A DNA stretch of 64,000 bases from Coleophoma eucalyptorum (Eukaryota > Ascomycota > Leotiomycetes > Helotiales > Dermateaceae), in NCBI GenBank assembly GCA_026120035.1, contig JALRME010000050.1, positions 62,001-126,000 on the forward strand. The letters are read 5' to 3'. This document shows positions 1-64,000 of this stretch, piece by piece; position 1 is the first letter of the stretch; every line of letters starts with the position of its first letter. The translations under genes were made by a program, and so were the position numbers. Under the pieces are notes generated by a model, which was given only the letters and a program-made list of their open reading frames with translations, did no database searches and was not told the DNA's origin.

Positions 1-330
1 TGCTGCTGTCGCTTTTGTAAAAGGTAGCGGGATCAGTAGCCATACTGCTATCAATTCTGGGAGAATGGATACTTATCCGTCGATCATATTCTTGACCGAT
101 TACAGAGGACTTATTGTTCCAGAAGCCACTGCTCTTGAAGCCCCTCCAGGGAATCTTTTCAAAGGAAACAAAATAAACCCTGGTCTGATTCGGTATGAAC
201 AACACCGGGATTGATTAAGACATTGTAACAGCTCGCACACCAGTTGCTAATGTTGACGAAGACATTCAAAACCTAGCATTGCGATGTATTGACTAAAAGA
301 CAAGAAGGTTAGTCCAAATTAATGCCGATA
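1..330. other. Left edge, no gene recognised
   Basis: No convincing coding signal was found here. It lies directly upstream of the decayed HET gene and may contain more of its degraded 5' end, but I could not align any motif. Confidence 0.4.
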
Positions 331-1653
331 GCGTATACTTTGCTCTAAGTTACGTCTGGGGTGCTTTCTCTCTGAAACTCTGGTGGAATCTATCCAAAGG
401 TCGGAAGTATTACCAGCGATTGGTGTTCCCCAGGTAATCGAGGATGCTATGACTGTGGTTCAATCCTTAGGCCAAAGTTATCTTTAGGGTGACCAGTATT
501 GCATCAATCAGACAGATAACGAAGCAAGAAACCTCCAGGTTTGTAACATGGACCGCATATACAAAGTGGCATACGCCACTTTAATTGCTAGTTCAAGTCC
601 TAATGTCACTTTTGGGCTCCCGGGTGTTAGCAATATTCAAAGAAAGAGTCAGCCTCCTGTTGTTATTAATAATCAGCGTCTTGTTTCGACTCTTCCCATG
701 CTGCCCCAAGCACTGGACGGCACAGTCTGGGCAACCCGGGGATGGACCTATCAGGAAGCCGCCCTCTCAAGAAGATGCCTGTTTTTCACCGACTTGCAAG
801 TTTATTTTGTATGCGCCGGTATGGCCTGCTGCGAAGCAATTATCAGCAGTACCGACAACAAATCCTTATGCTCTGACAATAGCAAGGGTATGCTAAGTGT
901 TGGAATTTATGAGAATAGTGACGAACGTGGATCTGAGCTCAAAAAATTCGCAACACACTTTACACATTACACGGGTCGAAACTTGACATTTGACTCAGAT
1001 GCTTTGGATGCTTTCAGGGGGCTCCTTTCGAGGTCAAAATGCTCCAGCTATTATGGGATCCTCATATATCCACAAGACGATTCTTCTAGTACTGCCCTTA
1101 GTAAACACGAGTTGAATTTGGGCTTTGCACGAGGTCTCTATTGGCTTCCTAAATACAGTTACTATATGAAATATAGTTCATTGTCTAGAAGTAAAGGTTT
1201 CCCAAGCTGGTCATGGGTAGGGTGGAAAGGAAGCATTGAGTACTGCTCAGAATATGGTCCTCCAGCTAGTGGCGGTTATGACAACCTTATGCAACCCATC
1301 AGTGAGGAGTTTGACATCAATTTTTGGACGGAAACGAGCAAGGAGAACTCTATTCGTTGGACCAACTGTGCTCCTCAAGCAACCCATCGTCATATATTTC
1401 AGAACTATCAAGTCACATCCATATCGAATCGTGGGTGATGAAGCTTCATTTCCAGTCAACGAGGCCCAGTGGGACGTTGATTGGGGTATGTTGCTGCCAC
1501 CCGAACTCAGCACATACAGGAGTCGTCAATAACACCGATGAATGGGGAGGGGTTGTGCTCTGCGAGCAACTCAAAGAAAGAAATTCGTTCTACGAGAGAC
1601 TTGTGCGCGAAGAATGGACATGCATATTGGCTTTCAAAGGTATCAACGATTGA
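331..1653 (+). pseudogene. Decayed HET-domain gene
   Basis: HET domains are found in fungal heterokaryon-incompatibility proteins, where they trigger cell death. Typical HET signatures occur in order but in different frames. A YFALSYVWG-like start motif (about 331-360) is in one frame. LPAIGVPQVIEDAM and DQYCINQTD follow in another. The longest open piece, 548-1438, carries MDRIYKVAYATLIA, ATRGWTYQEAALSRR and the central FPSWSWVGWKG motif. An in-frame TAG at 485-487 replaces the Trp expected before the DQYCINQ motif (a TGG-to-TAG type change). The C-terminal part continues in two further frames after 1438, up to about 1653. At least one frameshift, one stop and a shifted C terminus make a functional product unlikely. 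An intron could explain one of the frame changes but not the in-frame stop. Confidence 0.75.
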
Positions 1654-2638
1654 CAGAAACATCACAATCTGATTATTATTGACGGGGAAAATGGGTTAGC
1701 ACAAAGGGTTGGGGTAGTAACACTGATAACAGATCTGAATGACAACGCATGGAGCAACCAAATGCACAACAAAGAAGATATATGGCAAAATATACCAAAG
1801 AATAGACAAACTATTCGTCTTGGGTAAATTACCAGCCTCTGAATACATATCTTATACGTGTATAATACAATGGTTATTTGATTGCCTTTTTATACTTCTA
1901 CAATATAAGATCTAAGTGAATTCGATGTATAACTTAAAATTACTAAGATATATAAGCATTAGCATCGATACACAGTTTGTCGTTGTATATAAGCTAATAT
2001 GCTATAGAAATGATGTCTGCATTAAGCTAAATCTCAAACTAAACTCGTGCGGAATTCGAACTTTTCCCGTTATAAATATCTTTACAAATATGGGGACTTG
2101 AACCTTTATACGCATATCACTCGAAGGACAACTACTGAATATTATGGTACGAGTAAACGTTACTTGTAACTTACGATTTGTTAGCCATAAAAGCAACTCT
2201 TATATGTGTAAAAGCATCCAAGATAGTTTTGGCTACTCATCTTTGTCTCTCGAGCTGAATTTCAGTCTACGGCACATGATGGATTCGCAAAGATATAGAA
2301 CATCTTTGGGAGTAGTCAGTTGATATAGATTTTCAAAATTTTGATAAGGTTAATTAGACGCGTAAACGAAGTTACTACATAGTGCACATCGTCGATATCA
2401 AATACGGGCTCTTGTAGCCGTTATATTAAGTTATTAATTATACATGTGGCAGTTTTGAAATCAGGATATCCTTAACCAAGTATTGGTAGTAATATTGAGA
2501 AAACATATCTTCATATCAGGATAGATGGATACTCGCTAGAAGATGTTAGAAGCGGCATCAGTAAGATTAAAGTAAGGCTCACTCAAAAGGTTCCATAGAC
2601 ATCATAAATTTAATCTTTTTGTTATAGTAATGATATTC
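1654..2638. other. AT-rich intergenic region
   Basis: Only short reading frames without recognisable motifs occur here, and the base composition is AT-rich. No tRNA or repeat was seen. Confidence 0.5.
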
Positions 2639-3343
2639 TTATAACACTACTGGCCGTGCAAGAGATAATATAACGATAGATTTCCGCCGTTTCGGAGTAG
2701 TCGATATAGTTGTCGGTATTGGAGATTTAGGGTTTTCGACATCGGTAGAAATGGCTATGGTGTCTTGTCCAACTATTTCATTGCCCTTTTCGACCTTTTC
2801 ACTACTAATATCCGCTATTTTCTCATAGGGATAAGGCTCTTCCCCGGTATGAAGACTGATTGTTGAGTCTTGTGTTGCGTTTACAGAATCGGCCGTGAAC
2901 ACGTCAGGTTCTACTTCATGTTCAGAGCTAGTGTCGTCATGATCTTCGGAATGCCTGTCGGAATCGTAAGTCAAAGATGGTGTGTCGTGTTCGGCAGCAT
3001 GGTCTTCATCTTCAGAGTGCTGATCCTGATCCTCGTCATGTTTATTGCCGTCCAGATCATGTGTGTCAAGCATCCCTTCGCTTCCCATTCTGCTTAAAGC
3101 CTCTTTCCTCGCTTTATATTTTACTCCAGCCCGATGACTGTGCTTCTTGCCTCCTCCTGAGCCTGGGTGAACTGCACTCATGGGTGTTGGGGGTACAGAT
3201 GCAGACAATGCCTTTCTCTCTTTTCTAGCCCGCTCTTTTACACCTCCTCGATGATTTTTCCGATGTCGATGACGAGGCGCCGCTGGGCATTCTCCATTTT
3301 CTTCATTGTCTGGGCCATTTCTAAGTTCTTCCGTTTGACCCAT
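2639..3343 (-). CDS. Acidic, disordered fungal protein; paralogue-like to the 48.8-kb gene
   Basis: Single-exon frame of 234 codons with an ATG start. The N-terminal half is basic (HRHRKNHRGG, VKERARKERK, VKYKARKE), the centre is very acidic and His-rich (HDEDQDQHSEDEDHAAEHD), and the C terminus is basic. No folded domain, signal peptide or membrane segment is visible, so I assign no function. The segment TPSLTYDSDRHSEDHDD and the extreme C terminus (IVILSLARPVVL) match APSLTYDSDSHDEREEHD and VKILSLMRTKKL at the end of the coiled-coil gene at 48837-50225. This suggests the two belong to one lineage-specific family and supports the frame being real. Confidence 0.6.
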   Translation of the reverse strand: MGQTEELRNGPDNEENGECPAAPRHRHRKNHRGGVKERARKERKALSASVPPTPMSAVHPGSGGGKKHSHRAGVKYKARKEALSRMGSEGMLDTHDLDGNKHDEDQDQHSEDEDHAAEHDTPSLTYDSDRHSEDHDDTSSEHEVEPDVFTADSVNATQDSTISLHTGEEPYPYEKIADISSEKVEKGNEIVGQDTIAISTDVENPKSPIPTTISTTPKRRKSIVILSLARPVVL

Positions 3344-3428
3344 TGTGATTTATTCCAACTTCTTTTCTATTTGTAGTATATTAGCACTTATACCGTATAA
3401 ATCATAGCGGAGTAAATACCGTTATCTC

Positions 3429-3704
3429 TTAATTCCGCAGACCAGACTTGTGAGTTGTAATCTGGCAAAGTTCTAACTTCTGCTGTGAAATATAAAGGTG
3501 CCTTTCAGAAGCACACGAATACTTCACGTCCAAAAGATATATTCCAGAAGGATTTCTATATGTCTTTTTCAAGACGCCTCGGCCTTTATGCGAGGTGGGG
3601 TAATGGGTCAAACGCAAGGCGTGTCGTTTCAGAACACTAAACAGGTCTGTTCCGACGGAAGTTATGCGCTGATTATGTAAGCAGTAATCTAAGAATGCCT
3701 TCAT
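3429..3704 (-). CDS. Short hypothetical frame, possibly a relic
   Basis: A 91-codon ATG frame beginning MKAFLDYCLHNQRITS. The opening faintly recalls the FLxWxLHNxRI segment seen in fungal FluG/DUF3435-type proteins, but the rest gives no support and the length is far below that family. It is listed only because its composition looks coding; it may be a fragment or chance. Confidence 0.2.
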   Translation of the reverse strand: MKAFLDYCLHNQRITSVGTDLFSVLKRHALRLTHYPTSHKGRGVLKKTYRNPSGIYLLDVKYSCASERHLYISQQKLELCQITTHKSGLRN

Positions 3705-4714
3705 GTCAAGGTCCTTAGTATATATAGTATATTAGTATTTGTGTCAATGTAATTATAAGGAGTTTTGTTTTCTTAAGATTATTTTTTGAGTTGTGTTAGA
3801 AGTACATTCGTTTCAAAGCTACCTAGTTCCTTAAGGATATTTAACATGGCACAAGAGTCGATACAGCTTTTGAAGAATATTTGCTAAGCATGCTCTCAAA
3901 ATCTTTCTACTATAATAAACTATCGCAACTTATGACTGTCAATTACTCCTTGAATCATCAAAAGGTTACTCTCTGGTTTCCTAAGGGCAGGCAGGTATTA
4001 TTAGATGTTGGGTCCTCGGCTTAATCTTTGGATGACTATGATTAGCAACTTATCCAGTATAGCTGTGGGTTGTAGACTCAGGTGACGACTATGCATTGCG
4101 AACGCGAGTATGAAGTAAATGAAAGCAGCTTTTCCTGCATAGCAAGGCTCCTGGGCACGCGCTATCACATGACCCTGTCTCATACGTGGCAAACGAACGG
4201 ACGAAGGTCGGCAAAGCACCAAGGGTGTCTCATCCACGAGGCACGAGGCATGATGAACACTGTGGACAATTGCTCCTTGATACAGCACAGCCTAAATCTT
4301 TGGACCTGCATGAATACGAGGATTTGGACTGATGAATAGAAACAACAATATGACATTCCGTTTATATGGTTGGTACAGCTGGCTGGGTCGTCCTGCTTCG
4401 GTGTCTTGGGCAACTAAGGGGTTCAAAGTTATTTGGCAACAGATTGCTCCTTAGGCCTTCGTTCATAGTCAGCCCTTCTTCTAATCTTGGAGTTTTCGAA
4501 ATCGCTCTTAGACATAAAGACAATCGGAGTTATTTTCCTGTAAATTTCCTAATGAGCAAAATGTAAAATTCACGCGAGACTCATCCTTGGCATTTAGTGT
4601 GGTTGTCATAGCTGCGCCTTAGCACAAGGCACGTCCACTCAAGTAGAGTCCCTCTCAAGTCTGAGCACTGGCCCGATTCCTATGGATCAGTCAAAATTTA
4701 AGCTAATATGTACA
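3705..4714. other. Intergenic region without recognisable gene
   Basis: Several overlapping short frames on both strands (about 4000-4570) have no motif and contradict each other. No RNA gene was seen. Confidence 0.45.
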
Positions 4715-5006
4715 CTAGTTATTATCACAGTTCTCAACTGCCGTTTCAATGTCAACACCTAGAGCGCCTTTCTCCATTTCTTCGATCCATCTTGGTGCGA
4801 GATTTCTTCTCATTTCTTGAAGATACACATCGTGCATTGTTATTAGCTTATCCTCTAGCATTTATTCCCAGTAGACACTCTTCATAATCTCGCTATCAAG
4901 AGCCTCCTTTCTAGGCTCATTAATGTCTTCTTTGTTGTTGTCTGCAGCACATTGATTCTTTTTTGAGTGCTTAATCTTATCTCTCCCCTCGAGAAATCTA
5001 GATTCA
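4715..5006 (-). pseudogene. Relic of an unidentified coding sequence
   Basis: Reading the minus strand from about 5006 gives a hydrophilic, protein-like stretch (SRFLEGRDKIKHSKKNQ, then IMKSVYWE) that meets a TAA at about 4864-4862. It continues in the same frame as MLEDKLITMHDVYLQEMRR, APRWIEEMEKGALG and DIETAVENCD to a stop at 4717-4715. The amphipathic, charged composition on both sides of a single in-frame stop suggests a decayed gene. I do not recognise the family, and no splice pair removes the stop. Confidence 0.35.
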
Positions 5007-5493
5007 GGGTGGATTAAATTGTGTAAATAGAAGATTCATGAGTTCATAAGTTCTAAAATTATTGGTTGGTTGGATGATTTATTCATGAAGACTCGTCGTC
5101 ACACATCTATAACACTACCAACCCTGACTTCTGTGTAGATATGCAGGGCGTGACTTTTCATAGTAGAGCACAAACTTTTCGTCAGCTAAATCCGACGTTA
5201 TCAATAGAGAGTTTAACTTATCTCGCAGGTCCAATAATCTATGGCTACTCGTGACTGTGAGGTTGCGATTCCTTTATCCTCGCTCTACTAACCCTTACTT
5301 CATACCCCGCACTATGATATGAGCAGCATAAGCCCAGCTCCAGAATTCAATTTGAACAAGCTATACCCATCACACTTTTAAACCTGTATAAGTTGTAAGC
5401 CAGGCTTGAGACGAATCAAATAATGTCCCAAGCAAGAAGTGTTATAGACACTATCACAAGGCATGTTCACTTCCGCCTCAGTGCTTACCGTAG

Positions 5494-6216
5494 CTTACGT
5501 TGACCAGCTGTTTTGACAACGATACCTATTCCGACCTGGTCATTAAATGTGGTCACAAGTCTTGGAATGTTCACCGGGTAATCGTCTGCTCTCAGTCAAG
5601 GGTTTTGCATGCAGCATGCATGGCAGGCTTTGAGGTAATTATCTTAAAAATACCCGTTAGCTCGAAGTCTCACTGTTCATAGGAGACATATACAGGTATC
5701 ATTAATCTGGTCGATGATGATCCAGTCGCAGTCGAAACAATGCTGAAATACTTCTATACTGGCGAATATACCCAGCCAGCTAGCGAGGACAAAGCACTGC
5801 GTTCGCAATTTGATGCTCTAGTTCTCACATACAACTTAGCTGACAAATACGACGTACCAGTCTTGATGAAGCTCGCAGCTAAGAAGTTCATCTCCACACT
5901 CCTGGAAGATCCCAAACCAGAGGAATACCTCTCTACAGTTTCAGGTGCTTACGCCATACCTATGACAAACAATACCCTTCGGAAGGTTATTGTCGAGTAT
6001 ACTCGAAGAAAACTTCCAGACATTATGAGCAACGCTGCCGATATTGAAATTCTTCGGGCCGCTATGCAGGATATGCCTGATTTTGCTTTCGATATTCTTC
6101 AGCTGGTGGCCAACAATCCTCTAAGAGGCCATTGTAGTTCCTGCGGTTCAATACAGAATGCCGAAGCACTTCAAGCACGTTGTCTCCGTTGTGGTAAAGG
6201 AGGGGTCCATATTTAA
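5494..6216 (+). CDS. BTB/POZ domain protein (5' end unresolved)
   Basis: BTB domains mediate dimerisation and often link substrates to Cul3 ubiquitin ligases. Exon A (about 5494-5634) encodes DNDTYSDLVIKCG...WNVHRVIVCSQS. Exon B (5683-6216) continues TGIINLVDDDPVAVETMLKYFYTGEY, the classic end of the BTB fold, then an all-helical tail. The 48-base intron 5635-5682 (GTAATT...CATAG) joins the frames in phase and restores the consensus GFEE..TGIINL. The C terminus has paired cysteines (HCSSCGS...RCLRCGK), a small zinc-ribbon-like module common in fungal BTB proteins. No ATG opens exon A: an in-frame TAG sits at 5491-5493, and an upstream ATG at 5423 (MSQARSVIDTIT...) is out of frame. So another intron, a near-cognate start or a frameshift remains open. 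Confidence 0.75.
5635..5682 (+). other. Intron in BTB gene
   Basis: A GTAATT donor and CATAG acceptor, 48 bases. Removal keeps the reading frame and restores the BTB consensus across the junction. An acceptor 13 bases further on (ACAG) would break the frame. Confidence 0.7.
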
Positions 6217-7056
6217 TACGTTTGGATAGGGTTGACTGAGTCTGAAACTATATGTTATCAGTGTTATCTAATTACTATTGAGGTTGAGGGGTATCCGGAG
6301 ATCTGGAGATTGTGGGCTTGAGATTTTTGATCTACGAGGCTGCAGAGGCGTTTTATGGAGCTCTTGACCTTGCCAGGATACTTTTTAAGTGTTTACAGAC
6401 ATTTCTATCTAACGACTCTAATTCGTCGCAAAAAGCATCTTTAAATTATTATCTCTATCTCCAAAATCTTGAGTGTTAAATTCCTTATACTGAAACCTTG
6501 CTATTTTCCAAAGGTAAGCTCACCCTATCCTTCGAGGTACTTTTCGATCGCTCTAGGAACCAAGTATCAACCAGAGTCCCATGAGGGCGCGAGTTCCTGT
6601 CTCAAAATACGACGTAGCGGATGCATGGTAGCCATGTTCTAAGCTCTATAGGGTCATAGGAAACTTAGATCTACTTTCTGTTGGTTCGCGCCAAATTCTA
6701 GCATCACTTAACATTTAGGGAAAACTCTTCTTTGAAATAGCTAGAGATTCAATTTGAAGGGCTTTTATTTTGAAGAAAAACTCCAACGAATTTCGAGGTA
6801 CCAAGGTCACGTAAAATGTGCATCTTTTCCGAAAGAACCAATCTTATGTTATTAAGTTGGTAGATTCAACTTCAATAGGGGTTGTAATATAAAAGTAGTT
6901 AAATTTAAGGGTTTGTGTGAGTAAAATTCTTTAAAGCCTTGCTCTTTGTCTTAGTGTAATATTTCTATAAATGTGAAATCACTAATACATATATATCTAT
7001 ACAAAATAGAGTACACTCTATAAATCTAGAAGTATCGCTTACCATAGCCGCACAGT
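6217..7056. other. AT-rich intergenic region between BTB gene and permease 3' end
   Basis: No frame with protein-like composition and no RNA gene were seen. This is probably 3' flanking sequence of both neighbours. Confidence 0.5.
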
Positions 7057-9163
7057 CTAAATCAATTCATACTGACTCCTATCATTCGTCTTTTTCTTTC
7101 TCCAAATAACCATGGCGGTTCCATCCTCCAGCTTCGTTTCTACACGTTCCCACACAAACTGACCAAGCTTCGGTAGTGAAACCTGCCAGATAACCCAATA
7201 CAGCACGCCGCTGCTAAGGACCAATACACTGACCAACGGTGCAGCCCAGTAAGGCAGCGCTGTATCTCCCTTTCCCTTTTTAGGGGGAATGATTGGCGCT
7301 GCAAGGAGCAAGATCTGAGCGAAAAGGAAAAGAATACTGAGAGAGCGCCAAGCTTTGAACGGCCGAGGAATAGAACTGAATGGTTTGCGCGAGCGGAGTA
7401 TGAAGAGGCCAAGAGCGACGAGTAAGCCAATCAAGGCACTTGGATAGCCCCCGACGTCAAGCATGAAGTTGTAGGCATCTCCAAACGGGACGATCGCAAC
7501 CGTAAGGGCTGTAGTCAAGCAAACCAACCCTAAAGCTGCAGCAGGGCTTTGGTTATGTTCTAGATTGCGAGCCCAGAGTTTACTTGCAGGTAGCATGCCT
7601 TCTTTGGCTAGCTCCTGGTCGACACGCGCCATACCAAAACTTCCTGACATAACATTTCCAAGGGCGCTCAGAGCCACAAACCCGGCTGCGCTCCGTTGAG
7701 CTGTAGTACCGAAGACTTTACCCATAAAAAAAGCAGCAACGGTGACTCCAGAGGATGATAGTTCTGTAGGTGTCGCAGCGGCAAAATACGTTACGTTGGC
7801 TAGGAGGTAGAGGATTCCTACGATAGCTAGGGAAAGGGGTCCGGCAATTCTGACGGTACGGACAGGATTGCGCACTTCGGACATTACGGATGTGCAGCCT
7901 TGCCAGCCACCAAAGGAAGAGAGAACTTTAAAGAGCGCGATGGTGTAGTCGTAGGTTGATGTAGAAGAATTGGCAAAGGGGGATTTGAAGCTGGCGAGAG
8001 GTTCAGGCACGCTAGGTATACCAGAGAAAAAGATAATGATGCCAGTGGTGATGAGAAAGAGCAGGATTAAGATCTTGATGATAGCAAGCGAGTTCTGGGA
8101 TGTCCGTCAGAATGGATAACTTCATAGCAGCTGAAAAAGACGAACCATGACATGCACACCGGTTCGGGGAACAAGTGAATGCATCACTGTGACCCCGACC
8201 ATGGCCAAGATTGCAATAACTTTCATTACTGACTCCCTTGGCTCATATCCTGCGGCAAGGACGATGTTCTCTGCAAATACAATACAACCTCCAGCTAAAG
8301 GCAGTCAATATCTACAATCATAGAGGTTTGGCTCAAGGGTCATCAACATGAACATACCAGATGAACTTAGCACTACTGCGTAGATTGCAAAGATAATGGA
8401 GGTCAGATACTTAGGGCGCGGATACGCCTTTTCTAGATAAACCTTCTCGCCTCCGGAAATGGGAAATATACATGCTAACTCTAGCCAGATGAATAGACCA
8501 CAAAAGGAGAGAAGGAGACCGATCACCCAAAGGATCAGAGATGCCCCGACAGAACCAACGCTCATGGTTATGGATGAGGGCGTTGAGAATATTCCGGTGC
8601 CGACCATTTGGGATATTCTGAATAGAAATTTTAGCTTAGCTTGTTGGAGAGAAAAGTATCTAGGCACTTTCATGAGGCTCAAGATAGTAGGCAAAGCCTA
8701 GAAAAGTGACATTTGGACTGGCCCTTCATCGCAGCCTTGGGCTAGATGTAAATGGCTTGGAAGGCAATTCAGGGGTAATCAAAATATAGAGGAAGAAGAT
8801 TGAGTAAAGAAATAAAGAATAAACTTGAAGGGTTCAGATGTTAAAGTTCTTCCTCGAGAAGAACGATAGGAATACGAAAGAGAGTACGCACCCAAGAAGA
8901 GTTGCAGAGGTCACACCTAAATGCCGTCCCAAACCAGCTTCCTCCACATTGTCAATTCCGGATACGGGATCAGGGTCGAGGTCCTTGACTTCCTCAATGC
9001 CTCCATCTTCGTCAGAAACATCGTCGAAATAATGGCTCTCATCGTCTCTCTCTAATGCTTGCGGGGTCTGCGTGAGAAGGGTCTCATGTTCCTCAGCCTG
9101 GCCAGTCGCGGTACGATCGGAATGCTCATGCTCCAGCGCGACCGAGTCGCGGCCGATGCTCAT
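7057..9163 (-). CDS. Amino-acid permease, Mup1/Mup3-like (LAT/APC superfamily)
   Basis: Plasma-membrane amino-acid transporter of the high-affinity methionine permease type. Four exons join in phase to 572 aa: 9163-8892, 8617-8358, 8294-8146 and 8094-7057. The introns are 8618-8891 (274 bases, unusually long), 8295-8357 and 8095-8145. The N terminus is a hydrophilic acidic tail. TM1 holds the substrate-binding helix-break motif MVGTGIFSTPSSI. About 12 hydrophobic segments follow, with family motifs SEVRNPVRTVRIAGPLSLAIVG, GVTVAAFF and ARVDQELAKEGMLP. Length and motif order match Mup-type permeases, but the substrate (methionine or another amino acid) is inferred. The gene is divergent from the 10186 gene; two CACGTG sites lie within 220 bases upstream of the start, which would fit sulfur-amino-acid control. 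Confidence 0.88.
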
Positions 9164-10185
9164 ATTCTACAACTGAAAACTCAAGGGGTTCAATCCATCT
9201 CTACGGTCTCCGGGATCTGGATTGTGGTCTCGAACAAGTGGGATCTAGTGATCTATGGTTGTTGGGCAAAGGCAACGTTTTGCTACGATAAACTTGACAC
9301 AATATCCCTACCCTGACTAAGCAGAGCACGTGCTTTGCATCGCCATGTCATTGCTCTGACGAGGGCTTGCGGGTCAGCACGTGACTGGTCCCATGAGGGT
9401 GTATCGGCGCATAAGCTTTGTTTGTTTCAAGCTGTGGCATAACATGCTCGTGCAACCGGAAGCCCATACTTTCGTGCCCCTAAATTTCATTATGATACTT
9501 TCACCGTCCCTGCACTGGGCTGGGCATTCGATGGAATGGACTTGGCTCCCCGATCGGAAGCGACGCTCTTCCCCTCAACCGGGTCCTTGGCCGTGCGGGT
9601 CAGTTCCATTTATAGGCGGCGTCGTCAAAACTTTGTCTACTTGAGTGGTTGGCCGGGGCTTTATCGTCCAAAATTGAGTATGCGTAATTCCATATATAAC
9701 CGGAGGTTTCACATGACGACGAGAATGGATGCGCACACTGCTGTAGAAGCAGTATCTTGTCATTTGCTCTACAAATTGACAAGATGATAACCGACGCGAC
9801 AAAGAGCTGGGCGGTGATATATATGAAGGTCAGCTGACCTGCCCTTTGTCCCACGTGCAATCCCATCTCGCCCCTGTACCAGTCTAAGCTTACGCGTCGT
9901 CTCGCCTTGCGCCATGAAGGCCGCAGTCCCCGGCGCTGCGTCATGCCACCGACAAACGACACCAGCAAATATATCTTCAGCCGTGGTTGAACCCACAATA
10001 CATGAATAGATCGCATTGGACCTAGACAGCACTGCCCTGGCTTGGGTTGGAAGATACCTCCGGTGTTATCCAAGCACGTGGTAACTCTTATCGTAACAAC
10101 CCTCACGTCCCCATAATTCTGCAGCTCGTTTTTCGATATTAGTTCTTCAGATGAGATAAGCCGAGAAACACCATCGCTGTACAAT
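9164..10185. promoter_or_regulatory. Divergent intergenic promoter region with four CACGTG boxes
   Basis: The region separates the permease start (9163, minus) from the membrane-protein start (10186, plus). Perfect CACGTG palindromes lie at 9327-9332, 9378-9383 (GTCACGTG on the minus strand), 9852-9857 and 10075-10080. CACGTG is the core bound by bHLH factors, including Cbf1 of the yeast methionine regulon. Whether a Cbf1-type factor acts here is inference. A long minus-strand frame (9600-10301) runs through the region but has no protein features. Confidence 0.5.
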
Positions 10186-11684
10186 ATGGCAGTGATAGGA
10201 ACCCCGTCTTCGGACGAAAAGGCACTGCTAGGAGGATACGGCCAGGCTCTAGACGAGAAGACTCGGCTTGGTAAACACCACGAATCCCACAGACACTCCA
10301 AATGGACATGCCATCAAGGCCTCACTGCACTCCTCAAGACTGCATGTCTCATAGCTGTAGCTGTACTTATGATACCCCTCTTTGTTATTCGTGCGAAGCA
10401 ATACAATGACCTACACCCTTTTCTGGTAATATACTTAGAACTCCTGCGAAATGAATTCCTGGCTAATGCCGTTCGGATTAGTCGTCAGTCAACGACATGA
10501 AGATTCACGATAAATTAGCCTTTGACCCTCCCGCTCAATGCCTTGATAACTCTACTGCGTCGTTCCATTTCGATTTCAACCGTCTCCAGAACTTCACCTT
10601 GGCGGAAGTCTTCAATCTGGATCGCGCGCTCTCCGCCAGTGATCGTTACCTCCGCAGCAATATCCGTCTCCTTCCCGCTTCCTTTTTTCAGGCTCAGGAC
10701 ATCCTTGCCAAGGTCTCTGTTACCAGTAACAACCCTTTGATTCTGGAGCAGCTACAGCATGAAGTAAGCGATAGCTCACTTACCTTCACTATTTCCGTGC
10801 CAAGGACGGATGAAGACCTTTGCCTTGTCGTCAACCTTGATCTATACATTCGTCCGAGCCTAAGTCTTGAAAACCTCAATTTATTCTCCACACTGGCGAA
10901 TGTTCAGATTCTGCTGCCTCCCACGATAACCTTGAGGAACGAGGCCAATATCAACATTGATGTTGGTGCTGTAACGGCTTTGTCTTTTCCATCTTCTCGA
11001 AAAACGCGAATCTACGCAGGAGCCGGTGCAATTTTAGGTGCCTACACTATTAACGATTTGCTCATGCTGAATACGACCAGTGGTGCTATCAGTGTGGATG
11101 TTGCACCAAACCCTGTGAATCGTGACCCTGTCACGCCCGCCGAGTTCTTTGCCAAAACTACCGCTGGCTCCATGAACATATCATATCCGCCACCACAGTG
11201 GAAGTACATCCCTAAACGTCACTATGAGGTTACGGTAATATCGGGTGCTGGCTTGATAGAAGGACGCTTCCTGCATGGACGGAAGACCCATCTCGAATCA
11301 AGTGCCGGTAACATGGCCGCAAGCATCTTGCCATTCTACCTGAGCAGTGACGATCCATCCTGGCTCAGCACGCAGTCAGTTGCTGGAGATCAGAAGATCA
11401 CACTACTCAGCCCTTACTATCCCAACATTCCCCTCTCAGGGTTCACCAGTACGCACAAAACCGGTATTGGGCGTCTAGAACTGGATTATCCCAATGAGTG
11501 GGAGGGCAACCTGAAAGGCGAGACGGCAATGGGGAGTGTGGTTATTAATGGGAGCGATGTGGAAATCATCGACCAAGGCACCCTTTGGCCTGCGGGACAT
11601 TATGTGAAGGCGATAAGGGGCGATGGTGATAATCACTTAATGTTTTCATCGGGGACAGGCAGTATTTTTGCTAACATTGGATGA
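10186..11684 (+). CDS. Type II membrane protein with beta-rich exterior domain
   Basis: Two exons (10186-10425 and 10482-11684) separated by a 56-base intron (GTAATA...ATTAG) give 480 aa. The N terminus (about 45 aa) is cytosolic and charged. One strong transmembrane helix follows at about aa 47-68 (LLKTACLIAVAVLMIPLFVI). The rest is exported, with several N-glycosylation sequons (NST, NFT, NTT, NIS, NGS). The exterior part has repeated short beta strands and Gly/Ser turns (TTSGAISVDV, TTAGSMNISYP, SSAGNMAASI, GTGSIFANIG), reminiscent of the DUF4097/adhesin-like beta-solenoid fold; that assignment is tentative. No catalytic motif is seen. The gene is divergently arranged with the permease. 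Confidence 0.75.
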
Positions 11685-11913
11685 TAATGACTATGGGCGC
11701 GAGATTCTCTGGCTGTTAATAAGCCAGTGGTGGTTTTCTTTATGGAAATATAGAAGCATATGAAAGTGCTCTAGGTTTAGGTTCAAGCGATCTTCTTATT
11801 GACTAAATTGATCCTTGCAGAACGAATACAAATCAGGTATTGACTCGGGTATCCAAACGTACACTTGAAAATATATACAAATATCTACAGTTCAAATCCA
11901 AAATTAAGTGATG
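11685..11913. other. Short convergent 3' intergenic region
   Basis: This lies between two convergent stop codons. The AT-rich sequence is compatible with two polyadenylation regions. Confidence 0.4.
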
Positions 11914-14900
11914 CTAATCCAGATTTTCATCTCGTATGGTGTCTAACATTTCTTGATAATCACTTTTACAAGCAATTGTTGTAGGATGCGTATCTCCTAA
12001 CGTTGACCTATACCCTTTCCAAGCCCTATAATAGAATATAGATGATTCTCTATACTGCTTTTGGTGTTCAAGTAACCTAGCAAGGTTGTAAACGCTGCTG
12101 AGCGTCTCAGGGTGCTCTTTACCGAGAACCTCCTCCTTGAGCTCGAGTGTGTGACGGCTCATAGTCTCGGATTCTGCGTACTTGCCCTGCCTGTCAAGCA
12201 CACGGGCGAGATTGTTCATGGTAATGAGCGTATCAGGGTGTTTCTTGCCAAGTACCTTTTCCTTCAACTCGAGTGTATGACGGCTCATAGTCTCGGATTC
12301 CGCGTACTTGCCTTGGCTGTCAAGCACAGTGGCGAGGTTGTTCATCGTCGTAAGCGTATCGGGGTGCTTCTTGCCAAGTACCTCCTCCTTCAGCTCGAGT
12401 GTCTGACGGCTCATAGTCTCGGATTCCGCGTACTTGCCTTGGCTGTCAAGCACAAGGGCGAGGTTGTTCATCGTCGTCAGCGTATCGGGGTGCTTCTTGC
12501 CAAGTACCTCCTCCTTCAGCTCGAGTGTATGACGGCTCATAGTCTCGGATTCCGCGTACTTGCCTTGGCTGTCAAGCACTAGAGCAAGGTTGCTCATGGT
12601 CGTCAGCGTAGTGGGGTGCTTCTTACCAAGCACCTCCTCCTTCAGCTCGAGTGTCTGACGGCTCATAGTCTCGGATTCCGCGTACTTGCCTTGGCTGTCA
12701 AGCACTAGGGCGAGGTTGTTCATCGTCATGAGCGTATCGGGGTGCTTCTTACCAAGCACCTCCTCCATGAGCTCGAGTGTGTGACGGTTCATATTCTCGG
12801 ATTCCGCATACTTGCCTTGACTGTCAAGCACACTGGCGAGGTTGCTCATGGTCGTCAGCGTATTGGGGTGCTTCTTACCAAGTACCTCCTCCTTCAGCTC
12901 GAGTGTCTGACGGCTCATAGTCTCGGATTCCGCGTACTTGCCTTGGCTGTCAAGCACTAGGGCGAGGTTGTTCATCGTCATGAGCGTATCAGGGTGCTTC
13001 TTGCCAAGTACCTCCTCCTTGAGCTCGAGTGTGTGACGATTCATAGTCTCGGATTCCACATACTTGCCTTGACTTTCAAGCACACTGGCGAGGTTGTTCA
13101 TGGTCGCCAGCGTACCGGGGTGCTTCTTGCCAAGTACTTCTTCCGAGAGCACGAGTTCCTGGCGGTGTATAGTCTCAGATTCAGTATACCTTCCTTGGCT
13201 TTTAAGCACAAGGGCGAGGTTGTTCATTGTCGTAAGCGTATCGGGGTGCTTCTTACCGAGGATGCTCTCTCTTATCTGTAGTTGATTCTTGTACAGAAAA
13301 TAAGCTGTATCAAATCTCCCCTGATTTTCCTCGAAATTTGCCATGTATCCGATCAGTGTAGCTCGTTTCAGTATAAACTCTTCGGACTTATACTCGTAGC
13401 TGATTACAGATGCTGCGTGGGGAAAGAGGTCCTCACACTCCTGCCATGTCCCGTAATCTCCATCTGGGAAATTTTCAATCATCAAGTCTAATGCTTTCTC
13501 TTGCCATTCACTTTCCCTTTCTTCTAATCTTATCCATCTCTGCGTAGATAGCTGTACAAGCCGATGAATCTCAAACTTAACCTCGCCCCCTTTTTCGACC
13601 TTGACTAACGAGTATGCTTGTAATATCCCTATTGCTTTGTTGAAATCGATGCTTTTTTTATTCTCTCCTTGCAGAAGAAGTACTTTTGGGATTGCTTGAC
13701 GATCTAATTGGACCATCAGTGATAGTAGTTCGGCAGCTCGTGGCCTATGCTGAGCTATTTGGTCGAATGAGAGTTTCCATGTCCTTATGACAGAATTCTC
13801 ACTGTCCGGATATCTTCGAGGGTCAGGTAAATCCTCTTCTAGGTAGTCTTGCAAATCAGAGTCGCTCTGGTGCAGCTCTACAATATATTGCTTTACATCT
13901 ATACTATTTTCATAGATAAACGCAGCGGCCTGGGTAATCGCTAACGGGATAAAACCTAGTGTTTTAAGAAGATCTTGAATATTCTGGGTATTTGCAGCGT
14001 CCACACTGGGTATCTTGCTGCGTAAAAGTTGTTCCGCTTCTGGTGGAGCCAGTGGTGTGACTACAACCGTTTCTCCACGATCTGTTAACCGTTGGCCAGT
14101 TTGATTATCGCGAGTTGTGATAATGACAGATCCCTGATCACTTCGAGGAAGGAAATTACTAATACCATTTTCTGTGTTTGTTGATGAATTAGAGTCAAAG
14201 AAAAGGTCTAGATCATCCGCGTTGTCTAGACAAAGGAACCATTGTCCACTTTCGGGCTTACTCAGCCAATCTCGTACTGTTATAAGAGTATTACTCTGTA
14301 GATCATCATTGACTGGTAAAGACATTGTCCTAGCAATATCTCTGTAAGCTTGCTCAAATTTGTCTCGAGTGCTGGTATACACCCAGAAGACATGGCATTG
14401 CGGATGACAATTTCTCCATATATAGCAATATTCGATCGCTATCTGAGACTTTCTTTTCAAAGCATTAGTAGAACCAAGTTTTTAATACAGGGTAAACTTA
14501 CCCAATGCCACCAATCCCGCAAAGCGCTACACGGCGTTGCTTCTCAAGCAAATTTGTGATCTGTTGTATTATCTCCTCTCGGCCAATAAAGTTCGAGTCC
14601 CGAACAAATGGCACTGTGAACTCTGGTTGCTGCCCAAATGTCGAAAGCTTGTCGAACTCATGACTTTTGTCCTTCTTGTCAACTTTCTTTCGTAGCCGTC
14701 TAAGCGCATTCTCTCGCCCTTCTCCATAAATCAATGGTAGAAAAACGCCGAAAATCCCAAGAAGACAGTAAGCCATATCTTCTTCATATTTAGTCTCTCT
14801 TTTTATTACCCATAGCACACGCTCATCCACACTGAATTTTTTTGGATCATATCCTTGGAGAGCTTTGACCGGAATTCCTGTTATCTCGTTGATTAGACTC

Positions 14901-15409
14901 TCGAGGGTCGTCCTGTCGCCAAGCCGCGTACAATCAGCGGAGAAGAATTCAACTGATTGAGGAGCAAGGAGTTCTTGAAGCGTCCAGCCGCGATTAAACC
15001 ACCTAGCTTTTCGAATGGCTGATTCGAAGCCCGAGCCAGACTCGTTTTTAGCCCCATCATCACTAGATGCCAAAACATCTGAGAGATAGACATAACACTT
15101 CGCCGCAGTTTTGTACCACCGAAACATAGAGTTTATAGCCCGTTGAAGCTCGGCTGCGTCACCTCTGTCGATACAACAAGTATCTACCCAGAAATATCGG
15201 AGGCCATCACGAGCAGCTTGCTCTCCGCAAAACTTAATCTTTTGATACCCAGCCTTAGACTTCCCAGAGCCTTCGTTCATATCTCTAAAAGTCACCTCTT
15301 CATCATCATCTCCCCAAGTATGCGACAGTATCGCATAAATGGGGATATTGGTGACAAAATCTTTAGTCAGGCTGACTTCGCCGTTAGGTTTAAGTTCCAG
15401 AAGGCGCAT
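11914..15409 (-). CDS. NLR-type protein: HET - NB-ARC - tetratricopeptide repeats
   Basis: Intracellular STAND receptor expected to oligomerise on ligand binding and trigger HET-dependent cell death. Exon 1 (15409-14502) carries an intact HET domain (IPIYAILSHTWGDDDEEVTF, YFWVDTCCIDR, FNRGWTLQELLAP, EEDMAYCLLGIFGV). Exon 2 (14452-11914) follows the 49-base intron 14453-14501, which splits the P-loop codon for Gly in GIGGIGKSQ. The NB-ARC domain shows Walker A GIGGIGKS, Walker B WFLCLDNADD and sensor GSVIITTRD. From about aa 700 come ten near-identical 42-aa TPR units of kinesin-light-chain type (LGKKHPDTLTTMNNLALVLDSQGKYAESE) and a degenerate cap. Total 1148 aa, no lesion. It is a paralogue of the gene at 25894-29614. 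Confidence 0.92.
12006..13264 (-). repeat. Ten tandem 126-base TPR-coding repeats
   Basis: In-phase coding repeats of 42 codons, nearly identical at DNA level, inside the HET-NB-ARC-TPR gene. Differences cluster in a few codons (DTL/NTL/TTL, MNN/MSN, RQT/RHT). The high identity implies recent duplication or gene conversion. Confidence 0.9.
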
Positions 15410-16295
15410 GATGTGAACACAGTAGAATTCCTTAGGTAGAGGGTGCTGAGGGCGAACCCATACAGACTGAGATCGATAGAGACCAACAGTGAGACTGGTC
15501 AGTGACGAGTGGAACGATGGTCTACTTCAGAGCCGTGAGATAAAAGGCTGTGAAAGTTGGGCTGCTTAGCAGAAGTGACATTGAGGTCGCGTTTCTCAAG
15601 GCTGACTGGATTCACGTTTGTTTCCGTCACATGATTGCATAGCTTACATATGGCGCAGTAAGCGTTCATTATTATTTTGGCCCCTGCAACTAGATCCTTA
15701 TACGAGACATGGGTCGGGCGTTAACCATGGTGGCATATAATTATACCTATTATATTGACATACGAGAACTCTGCGATCTATTTGCTTCCCCCATCACCAA
15801 AATTTCCCTCGGAAGCGTTCGCTGTTTATGCAACATAGTTGAGATTAACTTCTCCTTATTCCCTCGAAGATATAAAAGTAGCAGCAGGCAAAATCTTGCC
15901 CTCATAATCGTTGTGGCCGTCTCGATCTAGCTGGCGACAGGACCTCATTTGACTCTGACTACCCTTATCTTTTAATTATCACACTCACTGATTCAGCATG
16001 TTAAGGCTTATGAGCAGCATCTTTTACCACGAAACTCTCTGTGGAATATCTGCAGAATTTTGTGACAAAGGCCTAGCTTGTAGCGCTTGAGACTTGGATT
16101 TTATATTCAGAGCTTCCTCATCTTATCTGCAGCCAGCTAACACGCAAATATCATAACATGACGATGCTAGTTGTTGAGTATAGGCAGAATTATCAAGTTC
16201 TCTTCTGATGAAGTCGTGTTGTCTGTCTCCACCTCGCTCCAGCAAAAGGTTTCTTCGCATAAGAAAATTCTTCAAAAAATTATATCATTTGGAAT
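15410..16295. other. Intergenic region upstream of HET gene and tRNA array
   Basis: This holds the presumed promoter of the minus-strand HET-NB-ARC-TPR gene. No other coding or RNA signal was recognised. Confidence 0.45.
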
Positions 16296-16390
16296 TGCGT
16301 TCGCCGGGAATCGAACCCGGGGCCCATCGATGTTAACATCCTCAGAAGAGGTCATGGCAACGATGGATTTTACCACTAAACCACAAACGC
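16296..16390 (-). tRNA. tRNA-Gly (GCC), intron-containing
   Basis: The minus strand folds as a cloverleaf: acceptor GCGTTTG/CGAACGC, T arm with GGTTCGAATCC, anticodon stem CATCG/CGATG and loop TTGCCAT (anticodon GCC). The mature length is 71 nt plus a 24-nt intron one base 3' of the anticodon, the usual eukaryotic position. The discriminator is A; CCA is not encoded. Confidence 0.92.
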
Positions 16391-16426
16391 GTGTAAAGCT
16401 TGCCACATTAGATATATTGTTCGACT

Positions 16427-16523
16427 TGCGTTCGCCGGGAATCGAACCCGGGGCCCATCGATGTTGAACATTCTCCGAATGAGAACATGGCAACGATGGA
16501 TTTTACCACTAAACCACAAACGC
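16427..16523 (-). tRNA. tRNA-Gly (GCC), intron-containing, second copy
   Basis: The mature sequence is identical to the first copy. The intron is 26 nt and its sequence differs. It is separated from the first copy by 36 bases. Confidence 0.92.
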
Positions 16524-16560
16524 TTGAAAAGCGGATCGAATCAAATATATCTTTTGGACT

Positions 16561-16656
16561 TGCGTTCGCCGGGAATCGAACCCGGGGCCCATCGATGTTG
16601 AACACCCTCTGAAGAGGAGATGGCAACGATGGATTTTACCACTAAACCACAAACGC
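16561..16656 (-). tRNA. tRNA-Gly (GCC), intron-containing, third copy
   Basis: The mature sequence is identical to the other two copies. The intron is 25 nt. The gene is 37 bases from the second copy, completing a tandem array of three on the minus strand. Confidence 0.92.
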
Positions 16657-17079
16657 TCGGAAACTGGCCAATAGGCTGCTTCGGTTGGAGAGGACGACGC
16701 AAATTGGGGTTATATAAGTGCGGTATTTGTGTGATTTTCAAAGCACAGTACCGGTACCGGTCTGAGCGATTAGGCGAAGATAAATTCCTGTGGTGTTTTT
16801 CGCTTTCTGCGACTGGAAGCGAAGCCCAGGGCTCAGAAGTGGATCCAACGGTTCCTTGGTAGTACTTTTTGCTGTACCACGAACACGCCTCAGATTACAA
16901 CATAGGGGTGGTTTTGATTGTACGGACGTTGAAGGCAAAGTCAAAATAGGCTAACTTGTGCCCAGCCCCGCTGTAACCTAAGTCCTGTAGCCACTAACAT
17001 AACAGCGCTCATCTAATTCTATACATTCTCAATTGAAGTCAGATCTAGCGAAAATGGTGGCCAATTTAGCTTCTGAACC
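16657..17079. other. Intergenic region beside tRNA array
   Basis: No gene was recognised. The sequence upstream of the tRNA array (minus-strand sense) shows no coding signal. Confidence 0.4.
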
Positions 17080-17700
17080 CCCCTCTTAATAAGACCAGCT
17101 AGAGTCTCTATAGCTATATATTTAGAGGCTCTATCCTATATAATATAAACCCTAGATTGATTCTCGTCTATCCATAGACAATATGAACAGAATATTACTC
17201 GACTATGCAAATACACTCCCTCAAGCCTTCCCTAAAATAAGCTATGACCTTTGCTTGGCTTCCTAGAGAAATATTTTTAAAACATCCAGCCTTTCTTCTT
17301 TCTCTCCCTTTCTAGAGTACAAGTCGCATCTAGGGCCTTAGAAGTATTCCAAGTCATATAGGTCTTTCGATACGAGTTAGAAGTTACCTAGGTTACATTG
17401 GACCAAAGGACAGCGGCCTATTGTTATCAATCTAGTGTACATAGTCCCAGGCAAATTATAGGCGTAAGACTCTTTTTATCAGAAATCGAAGGCTTTTGAA
17501 GACGTTTATATCTCTTATATCTAGCTTGATGAAAGACAGACCGAAGCGTCGTACCAACTATACTATGTCTCCCAAGCTTCAGAAAAGGGTTCTCAAATAA
17601 TATACATCGGTTCCTCTTCAAATTTAACATAAAAGGTAATTAACTTGTAGATTTAGCCTGCTGTAATCAGAGATGGTCTATTGGACCCCTTTTAAGGTAT
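17080..17700 (-). mobile_element. Degenerate Tc1/mariner-like transposase relic
   Basis: The minus-strand frame around 17630-17427 reads LGRHSIVGTTLRSVF, then ARYKRYKRLQKPSIS, resembling the second helix-turn-helix and the KP(x)LS segment that precede the catalytic core of Tc1-type transposases. In another frame the continuation reads KRVLRL-stop-FAWDYVH-stop, matching the R(x)L(x)FA...HW pattern with stops where Trp would be. No terminal inverted repeats were found and the catalytic core is unreadable. This is a dead fragment at best; the assignment is by motif pattern only. Confidence 0.4.
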
Positions 17701-18547
17701 ATTTTGAGTAGAACAGCTACAGAATATCTAAAAACAAGAGGTGTTGATACCCGTCCGTTTTCTATTTAAAGAATCGAACGATCTACTCATGTTTTTACTC
17801 GAGCAAAAAGAAGGTCCGGGCTTGAGTTCTCTGATCTCTAGACATCTGCTTCTGCTTCTAAACAGCTTTATTTTTTGGGTATCCTCTCTACTACAGATAT
17901 GAGTATAAAGTAGTTCATCTATAGTATATAGCTCTATAGAAGTAAATGCGCGAAACGAATTGTAACAAGAGGAGAGGTGGGGGGGGGGGAGTGAGTGATT
18001 TCTTCTAGTCTAAAAAACAGCGTCGAAATTCGCGTCAATGAGCACTGATTTAATGAAATAGAGCATAGCGTGAAACATAACTTTTGACTATTTACCCTAA
18101 CAACCCTTATTGACAGCATGTCTTTCGTGTTAGTGGATGGTAGATATGTTTGAATACATCTTGTCTTAACCGAAAACTGCAGGGAACCTTCACGCTGATA
18201 TTCCCATCAAAGCGATCAACAATTTTTGGTTGGTGCGAAATGACCCCGCACGTCCCAGTGGACTTGCCCTTACGTAATCATTTGCGGAGCTTGTGGCTGG
18301 TTTAAACGCGAGGGTAAGCTGCACCCTGTGCGCAGCCTCGATTGACAGCGAGGAAACACCAGGTCTGCGTCAAAGTCTTGGAGCCCAAATACCAGCTAAT
18401 GAAGCTACTACGGTGTTAGAATGGCCGCGTCTAAGATATACTCGTCCTAGGCGTTACTGATCGTCAACAGCGACTCTTCCTCGCGTACAAGACCTTCAAC
18501 CCTAAGCATAGCCTCACTCTATAACTACGCAGCCTCTTCTCTTCCCA
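17701..18547. other. Intergenic region with a G11 tract
   Basis: No gene was seen. An uninterrupted run of 11 G lies at 17979-17989. The 3' part is the presumed promoter of the RelA/SpoT-NACHT-WD40 gene. Confidence 0.4.
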
Positions 18548-21500
18548 ATGCCACGCAACAGTAAAAGAGATATGACAGAAGAAGGGGAAAACGAGCCTCC
18601 TGCTAAGCGTCTCAGGAGCAGGCTACAGCCAGGAGTGGCATCATCGTTCGAAACAGCATCTACAAACTCAAATGCGCATGGCGACGATATCGCTAGTACT
18701 GTGGGTCGCACCGTAGCGGCTTTCCTAGTTAACATATAATTATGTATACTAATCGATGGTAGATGGACCCGATCTCCGAATTCTACCAGGAGTATAGTCA
18801 AAACTTTGACTCATACCGTAAGATAGCTTCTGAGGTGGAGTCGTTTTGCAACTCGATCCTCAAGTCCACGGCTAAGGAAAAGTTTCCTATTGATTTCATG
18901 ATCAAGTCTCGAGCCAAGGACCCCAAATCACTATTAGACAAATTACACCAACGGGATTCGCATAGGCAAAGGTACCATAATGAAGGAGATATTTTGGAAG
19001 ACCTTAAAGACTTGATTGGCGTACGAATTGTTTTAAGTCGCTGGGCTGATCTATCGCGCATAGAGAGGTTGCTCAAGGACAACTTTCTTTACATTGATAC
19101 CACATCACACCCAACAGATGATGAGCTAAGAAAGGTACTTGGTAGTGGTGACAAGCCCCGTTTTCGAGGCTATGATGCGCAGCATTTCTTAGTAAGACAA
19201 CGACAGACCTCACATACACCCTTTAAGAATGTGTGTATTGAGATCCAAGTAATGTCTTATTGGATGCTAGGATGGTCGTCACTAGAGCATGATATACTAT
19301 ATAAGAAGAAGAGAGGCGAACCATGCGACAATGAAAAAATGCTTCTAAGTATTCTCTTAGGATGCGCCAACTTAGGAGAACAGACTGCTGAACTCCTCGA
19401 ATCTGTCATACGGGACACAACTCGGACCGGATTTAACAAAGAAGATATACCACAGCAAGTGGTCAAAGAAGCCAAAACCATTCTTGAAGCCCACGGCATC
19501 GGCTTACCGTACGCTAGGGAGGCGCCGTTCAATGCCTTCCAGAGACAACACGAACCTACATGCCTAGAGAACACCCGTGTCAATATTCTTCACGAAATAA
19601 ACACCTGGGCTGACGCGCACGATGAACGTCGTATTTTCTGGCTGAATGGCTTGGCTGGTACTGGAAAGTCGACGATTGCCCGCACTATCGCCCGCAGATA
19701 CTATGAGGCGCAGCGGCTTGGGGCAAGTTTTTTCTTTACGAAGGGTAGCGGAGATGTGAGCCACGCCGGCAAATTTGTTACAACCATTGCTACGCAGCTT
19801 GCAACCAGTGTTCCTTCTCTCTATAGGCATATTTGTGCAGGTATAACTGAGCGTGGTGATATTGCAAGCAAGTCTCTAGGCGACCAGTGGCACCAACTCG
19901 TCCTCCGTCCCTTGTCAAAGCTCGACGGCAGTAATTGCCAATCCTCATATGTCATCGTTATTGATGCTCTCGACGAGTGTGATAACGATGATAATATCCG
20001 GACCATTCTAAAACTCTTAGCTGAAGCTCAATCATTACAGAAAGTCCGGTTACGAGTCTTTCTTACGAGCAGACCTGAGATCACAATTCGAGTTGAATTC
20101 AAAGAGATACCAGGTACGGAGCGCCAGGATTTTGTTCTCCATAGTATATCGACATCGATCATAAACCACGATATCTCAATATTCCTGGAACATTATTTTA
20201 GTCTTATCAGAAAGGAACGCTCTAATGATGCTGCCTGGCCTGGCGGAGACATTATAGAATCTCTGGTCAAGATTGCAAGTGGACTGTTCATTTGGGCTGC
20301 AACTACCTGTCGATTTATTCGCGAAGGGAAACGATTCGCCGCAAAACGGCTAGATACGATCCTTCAGGGCAGTGGTAGCGCAGTCACAGCGCCGGAGAAG
20401 CACCTCGACGAGATCTACACTACTGTACTGAGGCATTCCATCAATTCGGAATACACAGACGAGGAGAAAGAGGAGTCGTATTATTTGATAAGAAAAATCC
20501 TTGGAAGTATAGCTATCCTTTTTTCGCAGCTTTCTATAAACTCTTTGAGTGAGCTGCTAGATGTCACAACAAAGGAAATCGAGGAGACGCTAGAAGATCT
20601 ACACTCTGTGCTAGATATTCCAAAAGACCAAAACCGCCTACTGCGTCTCCACCACCCTTCATTTCGGGACTTTCTACTGAATACCGACAGGTGTAAAGAC
20701 CCAAATTTCCAGGTAGATGAGAAGCAAGTACATCAAATGCTGGCTACTAAGTGTATACAGCTTATGTCAACTTCTCTGACGCAGGACATTTGCAGTCTGA
20801 ACACCCCTAGTGTACTTGTGACCGATATCGAGAGTAGTCGAGTCGAGCGTAGTATCCCACTAGAGCTTCAATATGCATGTCTTTACTGGATCCAACATCT
20901 TCGAAAGGGTGCTTCTCAACTTTACGACAACGATGAAGTACATCAATTCTTACAAAAGCATCTACTTCACTGGCTTGAGGCTCTTGGATGGATAGGGAAG
21001 ATATCTGAGGGGATTTATGCAATTACTTCCTTAGAATCAATTACTACTGTAAGCTTACTATATGGGTTCTAGTATATACTAATAAGAGTAATTAGACAGA
21101 TAAGAATATCGAGCTATCTAGTTTCATTTACGATGCGAAGCGTTTTATCCTTAATTTTCGCACAATAGCTGATTTATCACCCCTCCAGCTATATTCTTCT
21201 GTAATCATTTTTACCCCAAAGGAAAGCATAATACGAAAAACATTTCAGGATAGAATACCGGATTGGATTATACAGCAGCCAAAGATAGAATTAGGTTGGA
21301 ATGCCGTTCTACAGACGCTCGAGGGACATACTGCATTAGTCAGCTCTGTGGCTTTCTCACATGACTCTAAGCTGGTCGTATCAGCCTCCTATGACGAGAC
21401 TATCAAGATCTGGGACGCCGCCTCTGGCTCCTGCCAACAGACGCTCGAGGGCCATACCAGAAGGGTCAACTCTGTGGCTTTCTCACACGACTCTAAGCTG

Positions 21501-23180
21501 GTCGTATCAGCCTCCTATGACGAGACTATCAAGATCTGGGACGCCGCCTCTGGCTCCTGCCAACAGACGCTCGAGGGCCATACCGGATCTATCAGCTCTA
21601 TAGCTTTCTCATATGACTCTAAGCTGGTCGTATCAGGCTCCGATGACCGTACTATCAAGATCTGGGACGCCGCCTCTGGCTCCTGCCAACAGACACTCGA
21701 GGGCCATACCGGAGAGGTCAACTCTGTAGCTTTCTCACACGACTCTAAGCTGGTCGTATCAGGCTCCTATGACCAGACTATCAAGATCTGGGACGCCGCC
21801 TCTGGCTCCTGCCAACAGACGCTCGAGGGCCATACCAGAAAGGTCAGCTCTGTGGCTTTCTCACATGACTCTAAGCTGGTCGTATCAGCCTCCTATGACG
21901 AGACTATCAAGATCTGGGACGCCGCCTCTGGCTCCTGCCAACAGACGCTCGAGGGCCATACCGGATCTATCAGCTCTATAGCTTTCTCATATGACTCTAA
22001 GCTGGTCGTATCAGGCTCCGATGACGAGACTATCAAGATCTGGGACGCCGCCTCTGGCTCCTGCCAACAGACGCTCGAGGGCCATACCGGATATATCAGC
22101 TCTATAGCTTTCTCACATGACTCTAAGCTGGTCGTATCAGTCTCCGATGACGAGACTATCAAGATCTGGGACGCCGCCTCTGGCTCCTGCCAACAGACGC
22201 TCGAGGGCCATACCAGAAAGGTCAACTCTATAGCTTTCTTACACGACTCTAAGCTGGTCGTATCAGCCTCCGATGACCAGACTATCAAGATCTGGGACGC
22301 CGCCTCTGGCTCCTGCCAACAGACGCTCGAGGGCCATACCGGAGAGGTCAACTCTGTGGCTTTCTCACACGACTCTAAGCTGGTCGTATCAGCCTCCTAT
22401 GACCGTACTATCAAGATCTGGGACGCCGCCTCTGGCTCCTGCCAACAGACACTCGAGGGCCATACCGGAGAGGTCAACTCTGTAGCTTTCTCACATGACT
22501 CTAAGCTGGTCGTATCAGCCTCCATCGACGAGACTATCAAGATCTGGGACGCCACCTCTGGCTCCTGCCAACAGACGCTCGAGGGCCATACCGGATATAT
22601 CAGCTCTATAGCTTTCTCACATGACCCTAAGCTGGTCGTATCAGGCTCTGGTGACGAGACTATCAAGATCTGGGACGCCGCCTCTGGCTCCTGCCAACAG
22701 ACGCTCGAGGGCCATACCGGAGAGGTCAACTTTGTAGCTTTCTCACACGACTCTAAGCTGGTCGTATCAGCCTCCTATGACCGTACTATCAAGATCTGGG
22801 ACGCCGCCTCTGGCTCCTGCCACGAGACAGCTCAATTTACCAATATCCAGAGCCTATCATTTGATAGTATAGATTCTACTCTTATTACAAATATAGGCCG
22901 TATCAAGGTGAATAGAACTAGACCCTATTTTATTTCTCAGCCGGTCCAAGTGCCTGAAGAAGTTCAAGAGGAAAGAAATAAAGTCAATCGTCAAAATGTA
23001 ACTATAAACGGATCATGGGTGATGTGGAACTTACAGAACTTACTCTGGTTGCCACCTGATTTCCGGAGTTCCTGGTCTATTGTTTCACCGTGCGGGTCAA
23101 TAGTTGTCATTGCCTGTAATAATGGGAAGGTTTTAATGATTGGATTTTCTATTGATAAGCTTAATAGCCTTACTTCATAA
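18548..23180 (+). CDS. NLR-type protein: RelA/SpoT-like - NACHT - WD40 repeats
   Basis: Three exons (18548-18700, 18763-21048, 21096-23180) join in phase to 1507 aa. Both introns have TACTAAT branch sites. A short N-terminal exon carries a basic PPAKRLRSR patch. At about aa 90-265 lies a RelA/SpoT nucleotidyltransferase-like domain: RAKDPKS (R101, K103, S107), DLIGVRI (D134, G137, R139), GYDAQH (Y188, H192) and IEIQ (E211, Q213) with SLEHDILYK. The Arg usual after EIQ is Met215. NACHT follows: Walker [10 protein letters not shown] (K353), Walker [11 protein letters not shown], and RVFLTSRPE. Twelve near-identical WD40 units span about aa 886-1390, then a family-typical tail ([12 protein letters not shown]). 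The expected role is a cytosolic receptor whose effector may make or transfer a pyrophosphorylated nucleotide; that activity is inferred. Confidence 0.9.
18701..18762 (+). other. Intron 1 of RelA/SpoT-NACHT-WD40 gene
   Basis: GTGGGT donor, TACTAAT branch site and GGTAG acceptor immediately before an ATG. It is in phase with the upstream 51-codon exon. If transcription starts later, the ATG at 18763 could serve as an alternative start. Confidence 0.6.
21049..21095 (+). other. Intron 2 of RelA/SpoT-NACHT-WD40 gene
   Basis: 47 bases, GTAAGC donor, TACTAATA branch site and ATTAG acceptor. Removing it links the NACHT exon to the WD40 exon through the family-typical segment [13 protein letters not shown]. 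Confidence 0.8.
21314..22826 (+). repeat. Twelve tandem 126-base WD40-coding repeats
   Basis: In-phase 42-codon units (TLEGHT...[13 protein letters not shown]), nearly identical at DNA level. Variation is concentrated after GHT (RRVNSV, GSISSI, GEVNSV, RKVSSV, GYISSI) and at SxSxDx (SASYDE, SGSDDR, SGSYDQ, SVSDDE, SASIDE, SGSGDE). Regular spacing and antisense reading frames are by-products of the repeat. Confidence 0.95.
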
Positions 23181-24014
23181 TAAAGGAGCCTTTTAGATAA
23201 CTTATAAGTAATGTATTTCTGAACTGAACTGCAAAAAGGTGGGGGGAATTCTATGCGTTCATGATTTCAGTCTGGATTTGCTTCCTCTTTTTCTTTTTAA
23301 ATATTCGAGAAATCAACAGAGCTTATGGAAGGAGCTACGAGGAAATCTACGATCTATACAGTGTTCAGGTCATAGGGTTCTATGTAGAAGATACTCGCTG
23401 TATGATTGATAGATAAAGTCCACTTCTTTCCTTGAATATTGAGAAAATCAGTGTATCACGCTTCGAAGGTCCTCAAGTCTGTCGAACAATGAGGTGTCAC
23501 TAGGTGTACCCAACTCTCCGTAACCTGCATTTTAGTACATCCGTATTACTTCTGGCTCTGTTTCCAGCTCACAATTATCTTATTTACTTTCAAGGTGCAG
23601 TATTTGGACCAGAGGCTTCGGTATTGAACGGAAATAAGCCACTTACAGTCTACGTGACGGTCATGTGCCTCTTCGTGAACGCCCTCTCTGTTGCATGCTG
23701 TATGAAGAGGTGAAATGATCCTTACTGACTGTGTTTATACCTCCTCGATGCCGTCGTTCAACCTGGCCGCAATAAGCTGCTATAAAGAATTGTAACATAA
23801 TCGAGAACACCGGGAAACTCAAAGGGTTGCTTTATAAAGGAAGGCCTGACTATCTAGGAAACATAGGGACCTTTTGGCAGTATATGAGGACAGAAAGATG
23901 AAAGATTAAGATGCCGAATGGGAATATCTAGAATCGATCCTCCAAGAAAAAAACCATATGTGTTAATTTCGGTATAAGCACTTTTTCAAAACCTAGCAAG
24001 GACATGCAATATCG
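23181..24014. other. Intergenic region
   Basis: No supported gene. A 69-codon frame at 23504-23713 lacks an ATG at its start and has no motif. Confidence 0.45.
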
Positions 24015-24785
24015 CTATACAGGGTTTATGATGCCCACCACCTCTTGCCACGATGTACTGCCCTTTGCAGCACTACTACTTGAATCAATCTCCGATTCGT
24101 TCTCAGTCGGCGGGGCTGTGATAAATTTTAGCTGCAGCCTTGATAAACTCTAAGTAGGTCGATGATTCTCACCTCTACGGCCCTTCATCCTCGAATTCTG
24201 CTTGTTCCGTAGATGCTCCTTCCGCATCCAATCCAAAATCTCTGGGTGGCTTTCCATCCAACCGCCTTCCATCGCCCACAGAGGCATCTCCCCTTTCTTT
24301 GCATCATTCCTGGCGGTTTGCCTCGACCTCTGTTTGAATTCCTTGTCAATCCGAGCCTCGATTTCAGGGTTGCTAAGATCCTTCCCAGAAAATTCTGGCA
24401 GGGCTAGAACCTCTTCAAAGATCGCATATCGCGCTTTCTAGGGGGAGATCAACCTATGCAAGGACCTTGCAGAGTGATATTGTTGACGTACGAGGAAAAA
24501 TCTCCAAGACCCATCGTGATTCCACCTTTCTTGCCCACTGGCTGAGAACAAGGCTGCCTTGACATCACCTACCCTCGCAGCAGATGGGTTTATCCGATCA
24601 TTAAGGCCTGCCATTTTTACCTCAAGAGATGGGTTAAAAAACGTATTGCTGGTAAGAAAGGCAATTCTAAAGGTTGTCAGCAGTCGCGTCGTTGAGGACG
24701 CGGAGGTTCAGAAGTGTTAGCCCATGACAATAAACAGACAGCCCAGCCTAGAAATGATGCCTTACCTTTCGGCAGACATATTCAT
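24015..24785 (-). CDS. Four-exon gene of unknown function (186 aa)
   Basis: Reconstructed from splice sites: exons 24785-24766, 24666-24492, 24437-24173 and 24115-24015. Introns are 24667-24765 (GTAAGG, branch GCTAACAC, TTTAG), 24438-24491 (GTACGT...CCTAG) and 24116-24172 (GTGAGA...CACAG). All phases agree. The protein starts MNMSAERIAFLTSNTFFNP, has a charged helical middle (NPEIEARIDKEFKQRSRQ, then MPLWAMEGGWMESHPEILDW, a Trp-rich segment) and a basic stretch (KGRR). It ends in an acidic Ser-rich tail, EIDSSSSAAKGSTSWQEVVG. There is no signal peptide or membrane segment. I do not recognise the family. Each intron removes an in-frame stop or an alternative end, which supports the model. Exon 1 is the least certain part. 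Confidence 0.6.
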
Positions 24786-25893
24786 CCGCGCTTAGAGTCG
24801 GCTTCGTCAATCTTCAGGCATCCCATGTCCCCGGTGCCACACACGTCGTCACAAGGGCCAGCAACATAATAGTAAACACTGGCAAAGCCGCTCGCTCTGG
24901 GATTTGACTCGACAGAAGTTGGCTTTCCTGGAACTCCTCTTGCCTCAATCACTCACGTATACCTAAGGGTCACTTTAATTGGAATGAGAATCTTCAGCAG
25001 CCTACGATACATACTCTTTGAGACATGGCACAAGTTGAGGAAATCACTGTATTTTACCTTGGCGCCTACTGAAACCGCGAGGCTCGCCCAAGGTAGTTGT
25101 AGGCGGAGGTTTGCTTTAGTTGTGTCTGTACCATCTGCTCTTCACCCTCTAATTTCTACGAAACAAGTGATGAAAGATGCAACGAAATCTAAAGCGTATA
25201 CGCTTCTTTAAAAAAAATGGACGGATAATTATATACACATCCAATATGGCGAGGTATCTATTATGCGGTGAGAAATGATAGGTACTTTGACTTTAAGCAT
25301 CTTAAACTCTGTGTACACCTCAATACCTCTATTTGTTTTTATACAAGTCTTATTCTATGGTCGCTCTATCAAACAATCCGATTATGTTCGCATCGTTGCC
25401 TCGGGTCTGATTTGCAGAAAGTCTCCTGTCATAGCGCAACAAAGTCCCTGAACTACAGCCTCAACATCAATCTCTTATTACTTCCGATACCCAACAAGAG
25501 TTTTATACCAAAGTTAATGCCGTGCTAGCATGCTGTAAATCGTCATCAGCCTTGGGCTGCTATGGAACTCAAATTTATAGAGTCGCAACGCGGGTCGGTA
25601 CATCTTATCAAAGCAACTAACGACTTTTGATTAGTGCAAAGCGGCCTGTCAACGTCCCATTGTATATGTTGGGTGAGAGATTATCATAAATAAGGTCTTG
25701 TCCATTCTTAGGCAAAAGCTCACTCGTATAGAGCTTAACAACGGCATCTGCTTTACCAAATCTTAGGCCCTCTACAGCAACCGAATATATCTATTTATGT
25801 TTAAAGGTAACTTAAGTTGAATCACTTGAATTTTATCGGATATGTGAAGAAAAGAAGTATGATAGATTAGATATTCGCTGTAGAACTACGCGG
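24786..25893. other. Intergenic region with a short cysteine-containing frame
   Basis: Just upstream of the 186-aa gene, the minus strand between about 24930 and 24783 reads GVPGKPTSVESNPRASGFAS, YYYVAGPCDDVCGTGDMGCL, ending at a TGA that overlaps the neighbour's first ATG. It looks protein-like but no start or upstream exon could be placed. The remainder to 25893 shows nothing. Confidence 0.35.
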
Positions 25894-28800
25894 TCAACGA
25901 CTTGGTATTATTCCAAGCTTTTGAAACAGCCTGTGCCGTTTTGTTTTTACAGTAATTTCTTTAACACCTGGATCCGGTGGTCCTTGTAAATCGTCCACAG
26001 CCTCGTCAGCCCCTACTGGAGTTTTATTCTCTACCACGGTATCTAAAGCACTGAGTTTGTCTCGCAAAGCCTGAGATTCAAGGTGATCGGGCCCGAAGAC
26101 TTTCTCATACCCGATTAAGGTCTTTGAATACATAATCCTAGCTTTTACAATATTAGCCTGGGTTTCGAACAGAGAGCCTAGATTGCTGATCGTGTTTAAC
26201 GCTGGGATATAAGTGATGATATTCTCTAAACCTAGTGCCTTTTCGTAGCCTTGTAGCGCCTGCTGGTACATCTGCTCGGCCTCGACTGGCTTGCCCTGGT
26301 AGGCGTAGAGGTTCCCTAGGTTATTGACTGTGTCAAGGGTCGACGTGTGCTCTAGACCTAATGCCTTCTCCTTGCCTTGTAACGCTCGTTGGTACATCTG
26401 CTCGGCCTCGATTAGCTTGCCCTGGTCGGCGTAGATGACCCCTAGGTTATTGATTGTGTCAAGGGTCGACGTGTGCTCCAGACCCCGTGCCTTCTCGTTG
26501 CCTTGTAACGCTCGCTGGTACATCTGCTCGGCCTCAACTAGCTTGCCCTGATTGGCGTAGAGGTTCCCTAGGTTATTGACTGTGCTAAGCGTCGACGTAT
26601 GCTCCAGACCCCATGCCTTCTCGTAGCCTTGTAGTGCTCGTTGGTACATCTGCTCAGCCTCGACTAGCTTGCCTAGGTCCTTGTAGATGACCCCTAGGTT
26701 ATTGACTGTGTCAAGGGTGGACGTGTGCTCCGTACCCCATGCCTTCTCCTTGCCTTGTAACGCTCGTTGGCACATCTGCTCGGCCTCAACTAACTTGCCC
26801 TGGTAGGCGTAGAGGTTCCCTAAGTTATTGACTATGCTAAGTGTTGATGTATGCTCTGCACCCCATGCCTTCTCGTAGCCTTGTAGAGCCCGCTGGTACA
26901 TCTGCTCAGCCTCGATTAGCTTGCCTAGGTCGGCGTAGAGGAGACCTAGGTTATTGACTGTGTTAAGCGTCAACGTATGCTCTGGACCCCATGCCTTCTC
27001 CTTGCCTTGTAACGCCCGCTGGTACATCTGCTCGGCCTTGACTAGCTTACCCTGGTAGGCGTAGAGGTTCCCTAGGTTATTGACAGTGGTAAGCGTCGAC
27101 GTGTGCTCCGTACCCCATGCCTTCTCCTTGCCTTGCAACGCTCGTTGGTACATCTGCTCGGCCTCGACTAGCTTGCCCTGGTCGGAGTAGAGGAGACCTA
27201 GGTTGTTAAATATATCAAGCGTCGATGTGTGCTCCAGACCTAATGCCTTCTCCTTGCCTTGTAACGCTCGTTGGTACATCTGCTCAGCCTCGACTAGCTT
27301 GCCCTGGTCGGCGTAAAGGAGACCTAGGTTATTAACTATATCAAGCGTCGATGTGTGCTCCAGACCTAATGCCTTCTCGTAGCCTTGTAGCGCCCGCTGG
27401 TACATCTGCTCAGCCTTGACTAGCTTGCACTGGTCGGCATAGAGGAGACCTAATATATGACATTCCCATTCAGCATCATTGTCCGGAACCAAGTTGTTAA
27501 GAATCATATATGAACATCTGATTGCATGCTGGAGAAGCCGTCGTTGTGTCAGCCACGGCCGAAAACTCTGCTCTCCGGGGGCATGGGATCCGATAAACTT
27601 GATAGCTAGCCTAGCGAGTCTATGATCCCACACTTGGTTTAGAACGTGAATTGTCCATGAGTGAACGCACGCATGAATGCTATACCCGCGTGACTCGATC
27701 GAATCTTGCGAAGACATGTCTACTTCTACTAGCCCATAGCTACTTAAAACCCGCACTGCCTCATGGAAGCTTATTTCGTCCTTTGTCAGTTCTTGTACCC
27801 AGTCTGGGTCGTCCGAGTCACTATGCTGGAGAAGCTCTAACCAGATATCCTGATTATCGAAGTACGCCCAGAAGCAAAGAAGCTTAGCGGAGAGTGCATT
27901 TTGCTGTTGGACATGGTCGTATGATATTTGCCACGTAGAGTAAAGTGTTCGGTCCTCATACGTGTCCAGTTCTGGACTCGATTTTTGGAGTTGCACCCAC
28001 GACTGCTTGTATAAACGCAAATAGTCCGAAACACTTACCGCTACTTGATCGAGATACGCTCCAGCAGTAGTGAGTGCAAGAGGCAGTCCATCTAACAATC
28101 CAGCAAGCGTAGTAGCATCGGGATCTGGTATTAAATATTAGATATATATCATGGAAATATAGAGTGTTCTTACCACTACTTAGTCCTTCCCGGTTCGAAA
28201 TGTTTGACAAAATCTTAAGACTATCTTGTATATCGTGGAGCTTACGAATCTGGATTGATTTACCAATTTTAACTCGTGACGACCGCGTAGTTATAATAAT
28301 TGATCCTTGGTGTGATTCGGGGAGGAAATTTCGAATATCTATAGCTATAGGGTCCAAGTTTTCAGGTAATTTGGGATTGTCGTAATTGTCGAAAATCATC
28401 AGCCATCGCGTATTGTTTGGCCGACTAAGCCACATTTTAACAGCATCAATTACCTCGTCGAGGCTTTCATTTGTATCCACGTTGTTAAGGCCAAGAGCCG
28501 AGGGGTGTTCTCGTAATATCTGCTTAGCTACTCTAGCAAAGCTCTCCTTTAGAGAATCCTCGTCTTTGATGTTTAGCCAGAATATGGCCGAGTAGCTATT
28601 CTTGTGCCGCTTTGCATATGTAATACTAAGTTGTGTCTTGCCAATTCCCCCGAGACCGTGGAGAACAACTGTTCGGCGGGAGCCGTCTCCGTTGAGTTTC
28701 CTATGTATATCCACGAGCTCTGTATCTCTGCCTACGTATTGTTCGACATCGTGAACATTGGAGAGACTAAAAGTTATTGAGAAGTCCTCGCGCTTGAGCC

Positions 28801-29614
28801 CTAATCTAATAAGTACCTTTTTAAATACACTTCACCTTTACTTTTAATAGATACTTATGACAAGAGAGAACAAGTTACCTTTTGAAGCTTTATCAATCTC
28901 CGTTTGAAGTCGGCTCAAAGCCTTATCCTTCCCTTCACTGTAGATAAGCGGCATTTTGACGTCAAAAATACCTAGTAGCGAGTATGCAATGTCTTCTTGG
29001 CGATAAGTCTCACGGTTTGCTGCCCATGATAATCGTTCAGTGACGCTGAAATCGGACAACGGGCTCCCTTGAAGAGCACCGATTGGAATTCCGGTTATGT
29101 CGCAGATATGTCGTTCTAAGGATGCCTTACTACCTAGTAGTTCCCCTTCTTTTGAGAAGAACTCCACTGATGCCGGTGCAATAAGCTCTTGCAGAGTCCA
29201 GCCTCGAGTGAACCATTCGCTTTTCCGAAATGTCGATTCCCAGGGCTTGTTAGAGCCCTCGGCCGAATCGCAGCGAGGCCGCGAAACATCTGGCAAATAA
29301 ACATAGCAGTGGGTTGCATGCTGGTACCAGTGAAACATCGAGTTGATAGCTTCCTGAAGCTCTGTGCTACTGGATTTGTCGATACAGCAGGTGTCCACCC
29401 AAAAATATTGCAAGCCGTTACGCTTAGCTTGTTCGCCACAGAACCGTATCTTGCTATAGCCAACCTTGCTCTTGCCCGTACCGTCTATCAGATCTTCGAA
29501 AGTAACCTCCTCCGCCCCCCATCTGTGCGAAAGTATAGCGTACTTGGGTATATCGCTTTCAAAGAACTCGGCCAGGCTTAAATCGTTGTCGTTGTTATAG
29601 TATAGCAGTCGCAT
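25894..29614 (-). CDS. NLR-type protein: HET - NB-ARC - tetratricopeptide repeats (second copy)
   Basis: Three exons (29614-28879, 28800-28174, 28124-25894) join in phase to 1197 aa. The introns are 28801-28878 and 28125-28173. The HET domain is intact (IPKYAILSHRWGAEEVTFED, YFWVDTCCIDK, FTRGWTLQELIAP, EDIAYSLLGIFDV) and closely parallels the 11914-15409 gene. NB-ARC shows Walker A GLGGIGKTQLS, Walker B WLMIFDNYDN, GSIIITTRSS and the GLPLAL motif of the winged-helix junction. About 11 TPR units follow (LGNLYAYQGKLVEAEQMYQRALQGKEKAWG-type), then a divergent cap and a basic C terminus. The TPR consensus (GLEHTSTLDTVNN) differs from that of the first copy, so the repeat arrays expanded independently while the HET/NB-ARC parts stayed similar. 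Confidence 0.92.
26075..27460 (-). repeat. About eleven tandem 126-base TPR-coding repeats
   Basis: In-phase 42-codon units within the second HET-NB-ARC-TPR gene. They are less homogeneous than the array at 12006-13264. Variable residues lie at YADQ/YAYQ/YKDL/YANQ and around the (W/L)G(L/T/P/A)EHT motif. Confidence 0.85.
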
Positions 29615-31065
29615 TATTCAACGAGGTTCGGGGGATCGCAAAACGGAGGTTATCGGTAATGATCGAGCTGTAGAGTCGGCATAGATGCGAAGTGAAGTGA
29701 AGATTTGCGCGAAGCTATCGGGTTGAGGCTGCGCACTCAGCTGAGCGGCAGTATGCTGGTACCACAGTAAGCGCGCATGACCGGCCCATCGCTCCAGCTC
29801 ACCGCAGAACTTCTGCATATCATAGTTGGCAGACGATAGGCAAACGATACGCTTAATTAAGCTATGGTTTGTCTAATCGCTAAGGCGGAAGCTGAAGGCA
29901 CGGAGAAGTGGATGACAGAAATCTAGGGGATCCAGAATCTACGTCCGATTACCTGTTTGGTGTCCGAGCTCCCACTTGGAATTTTCGGATCTCTAACCTT
30001 ACAACTTGGGCAAATATTTATCCTCAGTCCAGCGCTTAATTGCGTCATCAGATGCTGGAAAGACGGCCACACTTCAGATAAATTCACTATAAGTTACAGG
30101 TTGATGTAGAAATAATACGGCTAGGGTGATTTTAAGAAGACATTATATTATCACGATAAAGCTACACCTTGGTGTATTGTGTGCCTCCCTTTAACCCGGA
30201 TAAGCTCAGCTTATGGGTTTCCCAGTGCTCTATATCTTTAAAGTTTGGAACTCTATTCAGCCTTAATAGGGCCTTCGCATTATTAGCCCGAAATGTGGAA
30301 ACATGCCGATGCCTAGGATAGAGTAAATGGGAATAGCTAAACCGGCTTTCGGTGCCATCGACAGGACCATCGACAGAAGGACCAAGACCGTAGAAGTTTC
30401 TCACTGGCAGCCATACCATGTGGGAAAATGGCCATATACTTGCGAGGGGGAGACCTGGTGGAGAGACTTAGGACCCTAAACAAGGGATCCATCCCGGCAA
30501 GGTGGGGGTTCTCGCTACCTAGGAACGGACAGACGTTAGCTCATCCCATTGAAACTTAATCAATTGTTAACGATAAGCGACTACGTACTGGGAAATACGA
30601 CTGATCACGGCGAGGTCAGGATATGATGCCAATCTCGCGCCAAGCTGTAGCAACCTTTACACTCGGTTTGTATCGTATGAGCTCCGAGCAAAATATTTCT
30701 ATAATCTATTCACGGGTTTCTTGATTCTTTAAACTTGGCTTCGACATTCTGAGAACCCAGCTTCTAGATTATGTTTCCATTGCAAGCATAGACCTCAGCG
30801 AGGAAACAATAATGTTTTGGAACGGAAGGGGTTCCAGAGATTACACAACATCCCAACTCCTAGTTCCCAAGAGCTTACAGTCGTTTTTGATGTCATAAGG
30901 CCAGCCGTTGGCATTCGCTTGTCGATGATGAGGGGAAGGGGAAAGATTGCTTCGGGACGGGAGAGCTCGTGCAGTCTGGTTTCGCCAACTTCATGACTAT
31001 CCATATTACACGTCCTTCAATACTTAGCACTGACATTTCGTGGTTGCTTGCTTCACTTAGCCGGA
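29615..31065. other. Intergenic region between divergent NLR genes
   Basis: This holds the presumed promoters of both neighbours. A minus-strand ATG frame (30419-30162, 85 codons) has a fairly protein-like composition but no motif; it may be a relic. Confidence 0.4.
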
Positions 31066-32155
31066 ATGCGCAAACGCGATCGCCTGGTGCCAAAGGCTTT
31101 TCGGCCAAAGTCCGCGACATCCAATGCCACCCCAGCCTCGTCTTGCGTGGTTCAACCAGCATCGCAAGTAGCAGCCACTCAGAGTACCACTACTCCTACA
31201 GCAGCTTCTAGAAATCGACCCCTTGAGCTTGCTATACAGAAGTACCTGGAAAAGATTCCCGATGTGGAGAAAGAAGCCTTTCGTGATGCTGCGAGGAACC
31301 TCCATGAAGATAACTTAGTCTCAAAGGTTCGAGAATACGACGAGGCACATAATCGAAGCTCGGCTTTCCGACCTCAAGCTGAACGCCTTTTCAACTTTCT
31401 CGGCGTACTGAATCGATTCATGGGCGGCATCGCTATTGGCATACAAGCGTCTCCGGAGATATCGTCCCTTGTGGTCGGCGCGGTCCGGATTGTCATCGAT
31501 CTAGCAATTGACTTTGTGCAATTCTTCAGCAAATTGAGCGGCATGCTGTACCAATTTGAAGATTATCTGGGACCTCTAGCCCATTACGCAAACGCCTCAG
31601 AAGACTCTGTACTGCTGCAGGAAACCATCGCAAATGTCTACGTAAATCTGCTCAAGTTCTGCCAGGAATCGCGCTGTGTCTTTATCGACACAAATGGCAA
31701 TTGCCGAAATGGACCTCGTGGAGATTGTTCTTGCGACAACAATGGGAGCCTTTTGAGACCGGATTTGGTCCTATCAGAACAGATATGCAGCATCATCTTA
31801 ACGTTTTGCTCCACGCTAGCCAAGCACAGCAGCTAAATGATACTCAAGAAGCTAGGCTCCGAGACAAAAGTAAGCTTGTAGATCCCGCAAGGTTTGTCCG
31901 TGAGTAGAAATTGTGTGATTAATATCATCATAGTGGAAGAAAGGGAAAGGTTCCTTCATTGGATATCTACGGTCGATTTTGAAAAAGTTCACGATGCAGT
32001 TTATGCACAAAAACATGAAGGTACAGGTGACTGGTTAATTCAGAAGAAGGAGTTCCAATCTTGGTTCAACAAATCAGAGTCATCATTACTATGGTGTTAT
32101 GGAAAACGTAAGTACAACCTAAGACGATATATGAAAACAAGCTTATAAGAAGCAG

Positions 32156-32180
32156 CTGGTGCTGGAAATTCAGTACTTGC
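32156..32180 (+). other. 25-base microexon encoding the P-loop
   Basis: It is flanked by introns 32108-32155 and 32181-32228. It supplies PGAGNSVLA of the Walker A motif and is only recoverable by phase-aware joining. Confidence 0.65.
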
Positions 32181-33882
32181 GTAAGTTAGTAGACACCATC
32201 ACAGTCCAGATATCTAACAAGGATACAGATCAAACGTTTTAGAGTACCTTACTGCTAGATGCGCTTTGGATGAAAACAAAGCCATCTGCTTTGCTTACTA
32301 TAACTATTGGACTCCGGAGCTACAGGACCCCACTCAGATAGTAGGCACTTTGCTCAAGCAGCTTTGCCAAAATAGAGAAACTATTCCTCATTGGCTGCTC
32401 AAATTCAAACGCGACTCACATAGTCCTTCGACGGCTAGCACGCAAGAATCATTCACCGCACTCACGAAGGACTTAAACTTTAAGGAAGTATACATACTTA
32501 TCGATGCGCTGGACGAGTGTCCTGACAGCGAAAGGCACCGCATTATTGGCATTCTTACAGAAATAATGACAGGTCTACCATGTGCGAAGATCTTTATCAC
32601 GAGTCGAATGGAGTCTGACATCGTGCGCGCTTTTGAAGAGATCAGTACGCCTGTAATCCCAATCAAAGCAGAGAGCGTCGCAGCAGATATCGAGAGCTTC
32701 GTTAACAGTGAAGTGAAGAAGCTTCGGAAAGGCTACTTCGGGAAGAAGCTCTATTTGACAAGCGACCATCTTGAAGAAAAAGTCATTCAAACTTTGACAG
32801 GGAAGTCAGAAGAAATGTAAGTTGGAGCCTCAACAAATGCTAGTTCAACCTGCTAACTTTAAAATAGGTTTCTTTGGGCAAATCTACAATTACAGAACCT
32901 ATGCCAGGTCAGTAAGGAGAAAAGACATCGATCGATTGAGGCTGCACTTCAAACGCTTCCGCATGGCCTTGACGAAACCTACACTCGTATATTAGCGCGA
33001 ATTGAGACCCAACCAACGCGCCTCAAAGCTCTAGCGCTTAACTGCCTGATGTGGATACTTTACGCCAAAAGACCGCTAACAACTGGAGAGTTACAACATG
33101 CGCTTGCACTTGCGACAGACAGTACATGCCAAAAGCAAATCGATATAGACGTGGATAAGGTCGAGGTCATTATTGAAGCTTGCGGCAATCTGATTGTGGA
33201 GGAATACGACGCAATCCGCCCGATCCACTATTCAGTACAGGAGTTCTTTATGAAGTCCCCTGGCAAGGTACCACAGCAAAGTATCCAGGAGAATCTGAAA
33301 GATCTATCATTTGTTCAATCAACACTTGCTGAGATTTGCCTAAGATATGTCCAACTTGGAATGCTTAGCCAACCGTGCAAGAAATAGCATGAGCTTTTTG
33401 ATTGTCTTCGAATAGCCAAATTTGCTTGCTATGCTGCTCTGTACTTTGACGATCATCTTTCACAATGTACAAATGTTCCAAGCGGTACTCTACACTTAGT
33501 AACAGGCCTTCTCAACCAAGATAGTGAATTCCTTGCTGCACTTCTTCAAATTAGACATCTCCAGGGTAGGTTCGATATCTCGACAATTTTGGAAAGTTTC
33601 AAGCAGGTCAATTTTGTGGTTTCGGCAAGCACAATTATATATGGAACGCGACTATTCGATATAAGCTACATTCAGACACAGTTAGTGGGTGTTACACCGC
33701 CTGCTTATGCACTACACCAAGCGTCGTCCGCCGGGTCGATTAACGCCGTCAGGCGGTTAATAGAGCAAGGATATGATGTTAACGAAGATGACGAAGACGG
33801 TACTCGCCCATTATACTATGCATCATTACGAGACGATGACAAAGTCGTTGAACTCCTACTTTGCACGGGCGCCGATATCAAC

Positions 33883-34479
33883 ATACAAGGCGGAGGCTAC
33901 GGTAGCGCGCTCCAGGCGGCCTCATATGGAGGTCAAGACAAGACTGTTAAGCTACTGCTTAGCAAAGGCGCCGATATCAACATACAAGGCGGAACCTACG
34001 GTAGTGCACTCCAGGCGGCCTCATATAGAGGTTACGACAAGATCATCGATCTACTGCTTAACAAAGGCGCCGATGTCAACATACAAGGCGGACGCTACGG
34101 TAGTGCACTCCAGGCGGCCTCAGAGGGAGGTCATGATAAGACTGTCGAGCTACTGCTTAACAAAGGCGCCGATGTCAATATACAAAGCGGAACCTACGGT
34201 AGTGCACTCCAGGCGGCCTCGTTAGGAGGCTACGACAAGATCATCGATCTACTGCTTAACAAAGGCGCCTATGTCAACATACAAGGCGGACGCTACGGTA
34301 GTGCACTCCAGGCGGCCTCAGAGGGAGGTCATGATAAGACTGTCGAGCTACTGCTTAACAAAGGCGCCGATGTCAACGTGCAAGGCGGAGTCTACGGTAG
34401 CGCATTCCAGGCAGCCTTCGCGGAAGGGCACGACAAAATTGTTGAGCTGCTACTTAACAAGGGCGCTAAACGCGATTTT
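33883..34479 (+). repeat. Six near-identical 99-base ankyrin-coding repeats
   Basis: In-phase 33-codon units (IQGGxYGSALQAAS, then DKTVELLLNKGADVN). Units alternate between two subtypes (GGHDKTVELLL and GYDKIIDLLL), suggesting duplication of a two-unit block. Confidence 0.9.
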
Positions 34480-34549
34480 TAGCACGGCCCCCAGCAGTAG
34501 TAAACAGTGCAATGATCGGACAAATTGCCGAGAGCAAAAGCCATTGCCG

Positions 34550-34770
34550 CACTACATAGACCAAGGCAAGCTAGTGGAGGCGGAGAAGATATACATTCGG
34601 GTACTATAAGGTGATAAGGTCGCTCTTGGCCCTTAACTTGCGCTATTATATTTAGTAGCGTTAAACACTATATCCGTGTTTAGTTATCTCTTAGAGAGAG
34701 ATCGGAAAGATATAATAAAGTGGATGTATACACGAGTATTGTCTAGATGCGGAATCATACAAGAGTGTTC
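34550..34770 (+). pseudogene. TPR-repeat relic downstream of ankyrin array
   Basis: Just after the ankyrin stop the plus strand reads YIDQGKLVEAEKIYIRVL-stop-GDKVALGP, then LVALNTISVFSYLLERDRKD. This is the same pattern as the TPR units of the 25894-29614 gene (YADQGKLVEAEQMYQRALQG...ALG). It is interrupted by a stop and too short to function. Confidence 0.5.
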
Positions 34771-35093
34771 CTCGAATTGGTGTAACTAACTTGCAGATCA
34801 GCCTTAATTAGTATAAGTTGCGACTAATGAGCCGAAGGTAGGCCAAGATAAGTTTACAGAACCTAGAGTAGTATTTAAGGTCTTTTAAGCAGAAACTCCA
34901 CAAGTTAGGAAGGTGGCTGAATATCAGATAGCTATCAGGGCACAGGTTTCTATCTAATATTATCCAATGTTATCCTGGCATTATGTTGCACTTTGAGTAG
35001 GCGATAGAAGAATAACTCGGACTCTAACCATGAAGAAACTCACATAACCAATCAGGGGGGGGCAACAGGCCAAGTCAATCCATTTTTAAATCA
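34771..35093. other. Intergenic region
   Basis: AT-rich sequence with no supported feature. Confidence 0.4.
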
Positions 35094-35683
35094 TGGCGGT
35101 CCCGCCATCCGCCGCACGAGGTCTTTCGAAGCTGATAAAGGAGTCTTATGTTCAGGAGGAGACTTCTCAGGCTCCGAAAATTTGACTTTTCTTTCTCTAT
35201 TCACAGGCGTATCAGTGAAGAGTCACCACCTAGCAGAATCCCGCTTTTGTTAGGTCAGTCATATACTGTAATAAGCACGTGGAAATGTCATTATGGTCAT
35301 ATGTCAGATATGCTCAAGTTACAGTTGGTTAATAGGAAATGCAAACGCAAGGCTCCCAAGATCTCCCATTTTCAGAGATAGAACAGCTGCAACAAATAAT
35401 TAGCAATTCACCCAACTATGCAGTGGCTCTGCAGAAAGTGGGGAATGAGAACTTGACCATGACCTGGGTTGTTCCTTGGGACAAAAGGTACAAAAGAAAG
35501 GTTGCAGATGCCCTATTACAAGAACATCTTTATCTTTATCGCCACTACGCCCATATGTTTCTCGACCGCCTACCACATATTAGAGACATTGAGGACAAAG
35601 AAACACCTCTGCCAGTCACTTGGTCTCCACCCTACGTATTCGTATCCAGGGAACAAAGTGTCTTGAAGTATTGCACAGAATGA
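35094..35683 (+). CDS. Possible hypothetical gene, structure unresolved
   Basis: An ATG at 35094 opens MAVPPSAARGLSKLIKES before a stop. Further on, an ATG frame at 35339-35683 encodes 114 aa (LPFSEIEQLQQIISNSPNYA, TMTWVVPWDKRYKRKVADAL, LYLYRHYAHMFLDRLP) with convincing amphipathic composition. Splice signals between them exist (for example TTCACAG near 35205) but no combination joined all parts in phase. The protein family is not recognised. Confidence 0.35.
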
Positions 35684-37722
35684 TTTAATTCGAATTTTGA
35701 CCACTGCAAGTAGTAAACTGTCTCAAAAACTACCATTGGTCTTCGGCTGATCTCCCGCGGAAGCCCTGAACTGCCTTCACGTACCTCGCGATCAGACACG
35801 AAGTAAGCGAGCTTAGCTTAATATACAGATTTGCCAGAGTTTTTATGGCAGATGCAGTGTCTCTCGCACATTCTCTCGGGTCATACATATCCTGGGAGTT
35901 TACACTTCGGGTTAGAATGGGAATATCTGAATTTGCCGGCCTTCGTGGCCAGCTATCAGCTCAGAGCGTGTAGGATATTGGTCTGCGAAAAAGGATGTGA
36001 ATAGGGAGGAAATGATGAGCATCTACAGGAAGTTATGTGCATAAATAAATCATTTGTCACCAACCATGTACCAATAACAGGCTGTATATGAATAGTTTTT
36101 AGCGACAGTCATCTCTGGCTGTAGTGGTGAGCATGGATATATCCAGATAGGTAGAGTTAAATAGCAGCCAGCTGGTGAATAAAAGGCAAAGGACTGGTTT
36201 ACTTAGCGAAGCTTGCTTCAGTTTCGATACTCAGTTGCCTTGGAGAACAGTTTACCAATCACCATCTAAGGCAGTAATCTTTGCTAGACCAGAAGGGAGG
36301 GCTAGAGTATCTGTCTAAGGAACTGTGAAGCTCATGTATTGCAGAGCGGACGGGATGCCCAATTCTCCTCATTCTGTGGTTGTATGTAGCAGAGTATGCT
36401 TTGTTACATAATGTACAGCAAAGCTTACAAGTGGTGAGCGGGGAGGGGATAGGAGTTCAGACTTGCTATATTTTGACTTCTTCTCCCAAAGCTATAACTA
36501 TATACAGTTGTACAAAAATTCTATGATTGGAATGTGTCTCAGCTGTGGACTGATCTATATACGCCTCTAGGATTCTAGCTTGGATCAGACTTTGAGACTT
36601 GTCGATGGGTACAGGCTCTGTAAAAGCAATTCATTACCCGAGGGGAAACCTGTTGAAAGTCTAGACCGGGTCGGAAATAATAATAACCTTTTCACCACAG
36701 TGTTTCGGTTGCACTTGGATCTTAAGACCATATACATTTCAGAGACGCTCGACTTAGTAAGTTGCCCAAGGATCATTTCGTAAGCAATGGTGCTAATACA
36801 TTGTATCAGAATGAAATTTGACTAGTTATTAACCTTTATCATATTCTTTCCTATTACTCTATCACTGTCGTGTGCGTTTCTTCTCTATTGATTGGTTTGC
36901 TTCTTCGCCTATAGTAAACAACTATATCACAACTAATCAACAGAGTTAATTCAATCAAACACCTTGATAGCCATCAGAGAGTCTTCTAAAAGAGTTAGAT
37001 TGTATTTTCTTGTATGCTTTAAATGTCATTGGCAATATTTCAATGAAAATACTTCTCAATCTGCAGGTTAGGAGACAGAAACTTTAGTTAACAAGCCCCC
37101 AAAGCCCCATTCCAGCGAGAGTGGGTCAATAGTAATTGAAGTGACTCCTGCTTGGACAAAATAGTCAACTATAGTGAGCGATCTCGGATACGATAGAACT
37201 GTAAAGTAAGGTGATATTTAGGGTGTATTTTACGTAAAACTTTTGACAATATAGCTCTAAAAATAAGCTCTGCTCTAGCAAAAGTAAGTTAGGCGCATTT
37301 AAGCATTTCTACTTGTATGATTTCGTTTTCAAAAATGGCCTTGGCAATTTTTGCCTGCCGTTGTAAGTAGCCTAAAATTGAAATCTGAATCACTATCAAG
37401 TCGTGTGATACTTAGCAAAGTCTTATATATGAAAAGTCTGACAGTATAACATTCCTACTTTAAACTCTAAGGATATGGACGAGGAAGGGGATGGAATGGA
37501 AAGGGGATAAATACCTTGGGGCTGAAATACTAGAGGCTTGGCCACTATGACAGAACTTTAATGGGAAGAATTGTAACCTCATCGCTTGAACCAAGCCTAA
37601 GCATAGCTTAAGGGCAACAGACAGATAAAACCAGACAAAGTCCACTGACATTGAGAAATATCGGTTCATACTTTTCAGAAACTAAAAATTAAAAACGAAA
37701 AGCTCATCTTAAAATCTTCAAT
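35684..37722. other. AT-rich intergenic region
   Basis: Two kilobases without a convincing frame on either strand. The last 150 bases are the presumed promoter/5' UTR of the secreted-protein gene. Confidence 0.45.
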
Positions 37723-38421
37723 ATGAAGCACTCTTCTCTTCTTCTACTATTTACGGGACTATTGACCTTTACCATTGCTCAAACACCTCCACCATGTAGG
37801 TTTCTCTCTCTCGATTAAACTTCAAAATACTAATAAAGCCGCCTAGGCGGTCCTGACGGTGTCTCTGTAGATGCTATTAACAATTTCCATCCATGCATTG
37901 AGCCAATACTTGACTCGCAACCAGAGGTCAAAAAATCTATCCAACTCTATAACAGTAAAATGTCCGCAATGGTCCGAAGATATCAACGCCGTAATCCGAT
38001 TCCAGCACCCGAAGAAGGAGCCCTTGCAATTTCCAATCGGGCAGTCGAACTCCACCGCCGAGGCTGGTTGTCCGGAATCGTGAACGCGGTCAAGAATGTT
38101 GTCTCGGCCGTCGCGGCTATCGTTACAGTAGCGATTCCAATTTTGAACGATATTGTAAATGCTTTGAGTTGTGGTTGGGTCTATGCGGCAATAGTGATTA
38201 TAGGCCAAGTGTTATTGAACCCGCCTATTACTCCTCAACCGTGCGGCGTATCGATAGGAAGTGGAAATAAGCTATGGAGTGTTAACCCCGGCAATAAATT
38301 GCTTGCAGGCGCCCCCCCGAAGAAAACAATTAAACCACCAAAAGATCCCAGGCCCTGCCCACGCTGTTTGATACCAAGGGATCTGAAAGAATCAGCACCT
38401 GAAGAATCGACGTTTGATTAG
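37723..38421 (+). CDS. Small secreted protein with hydrophobic helical core
   Basis: Two exons (37723-37795 and 37847-38421) separated by a 51-base intron (GTAGGT, ACTAATA branch, CCTAG) give 215 aa. The first 19-20 residues are a clear signal peptide (MKHSSLLLLFTGLLTFTIAQ), only visible when the first exon is included. The mature protein has six cysteines and a basic middle region (RRYQRRNP). It then has a long hydrophobic amphipathic segment, roughly GWLSGIVNAVKNVVSAVAAI through VTVAIPILNDIVNALS, followed by a second hydrophobic stretch (VYAAIVIIGQVLL). The tail is Pro/Lys-rich with a CPRC pair. No family is recognised. An effector-like, cell-surface or membrane-active role is conceivable, but this is inference from composition only. 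Confidence 0.75.
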
Positions 38422-39685
38422 TCTGGGAGAGGAGAGGGGAAGGCAGGCTCATATCAAGTCTAGCTTGGATAGGGCAGGCAAGGTCGCTTTAGGTACTGGG
38501 TAGTGCTGGGTGGGGCTGGGGAGACTGGGTACATTGTAGTGAGAGAAAATTTACAGAAATTCCAAATCTGTAGATACGATTGTCTTGTGATAACTCCATG
38601 AGGAGAGTCTTCTGACTTTCTTATTAAGATATTTTAGAAATTAACCTCAATAAAAAGGTGCCCTTTCTCGATGACTGGGTATCTCATACCAGTTCACAAA
38701 GCTTAGATAGAATCTACGCGGCTCAGGAGTACCTATTCTGGCTTACAGCACTTCCAGGAGAAATTCAAAGATATTGGGGACAAAGGGTATAAGATTTGAA
38801 ATTTGCTGCTGAAGCGAATTGTTATGAGTTTTATGCAGCAGAAGTCTGCGTCACCATTCTAGTGAATTCCATAGCATATGCAACGAAAACTTGTGCCTAA
38901 AAGTTGACGTAGGAGGGAAAATTGATTATGTCCAGCAAGAGTATGCTTGTAGATGCTATGTGTTAGCACTGGCGTAATTCTAGCCTATGAGAAAAGCTTC
39001 AGTGCACTAGACCCAAATCTCCAAGTTATTTTTAACGAATTTTACCTTACTTTAATTTCGAATCGTTATGCAGACTTCACATCCCAATCGTTTTCTGGCC
39101 TGGAGAGTAATACGCCTCGGAATATCACATACTTATAAACCGTAGGCGCTCGGTGGACAATTATTGTAAAGTTTTTAATGAGTGCTGTGACTGAGTGTAC
39201 GCCGAATCACCTGACCTTGGCAGCATGACTAAGCTGCAGTCGGTAACCCGAATGGATTCATGACAACAGGGGGCTCAGCATATCCGGAGCCTTCACAAGT
39301 GGTGCAATTGGTGCTATTGGATAGAGTAGGGGCATTTGCCAGCTGTACCCTGCAAAGCAAGTGGTTTATGGCAAGGTCAGTCAGTTGTGGCTAGATCACA
39401 TCACAGGATCAGGTACTTTACGCCGCAGAGTTGTAACCCACTCAGTTGTGCATGTTATTTCTTGGCCCGTGGCTGAGACGACAAATGTTTCTCTCAATAT
39501 AGTTTAGCTTCAGCAGCTGAACTTGAGTGCTTCTTCGCATCATGAGCATCATATTGAAACATAATTTCGACCACTTGTCGATCCATCGATCCATCTAAAT
39601 TCACAGCGACTCGAGGGAATATAGTTTTGATCGCGAAGAACTCTTCCCCATTGTGTCTTCCGGCCCTTGTCGACGGAAGCTCACA
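38422..39685. other. Intergenic region
   Basis: No supported gene. A 61-codon frame at 38953-39138 lacks an ATG at its start. The 3' part is the presumed promoter of the fusion gene. Confidence 0.45.
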
Positions 39686-42282
39686 ATGGATCCTTTATCA
39701 GTAACAGCCTCGATTGTAGGCATCCTCACAGCAGCGCAGCAAGTGTCCTCTTGCATCTCCAACGTTGTCTCCAAGGCTAAGAAGGCGCCAGACGAGATGC
39801 TAGAGCTCAAAACCAAGGTCGATGGCCTATATACGGTTCTCTATCAGCTACAGTCTATTCTATTAGGCCGCGAAAGAGCTCAACAGTCGCGAACTACCCT
39901 AATTCTCGTAGAACAAGTGACGATGTCACTTTGTGCGTGTGTGGTAATCTTCTCCAAGCTAAATACGTTCGTTGTAGCTCTAGAGAATGAAACCCAACGA
40001 GACGTGGTGGAAAGGATTAGATGGGCGCTGAAAGCGGACGAACTTAACGAGTATCTAACCAAATTGGAGAGGCAGGAAAACTCATTGTCTTTGATGTTGA
40101 CTATTCTGACATGGTAGGGTTGATATGAGCATACAATTATGGAGCTGTAGGCTAACTCAAAGTTCATAGTGAGTCTAACTTTGAAGCTCACTCAGCTGTT
40201 AGTCGTCTAGAACAAGCTGTGAATGCTCTTCTTCAAAGTCATGAACGATTGCTTCAGCAGCAAGCTGTAACGGACTACGAATCTATCTATCCCCGAGAAG
40301 AAGCAAACGAAAAAGGATCAATGCTCTCTAGTAGCAGCAGTGGCGAGAACTCGTCGCAGGAGAACGTGCTTCATGTGTTTGACTTCCAGGAGGACCTGGA
40401 TTCTTCTAGGGTCTATCGGAGAATTCAAAGAAGTCGGATTGAAGGCGACGAAACGTTTTCTATATATTCCAAAACCAATCATACGATGGCTTGGTCTATG
40501 ATGTCTGGATTGAGCCTATCAGAAATTTCTAATATTGGCGTACTCCAACTGCCACTTTCCAAAGACCAGATAAGCAATAATGAACTCTACCAGTTTGGGA
40601 ATTTAAGCATTGAAAATACTCAAACTAAACCTCCCAGCAGCAACAGCAGCAACAGCAGCAACAGCAACAACAACAAAAATAGAAGGAAGACTTTTATGGC
40701 ATCAAATGAGTACAGCATCGAGGACTGGAATATCAAGGTCAAGACCAGCTATCTCGGGATCATGAACCAGCTTATTGCAAAGACCTTCACACACCAAGAT
40801 CTAATATGGGTAGTTCCTTGCATTGGTGGCATAGAATATCCCATGGACTCACCCGGAGAGTCATTTACGGTACTTGTAGCTGGGGAAAGTTTGGAAGTTG
40901 AAGTTCAATACCATGTTGTAGACAACATTACCTGGGTCTTGTTGGATTCGCCAGTATTCCGCCAACAGGCGAAAGCCTATCCATATCCAGATGCCGATGG
41001 CCCATCCAGCGCACCCTTTTATTCCCTGTGGAACCAGTCCATTGCAAGGATGATGCAGCGTTTTGAGTTTGATAACTACCTAGCTTTTGACTATCGGAGT
41101 GCCCTGGCATTACTCTATTTGCTTCCCAAAACGGTGCCCTGCGTTTTTATGCACACTGACAATGGCCCGATTTCACATGCGAATTTGGGATGGGATGCTG
41201 AACTAGCAGAAACGAGCAGATTGCTTAGCTTTACGTTTGGGCTCGAAAAATGGAAGGTCGAGCAGTATCTACTATGCAGGTCAGAATGGAATTTATTATA
41301 CATGATTACGAGATACCTCGCGCTCAACCAAAATGGGAAGGGTTACATCAGTGTCGGCGAAAAGCACACCTACAATTCAAAGTCTCAGAGCCACAAGACA
41401 ATTGCCCTAGCCGGAATCAATGAGATGACCCATCTTCCAGGGCCCGACCCATCGGACACGTTACCCATGGATGAGGGGTTCGAGATTCACGAGGCTGCGT
41501 ATATTGATGCGGATTGGGAAGCGAGAAGGCCTAAAATGCGGATGCAGCTCCAGGAATGGGCTGGGCTTGAAATAAATCCCAATGCTGAAATATTCATGTT
41601 CATCGGTCGCTGGGCGTACGAAAAGGGACCTGATATCATTCCTGAAGTGATGCAGGAACTTTTGGCAGAGAATTATGACATCCAGCTTGTATGCGTAGGA
41701 CCGATCATGGATGAGTACGGTCATAGTGCGGCCAAAAAACTTCAGCACTTGATGTCTATTTACCCTAAAAGGGTCTTCAGCAAACCCGAATTTACAGCTG
41801 TACCTCCGTACGTTTTCACGGGGCCAGAATTTGCCATAATACCCTCGCGCTATGAACCAGATGGTCTGGTAGCGATAGAATTCTGCAGGAAAGGAGCTCT
41901 ACCAATTGGACCTCTAATTGGGGGGCTCGGTCGAACCGTATGTATTTCAACCCACAAACCCATAGCAGCTAGATCAATTAACATTGCGTTTACATAGCCG
42001 GGCTTCTGGTACACGACGAGGAATCGATATACCAATAAAATTTCAACTGAGACAGCATTCCTGCAACGTCGTCTGAAGAAAGGTATCCGGGAGGCGATAG
42101 CGACGAAGCTTCCAGAGAGACAGGCGATGAGAGCGGCTGGTGTTAATGCAAGATTCCCGGTTCAGAGGTGGATTGAACAAATAGACCGATTTCAAAACGA
42201 TGCTATCCACGCACACTCACAAGCTATGAGGCGTAAGAACCGAGATTCAGCACAACTGCCTACACGTCGACTTATTAAGTAA
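39686..42282 (+). CDS. PF17111-type N-terminal domain fused to degenerate alpha-1,3-glucan synthase GT5 domain
   Basis: Three exons (39686-40113, 40170-41937, 41998-42282) join in phase to 826 aa. Residues 1 to about 290 are a full Helo_like_N/PigL_N domain (MDPLSVTASIVGILTAAQQV, LEQVTMSL-like core, MLTILTCES, TAWS-type motif seen as MAWSMMSGLSLSEISNI), otherwise the N terminus of fungal STAND-related proteins. A Ser/Asn linker (about 298-313) leads to a region collinear with the GT5 domain of Ags1-type alpha-1,3-glucan synthase: IEDWNIKVK, HQDLIWVVPCIGGIEYPMD, LLYLLPKTVPC, FMFIGRWAYEKGPDII, KRVFSKPEFTAVPPYVF, IPSRYEPDGLVAIEF and ARFPVQRWIEQID. The GH13 and multi-pass export domains are absent. 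Active-site motifs are changed: K-x-G-G-L reads KTSYL, NDYHG reads FDYRS, LHNAEFQG reads MHTDNGPI. It is probably a pseudoenzyme in an intact gene. Confidence 0.88.
40114..40169 (+). other. Intron 1 of fusion gene
   Basis: 56 bases, GTAGGG donor and CATAG acceptor. It splits the Cys codon of TILTCES, a family-typical position context. Confidence 0.75.
41938..41997 (+). other. Intron 2 of fusion gene
   Basis: 60 bases with GTATGT donor and ACATAG acceptor, phase 0. Skipping it would end the protein at a TAG overlapping the acceptor. Removing it restores the GGLG...PGFWY segment of glucan synthases. Confidence 0.8.
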
Positions 42283-42442
42283 ATCATGTCAACGAGCTTG
42301 TATATAGTTATCACCTTAGCTTAAGTGTATAACCTCTGTGAATTTGATATCCTTTATAATAATAAGTTTGCTGCAGAATGCAGTTATGTCATTGTATACT
42401 GCAGGGCTAATAAAAGAAAAGTCTGAGAGTTTCATGAAGCAC

Positions 42443-43362
42443 CTACCCTACTACCAAATAGATCTGCCCCGTTGCCTTGATATCAATCTGCTCCCCACAC
42501 TCAAGCAACTTCCACTCATCTCTACAGTCTCTCGTCTGTTGATCAATTACCACAGAAATATCCGTAGCTAATGTTGCACTAAACCACATATTCGCAATAG
42601 TTGCCTCGCTCAACAGCCACCCATCCGTCCCAACTGACTGGTCCTGAGAAAAAGACCCATTTCTCAGTCTATCAAGCTGAGAAATCTCTATGCCCATGCG
42701 TTTGAAAATCTCGATGGGGCTTATACTCAACACAGCATTGCTTGGCTGGATTGCCATGAGTTGATAGCTTGACTCTACCACGATTGAGTAGAAGAGCGAA
42801 GTGTGCAGGGCTGTAAGACGCGTCATGCGTTCTAGGGTCGGGTTGAAGAGCTCTTTCATTATAGGCGCCATGATGAAAAGCGTGTCTTCTCCTGGTCGAA
42901 GGTGGATCTGACGCACACGAGCATCGTGCAGCAGGAAGTGACAGGTGGAGGTAAAGACGTTATCGAGACCGTAGCTGCGTGCTTCGTGGCTGGTTTTGAG
43001 AAGGGGAGGAAGTAAGTGAACGGTGATAAGCGGGTGTTGCAGACATTCTATAATGTGAAAATGGATTTGCTGACCGAGTTTCGTACTGTAGATTGTGATA
43101 TTCGAGGGTGAGAGGTCGATGTAGGCGAAGTGCCAGATGCGACGTCTTCTGCACAAATAAGCCGGTCTTGTTAGTGTGACATCTGATATAAAATATCGTG
43201 GACATAGTGTAGTAGCACACACATTTCGAGGGGAAGCTTCGGCATCTTGTGGAAGTGTGTAAATCTTCCTAATATTGGTGCAGGCCCGACAAATGTCTTG
43301 TTAGGCTGTTGACGACAGAAACAGGACAGGGGTCGGTTTGTACAAAAGCTTGATGAAGACAT
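42443..43362 (-). CDS. 2EXR-domain protein
   Basis: Two exons (43362-43223 and 43148-42443) with a 74-base intron (GTGTGT...GTGCAG) joined in phase give 281 aa. The junction creates FTHFHKMPKLPLEIRRRIWHFA, the defining F(x)FP(x)LP(x)E(x)R(x)(x)IW-type motif of the fungal 2EXR family, here with H in place of the canonical P. The remainder (LLKTSHEARSYGLDNVF, then LRPGEDTLFI) follows the usual 2EXR layout. The biochemical role is unknown; members are common in large paralogous sets in filamentous fungi. The gene is convergent with the fusion gene, with 160 bases between the stops. Confidence 0.85.
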
Positions 43363-45313
43363 AGCAGATATTGAGATAAAGGTTTAGTCCAGAACGTATG
43401 GTAATCGTATCTAGGCCTCGAGTGGTGGAACCGTCAGTAGTACTGTGAAGAACTCAGATCTATCAACGATCAGCTACGCATTGAGAAGAGGTTGCTCGTC
43501 AATTTTAAGTGTAGTTGACAACTGCGATTATGGGAATCCTTGTAGGAATAGCAAGGATTCAATGATCGGAGTAATATGCTTTGCAGAAGCGAGATAAGAT
43601 GGGTCTCATTTGAGTGGTTATTTATTGGATACGAGTGAGAAGTGTGGTGGTACAACCATCTCGGCAGCAGCATCATTCAGTCGCTTAACCATGCTGCCGC
43701 GGGGGCATACTTCTCTTATTGAATCTGGCCGAAAGGAGAACTACCTGCATGCTAACAGTGAGGCTCACCCGAACTGCTTTATTTCTTTGAAGCTTGTATA
43801 GTCTATGACCTGACTTTGGCAGGAGTCATGCGATTAACAACATCTATTTCTCAAATCACCCTATTAAGATTTCAACTGCTGCTGTTATGCGTCACTCAAT
43901 CTCAATTGCTTTTAGTTCTAGTACCAGCTTACGTGTTTTGTTGTCCACCCACCTATCTCCACGTAACGTTCGTAATCCATGCAGAGCAACCAGTTTAGCA
44001 AAATATCTCTCCGCTGCGACGCTGTCACTTATGCACCAACTGTGGAGAAGGGAACGACTGATGGCTGACATTTGCCGCTCGAGGCGATGGCACTCAGTGC
44101 TGACAGGTGACAGCTTACATAATTGCCTTGAGATGAATAAGTGGGCGGGATTTGATTCTATCACGCTTTGGGTCGGCTATCGGTAATTGAGAAGGGAAAG
44201 GTTTTCTTCATGCAGCTGTAGATGGGAACTATATCTTATCAGCATGAGATAAGCAAAAGGCGTTGGGGGAGACATTGATCTTGCTCTGAGCCTTTATCAA
44301 CATTGTGCACAGTATCATTGAATTCATCGAGGGTTGCCAGTGGTGTATGGAAATAGTTTGACATTGCCCTCGAAACTTGTAATACGGTCAAGTTAGGCAA
44401 TATGGATCTGAAGCATCGTCTCATTGTATCAGATGTCTTGGTGGACGGTTTGAATTGATTTAAAGGAAAGACTCGAAGGAGAGTGTGTGCTGTTAAGGTT
44501 ATCGATAATGATAATTACCGCTGTGCTTGGTTGTTGAATTGATGTTGCAAGCCCATATTATGGTGTGCATTAGCACGGTCCCTAGGTACTCACTCAAATA
44601 CCTCCTTTCCGGTGACCTAATTTCATGATTTTTGTAGTTACTCCGTCGCCAAGACTGCTTCTGCTACCCCAAATTCGGGTTCATTTACTTCTAATTCGTG
44701 TTGGTAGATAAATATGGATCCCTAACCTCCAACGCTTCGTTGACATTTACATAAAGAACGAGGGCAATGGCGGTAGCATTGCTCGTGTTATTGGCTTGTT
44801 CACTGACGTAAACGTGATCATGGACGATACTTCATGACCGCGTTGACACACTAATTTTCCAATCGCTACGAGCTGACCGACTGTTCCTATTTGGCTCGGA
44901 ATAACCCCAATCAGGTGGGAAGGGTGGTCAACATCTTGTGGTCCAGATCCAGGAAGGAATCGACCAAGTCACGTGGATTCGGAATGCCTGAGCTTTTCGG
45001 AATGACCAAGAGCGGAACTCTTCCTTCCTTTCCATTTTGTGGCAACGAGGCTAATGGATGGCAACTACTCGTGTATGCATCCTCATCACGACTCTGAATA
45101 AACCCCCACCGTGACTCCCACATTGCTGCTTCGATGTATTGGCGCTAATCGGAGTGAACGCGGGGTTGCGGGGTTGTGGGGAATGCGGAACCAGAAATCC
45201 TGGAGAAAGGAATAGGTTATAGTCTTATATAAGATCTTCACAAGACTTTGTCCATCTCGCTGTATTCATTCTTCCCCATCACCACCTTTCTAAACCATTT
45301 CGCCGTCGCAAAG
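43363..45313. other. Intergenic region
   Basis: Several short frames (for example 43816-43998, 43887-44186 and 44239-44424) have no motif or homologue-like pattern. Pyrimidine-rich sequence directly before 45314 is the likely 5' UTR of the MFS gene. Confidence 0.45.
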
Positions 45314-47097
45314 ATGACTTCTCTCACTCCACCTCCAACCGACCCGGATAAGAAAATCGATATCGAGGAATTAAGTGTCGTCCACGGAGGAGAAAATGGT
45401 GTTGATGCGGCAGCTCTGAAGCGTCTTACGAGGAAGTGCGACCTGCACGTGGTGCCCCCGCTGTTTGTACTCTTCCTCTTGGCCTTCCTCGATCGCACAA
45501 ACATAGGCAACGCACGCATCCAGGGGTTAGAGGCCTCTCTTAACATGGAGGGAAATGATTACAACATAGTTTTATTCATCTTCTTCATTCCATATATTTT
45601 GCTGGAGGTACCAAGCAATATCATTATTAAAAAGATTGCACCTAGCACGTGGCTGGCCGGCATTATGGTGTTTTGGGGTAAGTCGTTCCTCGCTACGTCG
45701 AAAGAGTGTCTGCTAGAACGATTTATAGGCATCGCCACCATTGGACAAGGATTAGTTCGCAATTTTGGAGGTTTGGTCGCCATGCGATTTGTTGTTGGTG
45801 TCTTTGAAGCCGGCCTTTTCCCAGGTACCTCCTCTCGTCATTGATATGCATAGACATCGCTAACGGAGACGGCTACAGGTTGCATCTACCTTATATCCAT
45901 GTACTACGAACGATACGAACTCCAGTGGAGGTTGACGATGTTTTTCACAGCTAGCATCATTGCTGGTGCTTTTGGCGGCGTATGTCTCCCTATCTCTCGA
46001 ATGAATGAATCTAAGTTGCCAAATATAGTTGCTAGCATACGCTCTTGCGAAGATGGACGGTATCGGTGGTTACGAGGGATGGCGATGGATCTTCATTATA
46101 GAAGGACTGTTGACCGTGGTCATTGGTTTAATTTCAAAATTCTGGGTCTGTGACTGGCCTGATACGGCAGGTTTCCTGACAAACGAAGAACGTGCTATGC
46201 TGGTACAGAAGCTGGCAACCGATGCTGGGGACGCGCAGATGAACCGACTTGACAAGAAAGCAGCCAGAAGAGTCTTCACAGACTGGAAGATTTACGTCGG
46301 AACTTTGTGAGTACCGCATGAGTCAACGATAATACATCATTACTGACGAGGGAAGTATGTACATGGGTGTTGTTACCACTGGCTACTCCACAAGCTTTTT
46401 CATACCAACTATCCTACGTGTAAGTTATCATCCTGGTAAATAATGCTCCTCTCACTCACAGTTAAACTCTAGCAAATGGGCTATACTGCAGCAATGTCCC
46501 AGATTCTTAGCATTCCAATCTTTGTTGCTGCCACCATTGTCGCTCTCTGTATCGCTGTTGCCACCGATAAGCTCCGTCATCGATATTCATTCATCATGCT
46601 AGGCGTCGCTGTCGGTGCTATTGGATATAGCATCCTACTAGCCATGGACAGTGTCACTGTCAGAGTACGATATATGGCATGCTTCTTCATCGTCATCGGC
46701 GGCTATATTGCGCAGCCCATTACGTTAGCCTGGCTCTCTAACCAGGTAAGGACCCCTTCCATAAATAAGCAGCTTTAATCTAAACATTTCTGAATAGATG
46801 GGAGGTCATTACAAACGATCATTGGCCGCAGCCATACAGATTGGGATTGGAAATTGTGGTGGAATCGTGGCAAGCAACATCTTTATAAAGGATGAAGCTC
46901 CACACTACCCAACCGGCTTTGGGACGGCCATGTCTTTGTTGTTTTTTTGTGGTGTCATGGCTACTGTTATGTTCTTTGGTCTTAAATATGAGAACAAGAA
47001 GCGCGACAGTGGTGGGCGCGACTATAGATACAACGCAGACCCCTCGGAGCTGGAGAACATGGGAGATGACCATCCTAGCTTTAGATTCACTACATAA
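45314..47097 (+). CDS. MFS transporter, anion:cation symporter (Dal5/Tna1-like)
   Basis: Seven exons (45314-45677, 45729-45824, 45879-45979, 46029-46306, 46356-46419, 46473-46745, 46798-47097) join in phase to 491 aa; the introns are 49-54 bases. This is a plasma-membrane proton symporter for small organic anions or vitamins (allantoate, nicotinate or similar; substrate not deducible). Motifs: LLAFLDRTNIGNARIQGLE (loop 2-3 signature of the family), VPSNIIIKK, GQGLVRNFGGLVAMRFVVGV, EAGLFPGCIYLISMYYERYE, GWRWIFIIEGLLTVV, WPDTAGFL and a conserved late segment LAWLSNQMGGHYKRSLAAAI. Twelve transmembrane segments are expected. The N-terminal cytosolic tail includes an acidic stretch. The length is normal and no lesion was found. 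Confidence 0.92.
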
Positions 47098-47568
47098 GAG
47101 AGGAGTTCCAATGAGATGTATATAGGCGAAGTTTATAACATCCATATTAGAATTCTATCCTTGCAAATATATTTATCAACATCCACAGCTTTTGAGATCT
47201 CTACCTAGGACTTTCACGTTGATTGGTTTGGTAATCATGTAACGAGAGGGGTCAAGAACACACAGTTCGGTAAATACATAGAAGGGTTCTGTTCGCTAGC
47301 GGGCTACCCGGAAAATCATGCACTAAGCACCTTGTTAAATTACCAATTATGCGTTCAAGAAAAAAGTATGATGATTGCCGCACGTTGAATCACAGAGTGC
47401 GAACAACTCAATCCTCAATTTATGAATATTGAACTCCGTTGAACGATTGTTGTGACGTAACCCAAGCCAAGTTTCCTTCAATAGCACCTGACTAATCGCT
47501 TGCGTAATGTAGCTATTAAAGAGAGTATTGTTTTGTTCATGATTGCCGATCTTTGTTTCAGCTATTTC
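47098..47568. other. Intergenic region
   Basis: 3' flank of the MFS gene. Nothing recognised. Confidence 0.4.
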
Positions 47569-47940
47569 TCAACTTAATCGAACAAGTGCAGCAAGGCCCG
47601 AATTCTTCTCCATTGATTGATCTACATAGACGCACCCTCCATATTGAGAGAGCAGGACAAGAATAACTTGGCTCCGACGTGAGCGGATTACTTCCGCAGT
47701 GTAGTTGATGTAGCGTACAATAGTATAGTCCATTGCTATAGTTCCGCCAGCCACTCGTCTAGGCTTCTCGGCTTCGGCTACCGCCGTCCGAAGATCCTCA
47801 AGGAACGTATGGAAAATGGAAACTTGACGCTTATCCTTCTTCCACACACTTTCCACGTCGCATCGCCACCACAGCAAAATACCATAGTACAGGAATGTCT
47901 GTCCTGGCCCATAGCTTGACCGAGATCGCCGCTAGCCCCA
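47569..47940 (-). CDS. Unassigned reading frame, possibly a gene fragment
   Basis: Minus-strand frame of about 120 codons without an ATG at its 5' end. It reads YGPGQTFLYYGILLWW, SIFHTFLEDLRTAVAEAEKP, MDYTIVRYINYTAEVIRSRR and SQVILVLLSQYGGCVYV. The composition is protein-like and an AG precedes it (CTAG near 47931), so it could be a 3' exon. No partner exon could be placed and the family is unknown. Confidence 0.3.
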
Positions 47941-48836
47941 CAGCTAATGCTTTAGCTAGATGAAATAGGGGAAATGTGCTGAAACATACGCATATTGGAT
48001 ACATGGGATGGTGGCTCCTCTGGAGATGACCTTCTATACCGCAAATAGACGTCACAAGACTTCGTGTTGCCTCCATTCAGTCCACTAGTCGCAACATTGC
48101 AAAACTACCACCAAATCTCTTCGGCTTCACCTGCTTATGCTATACGGATAAGCTGCGGCTTATAGCTTCACTACTTCCAATCCTTCATCTCTTGGCTAAA
48201 AGCAAACCTGCGGCATCTTCTTACCGCCTGTCTATACGCTAGTTCCCACGGTTGGCTCATACGCTTACTTTGACAGTTTGCGACTAAGAAGGTCCGATGG
48301 CATGTTAAGCGGATTCTGAACAGCTCTTCAGGACTTTATAGAACTTTTGCGCCGCTGGATTGAGATGCTAAAGCGGACTATCTTTCTTCCAAACGTTCTT
48401 TCAAGACTTCTTTGGGTTACAGATGACTCTAGAGTGTTTCACAATATAGCTTTGAGTATATGAAACGGGAACTCCCAACACTTGGGCATGATTCTCGCTT
48501 AAAAGGGGGTCCTCTGACCACGTAGAGCACGGCTTTGAAACTGCATAATCTGATGAAACGCCGTCTACTTAAGCACGCAAACCTTGCTCAATGCTTCTTC
48601 CCTTCCTTTTTCTCTGGTCGATCTGTTCTTCTATCTGTATATTTGCCTTTTCGCGAAGTGCCCTGAAGATGATCATTTTGTGATAGAGTCGCAGAATCCC
48701 TGAAGCCATCCATCCATCCGACCATCCATCCAACCCGCACTGCACTGCACTACACTGTACCGTCCTAGATGGACTTAGCCCATTCGAAATCTTGAACTGA
48801 ATTGAACTGCATGCCCGTACTTAGCGAGAAGACACC
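47941..48836. other. Intergenic region with simple repeats before the coiled-coil gene
   Basis: (CCAT)n-type repeats lie at about 48706-48733 and CACTG repeats at about 48738-48757, within 130 bases of the next start codon. No gene was recognised. Confidence 0.45.
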
Positions 48837-50225
48837 ATGTCCCAATCTTACCCAGCCCCCGAATTCACCCAGCCAGCGTTTATCCGGACCAAGGACGCGG
48901 ATGAGCTCAGTGTCGATGGCGATGAGGATTCCAAGCGCATCCAAGAAGAGGAGCTGGCCTACTGGAACGAGATCCGCCTGAAGCGACAGGAAGAGGAGCT
49001 GAATCACTGGAACGGAGCGCGCCCAGGTCCATCACAACCGAGCCAGAATCGCGGTCTTGGTGAAAGCTTTGTTGATTTTTTGTATGAAGAGTTAGAGTCT
49101 GAGAATGGCCCAGGTGCGAAGGCTGGTGATCCTGGTCGTAACCAGACAGAAGACCTGATCATCAACCGGGGCGTTGAAGTTGCTGGTCCTCAAAGACAGG
49201 CCAAGAAAGAGAATGTGGATGCAAGAGAGCCAGACAAGAAGCGTTTGTCAAAACAGTCAGAATCGGATTCAAAGGGGTCGGAACAGGCAAAGAAGAAGGA
49301 AGAAGCTGCTAAATTGGAGGAGTTAAGGATGTTGGAAGCAGAGCTAAAGAGGCTGGAAGAAGCTAAGAAGCTGGAAGAGCTGAGAAAGTTGGAAGAAGAA
49401 CTAAAGAGATTGGAAGAAGCTAAGGAATTGGAAGCAAAGGAGATGGCTGGAGCACAAGAGTCAGAAGATGCAAAAAGATTAGAAGATGCCAAGAAGCTGG
49501 AAGAAACTAACAAGCTGGAAGAAGCCAAAAAGTTGGAAGAAGCAAAGAAGTTGGAAGAAGCCAAGAAACTGGAGGAAGATAAGAAGCTGGAAGAAGCTAA
49601 GGAGCTGGAAGCAAAGGAATTAGCTAAAGCTCAAGAGCTAGAGGAAGCAAAGAAGATAGCAGAAGCTAAAGAGTTGGAAGCGAAAGAATTGGCTAAAGCT
49701 CAAGAGCTAGAAGACGCAAATAAACTGGAGGAAGCCAAGGCTTTGGAAAGGAAGAGGATAGAACAGGAGTCGATGGACGCCATGAATGCTATGAATGCTG
49801 TGTTGGCCCAGAACACAGCAAAGGTAGAGAAGATGGTGCAAGCGGAGACATCGACGGAACAGGGGCATGAAGAAGACATCGAACAAGATCGAGCTCCATC
49901 TTTAACCTATGACTCGGATAGTCACGATGAACGCGAAGAGCACGATATACCCGCTGCGGCCTCGAGTCTGGAAGGTACAAGCAACGCAGTCACTGAGGCA
50001 GACACAGATTCTTTCCAGGAACATGTGGAGTCAGAGAACGGCATCATATCGCAATTGCCTGTGGGAGAAGATAGTGACAAAAAGCGTACTGAAAAGCGAG
50101 ACCAGGAAATCAAGCTGCTGAGTCTGAAGCGCTTAGAAATGCGGGAAAGCCGCAACGTACCTATAATACCCGACGGAAAGAAGGAGGTCAAAATATTATC
50201 CCTGATGAGAACGAAGAAGTTGTAG
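48837..50225 (+). CDS. Long charged-helix (coiled-coil/SAH) protein
   Basis: Single exon, 462 aa, ATG start. The N terminus is hydrophilic (QEEELAYWNEIRLKRQEEEL has the look of a paired YWNE/HWNG repeat). Residues about 145-320 are almost entirely E/K/A/L repeats (KKLEEAKKLEEA, AKELEAKELAKAQELE), compatible with a coiled coil or a stable single alpha helix. The C-terminal third is acidic and disordered, then basic. SLTYDSDSH and the ending VKILSLMRTKKL match the gene at 2639-3343. There is no enzyme motif, signal or membrane segment. A scaffold-like role is plausible but unproven. The repeat run could change length by slippage. Confidence 0.75.
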   Translation: MSQSYPAPEFTQPAFIRTKDADELSVDGDEDSKRIQEEELAYWNEIRLKRQEEELNHWNGARPGPSQPSQNRGLGESFVDFLYEELESENGPGAKAGDPGRNQTEDLIINRGVEVAGPQRQAKKENVDAREPDKKRLSKQSESDSKGSEQAKKKEEAAKLEELRMLEAELKRLEEAKKLEELRKLEEELKRLEEAKELEAKEMAGAQESEDAKRLEDAKKLEETNKLEEAKKLEEAKKLEEAKKLEEDKKLEEAKELEAKELAKAQELEEAKKIAEAKELEAKELAKAQELEDANKLEEAKALERKRIEQESMDAMNAMNAVLAQNTAKVEKMVQAETSTEQGHEEDIEQDRAPSLTYDSDSHDEREEHDIPAAASSLEGTSNAVTEADTDSFQEHVESENGIISQLPVGEDSDKKRTEKRDQEIKLLSLKRLEMRESRNVPIIPDGKKEVKILSLMRTKKL

Positions 50226-51733
50226 ATAGATATTCGCAGCGCCAGGTTATTTCTAGGGCGACTATTACTTCCTGAAGACAGGAGATTCAACAATACAACC
50301 CATTTTTGAAGCCTTTCTCATACCCAGACCTCGAGAGATTTCTCCGCAATTCTGTTGTGACAATAACAAAGCTTTCATCACTCTTGCTCTGAATTTGGTC
50401 TTCTCTGTAATGTCTTGAACAGCCTTAACGGCCACACTGAAAGAATTGATTTGATGCCTAAGATCTAGCAAACTTCACATGTCACCCTCTGCAGCTCGGT
50501 CTAGGAGGAGTCTTTCATAGCCTGTCATTGACAATAGCCCACACTAAAATCTTTTCAAGTTATCAATTTTATTACCAACCAGACGATTTGGGTCTGTAGA
50601 TTCTCTAGGCCTGGTATTCGGGTCCAGTTGAACAATGCGCTGGGCTATTCTTAGAATTGACTCGAATGAGAATTTATATTCTCTTAGCAAAGTCTGACAC
50701 GAGGCGGGTAGACATATACTCGACCATCGGTCGCTAACTAGATCTTAAAACTAGTTCTCTTATTTGGCTGAGACATGTACTAAGTATATTGGGGAAAAAA
50801 TTCTAATAGCCCAAGAGTTCTAAGCTATGAAATGTTTTGGTTTTAATAAATTGCCGTTAGCTCGAAAGAAAAAGCGAAAATGTCAAAGCGATAAGTTAAC
50901 GTTGTCGGAATCGTCGTTGGTAGGCAAACAAAAAAGGCTCGGTATGCTCGGTATGCTCGGTATCCTTTAAAAAGTGGTGTGAAACATAGTACCGTCCATG
51001 AGCTTGTTTGTATTCCGCAAAGCAGGGGTCGTTGTGGAGGAATCAGACCAGATTTTGAGGCCAGCCTTGTGTATAGGAGCCTGTTGTCGCGTTCGAAATG
51101 CGGAGGATGACCCTTCTTTTTAGGCGGCAGTGGTATTTCTACGAGATTAGATTATCATGAGATTAAATTGTCTTTGTTGTTGTGTTGTCAAAATGAGGGA
51201 TTTAGCCCCCAACGGCCGAAAGTGGAGTGAGATCTGGCGATGTTCCTCAATTCGGTTATAGAACCGCTCTATCTGCATGAACCTCAAACATCATGTCCGA
51301 TTGCTGTCAGCCTTACAGAAAGCTTGCATCGGCGCCGGTTTTCAAGATATTGCAGTAAACTGAAGCAGTTCGTTCGGTTGGGTGATCGCTCGCCTATACA
51401 GGTAAGTGTCTCCCCTTAATATCGTCTCTGCTTTCCTAGGCTGGAAGCCTCCGAATTTTGAGCTGCCTATGCAACTCGGGGGTTTTTTATTAGACCAGCA
51501 TAAGCGCCCCGAACACAGCCCCAAGGATAGAGATGGATTATGGACGAGCCTCAATACAAATAAATTCATCTTCCGTACTGTTACAAGGCTGGCCAAGAGA
51601 TGTATAAATCCAAATGCGAGCACGAGCTCAAGCTTGTCTTTCAATGATTACATGTGCGCAAAAGATTTCTATCATATGTAGAACTTTATGAATCACCATT
51701 TTAATACTTTCGTTTAATATATCAACAATCTAA
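50226..51733. other. Intergenic region with a short tandem repeat
   Basis: Three copies of a GCTCGGTAT unit lie at about 50937-50963. Overlapping frames at 51342-51681 on both strands lack motifs. No gene is assigned. Confidence 0.45.
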
Positions 51734-53867
51734 ATGGCCTCAACTATCGAAAAAACTATGGCAGGTCTGGAGCGCATACCCCGCTGGTCGTATTTGAAAA
51801 AACTGGCGTTCATGTTTCTGAGTTTGAGTCTTGGTGCTGCATGCGCGCTTGGGCACCATCTGTTCTATCATCACTTGCATGGGCACACGCCGCCCAGTGC
51901 CTCGTGGACTATCTGGGGCTTTCCCGATCATATTTCACAGCAACAAGTCAACACCGCTGCTGGAAACACGCTGGCTTTTTTCACAAAAGTATTTTTGGCC
52001 ATCGCGGTTGGCGCGGCCCACGATCAGATTAGCTGGAGAACCATCAAGAGCCGTCCGACAGAACTTGGGGCAATAGACACCTTATTTACGTCTCGAGACG
52101 CAGTACCTAGCGCTTTAGATTTCAGACTGTGGTGGAAAATGCCGTTGCCAACCGCTCTGCTTCTCGCGTTCTGGTACGTATCCGTTGTCACACTTGATGG
52201 GATGTCCATCGCGTACGGCACTTGAATACTGACAACTTATCCAGGCTCCTCCCTCTCGCACCACTCATCACTCCGTCAACTCTCACTATTGAGACGAAAC
52301 TAGTAAACAGCACTACGAAGACGCAAGTACCCCGAGTGGACTTCAGGAGCATGAACTTTGCAACTCTTCCGTGGACATATACGGATTACGAAAAGTCAAT
52401 GGGCACGACTGAAGAGCACGTTGAAACATTCCACATTGAATACGAAAAGCCCCAATTCGCTGTGAAGAAGGCGATTGAGGGGTCGCTTATCTCGAATGCG
52501 ATTCAGATAATCAAGGCCCCTGGGCCAAACTCAACATGGAGCCTGGATTTTCCTGGGCCAGCATTGGAATGCACCGCTCTCGAAGACGGCGAGCAACTCA
52601 GGACGGACATCCTGAGCCAGATCCAAGCATCTGGCTCGCAGTATCCATATCTCTCTTGGGTTCCAGGGGATAATGGTAGCCTGCCATTCACCGTCTCAAA
52701 TACTTCATACACGCTTAATTCAGGAACTCTTGGCGGCACTCCCCTTTCCCTCTACATAATGGTACCACAATCAAATATTTCTAGCCCAGAGCTGAGTACT
52801 GATACAAGCGATAATATCAAGTATCTGCAAAATACTACCCAGCTTCTGGAATGTACACTGCAAAACGTGACTTACAAGGCTGATTTCAGCTATCAGAGTT
52901 GGAATCAAGATATCAAACTCAGCATATCGACTCCCATGAATAATATTACCTCTATACCATCTTTGAACAGAAATTTAGATGACGCAGTCAATGTTAATTG
53001 GGACCCAAGCTACACATATATAACCCTGGATCAACTAGAGGTGGAGACTTTCGCCTATCAATCGGTGATGGATGCTTTTACATCCATGTTCATAGGAAGC
53101 GTCTCCTGTGGTGAATCGCCGGTTGAAAGTAAGTCTTCAACCCAATTCTCGGTCGACACATCGATGCCGATGACGCCACTATCCAAAGCAAGAGAGATGA
53201 AGAATCTGACCAGTTCACTTGCTTTACAATATGCAAATCTGGGCAACGGGGCCTGGAACGGGATGAGTGTGGACCAGGTGGAGACAACAACACAATCGAT
53301 GTCTGCGATGATAGAAGAAATGTTTCAAAATGTCACGATAAGTCTAATAAGTGAGGCAGCCTTGAAGTAAGTCTATTTTGCTTAGTTGTGCAATTCCACC
53401 TAGCTTTTACGAGCATAACACTACGAGCATAACAATAACCTTTTACAAACAGCCCCAACTACTCATCCCTTTACGCTCCCTCAAACGTTACCGTTAAAAC
53501 ATGGACTTCGAAAAACGTGTATCATTATTCGCCGGGTTTGCTCTGGACCGTCTACGGAACCGCCATCGGCCTATCAACTATCTGTGTTCTGGTAGGATCG
53601 ATGGTGGTGGTGGCGTCGAAAGCCTCGTATAGCAGCCAATTTTCAACTTTTCTCAGAGTTGCGCATAACGTCTCCTTGCCGAACCGGATAGCGCTTGAGG
53701 ATACTAGTGGCAAGGATCCTCTCCCAAAGTACCTGGAAAATATGGTAGTAAAGTTTCCCTCGGAGAATACTTTGATCTCAAATTCGAGAGGCGAGATGCA
53801 GAACATGAGTGGTAATCAGCACGAGATAGATAGAGTCGAGCTGCTGGAACACGAAGGACGACTGTGA
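51734..53867 (+). CDS. Fungal membrane protein with large glycosylated exterior domain
   Basis: Three exons (51734-52173, 52245-53366, 53453-53867) join in phase to 658 aa; the introns are 71 and 86 bases. Three transmembrane helices lie in the N-terminal 160 residues (LAFMFLSLSLGAACALG, LAFFTKVFLAIAVGA, ALLLAFWLLPLAPLI across the first splice junction). About 400 exterior residues follow with roughly a dozen N-glycosylation sequons. A last helix (LLWTVYGTAIGLSTICVLVG) leads to a cytosolic tail. The layout matches a widespread fungal family often labelled formylmethionine-deformylase-like. That label has no support here, as no metallopeptidase motif is present. The function is unknown. Confidence 0.8.
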
Positions 53868-54708
53868 TGATAATGATAATGATAAATTGATAATGATAAT
53901 GGTTTCTAAAAATGATGCCCCGGAGTATATTTGCCTAGGCCCTTGTGGAAAATGTGTTATTTAATCACTGGATGTCGCGACTTTTCGAGTAATAATCCAC
54001 CACCTTATTCACAACCATAGATTGTAGCACCATGCTTTCTTATCTGATCCATTATCTTGGTAGCTATGTCTGAAGAAACTGAAAGTAACATCTACTCCAA
54101 AGATTATGTGAATAGAAGTCGACAGACAAAAGTTTGGTGCTACCATTAACTGCCCATTGCTCCCAAACCTACTTCGGCGCGACCCGCAGAGTGAAATCCG
54201 CAAAGCCATCCAAGAATTCTTCCGATTAGTTAACATGCAAAGATACTTGGCGGTACATGGAGGTTGATTCATCGGAGTGTAACTTGTGAGGCCGTTGCGT
54301 GGAATGGAATGCTCCTTGATTTTATGGAAGTAGATAGATATAGGGAAATTCAATGCATACAAAGAAACAAGCTGAGTGAATCAAGACTACATCGGCGCAG
54401 CCAAGCAGGTAACTCATTTTTTCTTCTCCAAAAGTTTCTACTAGTAATGTAGTATTTTTATTTTTTTTAGGCTATTTAGTTTGGTAGGATTACTAGAAAA
54501 GTTAGCATCATTGAGATACTATATAAGCACGGCACAAGAACTCCCGCATGGGCGCAGCCTTTGTATAAACCCGGTATTGTTCATGGCTTGCTACACAATT
54601 TTGTAAGCCCTAGATGATACGCCCTTGTGATATCGTGTATCACATTCCTCGTTATGGTAATAACATTCAAATATGTTGCAACCCCTTCTATTATCTGAGA
54701 CAAAGAAA
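53868..54708. other. Intergenic region with GATAAT microsatellite
   Basis: TGATAA/GATAAT-type repeats lie at about 53866-53900, immediately after the stop codon. No gene is supported in the rest. Confidence 0.5.
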
Positions 54709-56148
54709 TTAATGTACGCATTTGATATCTGAGAATCCAATTGTCCACCTGACACTGCCCATTATAGCAACCAGTAGTGCTAGTGCAAGACCAATGCTCA
54801 TGCTACCATAAATATATGCAGGGCCTTTCTTCAGCGTTGTCAATTCGACAATCCACGTACTGATGGTTGTCAAAGCGCCACAGAATCCATCCATAATGCC
54901 TTGAGAGACCTGGCAACCGATGACACTTGAGTTTGCGCTATGCTGAACAGTGAATGCGACCCCGAGGATGGCAGTTCCCACAATGTTAACTGTGAATGTG
55001 CCAAATGGGAATTTGGCGAACCAAGGATTTAGATACATAGATGCATAAAATCGGAGGAGGCAACCTAGAGGTGCAAAGACGAGGGCGAAGAGGCCAATTC
55101 CTCGCCACTCTGGAAATGGTGGAAAGATGGCGAGGACCACGACAATTATCCAGGTTACCAGTGCAAGGAATACTACAAACGGATTGATAAAGTTGTGTGT
55201 GATGTGGAACGGTAAACTTGGTGAATATGGCTCGAGCAGCTGGGCGACCGATATTCCGAAGTATAGACCTCGCACGCAAAGAGCGAGGGTGATGATTATC
55301 ACCGCCGAGATGGCAAGTATAGAAAAGCCAGCGTTTCTGTTGACTGCCGTAGTTGTAGCTACCAATGCAGTACCATTGGCACTGAAATCGGTTGGATGGC
55401 CGAGTGGTGTTGGCAAATCGTTGGACAGAGCCAAGAAGCAGTCGCGAATAAAAGAAGAGAAGGAGGTAAATGAGCCACAGAAGCCCGTCGCAAGACCAAT
55501 ATATAGAGGTATTGTCTTTTTGGTGGCGCCATGTGCTTTCTTTGCAGCGGCTATATCAGCGGCGTTATCGTCATTATTAAATCTTCGAGCATATTCAACA
55601 GCGTTCCAATACGTTGGTGTTCCCCACTCGTCCCTGAAGAGTTTGGTGTCCTCCATTAAGTATCCCATGATGATACTGCCCGCGAAGTTGGCCCATAGAA
55701 CCGTGAATACAACTGGTGCTCCTGAATAGAATGTGAGTGCTTGCAACCCAAGACGAGCAAGCACTCCAAAAAACGAGAAAAATGTGAGATGACCAATGGT
55801 GTATACTTTCGTTGCAAATGCTGAAGGCTTTTCGGACGCTATTGGCTTTATGCCAATGCCTGTGTCTGCCTTGTCAGCAGTCCACTCCTTCCGTTCCATA
55901 TCATTCTCTTCTGGATTACGGATGGCAGGTTGAGCATCAAGAGCCATGGAGGGATGGCGTGAATACGAAGGGACAGCATCGCGCAAAATATCGGAACCAT
56001 TATTGCGCACTGCTTCACCTGCTCGTTTGGCCAACATAGCTTCGTCGATAGAGGCACGTAGATTCATATCAAATCGGCCATCTGACCTTCTGTCGATTAT
56101 TCTATTGCTTATTTGCTGGCGACTCTCATTCGCAAGTAATCGTGACAT
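54709..56148 (-). CDS. FEX: Fluoride export protein FEX (two fused CrcB domains)
   Basis: Single exon, 479 aa. FEX proteins are eukaryotic plasma-membrane fluoride channels that protect cells by passive export of fluoride. The first 110 residues are a cytosolic tail. Two homologous CrcB-type halves follow. The first has NFAGSIIMGYL (about 154-164) and GFCGSFTSFSSF (222-233). The second has NIVGTAILGV (388-397) and GFCGALTTISTW (421-432). In known FEX/Fluc proteins the Asn and the aromatic/Thr-Ser positions of these motifs line the pore. About nine hydrophobic helices are expected, with a linker helix between the halves that inverts topology. The length is typical and the gene appears intact. 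Confidence 0.93.
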   Translation of the reverse strand: MSRLLANESRQQISNRIIDRRSDGRFDMNLRASIDEAMLAKRAGEAVRNNGSDILRDAVPSYSRHPSMALDAQPAIRNPEENDMERKEWTADKADTGIGIKPIASEKPSAFATKVYTIGHLTFFSFFGVLARLGLQALTFYSGAPVVFTVLWANFAGSIIMGYLMEDTKLFRDEWGTPTYWNAVEYARRFNNDDNAADIAAAKKAHGATKKTIPLYIGLATGFCGSFTSFSSFIRDCFLALSNDLPTPLGHPTDFSANGTALVATTTAVNRNAGFSILAISAVIIITLALCVRGLYFGISVAQLLEPYSPSLPFHITHNFINPFVVFLALVTWIIVVVLAIFPPFPEWRGIGLFALVFAPLGCLLRFYASMYLNPWFAKFPFGTFTVNIVGTAILGVAFTVQHSANSSVIGCQVSQGIMDGFCGALTTISTWIVELTTLKKGPAYIYGSMSIGLALALLVAIMGSVRWTIGFSDIKCVH

Positions 56149-57683
56149 TTCAATATTGTAGGTTTAAACAACAGCTGTACAGTTCATGTGGGGAAGAAGT
56201 AAAAACGAGAGTAAGTAAAAGTGCGAAGCTTTCAATGCTCCAGAGTTGGGATGTTCGTTGCTGCCCCCACGAACAGGACCAGATCTCGTCTGGGGCAACA
56301 ATGTGTCTTAGCCGTCACTATGGCTAGGACAGAAGTTAGAAATTTCAGAAGATGAGTACGGAGTAGAGAGTCAGAGTGTCTGACGAACCGCTGAATGACC
56401 TGATTCACGAGGCAAAACAAACCTCAAAATAAGCAGAGCTGAAGTACCACTCACAGCGCTCCACTGACATTCACTAAAAGTCACTCATCCTAGAAAATAT
56501 ATTTGAAACTAGAGGTTGCGGAACCTCTATAATTCCGTGCTCACCGTATCCTGTGCGTGCCACACCAGGGACTATCAGAGAAGCATCGACATCACACATG
56601 GGAAGAAAATGGTCCGTAGCGTGTGGCCTTGCGCAAGTGAGATTATTCCCCTTCCCATCCCATCTCATTCACTGATAAGCTTTTCTTGAGCAGGCGCCGC
56701 AATAATCAGACAGGCGCATTCTAAGAGGCTACGAGGTGCCAAGCAAACAATTTATGAAACAGGTCCTCGGACGGTGCAAAAGCCAGAATGGTCTGAGCTT
56801 TATGAACCACGAACAAGTAATGTGGGAGAGAGTATTATCATCTGGCTAAGAATTGACACTTTCCATGTCGCAGGCATCTTATAAGTGCTATCAGGAAACA
56901 CAATTCCGTGGCTGGTTGCCGTTCCCAGGGCTGTGGGCCAATGTCAAGTAGAGTTAGCTTAAGCGAGGAGGTTAGCGAACAAGGCGAGCAGACATGGATG
57001 GACAGGGTTTGTTGAACCCCAAAGGATCGTAGAACATCGCGCTTTGGCCACGGCTACATCACCAATTATCGCTCCTCAAATTATATTCGCCCCCGCCCTA
57101 GTAATTCTATAAAACGCCAAGCTGGAATCTCTCGTTTCGGTTCATTGAGGTACCGGATGATATTAGCTTCGATCCTTAGTGCAGTAAATCAATGGCCTTG
57201 TAGCTGGGGAACATTCCATCAATACTAGAATAGAATACTATGCTTTGGCCTTGATTTGAAGAGGATACATCACAAACAGCGTCTTCTTACAACCGCATGT
57301 TTGGATCTGATGATGGCAACATGTAACATGATGACATTCTCACTGGATACCAATGGCCTGGCAGGCTGGAAATTCAGATTGCTGAGTCGTGTGGGAATGA
57401 ATAATATCTGATCACAAGAGATTCAACGTCTCAAGATGCCACGATGTGATATCGCAGCTATGGTAGACTCTAAAGATCTCCTGATGGTCAATGAAACTGT
57501 TTGTAAGTCAACCTTTCTCCATGATATATAAAACTAGGCCATGTGCCGGCAGGAGTATTATCCAACTAATAGATCCAAAGCAATCTATAGCAGTGACCTA
57601 AAGCTATCAAAGAAAATTCTTTGCATAACCATCCTCAAATATTTTCTGGATAAACTCGAGTATTTATATATCTGGCCTTCAAA
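56149..57683. other. Divergent intergenic region between FEX and FNT genes
   Basis: About 1.5 kb with only short, motif-free frames. It must contain both promoters. Confidence 0.5.
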
Positions 57684-58769
57684 ATGGACGCCTTCACACC
57701 TGCGCAGACAATTGAGCTGATCTCAAGAATCGGAACTAAGAAGGCAACGATGCGTCTGGACAAGTTGATTATCAATTCGATAATGGGCGGCTTGCTACTG
57801 GGATTCGGTTGTGCTCTCAACGTTTCCACTGCATCCTCCCCGTGGTTTCAGACGAATGCCCCCGGATTGATCCGCACTATCTCCGCATGCTTTTTCCCCG
57901 TGGGGTTGATCATGGTTTTCTTGACTGGGGCGGACTTGTTCACTAGTTACTGCATGGTAAGTGCGAAATCAGACTCCTGCTTAGGATCAAGGCTCACAAC
58001 TCCAGTATTCTATCGTTGCACTTTTACATCGTCGTATCATTGTACTCCATCTTGTGAAGACATGGGTCATTTCATTTTTCTGCAACCTAGCTGGTATCTT
58101 ATTTTTCGGAATCGTCCTTGTAGGCTGTGAGTAATCTATCCCAGGGGGTGCTAAAGGAGAAAGACTGACAACAGAATAGATGGTGGAGTTTTCCAATCAG
58201 CCGCTTTCAAAGCTGAGGCCATTGCCTTTGCATCTGCTAAGGTCATAACACCAGCGTGGCACCAGATTTTCCTTCGAGGAATTCTTGCCAACTGGCTGGT
58301 CACCATGGCGGTATTTCTATCCATTTCCTCCCGAGAGGTTGCCTCTAAGATCCTCTCCATTTGGTTTCCAACCATGTGCTTCACTGCCCTTGGAGTTGAT
58401 CACGTTATCGCCAACATGTTCTACATCCCTGTCGGCATCTTCTCTGGAGCCCCAATTTCGGTCGGGTTCTATATTTGGAAATCCATGATACCAGCCGGTC
58501 TCGGCAATATTGTTGGTGGAGGTTTGTTCGTTGGAGTCGTCTACTGGTATCTATACCTTGCTGGCTCTGAAGTCTCTGTTCCATTCGATACTACCCCAGC
58601 ACAGAACGCGGTGCTTGTCCCCAGTGGCCCGATTCCACAGGGTTGCACGCCAACCTCAACTATCGACGATGCTGACAGCATCGCCCGCGTTGGTGGAATC
58701 GAGCGAGAGCTGCATGGTTCGATATTCAAGAAGGATCACAGTTTCAAAAATAGCCAGGAAACTGTCTAA
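57684..58769 (+). CDS. Formate/nitrite transporter family (FNT) channel
   Basis: Three exons (57684-57956, 58006-58126, 58180-58769) join in phase to 327 aa; the introns are 49 and 53 bases. FNT proteins are pentameric plasma-membrane channels for formate or nitrite; fungal members include nitrite transporters such as NitA. The sequence begins with an amphipathic N-terminal helix. It has MGGLLLGFGCALN, PVGLIMVFLTGADLFTSYCM (the conserved G-x-x-LFT pore segment), FFCNLAGILFFGIVLV, RGILANWLVTMAVFL (RG(I/V)xCNW-like signature), ALGVDHVIANMF and PAGLGNIVGGGLFVG. A hydrophilic C-terminal tail follows. The length and all six helices are as expected. Substrate choice between nitrite and formate cannot be settled from sequence alone. 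Confidence 0.93.
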
Positions 58770-60001
58770 GGAGTATTGTAGCAAATTTAATGTTTTGGTA
58801 CTAGTCGTGGCGGAGGAACGAAACACTAGCGAGAGTCCTAAACTGTCTAAATTCTTTTCGTAGTTGTAGAGGAATACAACTTTGTATCTTATTAAAACCG
58901 AGCTTGAAATAAATTAAATGATATTGTTTGTATACCTCATATTTCAACTGTAAATGACAGGTAAACAAAATGAGGTAAAAAATTCAGATGACTCTTCTAA
59001 GTGAATGTGGAGGTGAAGGAAGGTATCAATACCCTCCTCTGTTTGTAGTATCATACGATTATAAACAGTGGTATAAACGAGTCTTCGCATCTTATGATGA
59101 CCTAATAACGATATTCCAACAGATATATCTTCTAAGTGAGCTCTATATTCCACTAGGTAGCTAGACAAAGACGGTTCCATTATAGCATTTATAAAATTTA
59201 AGTTTAAGAGGACTTATTAAAATATAAAAAGCCTTAAATATTATTCAAAAGGAGAGTTCCCAATAATCTTCTGTCAATCACCGATCAAATATGTATCCGA
59301 AAGGCGCAGAAACAGTCAAGAGCACCTTGGGACTCACACAATATCCTTGCCTTTACCAACTCTGGATCAAATACTAACTGGTTTTCGAACCTAGGCTATT
59401 AAATCCAAACAAAAAATGAGTGTGTATGTAAGAACGCAATACCCGGGCTAAAGGTCAAGGGGAGAGTTAATCCTAAGTAATATGATCTAGTCTCTACACA
59501 CTATTTTGCAGGTAAAACAGAACTTGAAATTTAAAGCTGTATCTCACAGCCAATAATCTCAAATCCCATCATGGATTTCTATCAGGTACGAGATCTAAAT
59601 GAGAACCAAACAGAAAGAAGAGAACCTTAGAAAATATAAGAGGCAAAGTTAAACTGGCGCTTTCTATGGGAGGCAATAGCTAGTTCCTACTTTACTTTCT
59701 ATGACCCCTACATAGATCTAAGAGATCCAGTAGTAGGTCTTCGTCGACTATACTTTCCATCTCGTGTTAAAAAGATTCTGGCAGGTTGGCTTTAACTATG
59801 GATTTCTGAAACTTGCTTTATATGTTCGCACTAAAACCAATATGTGGTTGTTATTTTCAGATACACGGAACATATGTCTTAGGTCCGTGAAAACGAGTTC
59901 TAGTGCTTCTAGAATGCGAGGTATAGTTTTCTCAAATGATTGGACTATATTAACTAGGTAATCTACATGATGTATTTCTAATGTCTTAGAACAGTGTAGA
60001 A
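58770..60001. other. AT-rich region with decayed coding-like fragments
   Basis: Very AT-rich. Minus-strand stretches such as 59180-58944 (HLEDISVGISLLGHHKMRRL) and around 59960-59790 (IPRILEALELVFTDLRHMFR) look protein-like but are broken by stops and unidentified. They are probably remnants of old genes or transposons. Confidence 0.35.
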
Positions 60002-61443
60002 CTATAGTTTGTTTTCATATTTTTCTAAGTCAGTATCTACTTTTTTGATCTGATGAATCCATGAAGCGCTTAAATCAGAATCCGGACTGGATATATTGGA
60101 TGACGCTGTCGTCGATCTTTCTATTAAACGTTTGGATAGAACTAAGAGGTTAGTTACCGCAGAGATCAAAAGATAGCCGGGCCATAGGTTAGTGGATGGA
60201 TACCATACCTGGGAATGTTGCTCCAACACTATACATGAAAATTTCAATGGAGCTAGTCATCATGTAAGTGACTTCGTTATAAGGAAAATCATCCGTTGAT
60301 TGTGCACTGTTCAACCAAATTCCATAAACTCCCACCACGCTACTTTGTTGTCAGTAATCATTATTATGTTGTTGGCATCAAGAAAGTCTACCATGCAGCT
60401 GTCCCCAAAAGATTAGCAGCAAAAACCAATTTTAAAATCTTTTTCTTATAACTTTTTAGTCCAACTCTTTGCACTATCGCTGAAGAAATGGCCAATATGC
60501 ACAGATCAATAAGTATACTAGCTCCAGAAAATACTATTTTGATATTTGTAAGTTTTTACCTTGAACTAAAAGAGAGATATACTTGCCCCACCTGAGAATA
60601 TCAAGATCGATACAAACCTCTGTGTCCATATCCAATGAAAAATTACTTGAAAATGGGAGGCACGCGCATAACCATAGAATGCTTGCTGAGATACCAAGAC
60701 CAAAAGAGAAAAGCCCGAGTGCCAAGACGGTTCGTCGAACGACAATGGATACTCTTTTCACTTTTCGTAAATTGGAGTTAGAAATTTTCTTTTGTTATCT
60801 ATCGGTGACTGAACTTACTGATGGTATACAAGCAGTGACATAGTGATGTCTTTATAAAAGATGTCACGAGAAAATAACCAAAAAATCCCCTATTAAACTA
60901 TAGGCAAACATTTCAATACCGGTGAGTGAAGTTAAGCAGTAATTTACTTACCATCCATTGGTATGTATCCCATTCTGGTGGATAGGTTCCAAAATGGAGG
61001 CCAGCGCCAAAAACAAATGTCCCTAATTGAGCTACTGTGAAAGGTAATATAAGAATTACCTAGCAAATTAGAGTCAATTTTCATGCTCACATATCCATTG
61101 TTTCTGGGGCAGAGTCTTTCATACAATGGCAGCCATGACCCAAAGATCGCTAGCATCTAAACTTTTTAATGTTCGATGTCGATACAGAAGCCTCCATATC
61201 ATAAGTAGTACTATGACAACGGTTGTCAGCCATCGGGATTATGAAATTAGAGTGCTATTATTTCAAAATTCCTTCTATGCAAATATTAATGTAATGGGGA
61301 AATAAGAACTTACTACTTAAACCGTTACAAATACAAATAACCGCAAGACTTGAATCTCGATGACCATACGGAATAAGAAGTGAGTTTTCGCATGGCAGCA
61401 GAGCTGTATCATTGCAGGCCGTCGGTACTATAGAATTGTTCAT
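60002..61443 (-). pseudogene. Fungal seven-transmembrane (rhodopsin/Pth11-like) gene, probably damaged
   Basis: Minus-strand exons joined in phase: about 61223-61125, 61059-60952, 60897-60819, 60760-60560, 60533-60392, 60339-60209 and 60141-60002. They encode TTVVIVLLMIWRLLYRHRTL, DASDLWVMAAI, VAQLGTFVFGAGLHFGTY, FLVTSFIKTSLC, GASILIDLCILAI and VTYMMTSSIEIFMYSVGATF, a layout typical of the fungal rhodopsin-domain/Pth11-like receptor family. An N-terminal ATG segment at 61443-61312 fits upstream, but stops (TAA just before SRWLTT) separate it from the first helix. One junction (60534-60559) needs a 26-base intron, too short for normal splicing. So at least two lesions or an unusual structure exist. 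The role would be a membrane sensor if functional. Confidence 0.6.
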
Positions 61444-62858
61444 TTTTACTTTTATATGACTTTAATCTGTTCGTTCCGGTTGAGGCTGTACAAGAACGGC
61501 CCTTGTTGCAGTCGTTGGTTTTTTGATATAAACAAGTCTTTGATATGTACTTGAATACAAGTCGTGGAAGCACATAAAACGGTCTAGAACTTTCTAGTGA
61601 ACCTGATCTGATCTAACGTTTCGACTGAGCTTGTTACAGCCTTAAACGTATTGCATAGAGACGGAAGAATAGTGTGACTCGGGTGTTTACTAGCCGAAAA
61701 TGGTATCAAAAAAGAAGTATCTTCCTTGCCTAATCCTTCATCCTGCTGCTGCTAGCGTCTGGGAAAGAACAGTGCGAGGGCTGAGTAAATTGAGAGCTCA
61801 AAAACTGGTTACCACATTATGTTATATTGAAGGCCAGCTTATAGTTCATATGGTCATCAAGCTGTCTCGCTGAGGGGTCTGTGCCTGCCAAGGAAATCGC
61901 ACTTTTGATGGCACTCTCTTTAAGTTTAGCATACTCGCTTCGGGGGATGAGATGGCACGCCAAGGAAAACTTCAAGGGAATCTCTCACAAGGCCTAGAAT
62001 CTGCGTTCTCGGCTTCAATTTATCATTAGAACATTGCAGTTCTGTGGGCGATATTGGTTTATGAGACATTGGTAAAGGAGCGTCTGAAATTCATAATCAA
62101 AATGAGGGTTTGTTTGTTTCGAGATGTTGTCGACGTGTGTGGCCTAGGCTTGTTTGTGTTTCGAATGCGGCTGTTTGAGCACTCCATACTTTCTACTTGA
62201 TTAAGATGTATTTATCAATGTGACTAACAGACAACTTCCAGGCCTTAGGTGCAAGTGCTGCCTATTCTGATTGTCTTTGTAGGGATGAGTTTGGCGACTT
62301 CGTGTTGAGAAAGAGTGGATCCAAGTGTCAGTCAATGGCTGCTTAGACACTTGAGCCTCATACGCAGAAATGGAATCCCTGAGACTGCTATAAATAGTAC
62401 ACAGACATGCGCGTATAAATTTCCCTGTGCTTGAGATCGATACCTTGGTCCTAGATCGGTATGATGACTGCCAAGGCAGTGCAAGATAGAAAAACATTTC
62501 AGGTAATCCGCGAAGAACCCCCCCCCCCCTTGCAACATTCGGCCTAGATGGTTATATCCATGGAAGCATTTCGATAGTCATCTGGTTTTACGTGTGTGCC
62601 GTCTCGCTGTAGTCAGCTAAGTTTAGCCAACAGCGTATCTTGAGCAACGAGTTTTGCCAAGTCACCAAATTCGAATCGTAATATTAGGCCATGATATCAT
62701 TAATAATACCATTAGGATCGGGTTTTCTTGGATTATATTTAACTTAAATTTAATAGCAGATTCAGATGCTAAGAATTTCTTCAATCCTGTTAACAGGTGC
62801 CGCTCACGGCAACAACAGACTTGACTGTGTCATGCTCGTATCTATATTCGCCCGCTGC
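61444..62858. other. Intergenic region with C12 tract
   Basis: An uninterrupted run of 12 C lies at 62518-62529. Short frames carry no motif. Confidence 0.4.
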
Positions 62859-63582
62859 CTAAATCTGGACATACAGCACCGTAGGAATCTCAACAACAGT
62901 CCTAAAGCTCGCCTTAGACACGTTCTCAACCACCCTATTACTCGCACCATATCCATAATCCCAAGCATAAACAATCCAGCTTTTGAGCTTTGTAGCTCTA
63001 TTCCAACTCATATATCCTAATACACCGTCGTCCGCCTTGCGAGCGACAATGGCAGGCTTGGTGCTTGGATACATCTTCTACTCCATTTTCAACGCCTTGT
63101 AGGCAATAATGCCTGGGTCTGTAGCGAAACGATTTCGCGACCTCGCCGTCGAAGTCGAATTATTTCATCACCAGCCAGCTACCGTAGCTCATGAATACGT
63201 GATCATCATCTAGTGAGTTGAATGATCCACCGCTCCTGTTTGGCTTTCTCGTATGTTTCATTGTAAATCTGTAGCGTGGACGCGATTGTGGCATGAAAAT
63301 CAAGACCAAGCAGGTTGCCGAGTGTAGCATTGTACGGCGGCATATAGTTATTGTAGCTGTTGTACACATGTAACAGGTGGCTATGGCGGTGCGTGATATG
63401 AGTGTTGTGCTGGTAATGAAACTTGCCTTCGAATTAAGAGCAAAGTAATCGGGATCCTCGCCTTGTAGCGCCCATGCTAACGAGTATGAGACTTTATCAT
63501 TATCAGCGCCTGGAAGTTGTGACGACCTGAGATGAGATAGCCATATTCTAAAGGCATTTGTGAAATTCTGCACACAAATCAC
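62859..63582 (-). pseudogene. Decayed arylsulfotransferase (ASST, Arylsulfotrans_2-like) gene
   Basis: Pieces in several minus-strand frames follow the order of fungal ASST-like secreted beta-propeller enzymes. WALQGEDPDYFAL and SFHYQHNTHI match the WRLGG-like and FSYQHDxR segments. GNLLGLDFHATIASTLQIY matches the RGLLLxLD block. DHVFMSYGSWLVMK-stop-FDFDGEVAKSFRY comes next. TKPAIVARKADDGVLGYMSW with NRATKLKSWIVYA forms the terminal SWNGAT-type beta domain, ending at 62859. At least two frame changes and two in-frame stops (after LVMK and after LKME) rule out a single product. The N-terminal half is missing or unreadable. Confidence 0.6.
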
Positions 63583-64000
63583 ACCTGTATATACTTGGCC
63601 ACCATTATTGGATTCTAGTTCTAGTATTTACGATCCAGAAAAAGATCCAGTTGTAGAAAACCTATCCAATAATGCTTGGCGGAATTCAAGGCGAAAGCCC
63701 TCTGTCGCAACCTTAACCCGCTCCTGGGTGGGATGTCTAAATCTTCTGCAAAAGTAAATCTCTAGGTTTGATGACCATGTCGAAACCAGTGGCTATCACT
63801 AGCACTTATCACCACTGCCTGTTATTGGTAAATTGTCTTGTGAAGATTATGTCGCAAAAACAGTAGGACAAACACGGTAGTTAAGGTATTACGAGGGCAA
63901 GATTTATGAATGCTCTGCACGATTTTGAAGAACCGATCTCTGACTCAAAGACGAGGCTGATCTGTGTGCATTCCAACTTTCGGCCTCCAAATTGATAACT
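63583..64000. other. Right edge, no intact gene
   Basis: This may hold more of the decayed arylsulfotransferase N terminus, but no motif could be aligned. Confidence 0.35.

Follow-up and report, generated by a model that had tools for sequence, protein, structure and literature searches.

Fungal HeLo and HeLo-like domains are presented, in the available text of three papers, as counterparts of the executioner bundle of MLKL (PMC12881547, PMC10197012, PMC9815663), and kinase or pseudokinase domains occur in some HELL proteins of fungi (PMC12881547, PMC10197012). NLR clusters are known in fungi, and CHK-2 kinase domains in Sordariales NLRs have been proposed to be integrated decoys (both in the available part of PMC12258605). 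Integrated decoys in fungal NLRs and HELL-pseudokinases have already been described. Here we analyse a 64,000-nucleotide stretch of the Coleophoma eucalyptorum genome (the window), in which the gene at 39686..42282 joins a HeLo-like N-terminal module to a GT5 domain of the alpha-1,3-glucan synthase (AGS) type.

The fusion gene and its orthologue

When spliced, the three exons (Table 1) give a single open frame of 826 codons plus stop, and both introns are bounded by GT...AG. Judged by its sequence, the gene that a preliminary description had read as intact is real, with three exons and a product of 826 aa. Intron 2 was also considered as an intron inherited from an AGS gene, a candidate that its offset (Table 1) left unsettled.

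Table 1. Features of the fusion gene and of the loci upstream of it, in window positions; the loci at 488-34482 are ORFs, not verified gene models
Feature	Position	Strand	Remarks
HET ORF	488-1438		upstream of the fusion gene
HET and TPR ORFs	11914-15526		with sub-threshold NB-ARC match
RelA_SpoT-NACHT-WD40 ORFs	18763-23180		
HET, NB-ARC and TPR ORFs	25894-29617		
NACHT-type NPHP3_N and ankyrin ORFs	30997..34482	+	sub-threshold DUF7708; nearest NLR-type locus upstream
Exon 1	39686..40113	+	aa 1-142 and first two bases of codon 143; PF17111 HeLo-like helical part (Pfam; models of relatives)
Intron 1	40114..40169	+	matches in place and phase (LTC|ES) the intron modelled in a same-genome RhoGAP paralogue
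Exon 2	40170..41937	+	remainder of N-module, linker, bulk of GT5 domain
Second conserved part of N-module	40357..40605	+	aa 206-288; F.F..L..SRVY...WSM.SGLSLSEISNI.V..LPL
S/N-rich linker	40612..40692	+	aa 291-317; sole internal gaps against orthologue P0001 fall here
KTSYL	40741..40755	+	replaces KIGGL of synthases
FDYRS	41086..41100	+	replaces NDYHG of synthases
MHTDNGPI	41149..41172	+	replaces LHNAEFQG of synthases; contains an insertion common with the orthologue
GRWAYEKG	41605..41628	+	R and K of GRWxxxKG kept
EPDGLVAIEF	41854..41883	+	both E of E-x7-E kept
Intron 2	41938..41997	+	about 4 bases off an intron position of AGS locus L035
Exon 3	41998..42282	+	end of GT5 C-terminal subdomain, stop

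The best-scoring of 7,998 candidates drawn from a database of 5.8 billion proteins was P0001 of Coleophoma cylindrospora, a single annotated protein of 810 aa (BP6252_11008) that has the fusion and the losses of our gene; the databases name it a hypothetical protein (NCBI) or refer to an azaphilone-pigment-cluster domain (UniRef). Identity between the two proteins is 83% over aa 1-300 (96% at aa 1-68, 82% at 69-180, 68% at 181-205 and 80% at 206-290) and 72% over the GT5 part, with the same value in each of its halves. Since P0001 is one annotated protein and both parts align with it free of gaps (aa 1-290 and 326-817), there is little likelihood of an assembly chimera or of two separate genes, and with the whole fusion present in the orthologue we rejected this explanation. 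The fusion proposed in the preliminary description is thereby borne out in a second species. Among the matches listed, the AGS fusion was found in these two genomes only, and a PADLOC scan of P0001 detected nothing. No description of an AGS fusion, or of a HeLo-like family with the partners reported below, was found among the papers listed from 5.39 million open-access articles. The architecture, said earlier to be undescribed, had no account among those papers, but an unstudied orthologue was already in the databases.

The helical module and the GT5 copy

The N-terminal 290 aa look, by sequence comparison, like a PF17111 (HeLo-like) bundle followed by an unnamed motif. The PF17111 match at aa 1-68 scores 23.7 bits in the fusion protein, under the Pfam cut-off of 27.2, and 28.1 bits in P0001, slightly over it, so the N terminus of PF17111 type assigned earlier passes the cut-off in the orthologue and not in the gene itself. 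All 14 members of the module set A1 have PF17111 matches at E ≤ 1 (best 3.9e-11), and an alignment of 14 module sequences contains 28 invariant columns. An MLKL-type bundle is compatible with the predicted model of the module, though not proved by it. No Pfam family was found for the second motif (SRVYRR...WSM.SGLSLSEISNI.V..LP), which is modelled with low confidence in relatives and may be a switch or signalling motif. The fusion protein has no Pfam match to NACHT or NB-ARC at E ≤ 1, the nucleotide-binding domains by which an NLR/STAND protein would be recognised.

The GT5 part is collinear with Ags1/Mok1-type synthases, at 39-48% identity among the matches listed. PF00534 (Glycos_transf_1) is matched at aa 609-721 with 29.3 bits, over the cut-off of 26.4, and in P0001 with 23.5 bits, below it; the Pfam scan gave no match to PF08323 in either protein. 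Motifs were compared after MAFFT realignment to 119 AGS homologues (P0002-P0120), the matches listed under P0001 out of 485 found. All 112 homologues scored for KxGGL have its GG, all 119 have both the H and the G of NDYHG, and no position of LHNAEFQG is conserved in fewer than 117 of 118. The realignment rules out intact GT5 motifs and upholds the three losses reported earlier (Table 1): the KxGGL, NDYHG and LHNAEFQG of an active synthase are absent, and P0001 reads KIGPH, FDYRS and IHSDNGPK at the same places. Single residues are kept, namely K of KxGG, D of xDY and H of xH; what is lost is therefore the glycine loop, together with the histidine of DYH and the segment NAEFQG, rather than every conserved position. 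Both glutamates of E-x7-E are present on realignment, as the retention of EPDGLVAIEF had implied; with the R/K motif they make up the donor-side motifs, which remain. Part of the MHTDNGPI/IHSDNGPK stretch is a 5-residue insertion in both orthologues. Since FDYRS and this insertion after MH/IH are common to the two, those losses are older than their split; the KxGG loop has changed differently in each.

The same motifs were read in the six AGS loci of the C. eucalyptorum genome (L035-L040, L040 being the most divergent in the AGS tree). All six have LHNAEFQG, the R/K motif and E-x7-E intact. Five have NDYHG and one has NDFHG; KIGGLG was read in L035-L039 and is present in all five. Several of these loci have stops in six-frame matches, from introns or decay. 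The fusion protein and P0001 differ at 139 amino acids in GT5, with no stop and no internal gaps; about 8 stops would be expected, counting one nonsynonymous change per difference and taking P0001 as annotated. A GT5/GT-B fold is predicted on the model of P0001, with low confidence around E-x7-E, which is read from the sequence. Motif controls, predicted fold and the lack of stops make the earlier view, that catalysis was lost and the fold retained, a well-supported prediction. The GT5 pair sits on a long branch (2.78 changes per column), and its placement inside the AGS tree failed.

Partners and neighbours of the module

The C-terminus is foreign in all 14 matches to aa 1-300. Six have RhoGAP and four a LIM-type part (P0126 assigned by eye against the consensus, with no Pfam match); G-alpha, kinase, Cdc24 and AGS occur once each. 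A module profile search found 81 proteins, of which many are short pieces. Pfam on 20 of the 81 adds Ras with WW, MIT and a G-alpha-binding adenylate cyclase piece (P0206); PDB searches identify P0177 as a Rho relic (E 8e-8) and P0157 as a weak Ras relic (E 0.007). A search of the C. eucalyptorum genome, run without a positive control, found no adenylate-cyclase parent of P0206. In P0160 (Clonostachys byssicola), the module and LIM domains stand behind a sub-threshold DUF676/PGAP1 (SesB-like lipase) match, all in one predicted protein that could be a gene-model join.

The module has exchanged partners. An unrooted tree built from 37 modules puts the AGS pair in a clade with full support and joins it to four RhoGAP modules (one from the same genome) in a group of six rows with support 100/99. 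Nine partner classes require 8 changes on this tree, the minimum possible, when the nine rows with no recognised partner are left out, and 14 when those rows count as a tenth class.

Catalytic residues are lost in several of these classes. The arginine finger is absent in 7/7 RhoGAP members scored (A, F or S stands there; the broken copy at C46:31 kb is left out), while the best same-genome RhoGAP homologue, L041, a parent that we take to be Sac7, has R at this position (IFRLSG). GTPase motifs are lost in one Ras and one Rho member, the P-loop of the latter (P0177) being judged by eye against the consensus, and by the same kind of reading DVGGQR has become DIGNRR in the G-alpha member P0129. 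The Cdc24 member P0131 passes four Pfam cut-offs, and the others (P0147, P0152, P0155, P0156) are shorter. A LIM partner is 82% identical to L054, presumably Rga1 as the parent; LIM domains have no catalysis, so the idea of a dead copy does not apply to them. Cdc24 and LIM copies do not look dead. The dead-copy pattern is seen in AGS, in RhoGAP and in one member each of Ras and Rho, and on reading by eye in a single G-alpha. The kinase partner was dropped as a pseudokinase made by fusion because its nearest same-genome homologue, L055 (C4:286891-287850), likewise has, by eye, HLH in place of HRD and DAG in place of DFG; L055 is apparently a pseudokinase outside the fusion family.

Two RhoGAP relatives lie in the same genome on contig C46. 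The first (L033, C46:174500-182500; gene at about 1873-3920 of it, C46 ~176.4-178.4 kb) joins the N-module to RhoGAP in an open model of ~647 aa, with IFARSG (Ala at the finger) against IFRLSG in L041 and an intron after LTC as in our gene. The second (L034, C46:29500-37500; ~1700-3315, at C46:31 kb) is a broken RhoGAP fusion with IFIRSG (Ile at the finger), in which the module is matched in its later part only. Weaker matches to the bundle alone (23-40%) occur on four further contigs. By a simple pairwise count, dN/dS in the C46 pair is 0.19 in part of the module, 0.30 from motif 2 to the start of RhoGAP, and 0.31 and 0.32 in two parts of RhoGAP. The pair is under purifying selection, and the constraint falls on a RhoGAP domain that today has no finger in either copy.

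Four NLR-type loci lie upstream of the fusion gene, which begins 5.2 kb past the last of them, and a HET ORF is found ~3 kb from the broken copy at C46:31 kb. NLR neighbours as a family-wide feature are unsupported at C46:176 kb, where 0/5 ORFs of at least 150 aa in two flanking stretches are NLR-like (~6 kb beside the gene left out). Between two of the NLR-type loci of the window, on the reverse strand at 16296-16656, three Rfam tRNA matches, each of 95-97 bases and probably with introns, lie in tandem with near-equal scores; ARAGORN with bacterial settings gave no tRNA at this place.

Proposed function and alternatives

The relatives bear copies of further growth-control proteins, several of which are broken as well, and this suggests a family of bait-carrying immune sensors. 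The preliminary description had speculated on an integrated decoy or scaffold that might monitor glucan synthesis or something that attacks it, and the decoy or scaffold idea is strengthened by the presence of the module on other polarity and signalling domains, several dead, and by the four upstream loci. The GT5 part looks like an inactive duplicate of a cellular protein, as an integrated decoy should be; the evidence that its carrier is an immune receptor consists of the HeLo-like match and the NLR-type neighbours.

We lean towards reading the gene as encoding an MLKL-like sensor-executioner that has no NOD and whose pseudoenzyme bait is a copy from the polarity and cell-wall circuit of Rho and Ras. 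The HeLo-like bundle would be the membrane-attacking part, the second conserved motif a regulatory segment, and the C-terminal pseudoenzyme, here the dead GT5 copy of AGS, would gate the bundle. Binders, modifiers or agents aimed at the real synthase or its regulators would also meet the GT5 copy; such an agent might be an effector or toxin of an attacker, or a self-variant that is incompatible. A change in the copy would then release the bundle, and the hyphal compartment would be killed or sealed. Bundle activity, killing, gating and bait recognition are what we infer here. By the known roles of their parents, eight of the ten partner classes (not kinase and MIT) can presumably be placed in one circuit. 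With the module combined with several Rho/Ras/G-alpha polarity and wall components, the family as a whole would stand guard over that circuit. In fission yeast, Rho2 activates the alpha-glucan synthase Mok1 via Pck2 (available part of PMC8228308), a link that would put AGS in one circuit with the RhoGAP, Cdc24, Ras and Rho partners. The kinship of HeLo and MLKL, the HELL-pseudokinases and the AGS circuit together lead us to favour a gated executioner with interchangeable baits. More tentatively, fungi may have a whole class of NOD-less MLKL-like receptors, in which a HeLo-like executioner module recombined with rotating polarity and cell-wall pseudoenzyme baits from the Rho/Ras/G-alpha circuit.

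The main rival, and the best-fitting alternative to the gated executioner, is a polarity and wall regulator acting by competition, which we consider rather unlikely. The helical module would target a membrane or polarity site, and the dead copies would bind, as competitive scaffolds, whatever naturally partners Rho, Ras, Cdc24, RhoGAP or Ags1, damping or placing polarity and wall synthesis. The single circuit fits such a role, as do the kept folds, some kept binding motifs, and Cdc24 and LIM copies that look competent to bind. However, the family that the module matches is one employed by cell-death effectors of fungi (available part of PMC9815663), the gene has NLR-type neighbours, and a weak sub-threshold match to a SesB-like lipase stands ahead of the module in P0160. 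Neither a broken copy among the three in this genome nor an AGS fusion in only two genomes among the matches listed is what one expects of a core regulator.

Very improbable is a chance chimera of the promiscuous, abundant PF17111 with duplicated gene pieces, drifting or newly born and with no selected role. PF17111 is indeed a widespread domain, the GT5 branch is long and the related copy at C46:31 kb is broken, but the gap-free GT5 with no stop where about 8 were expected, the dN/dS of 0.19-0.32 in the RhoGAP relatives and the loss of one same residue in every RhoGAP member scored all argue against it. Least probable of all is an altered enzyme whose GT5 part, on a helical anchor, would still bind UDP-glucose for transfer or hydrolysis, or would serve as a sensor of nucleotide sugar: the protein retains the K of KxGG, the D of xDY, the H of xHN, the R/K of GRWxxxKG and E-x7-E, but GG, the DYH histidine and NAEFQG, near-universal in the 112-119 listed synthases (of 485), are gone, and KxGG is altered differently in the two orthologues.

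To our knowledge, what fungal immune receptors detect is largely unknown. If the gated-executioner reading is true, sensor parts that are recognisable copies of named proteins, several of these copies dead, would point directly to Rho, Ras, Cdc24, G-alpha and glucan synthase as targets of attack, and fungal immunity would be guarding the machinery of growth one hub at a time, alpha-1,3-glucan synthase being one of the baits. The MLKL plan, an executioner bundle with a pseudoenzyme switch, would extend from kinases to several unrelated enzymes.

The fusion protein shares with Ags1/Mok1 a collinear GT5 domain, but it has no amylase or membrane/export domains and has lost conserved catalytic segments. 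Like HET-S, HELLP and other HeLo/HELL effectors (PMC12881547, PMC9815663, in their available parts), it probably has a PF17111/HeLo-type part at its N terminus, and unlike them it ends in a large, predicted folded pseudoenzyme in place of their amyloid signalling motif. In common with integrated-decoy NLRs (of plants, and those of Sordariales with CHK-2, available part of PMC12258605), a putatively immune-type protein with NLR-type neighbours carries a housekeeping copy; here, however, no NACHT, NB-ARC or repeats were found, and the bait would sit directly on an executioner-type domain. The closest plan is that of MLKL and of the fungal HELL-kinases and pseudokinases (available part of PMC12881547), where an N-terminal bundle, probably of the same superfamily, is followed by a dead enzyme domain in a single protein that has no NOD. 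As in MLKL, the predicted pseudoenzyme lies C-terminal to the predicted helical bundle, but here it is a GT5 domain, and in the relatives a RhoGAP, Ras, Rho, G-alpha, Cdc24 or LIM part.
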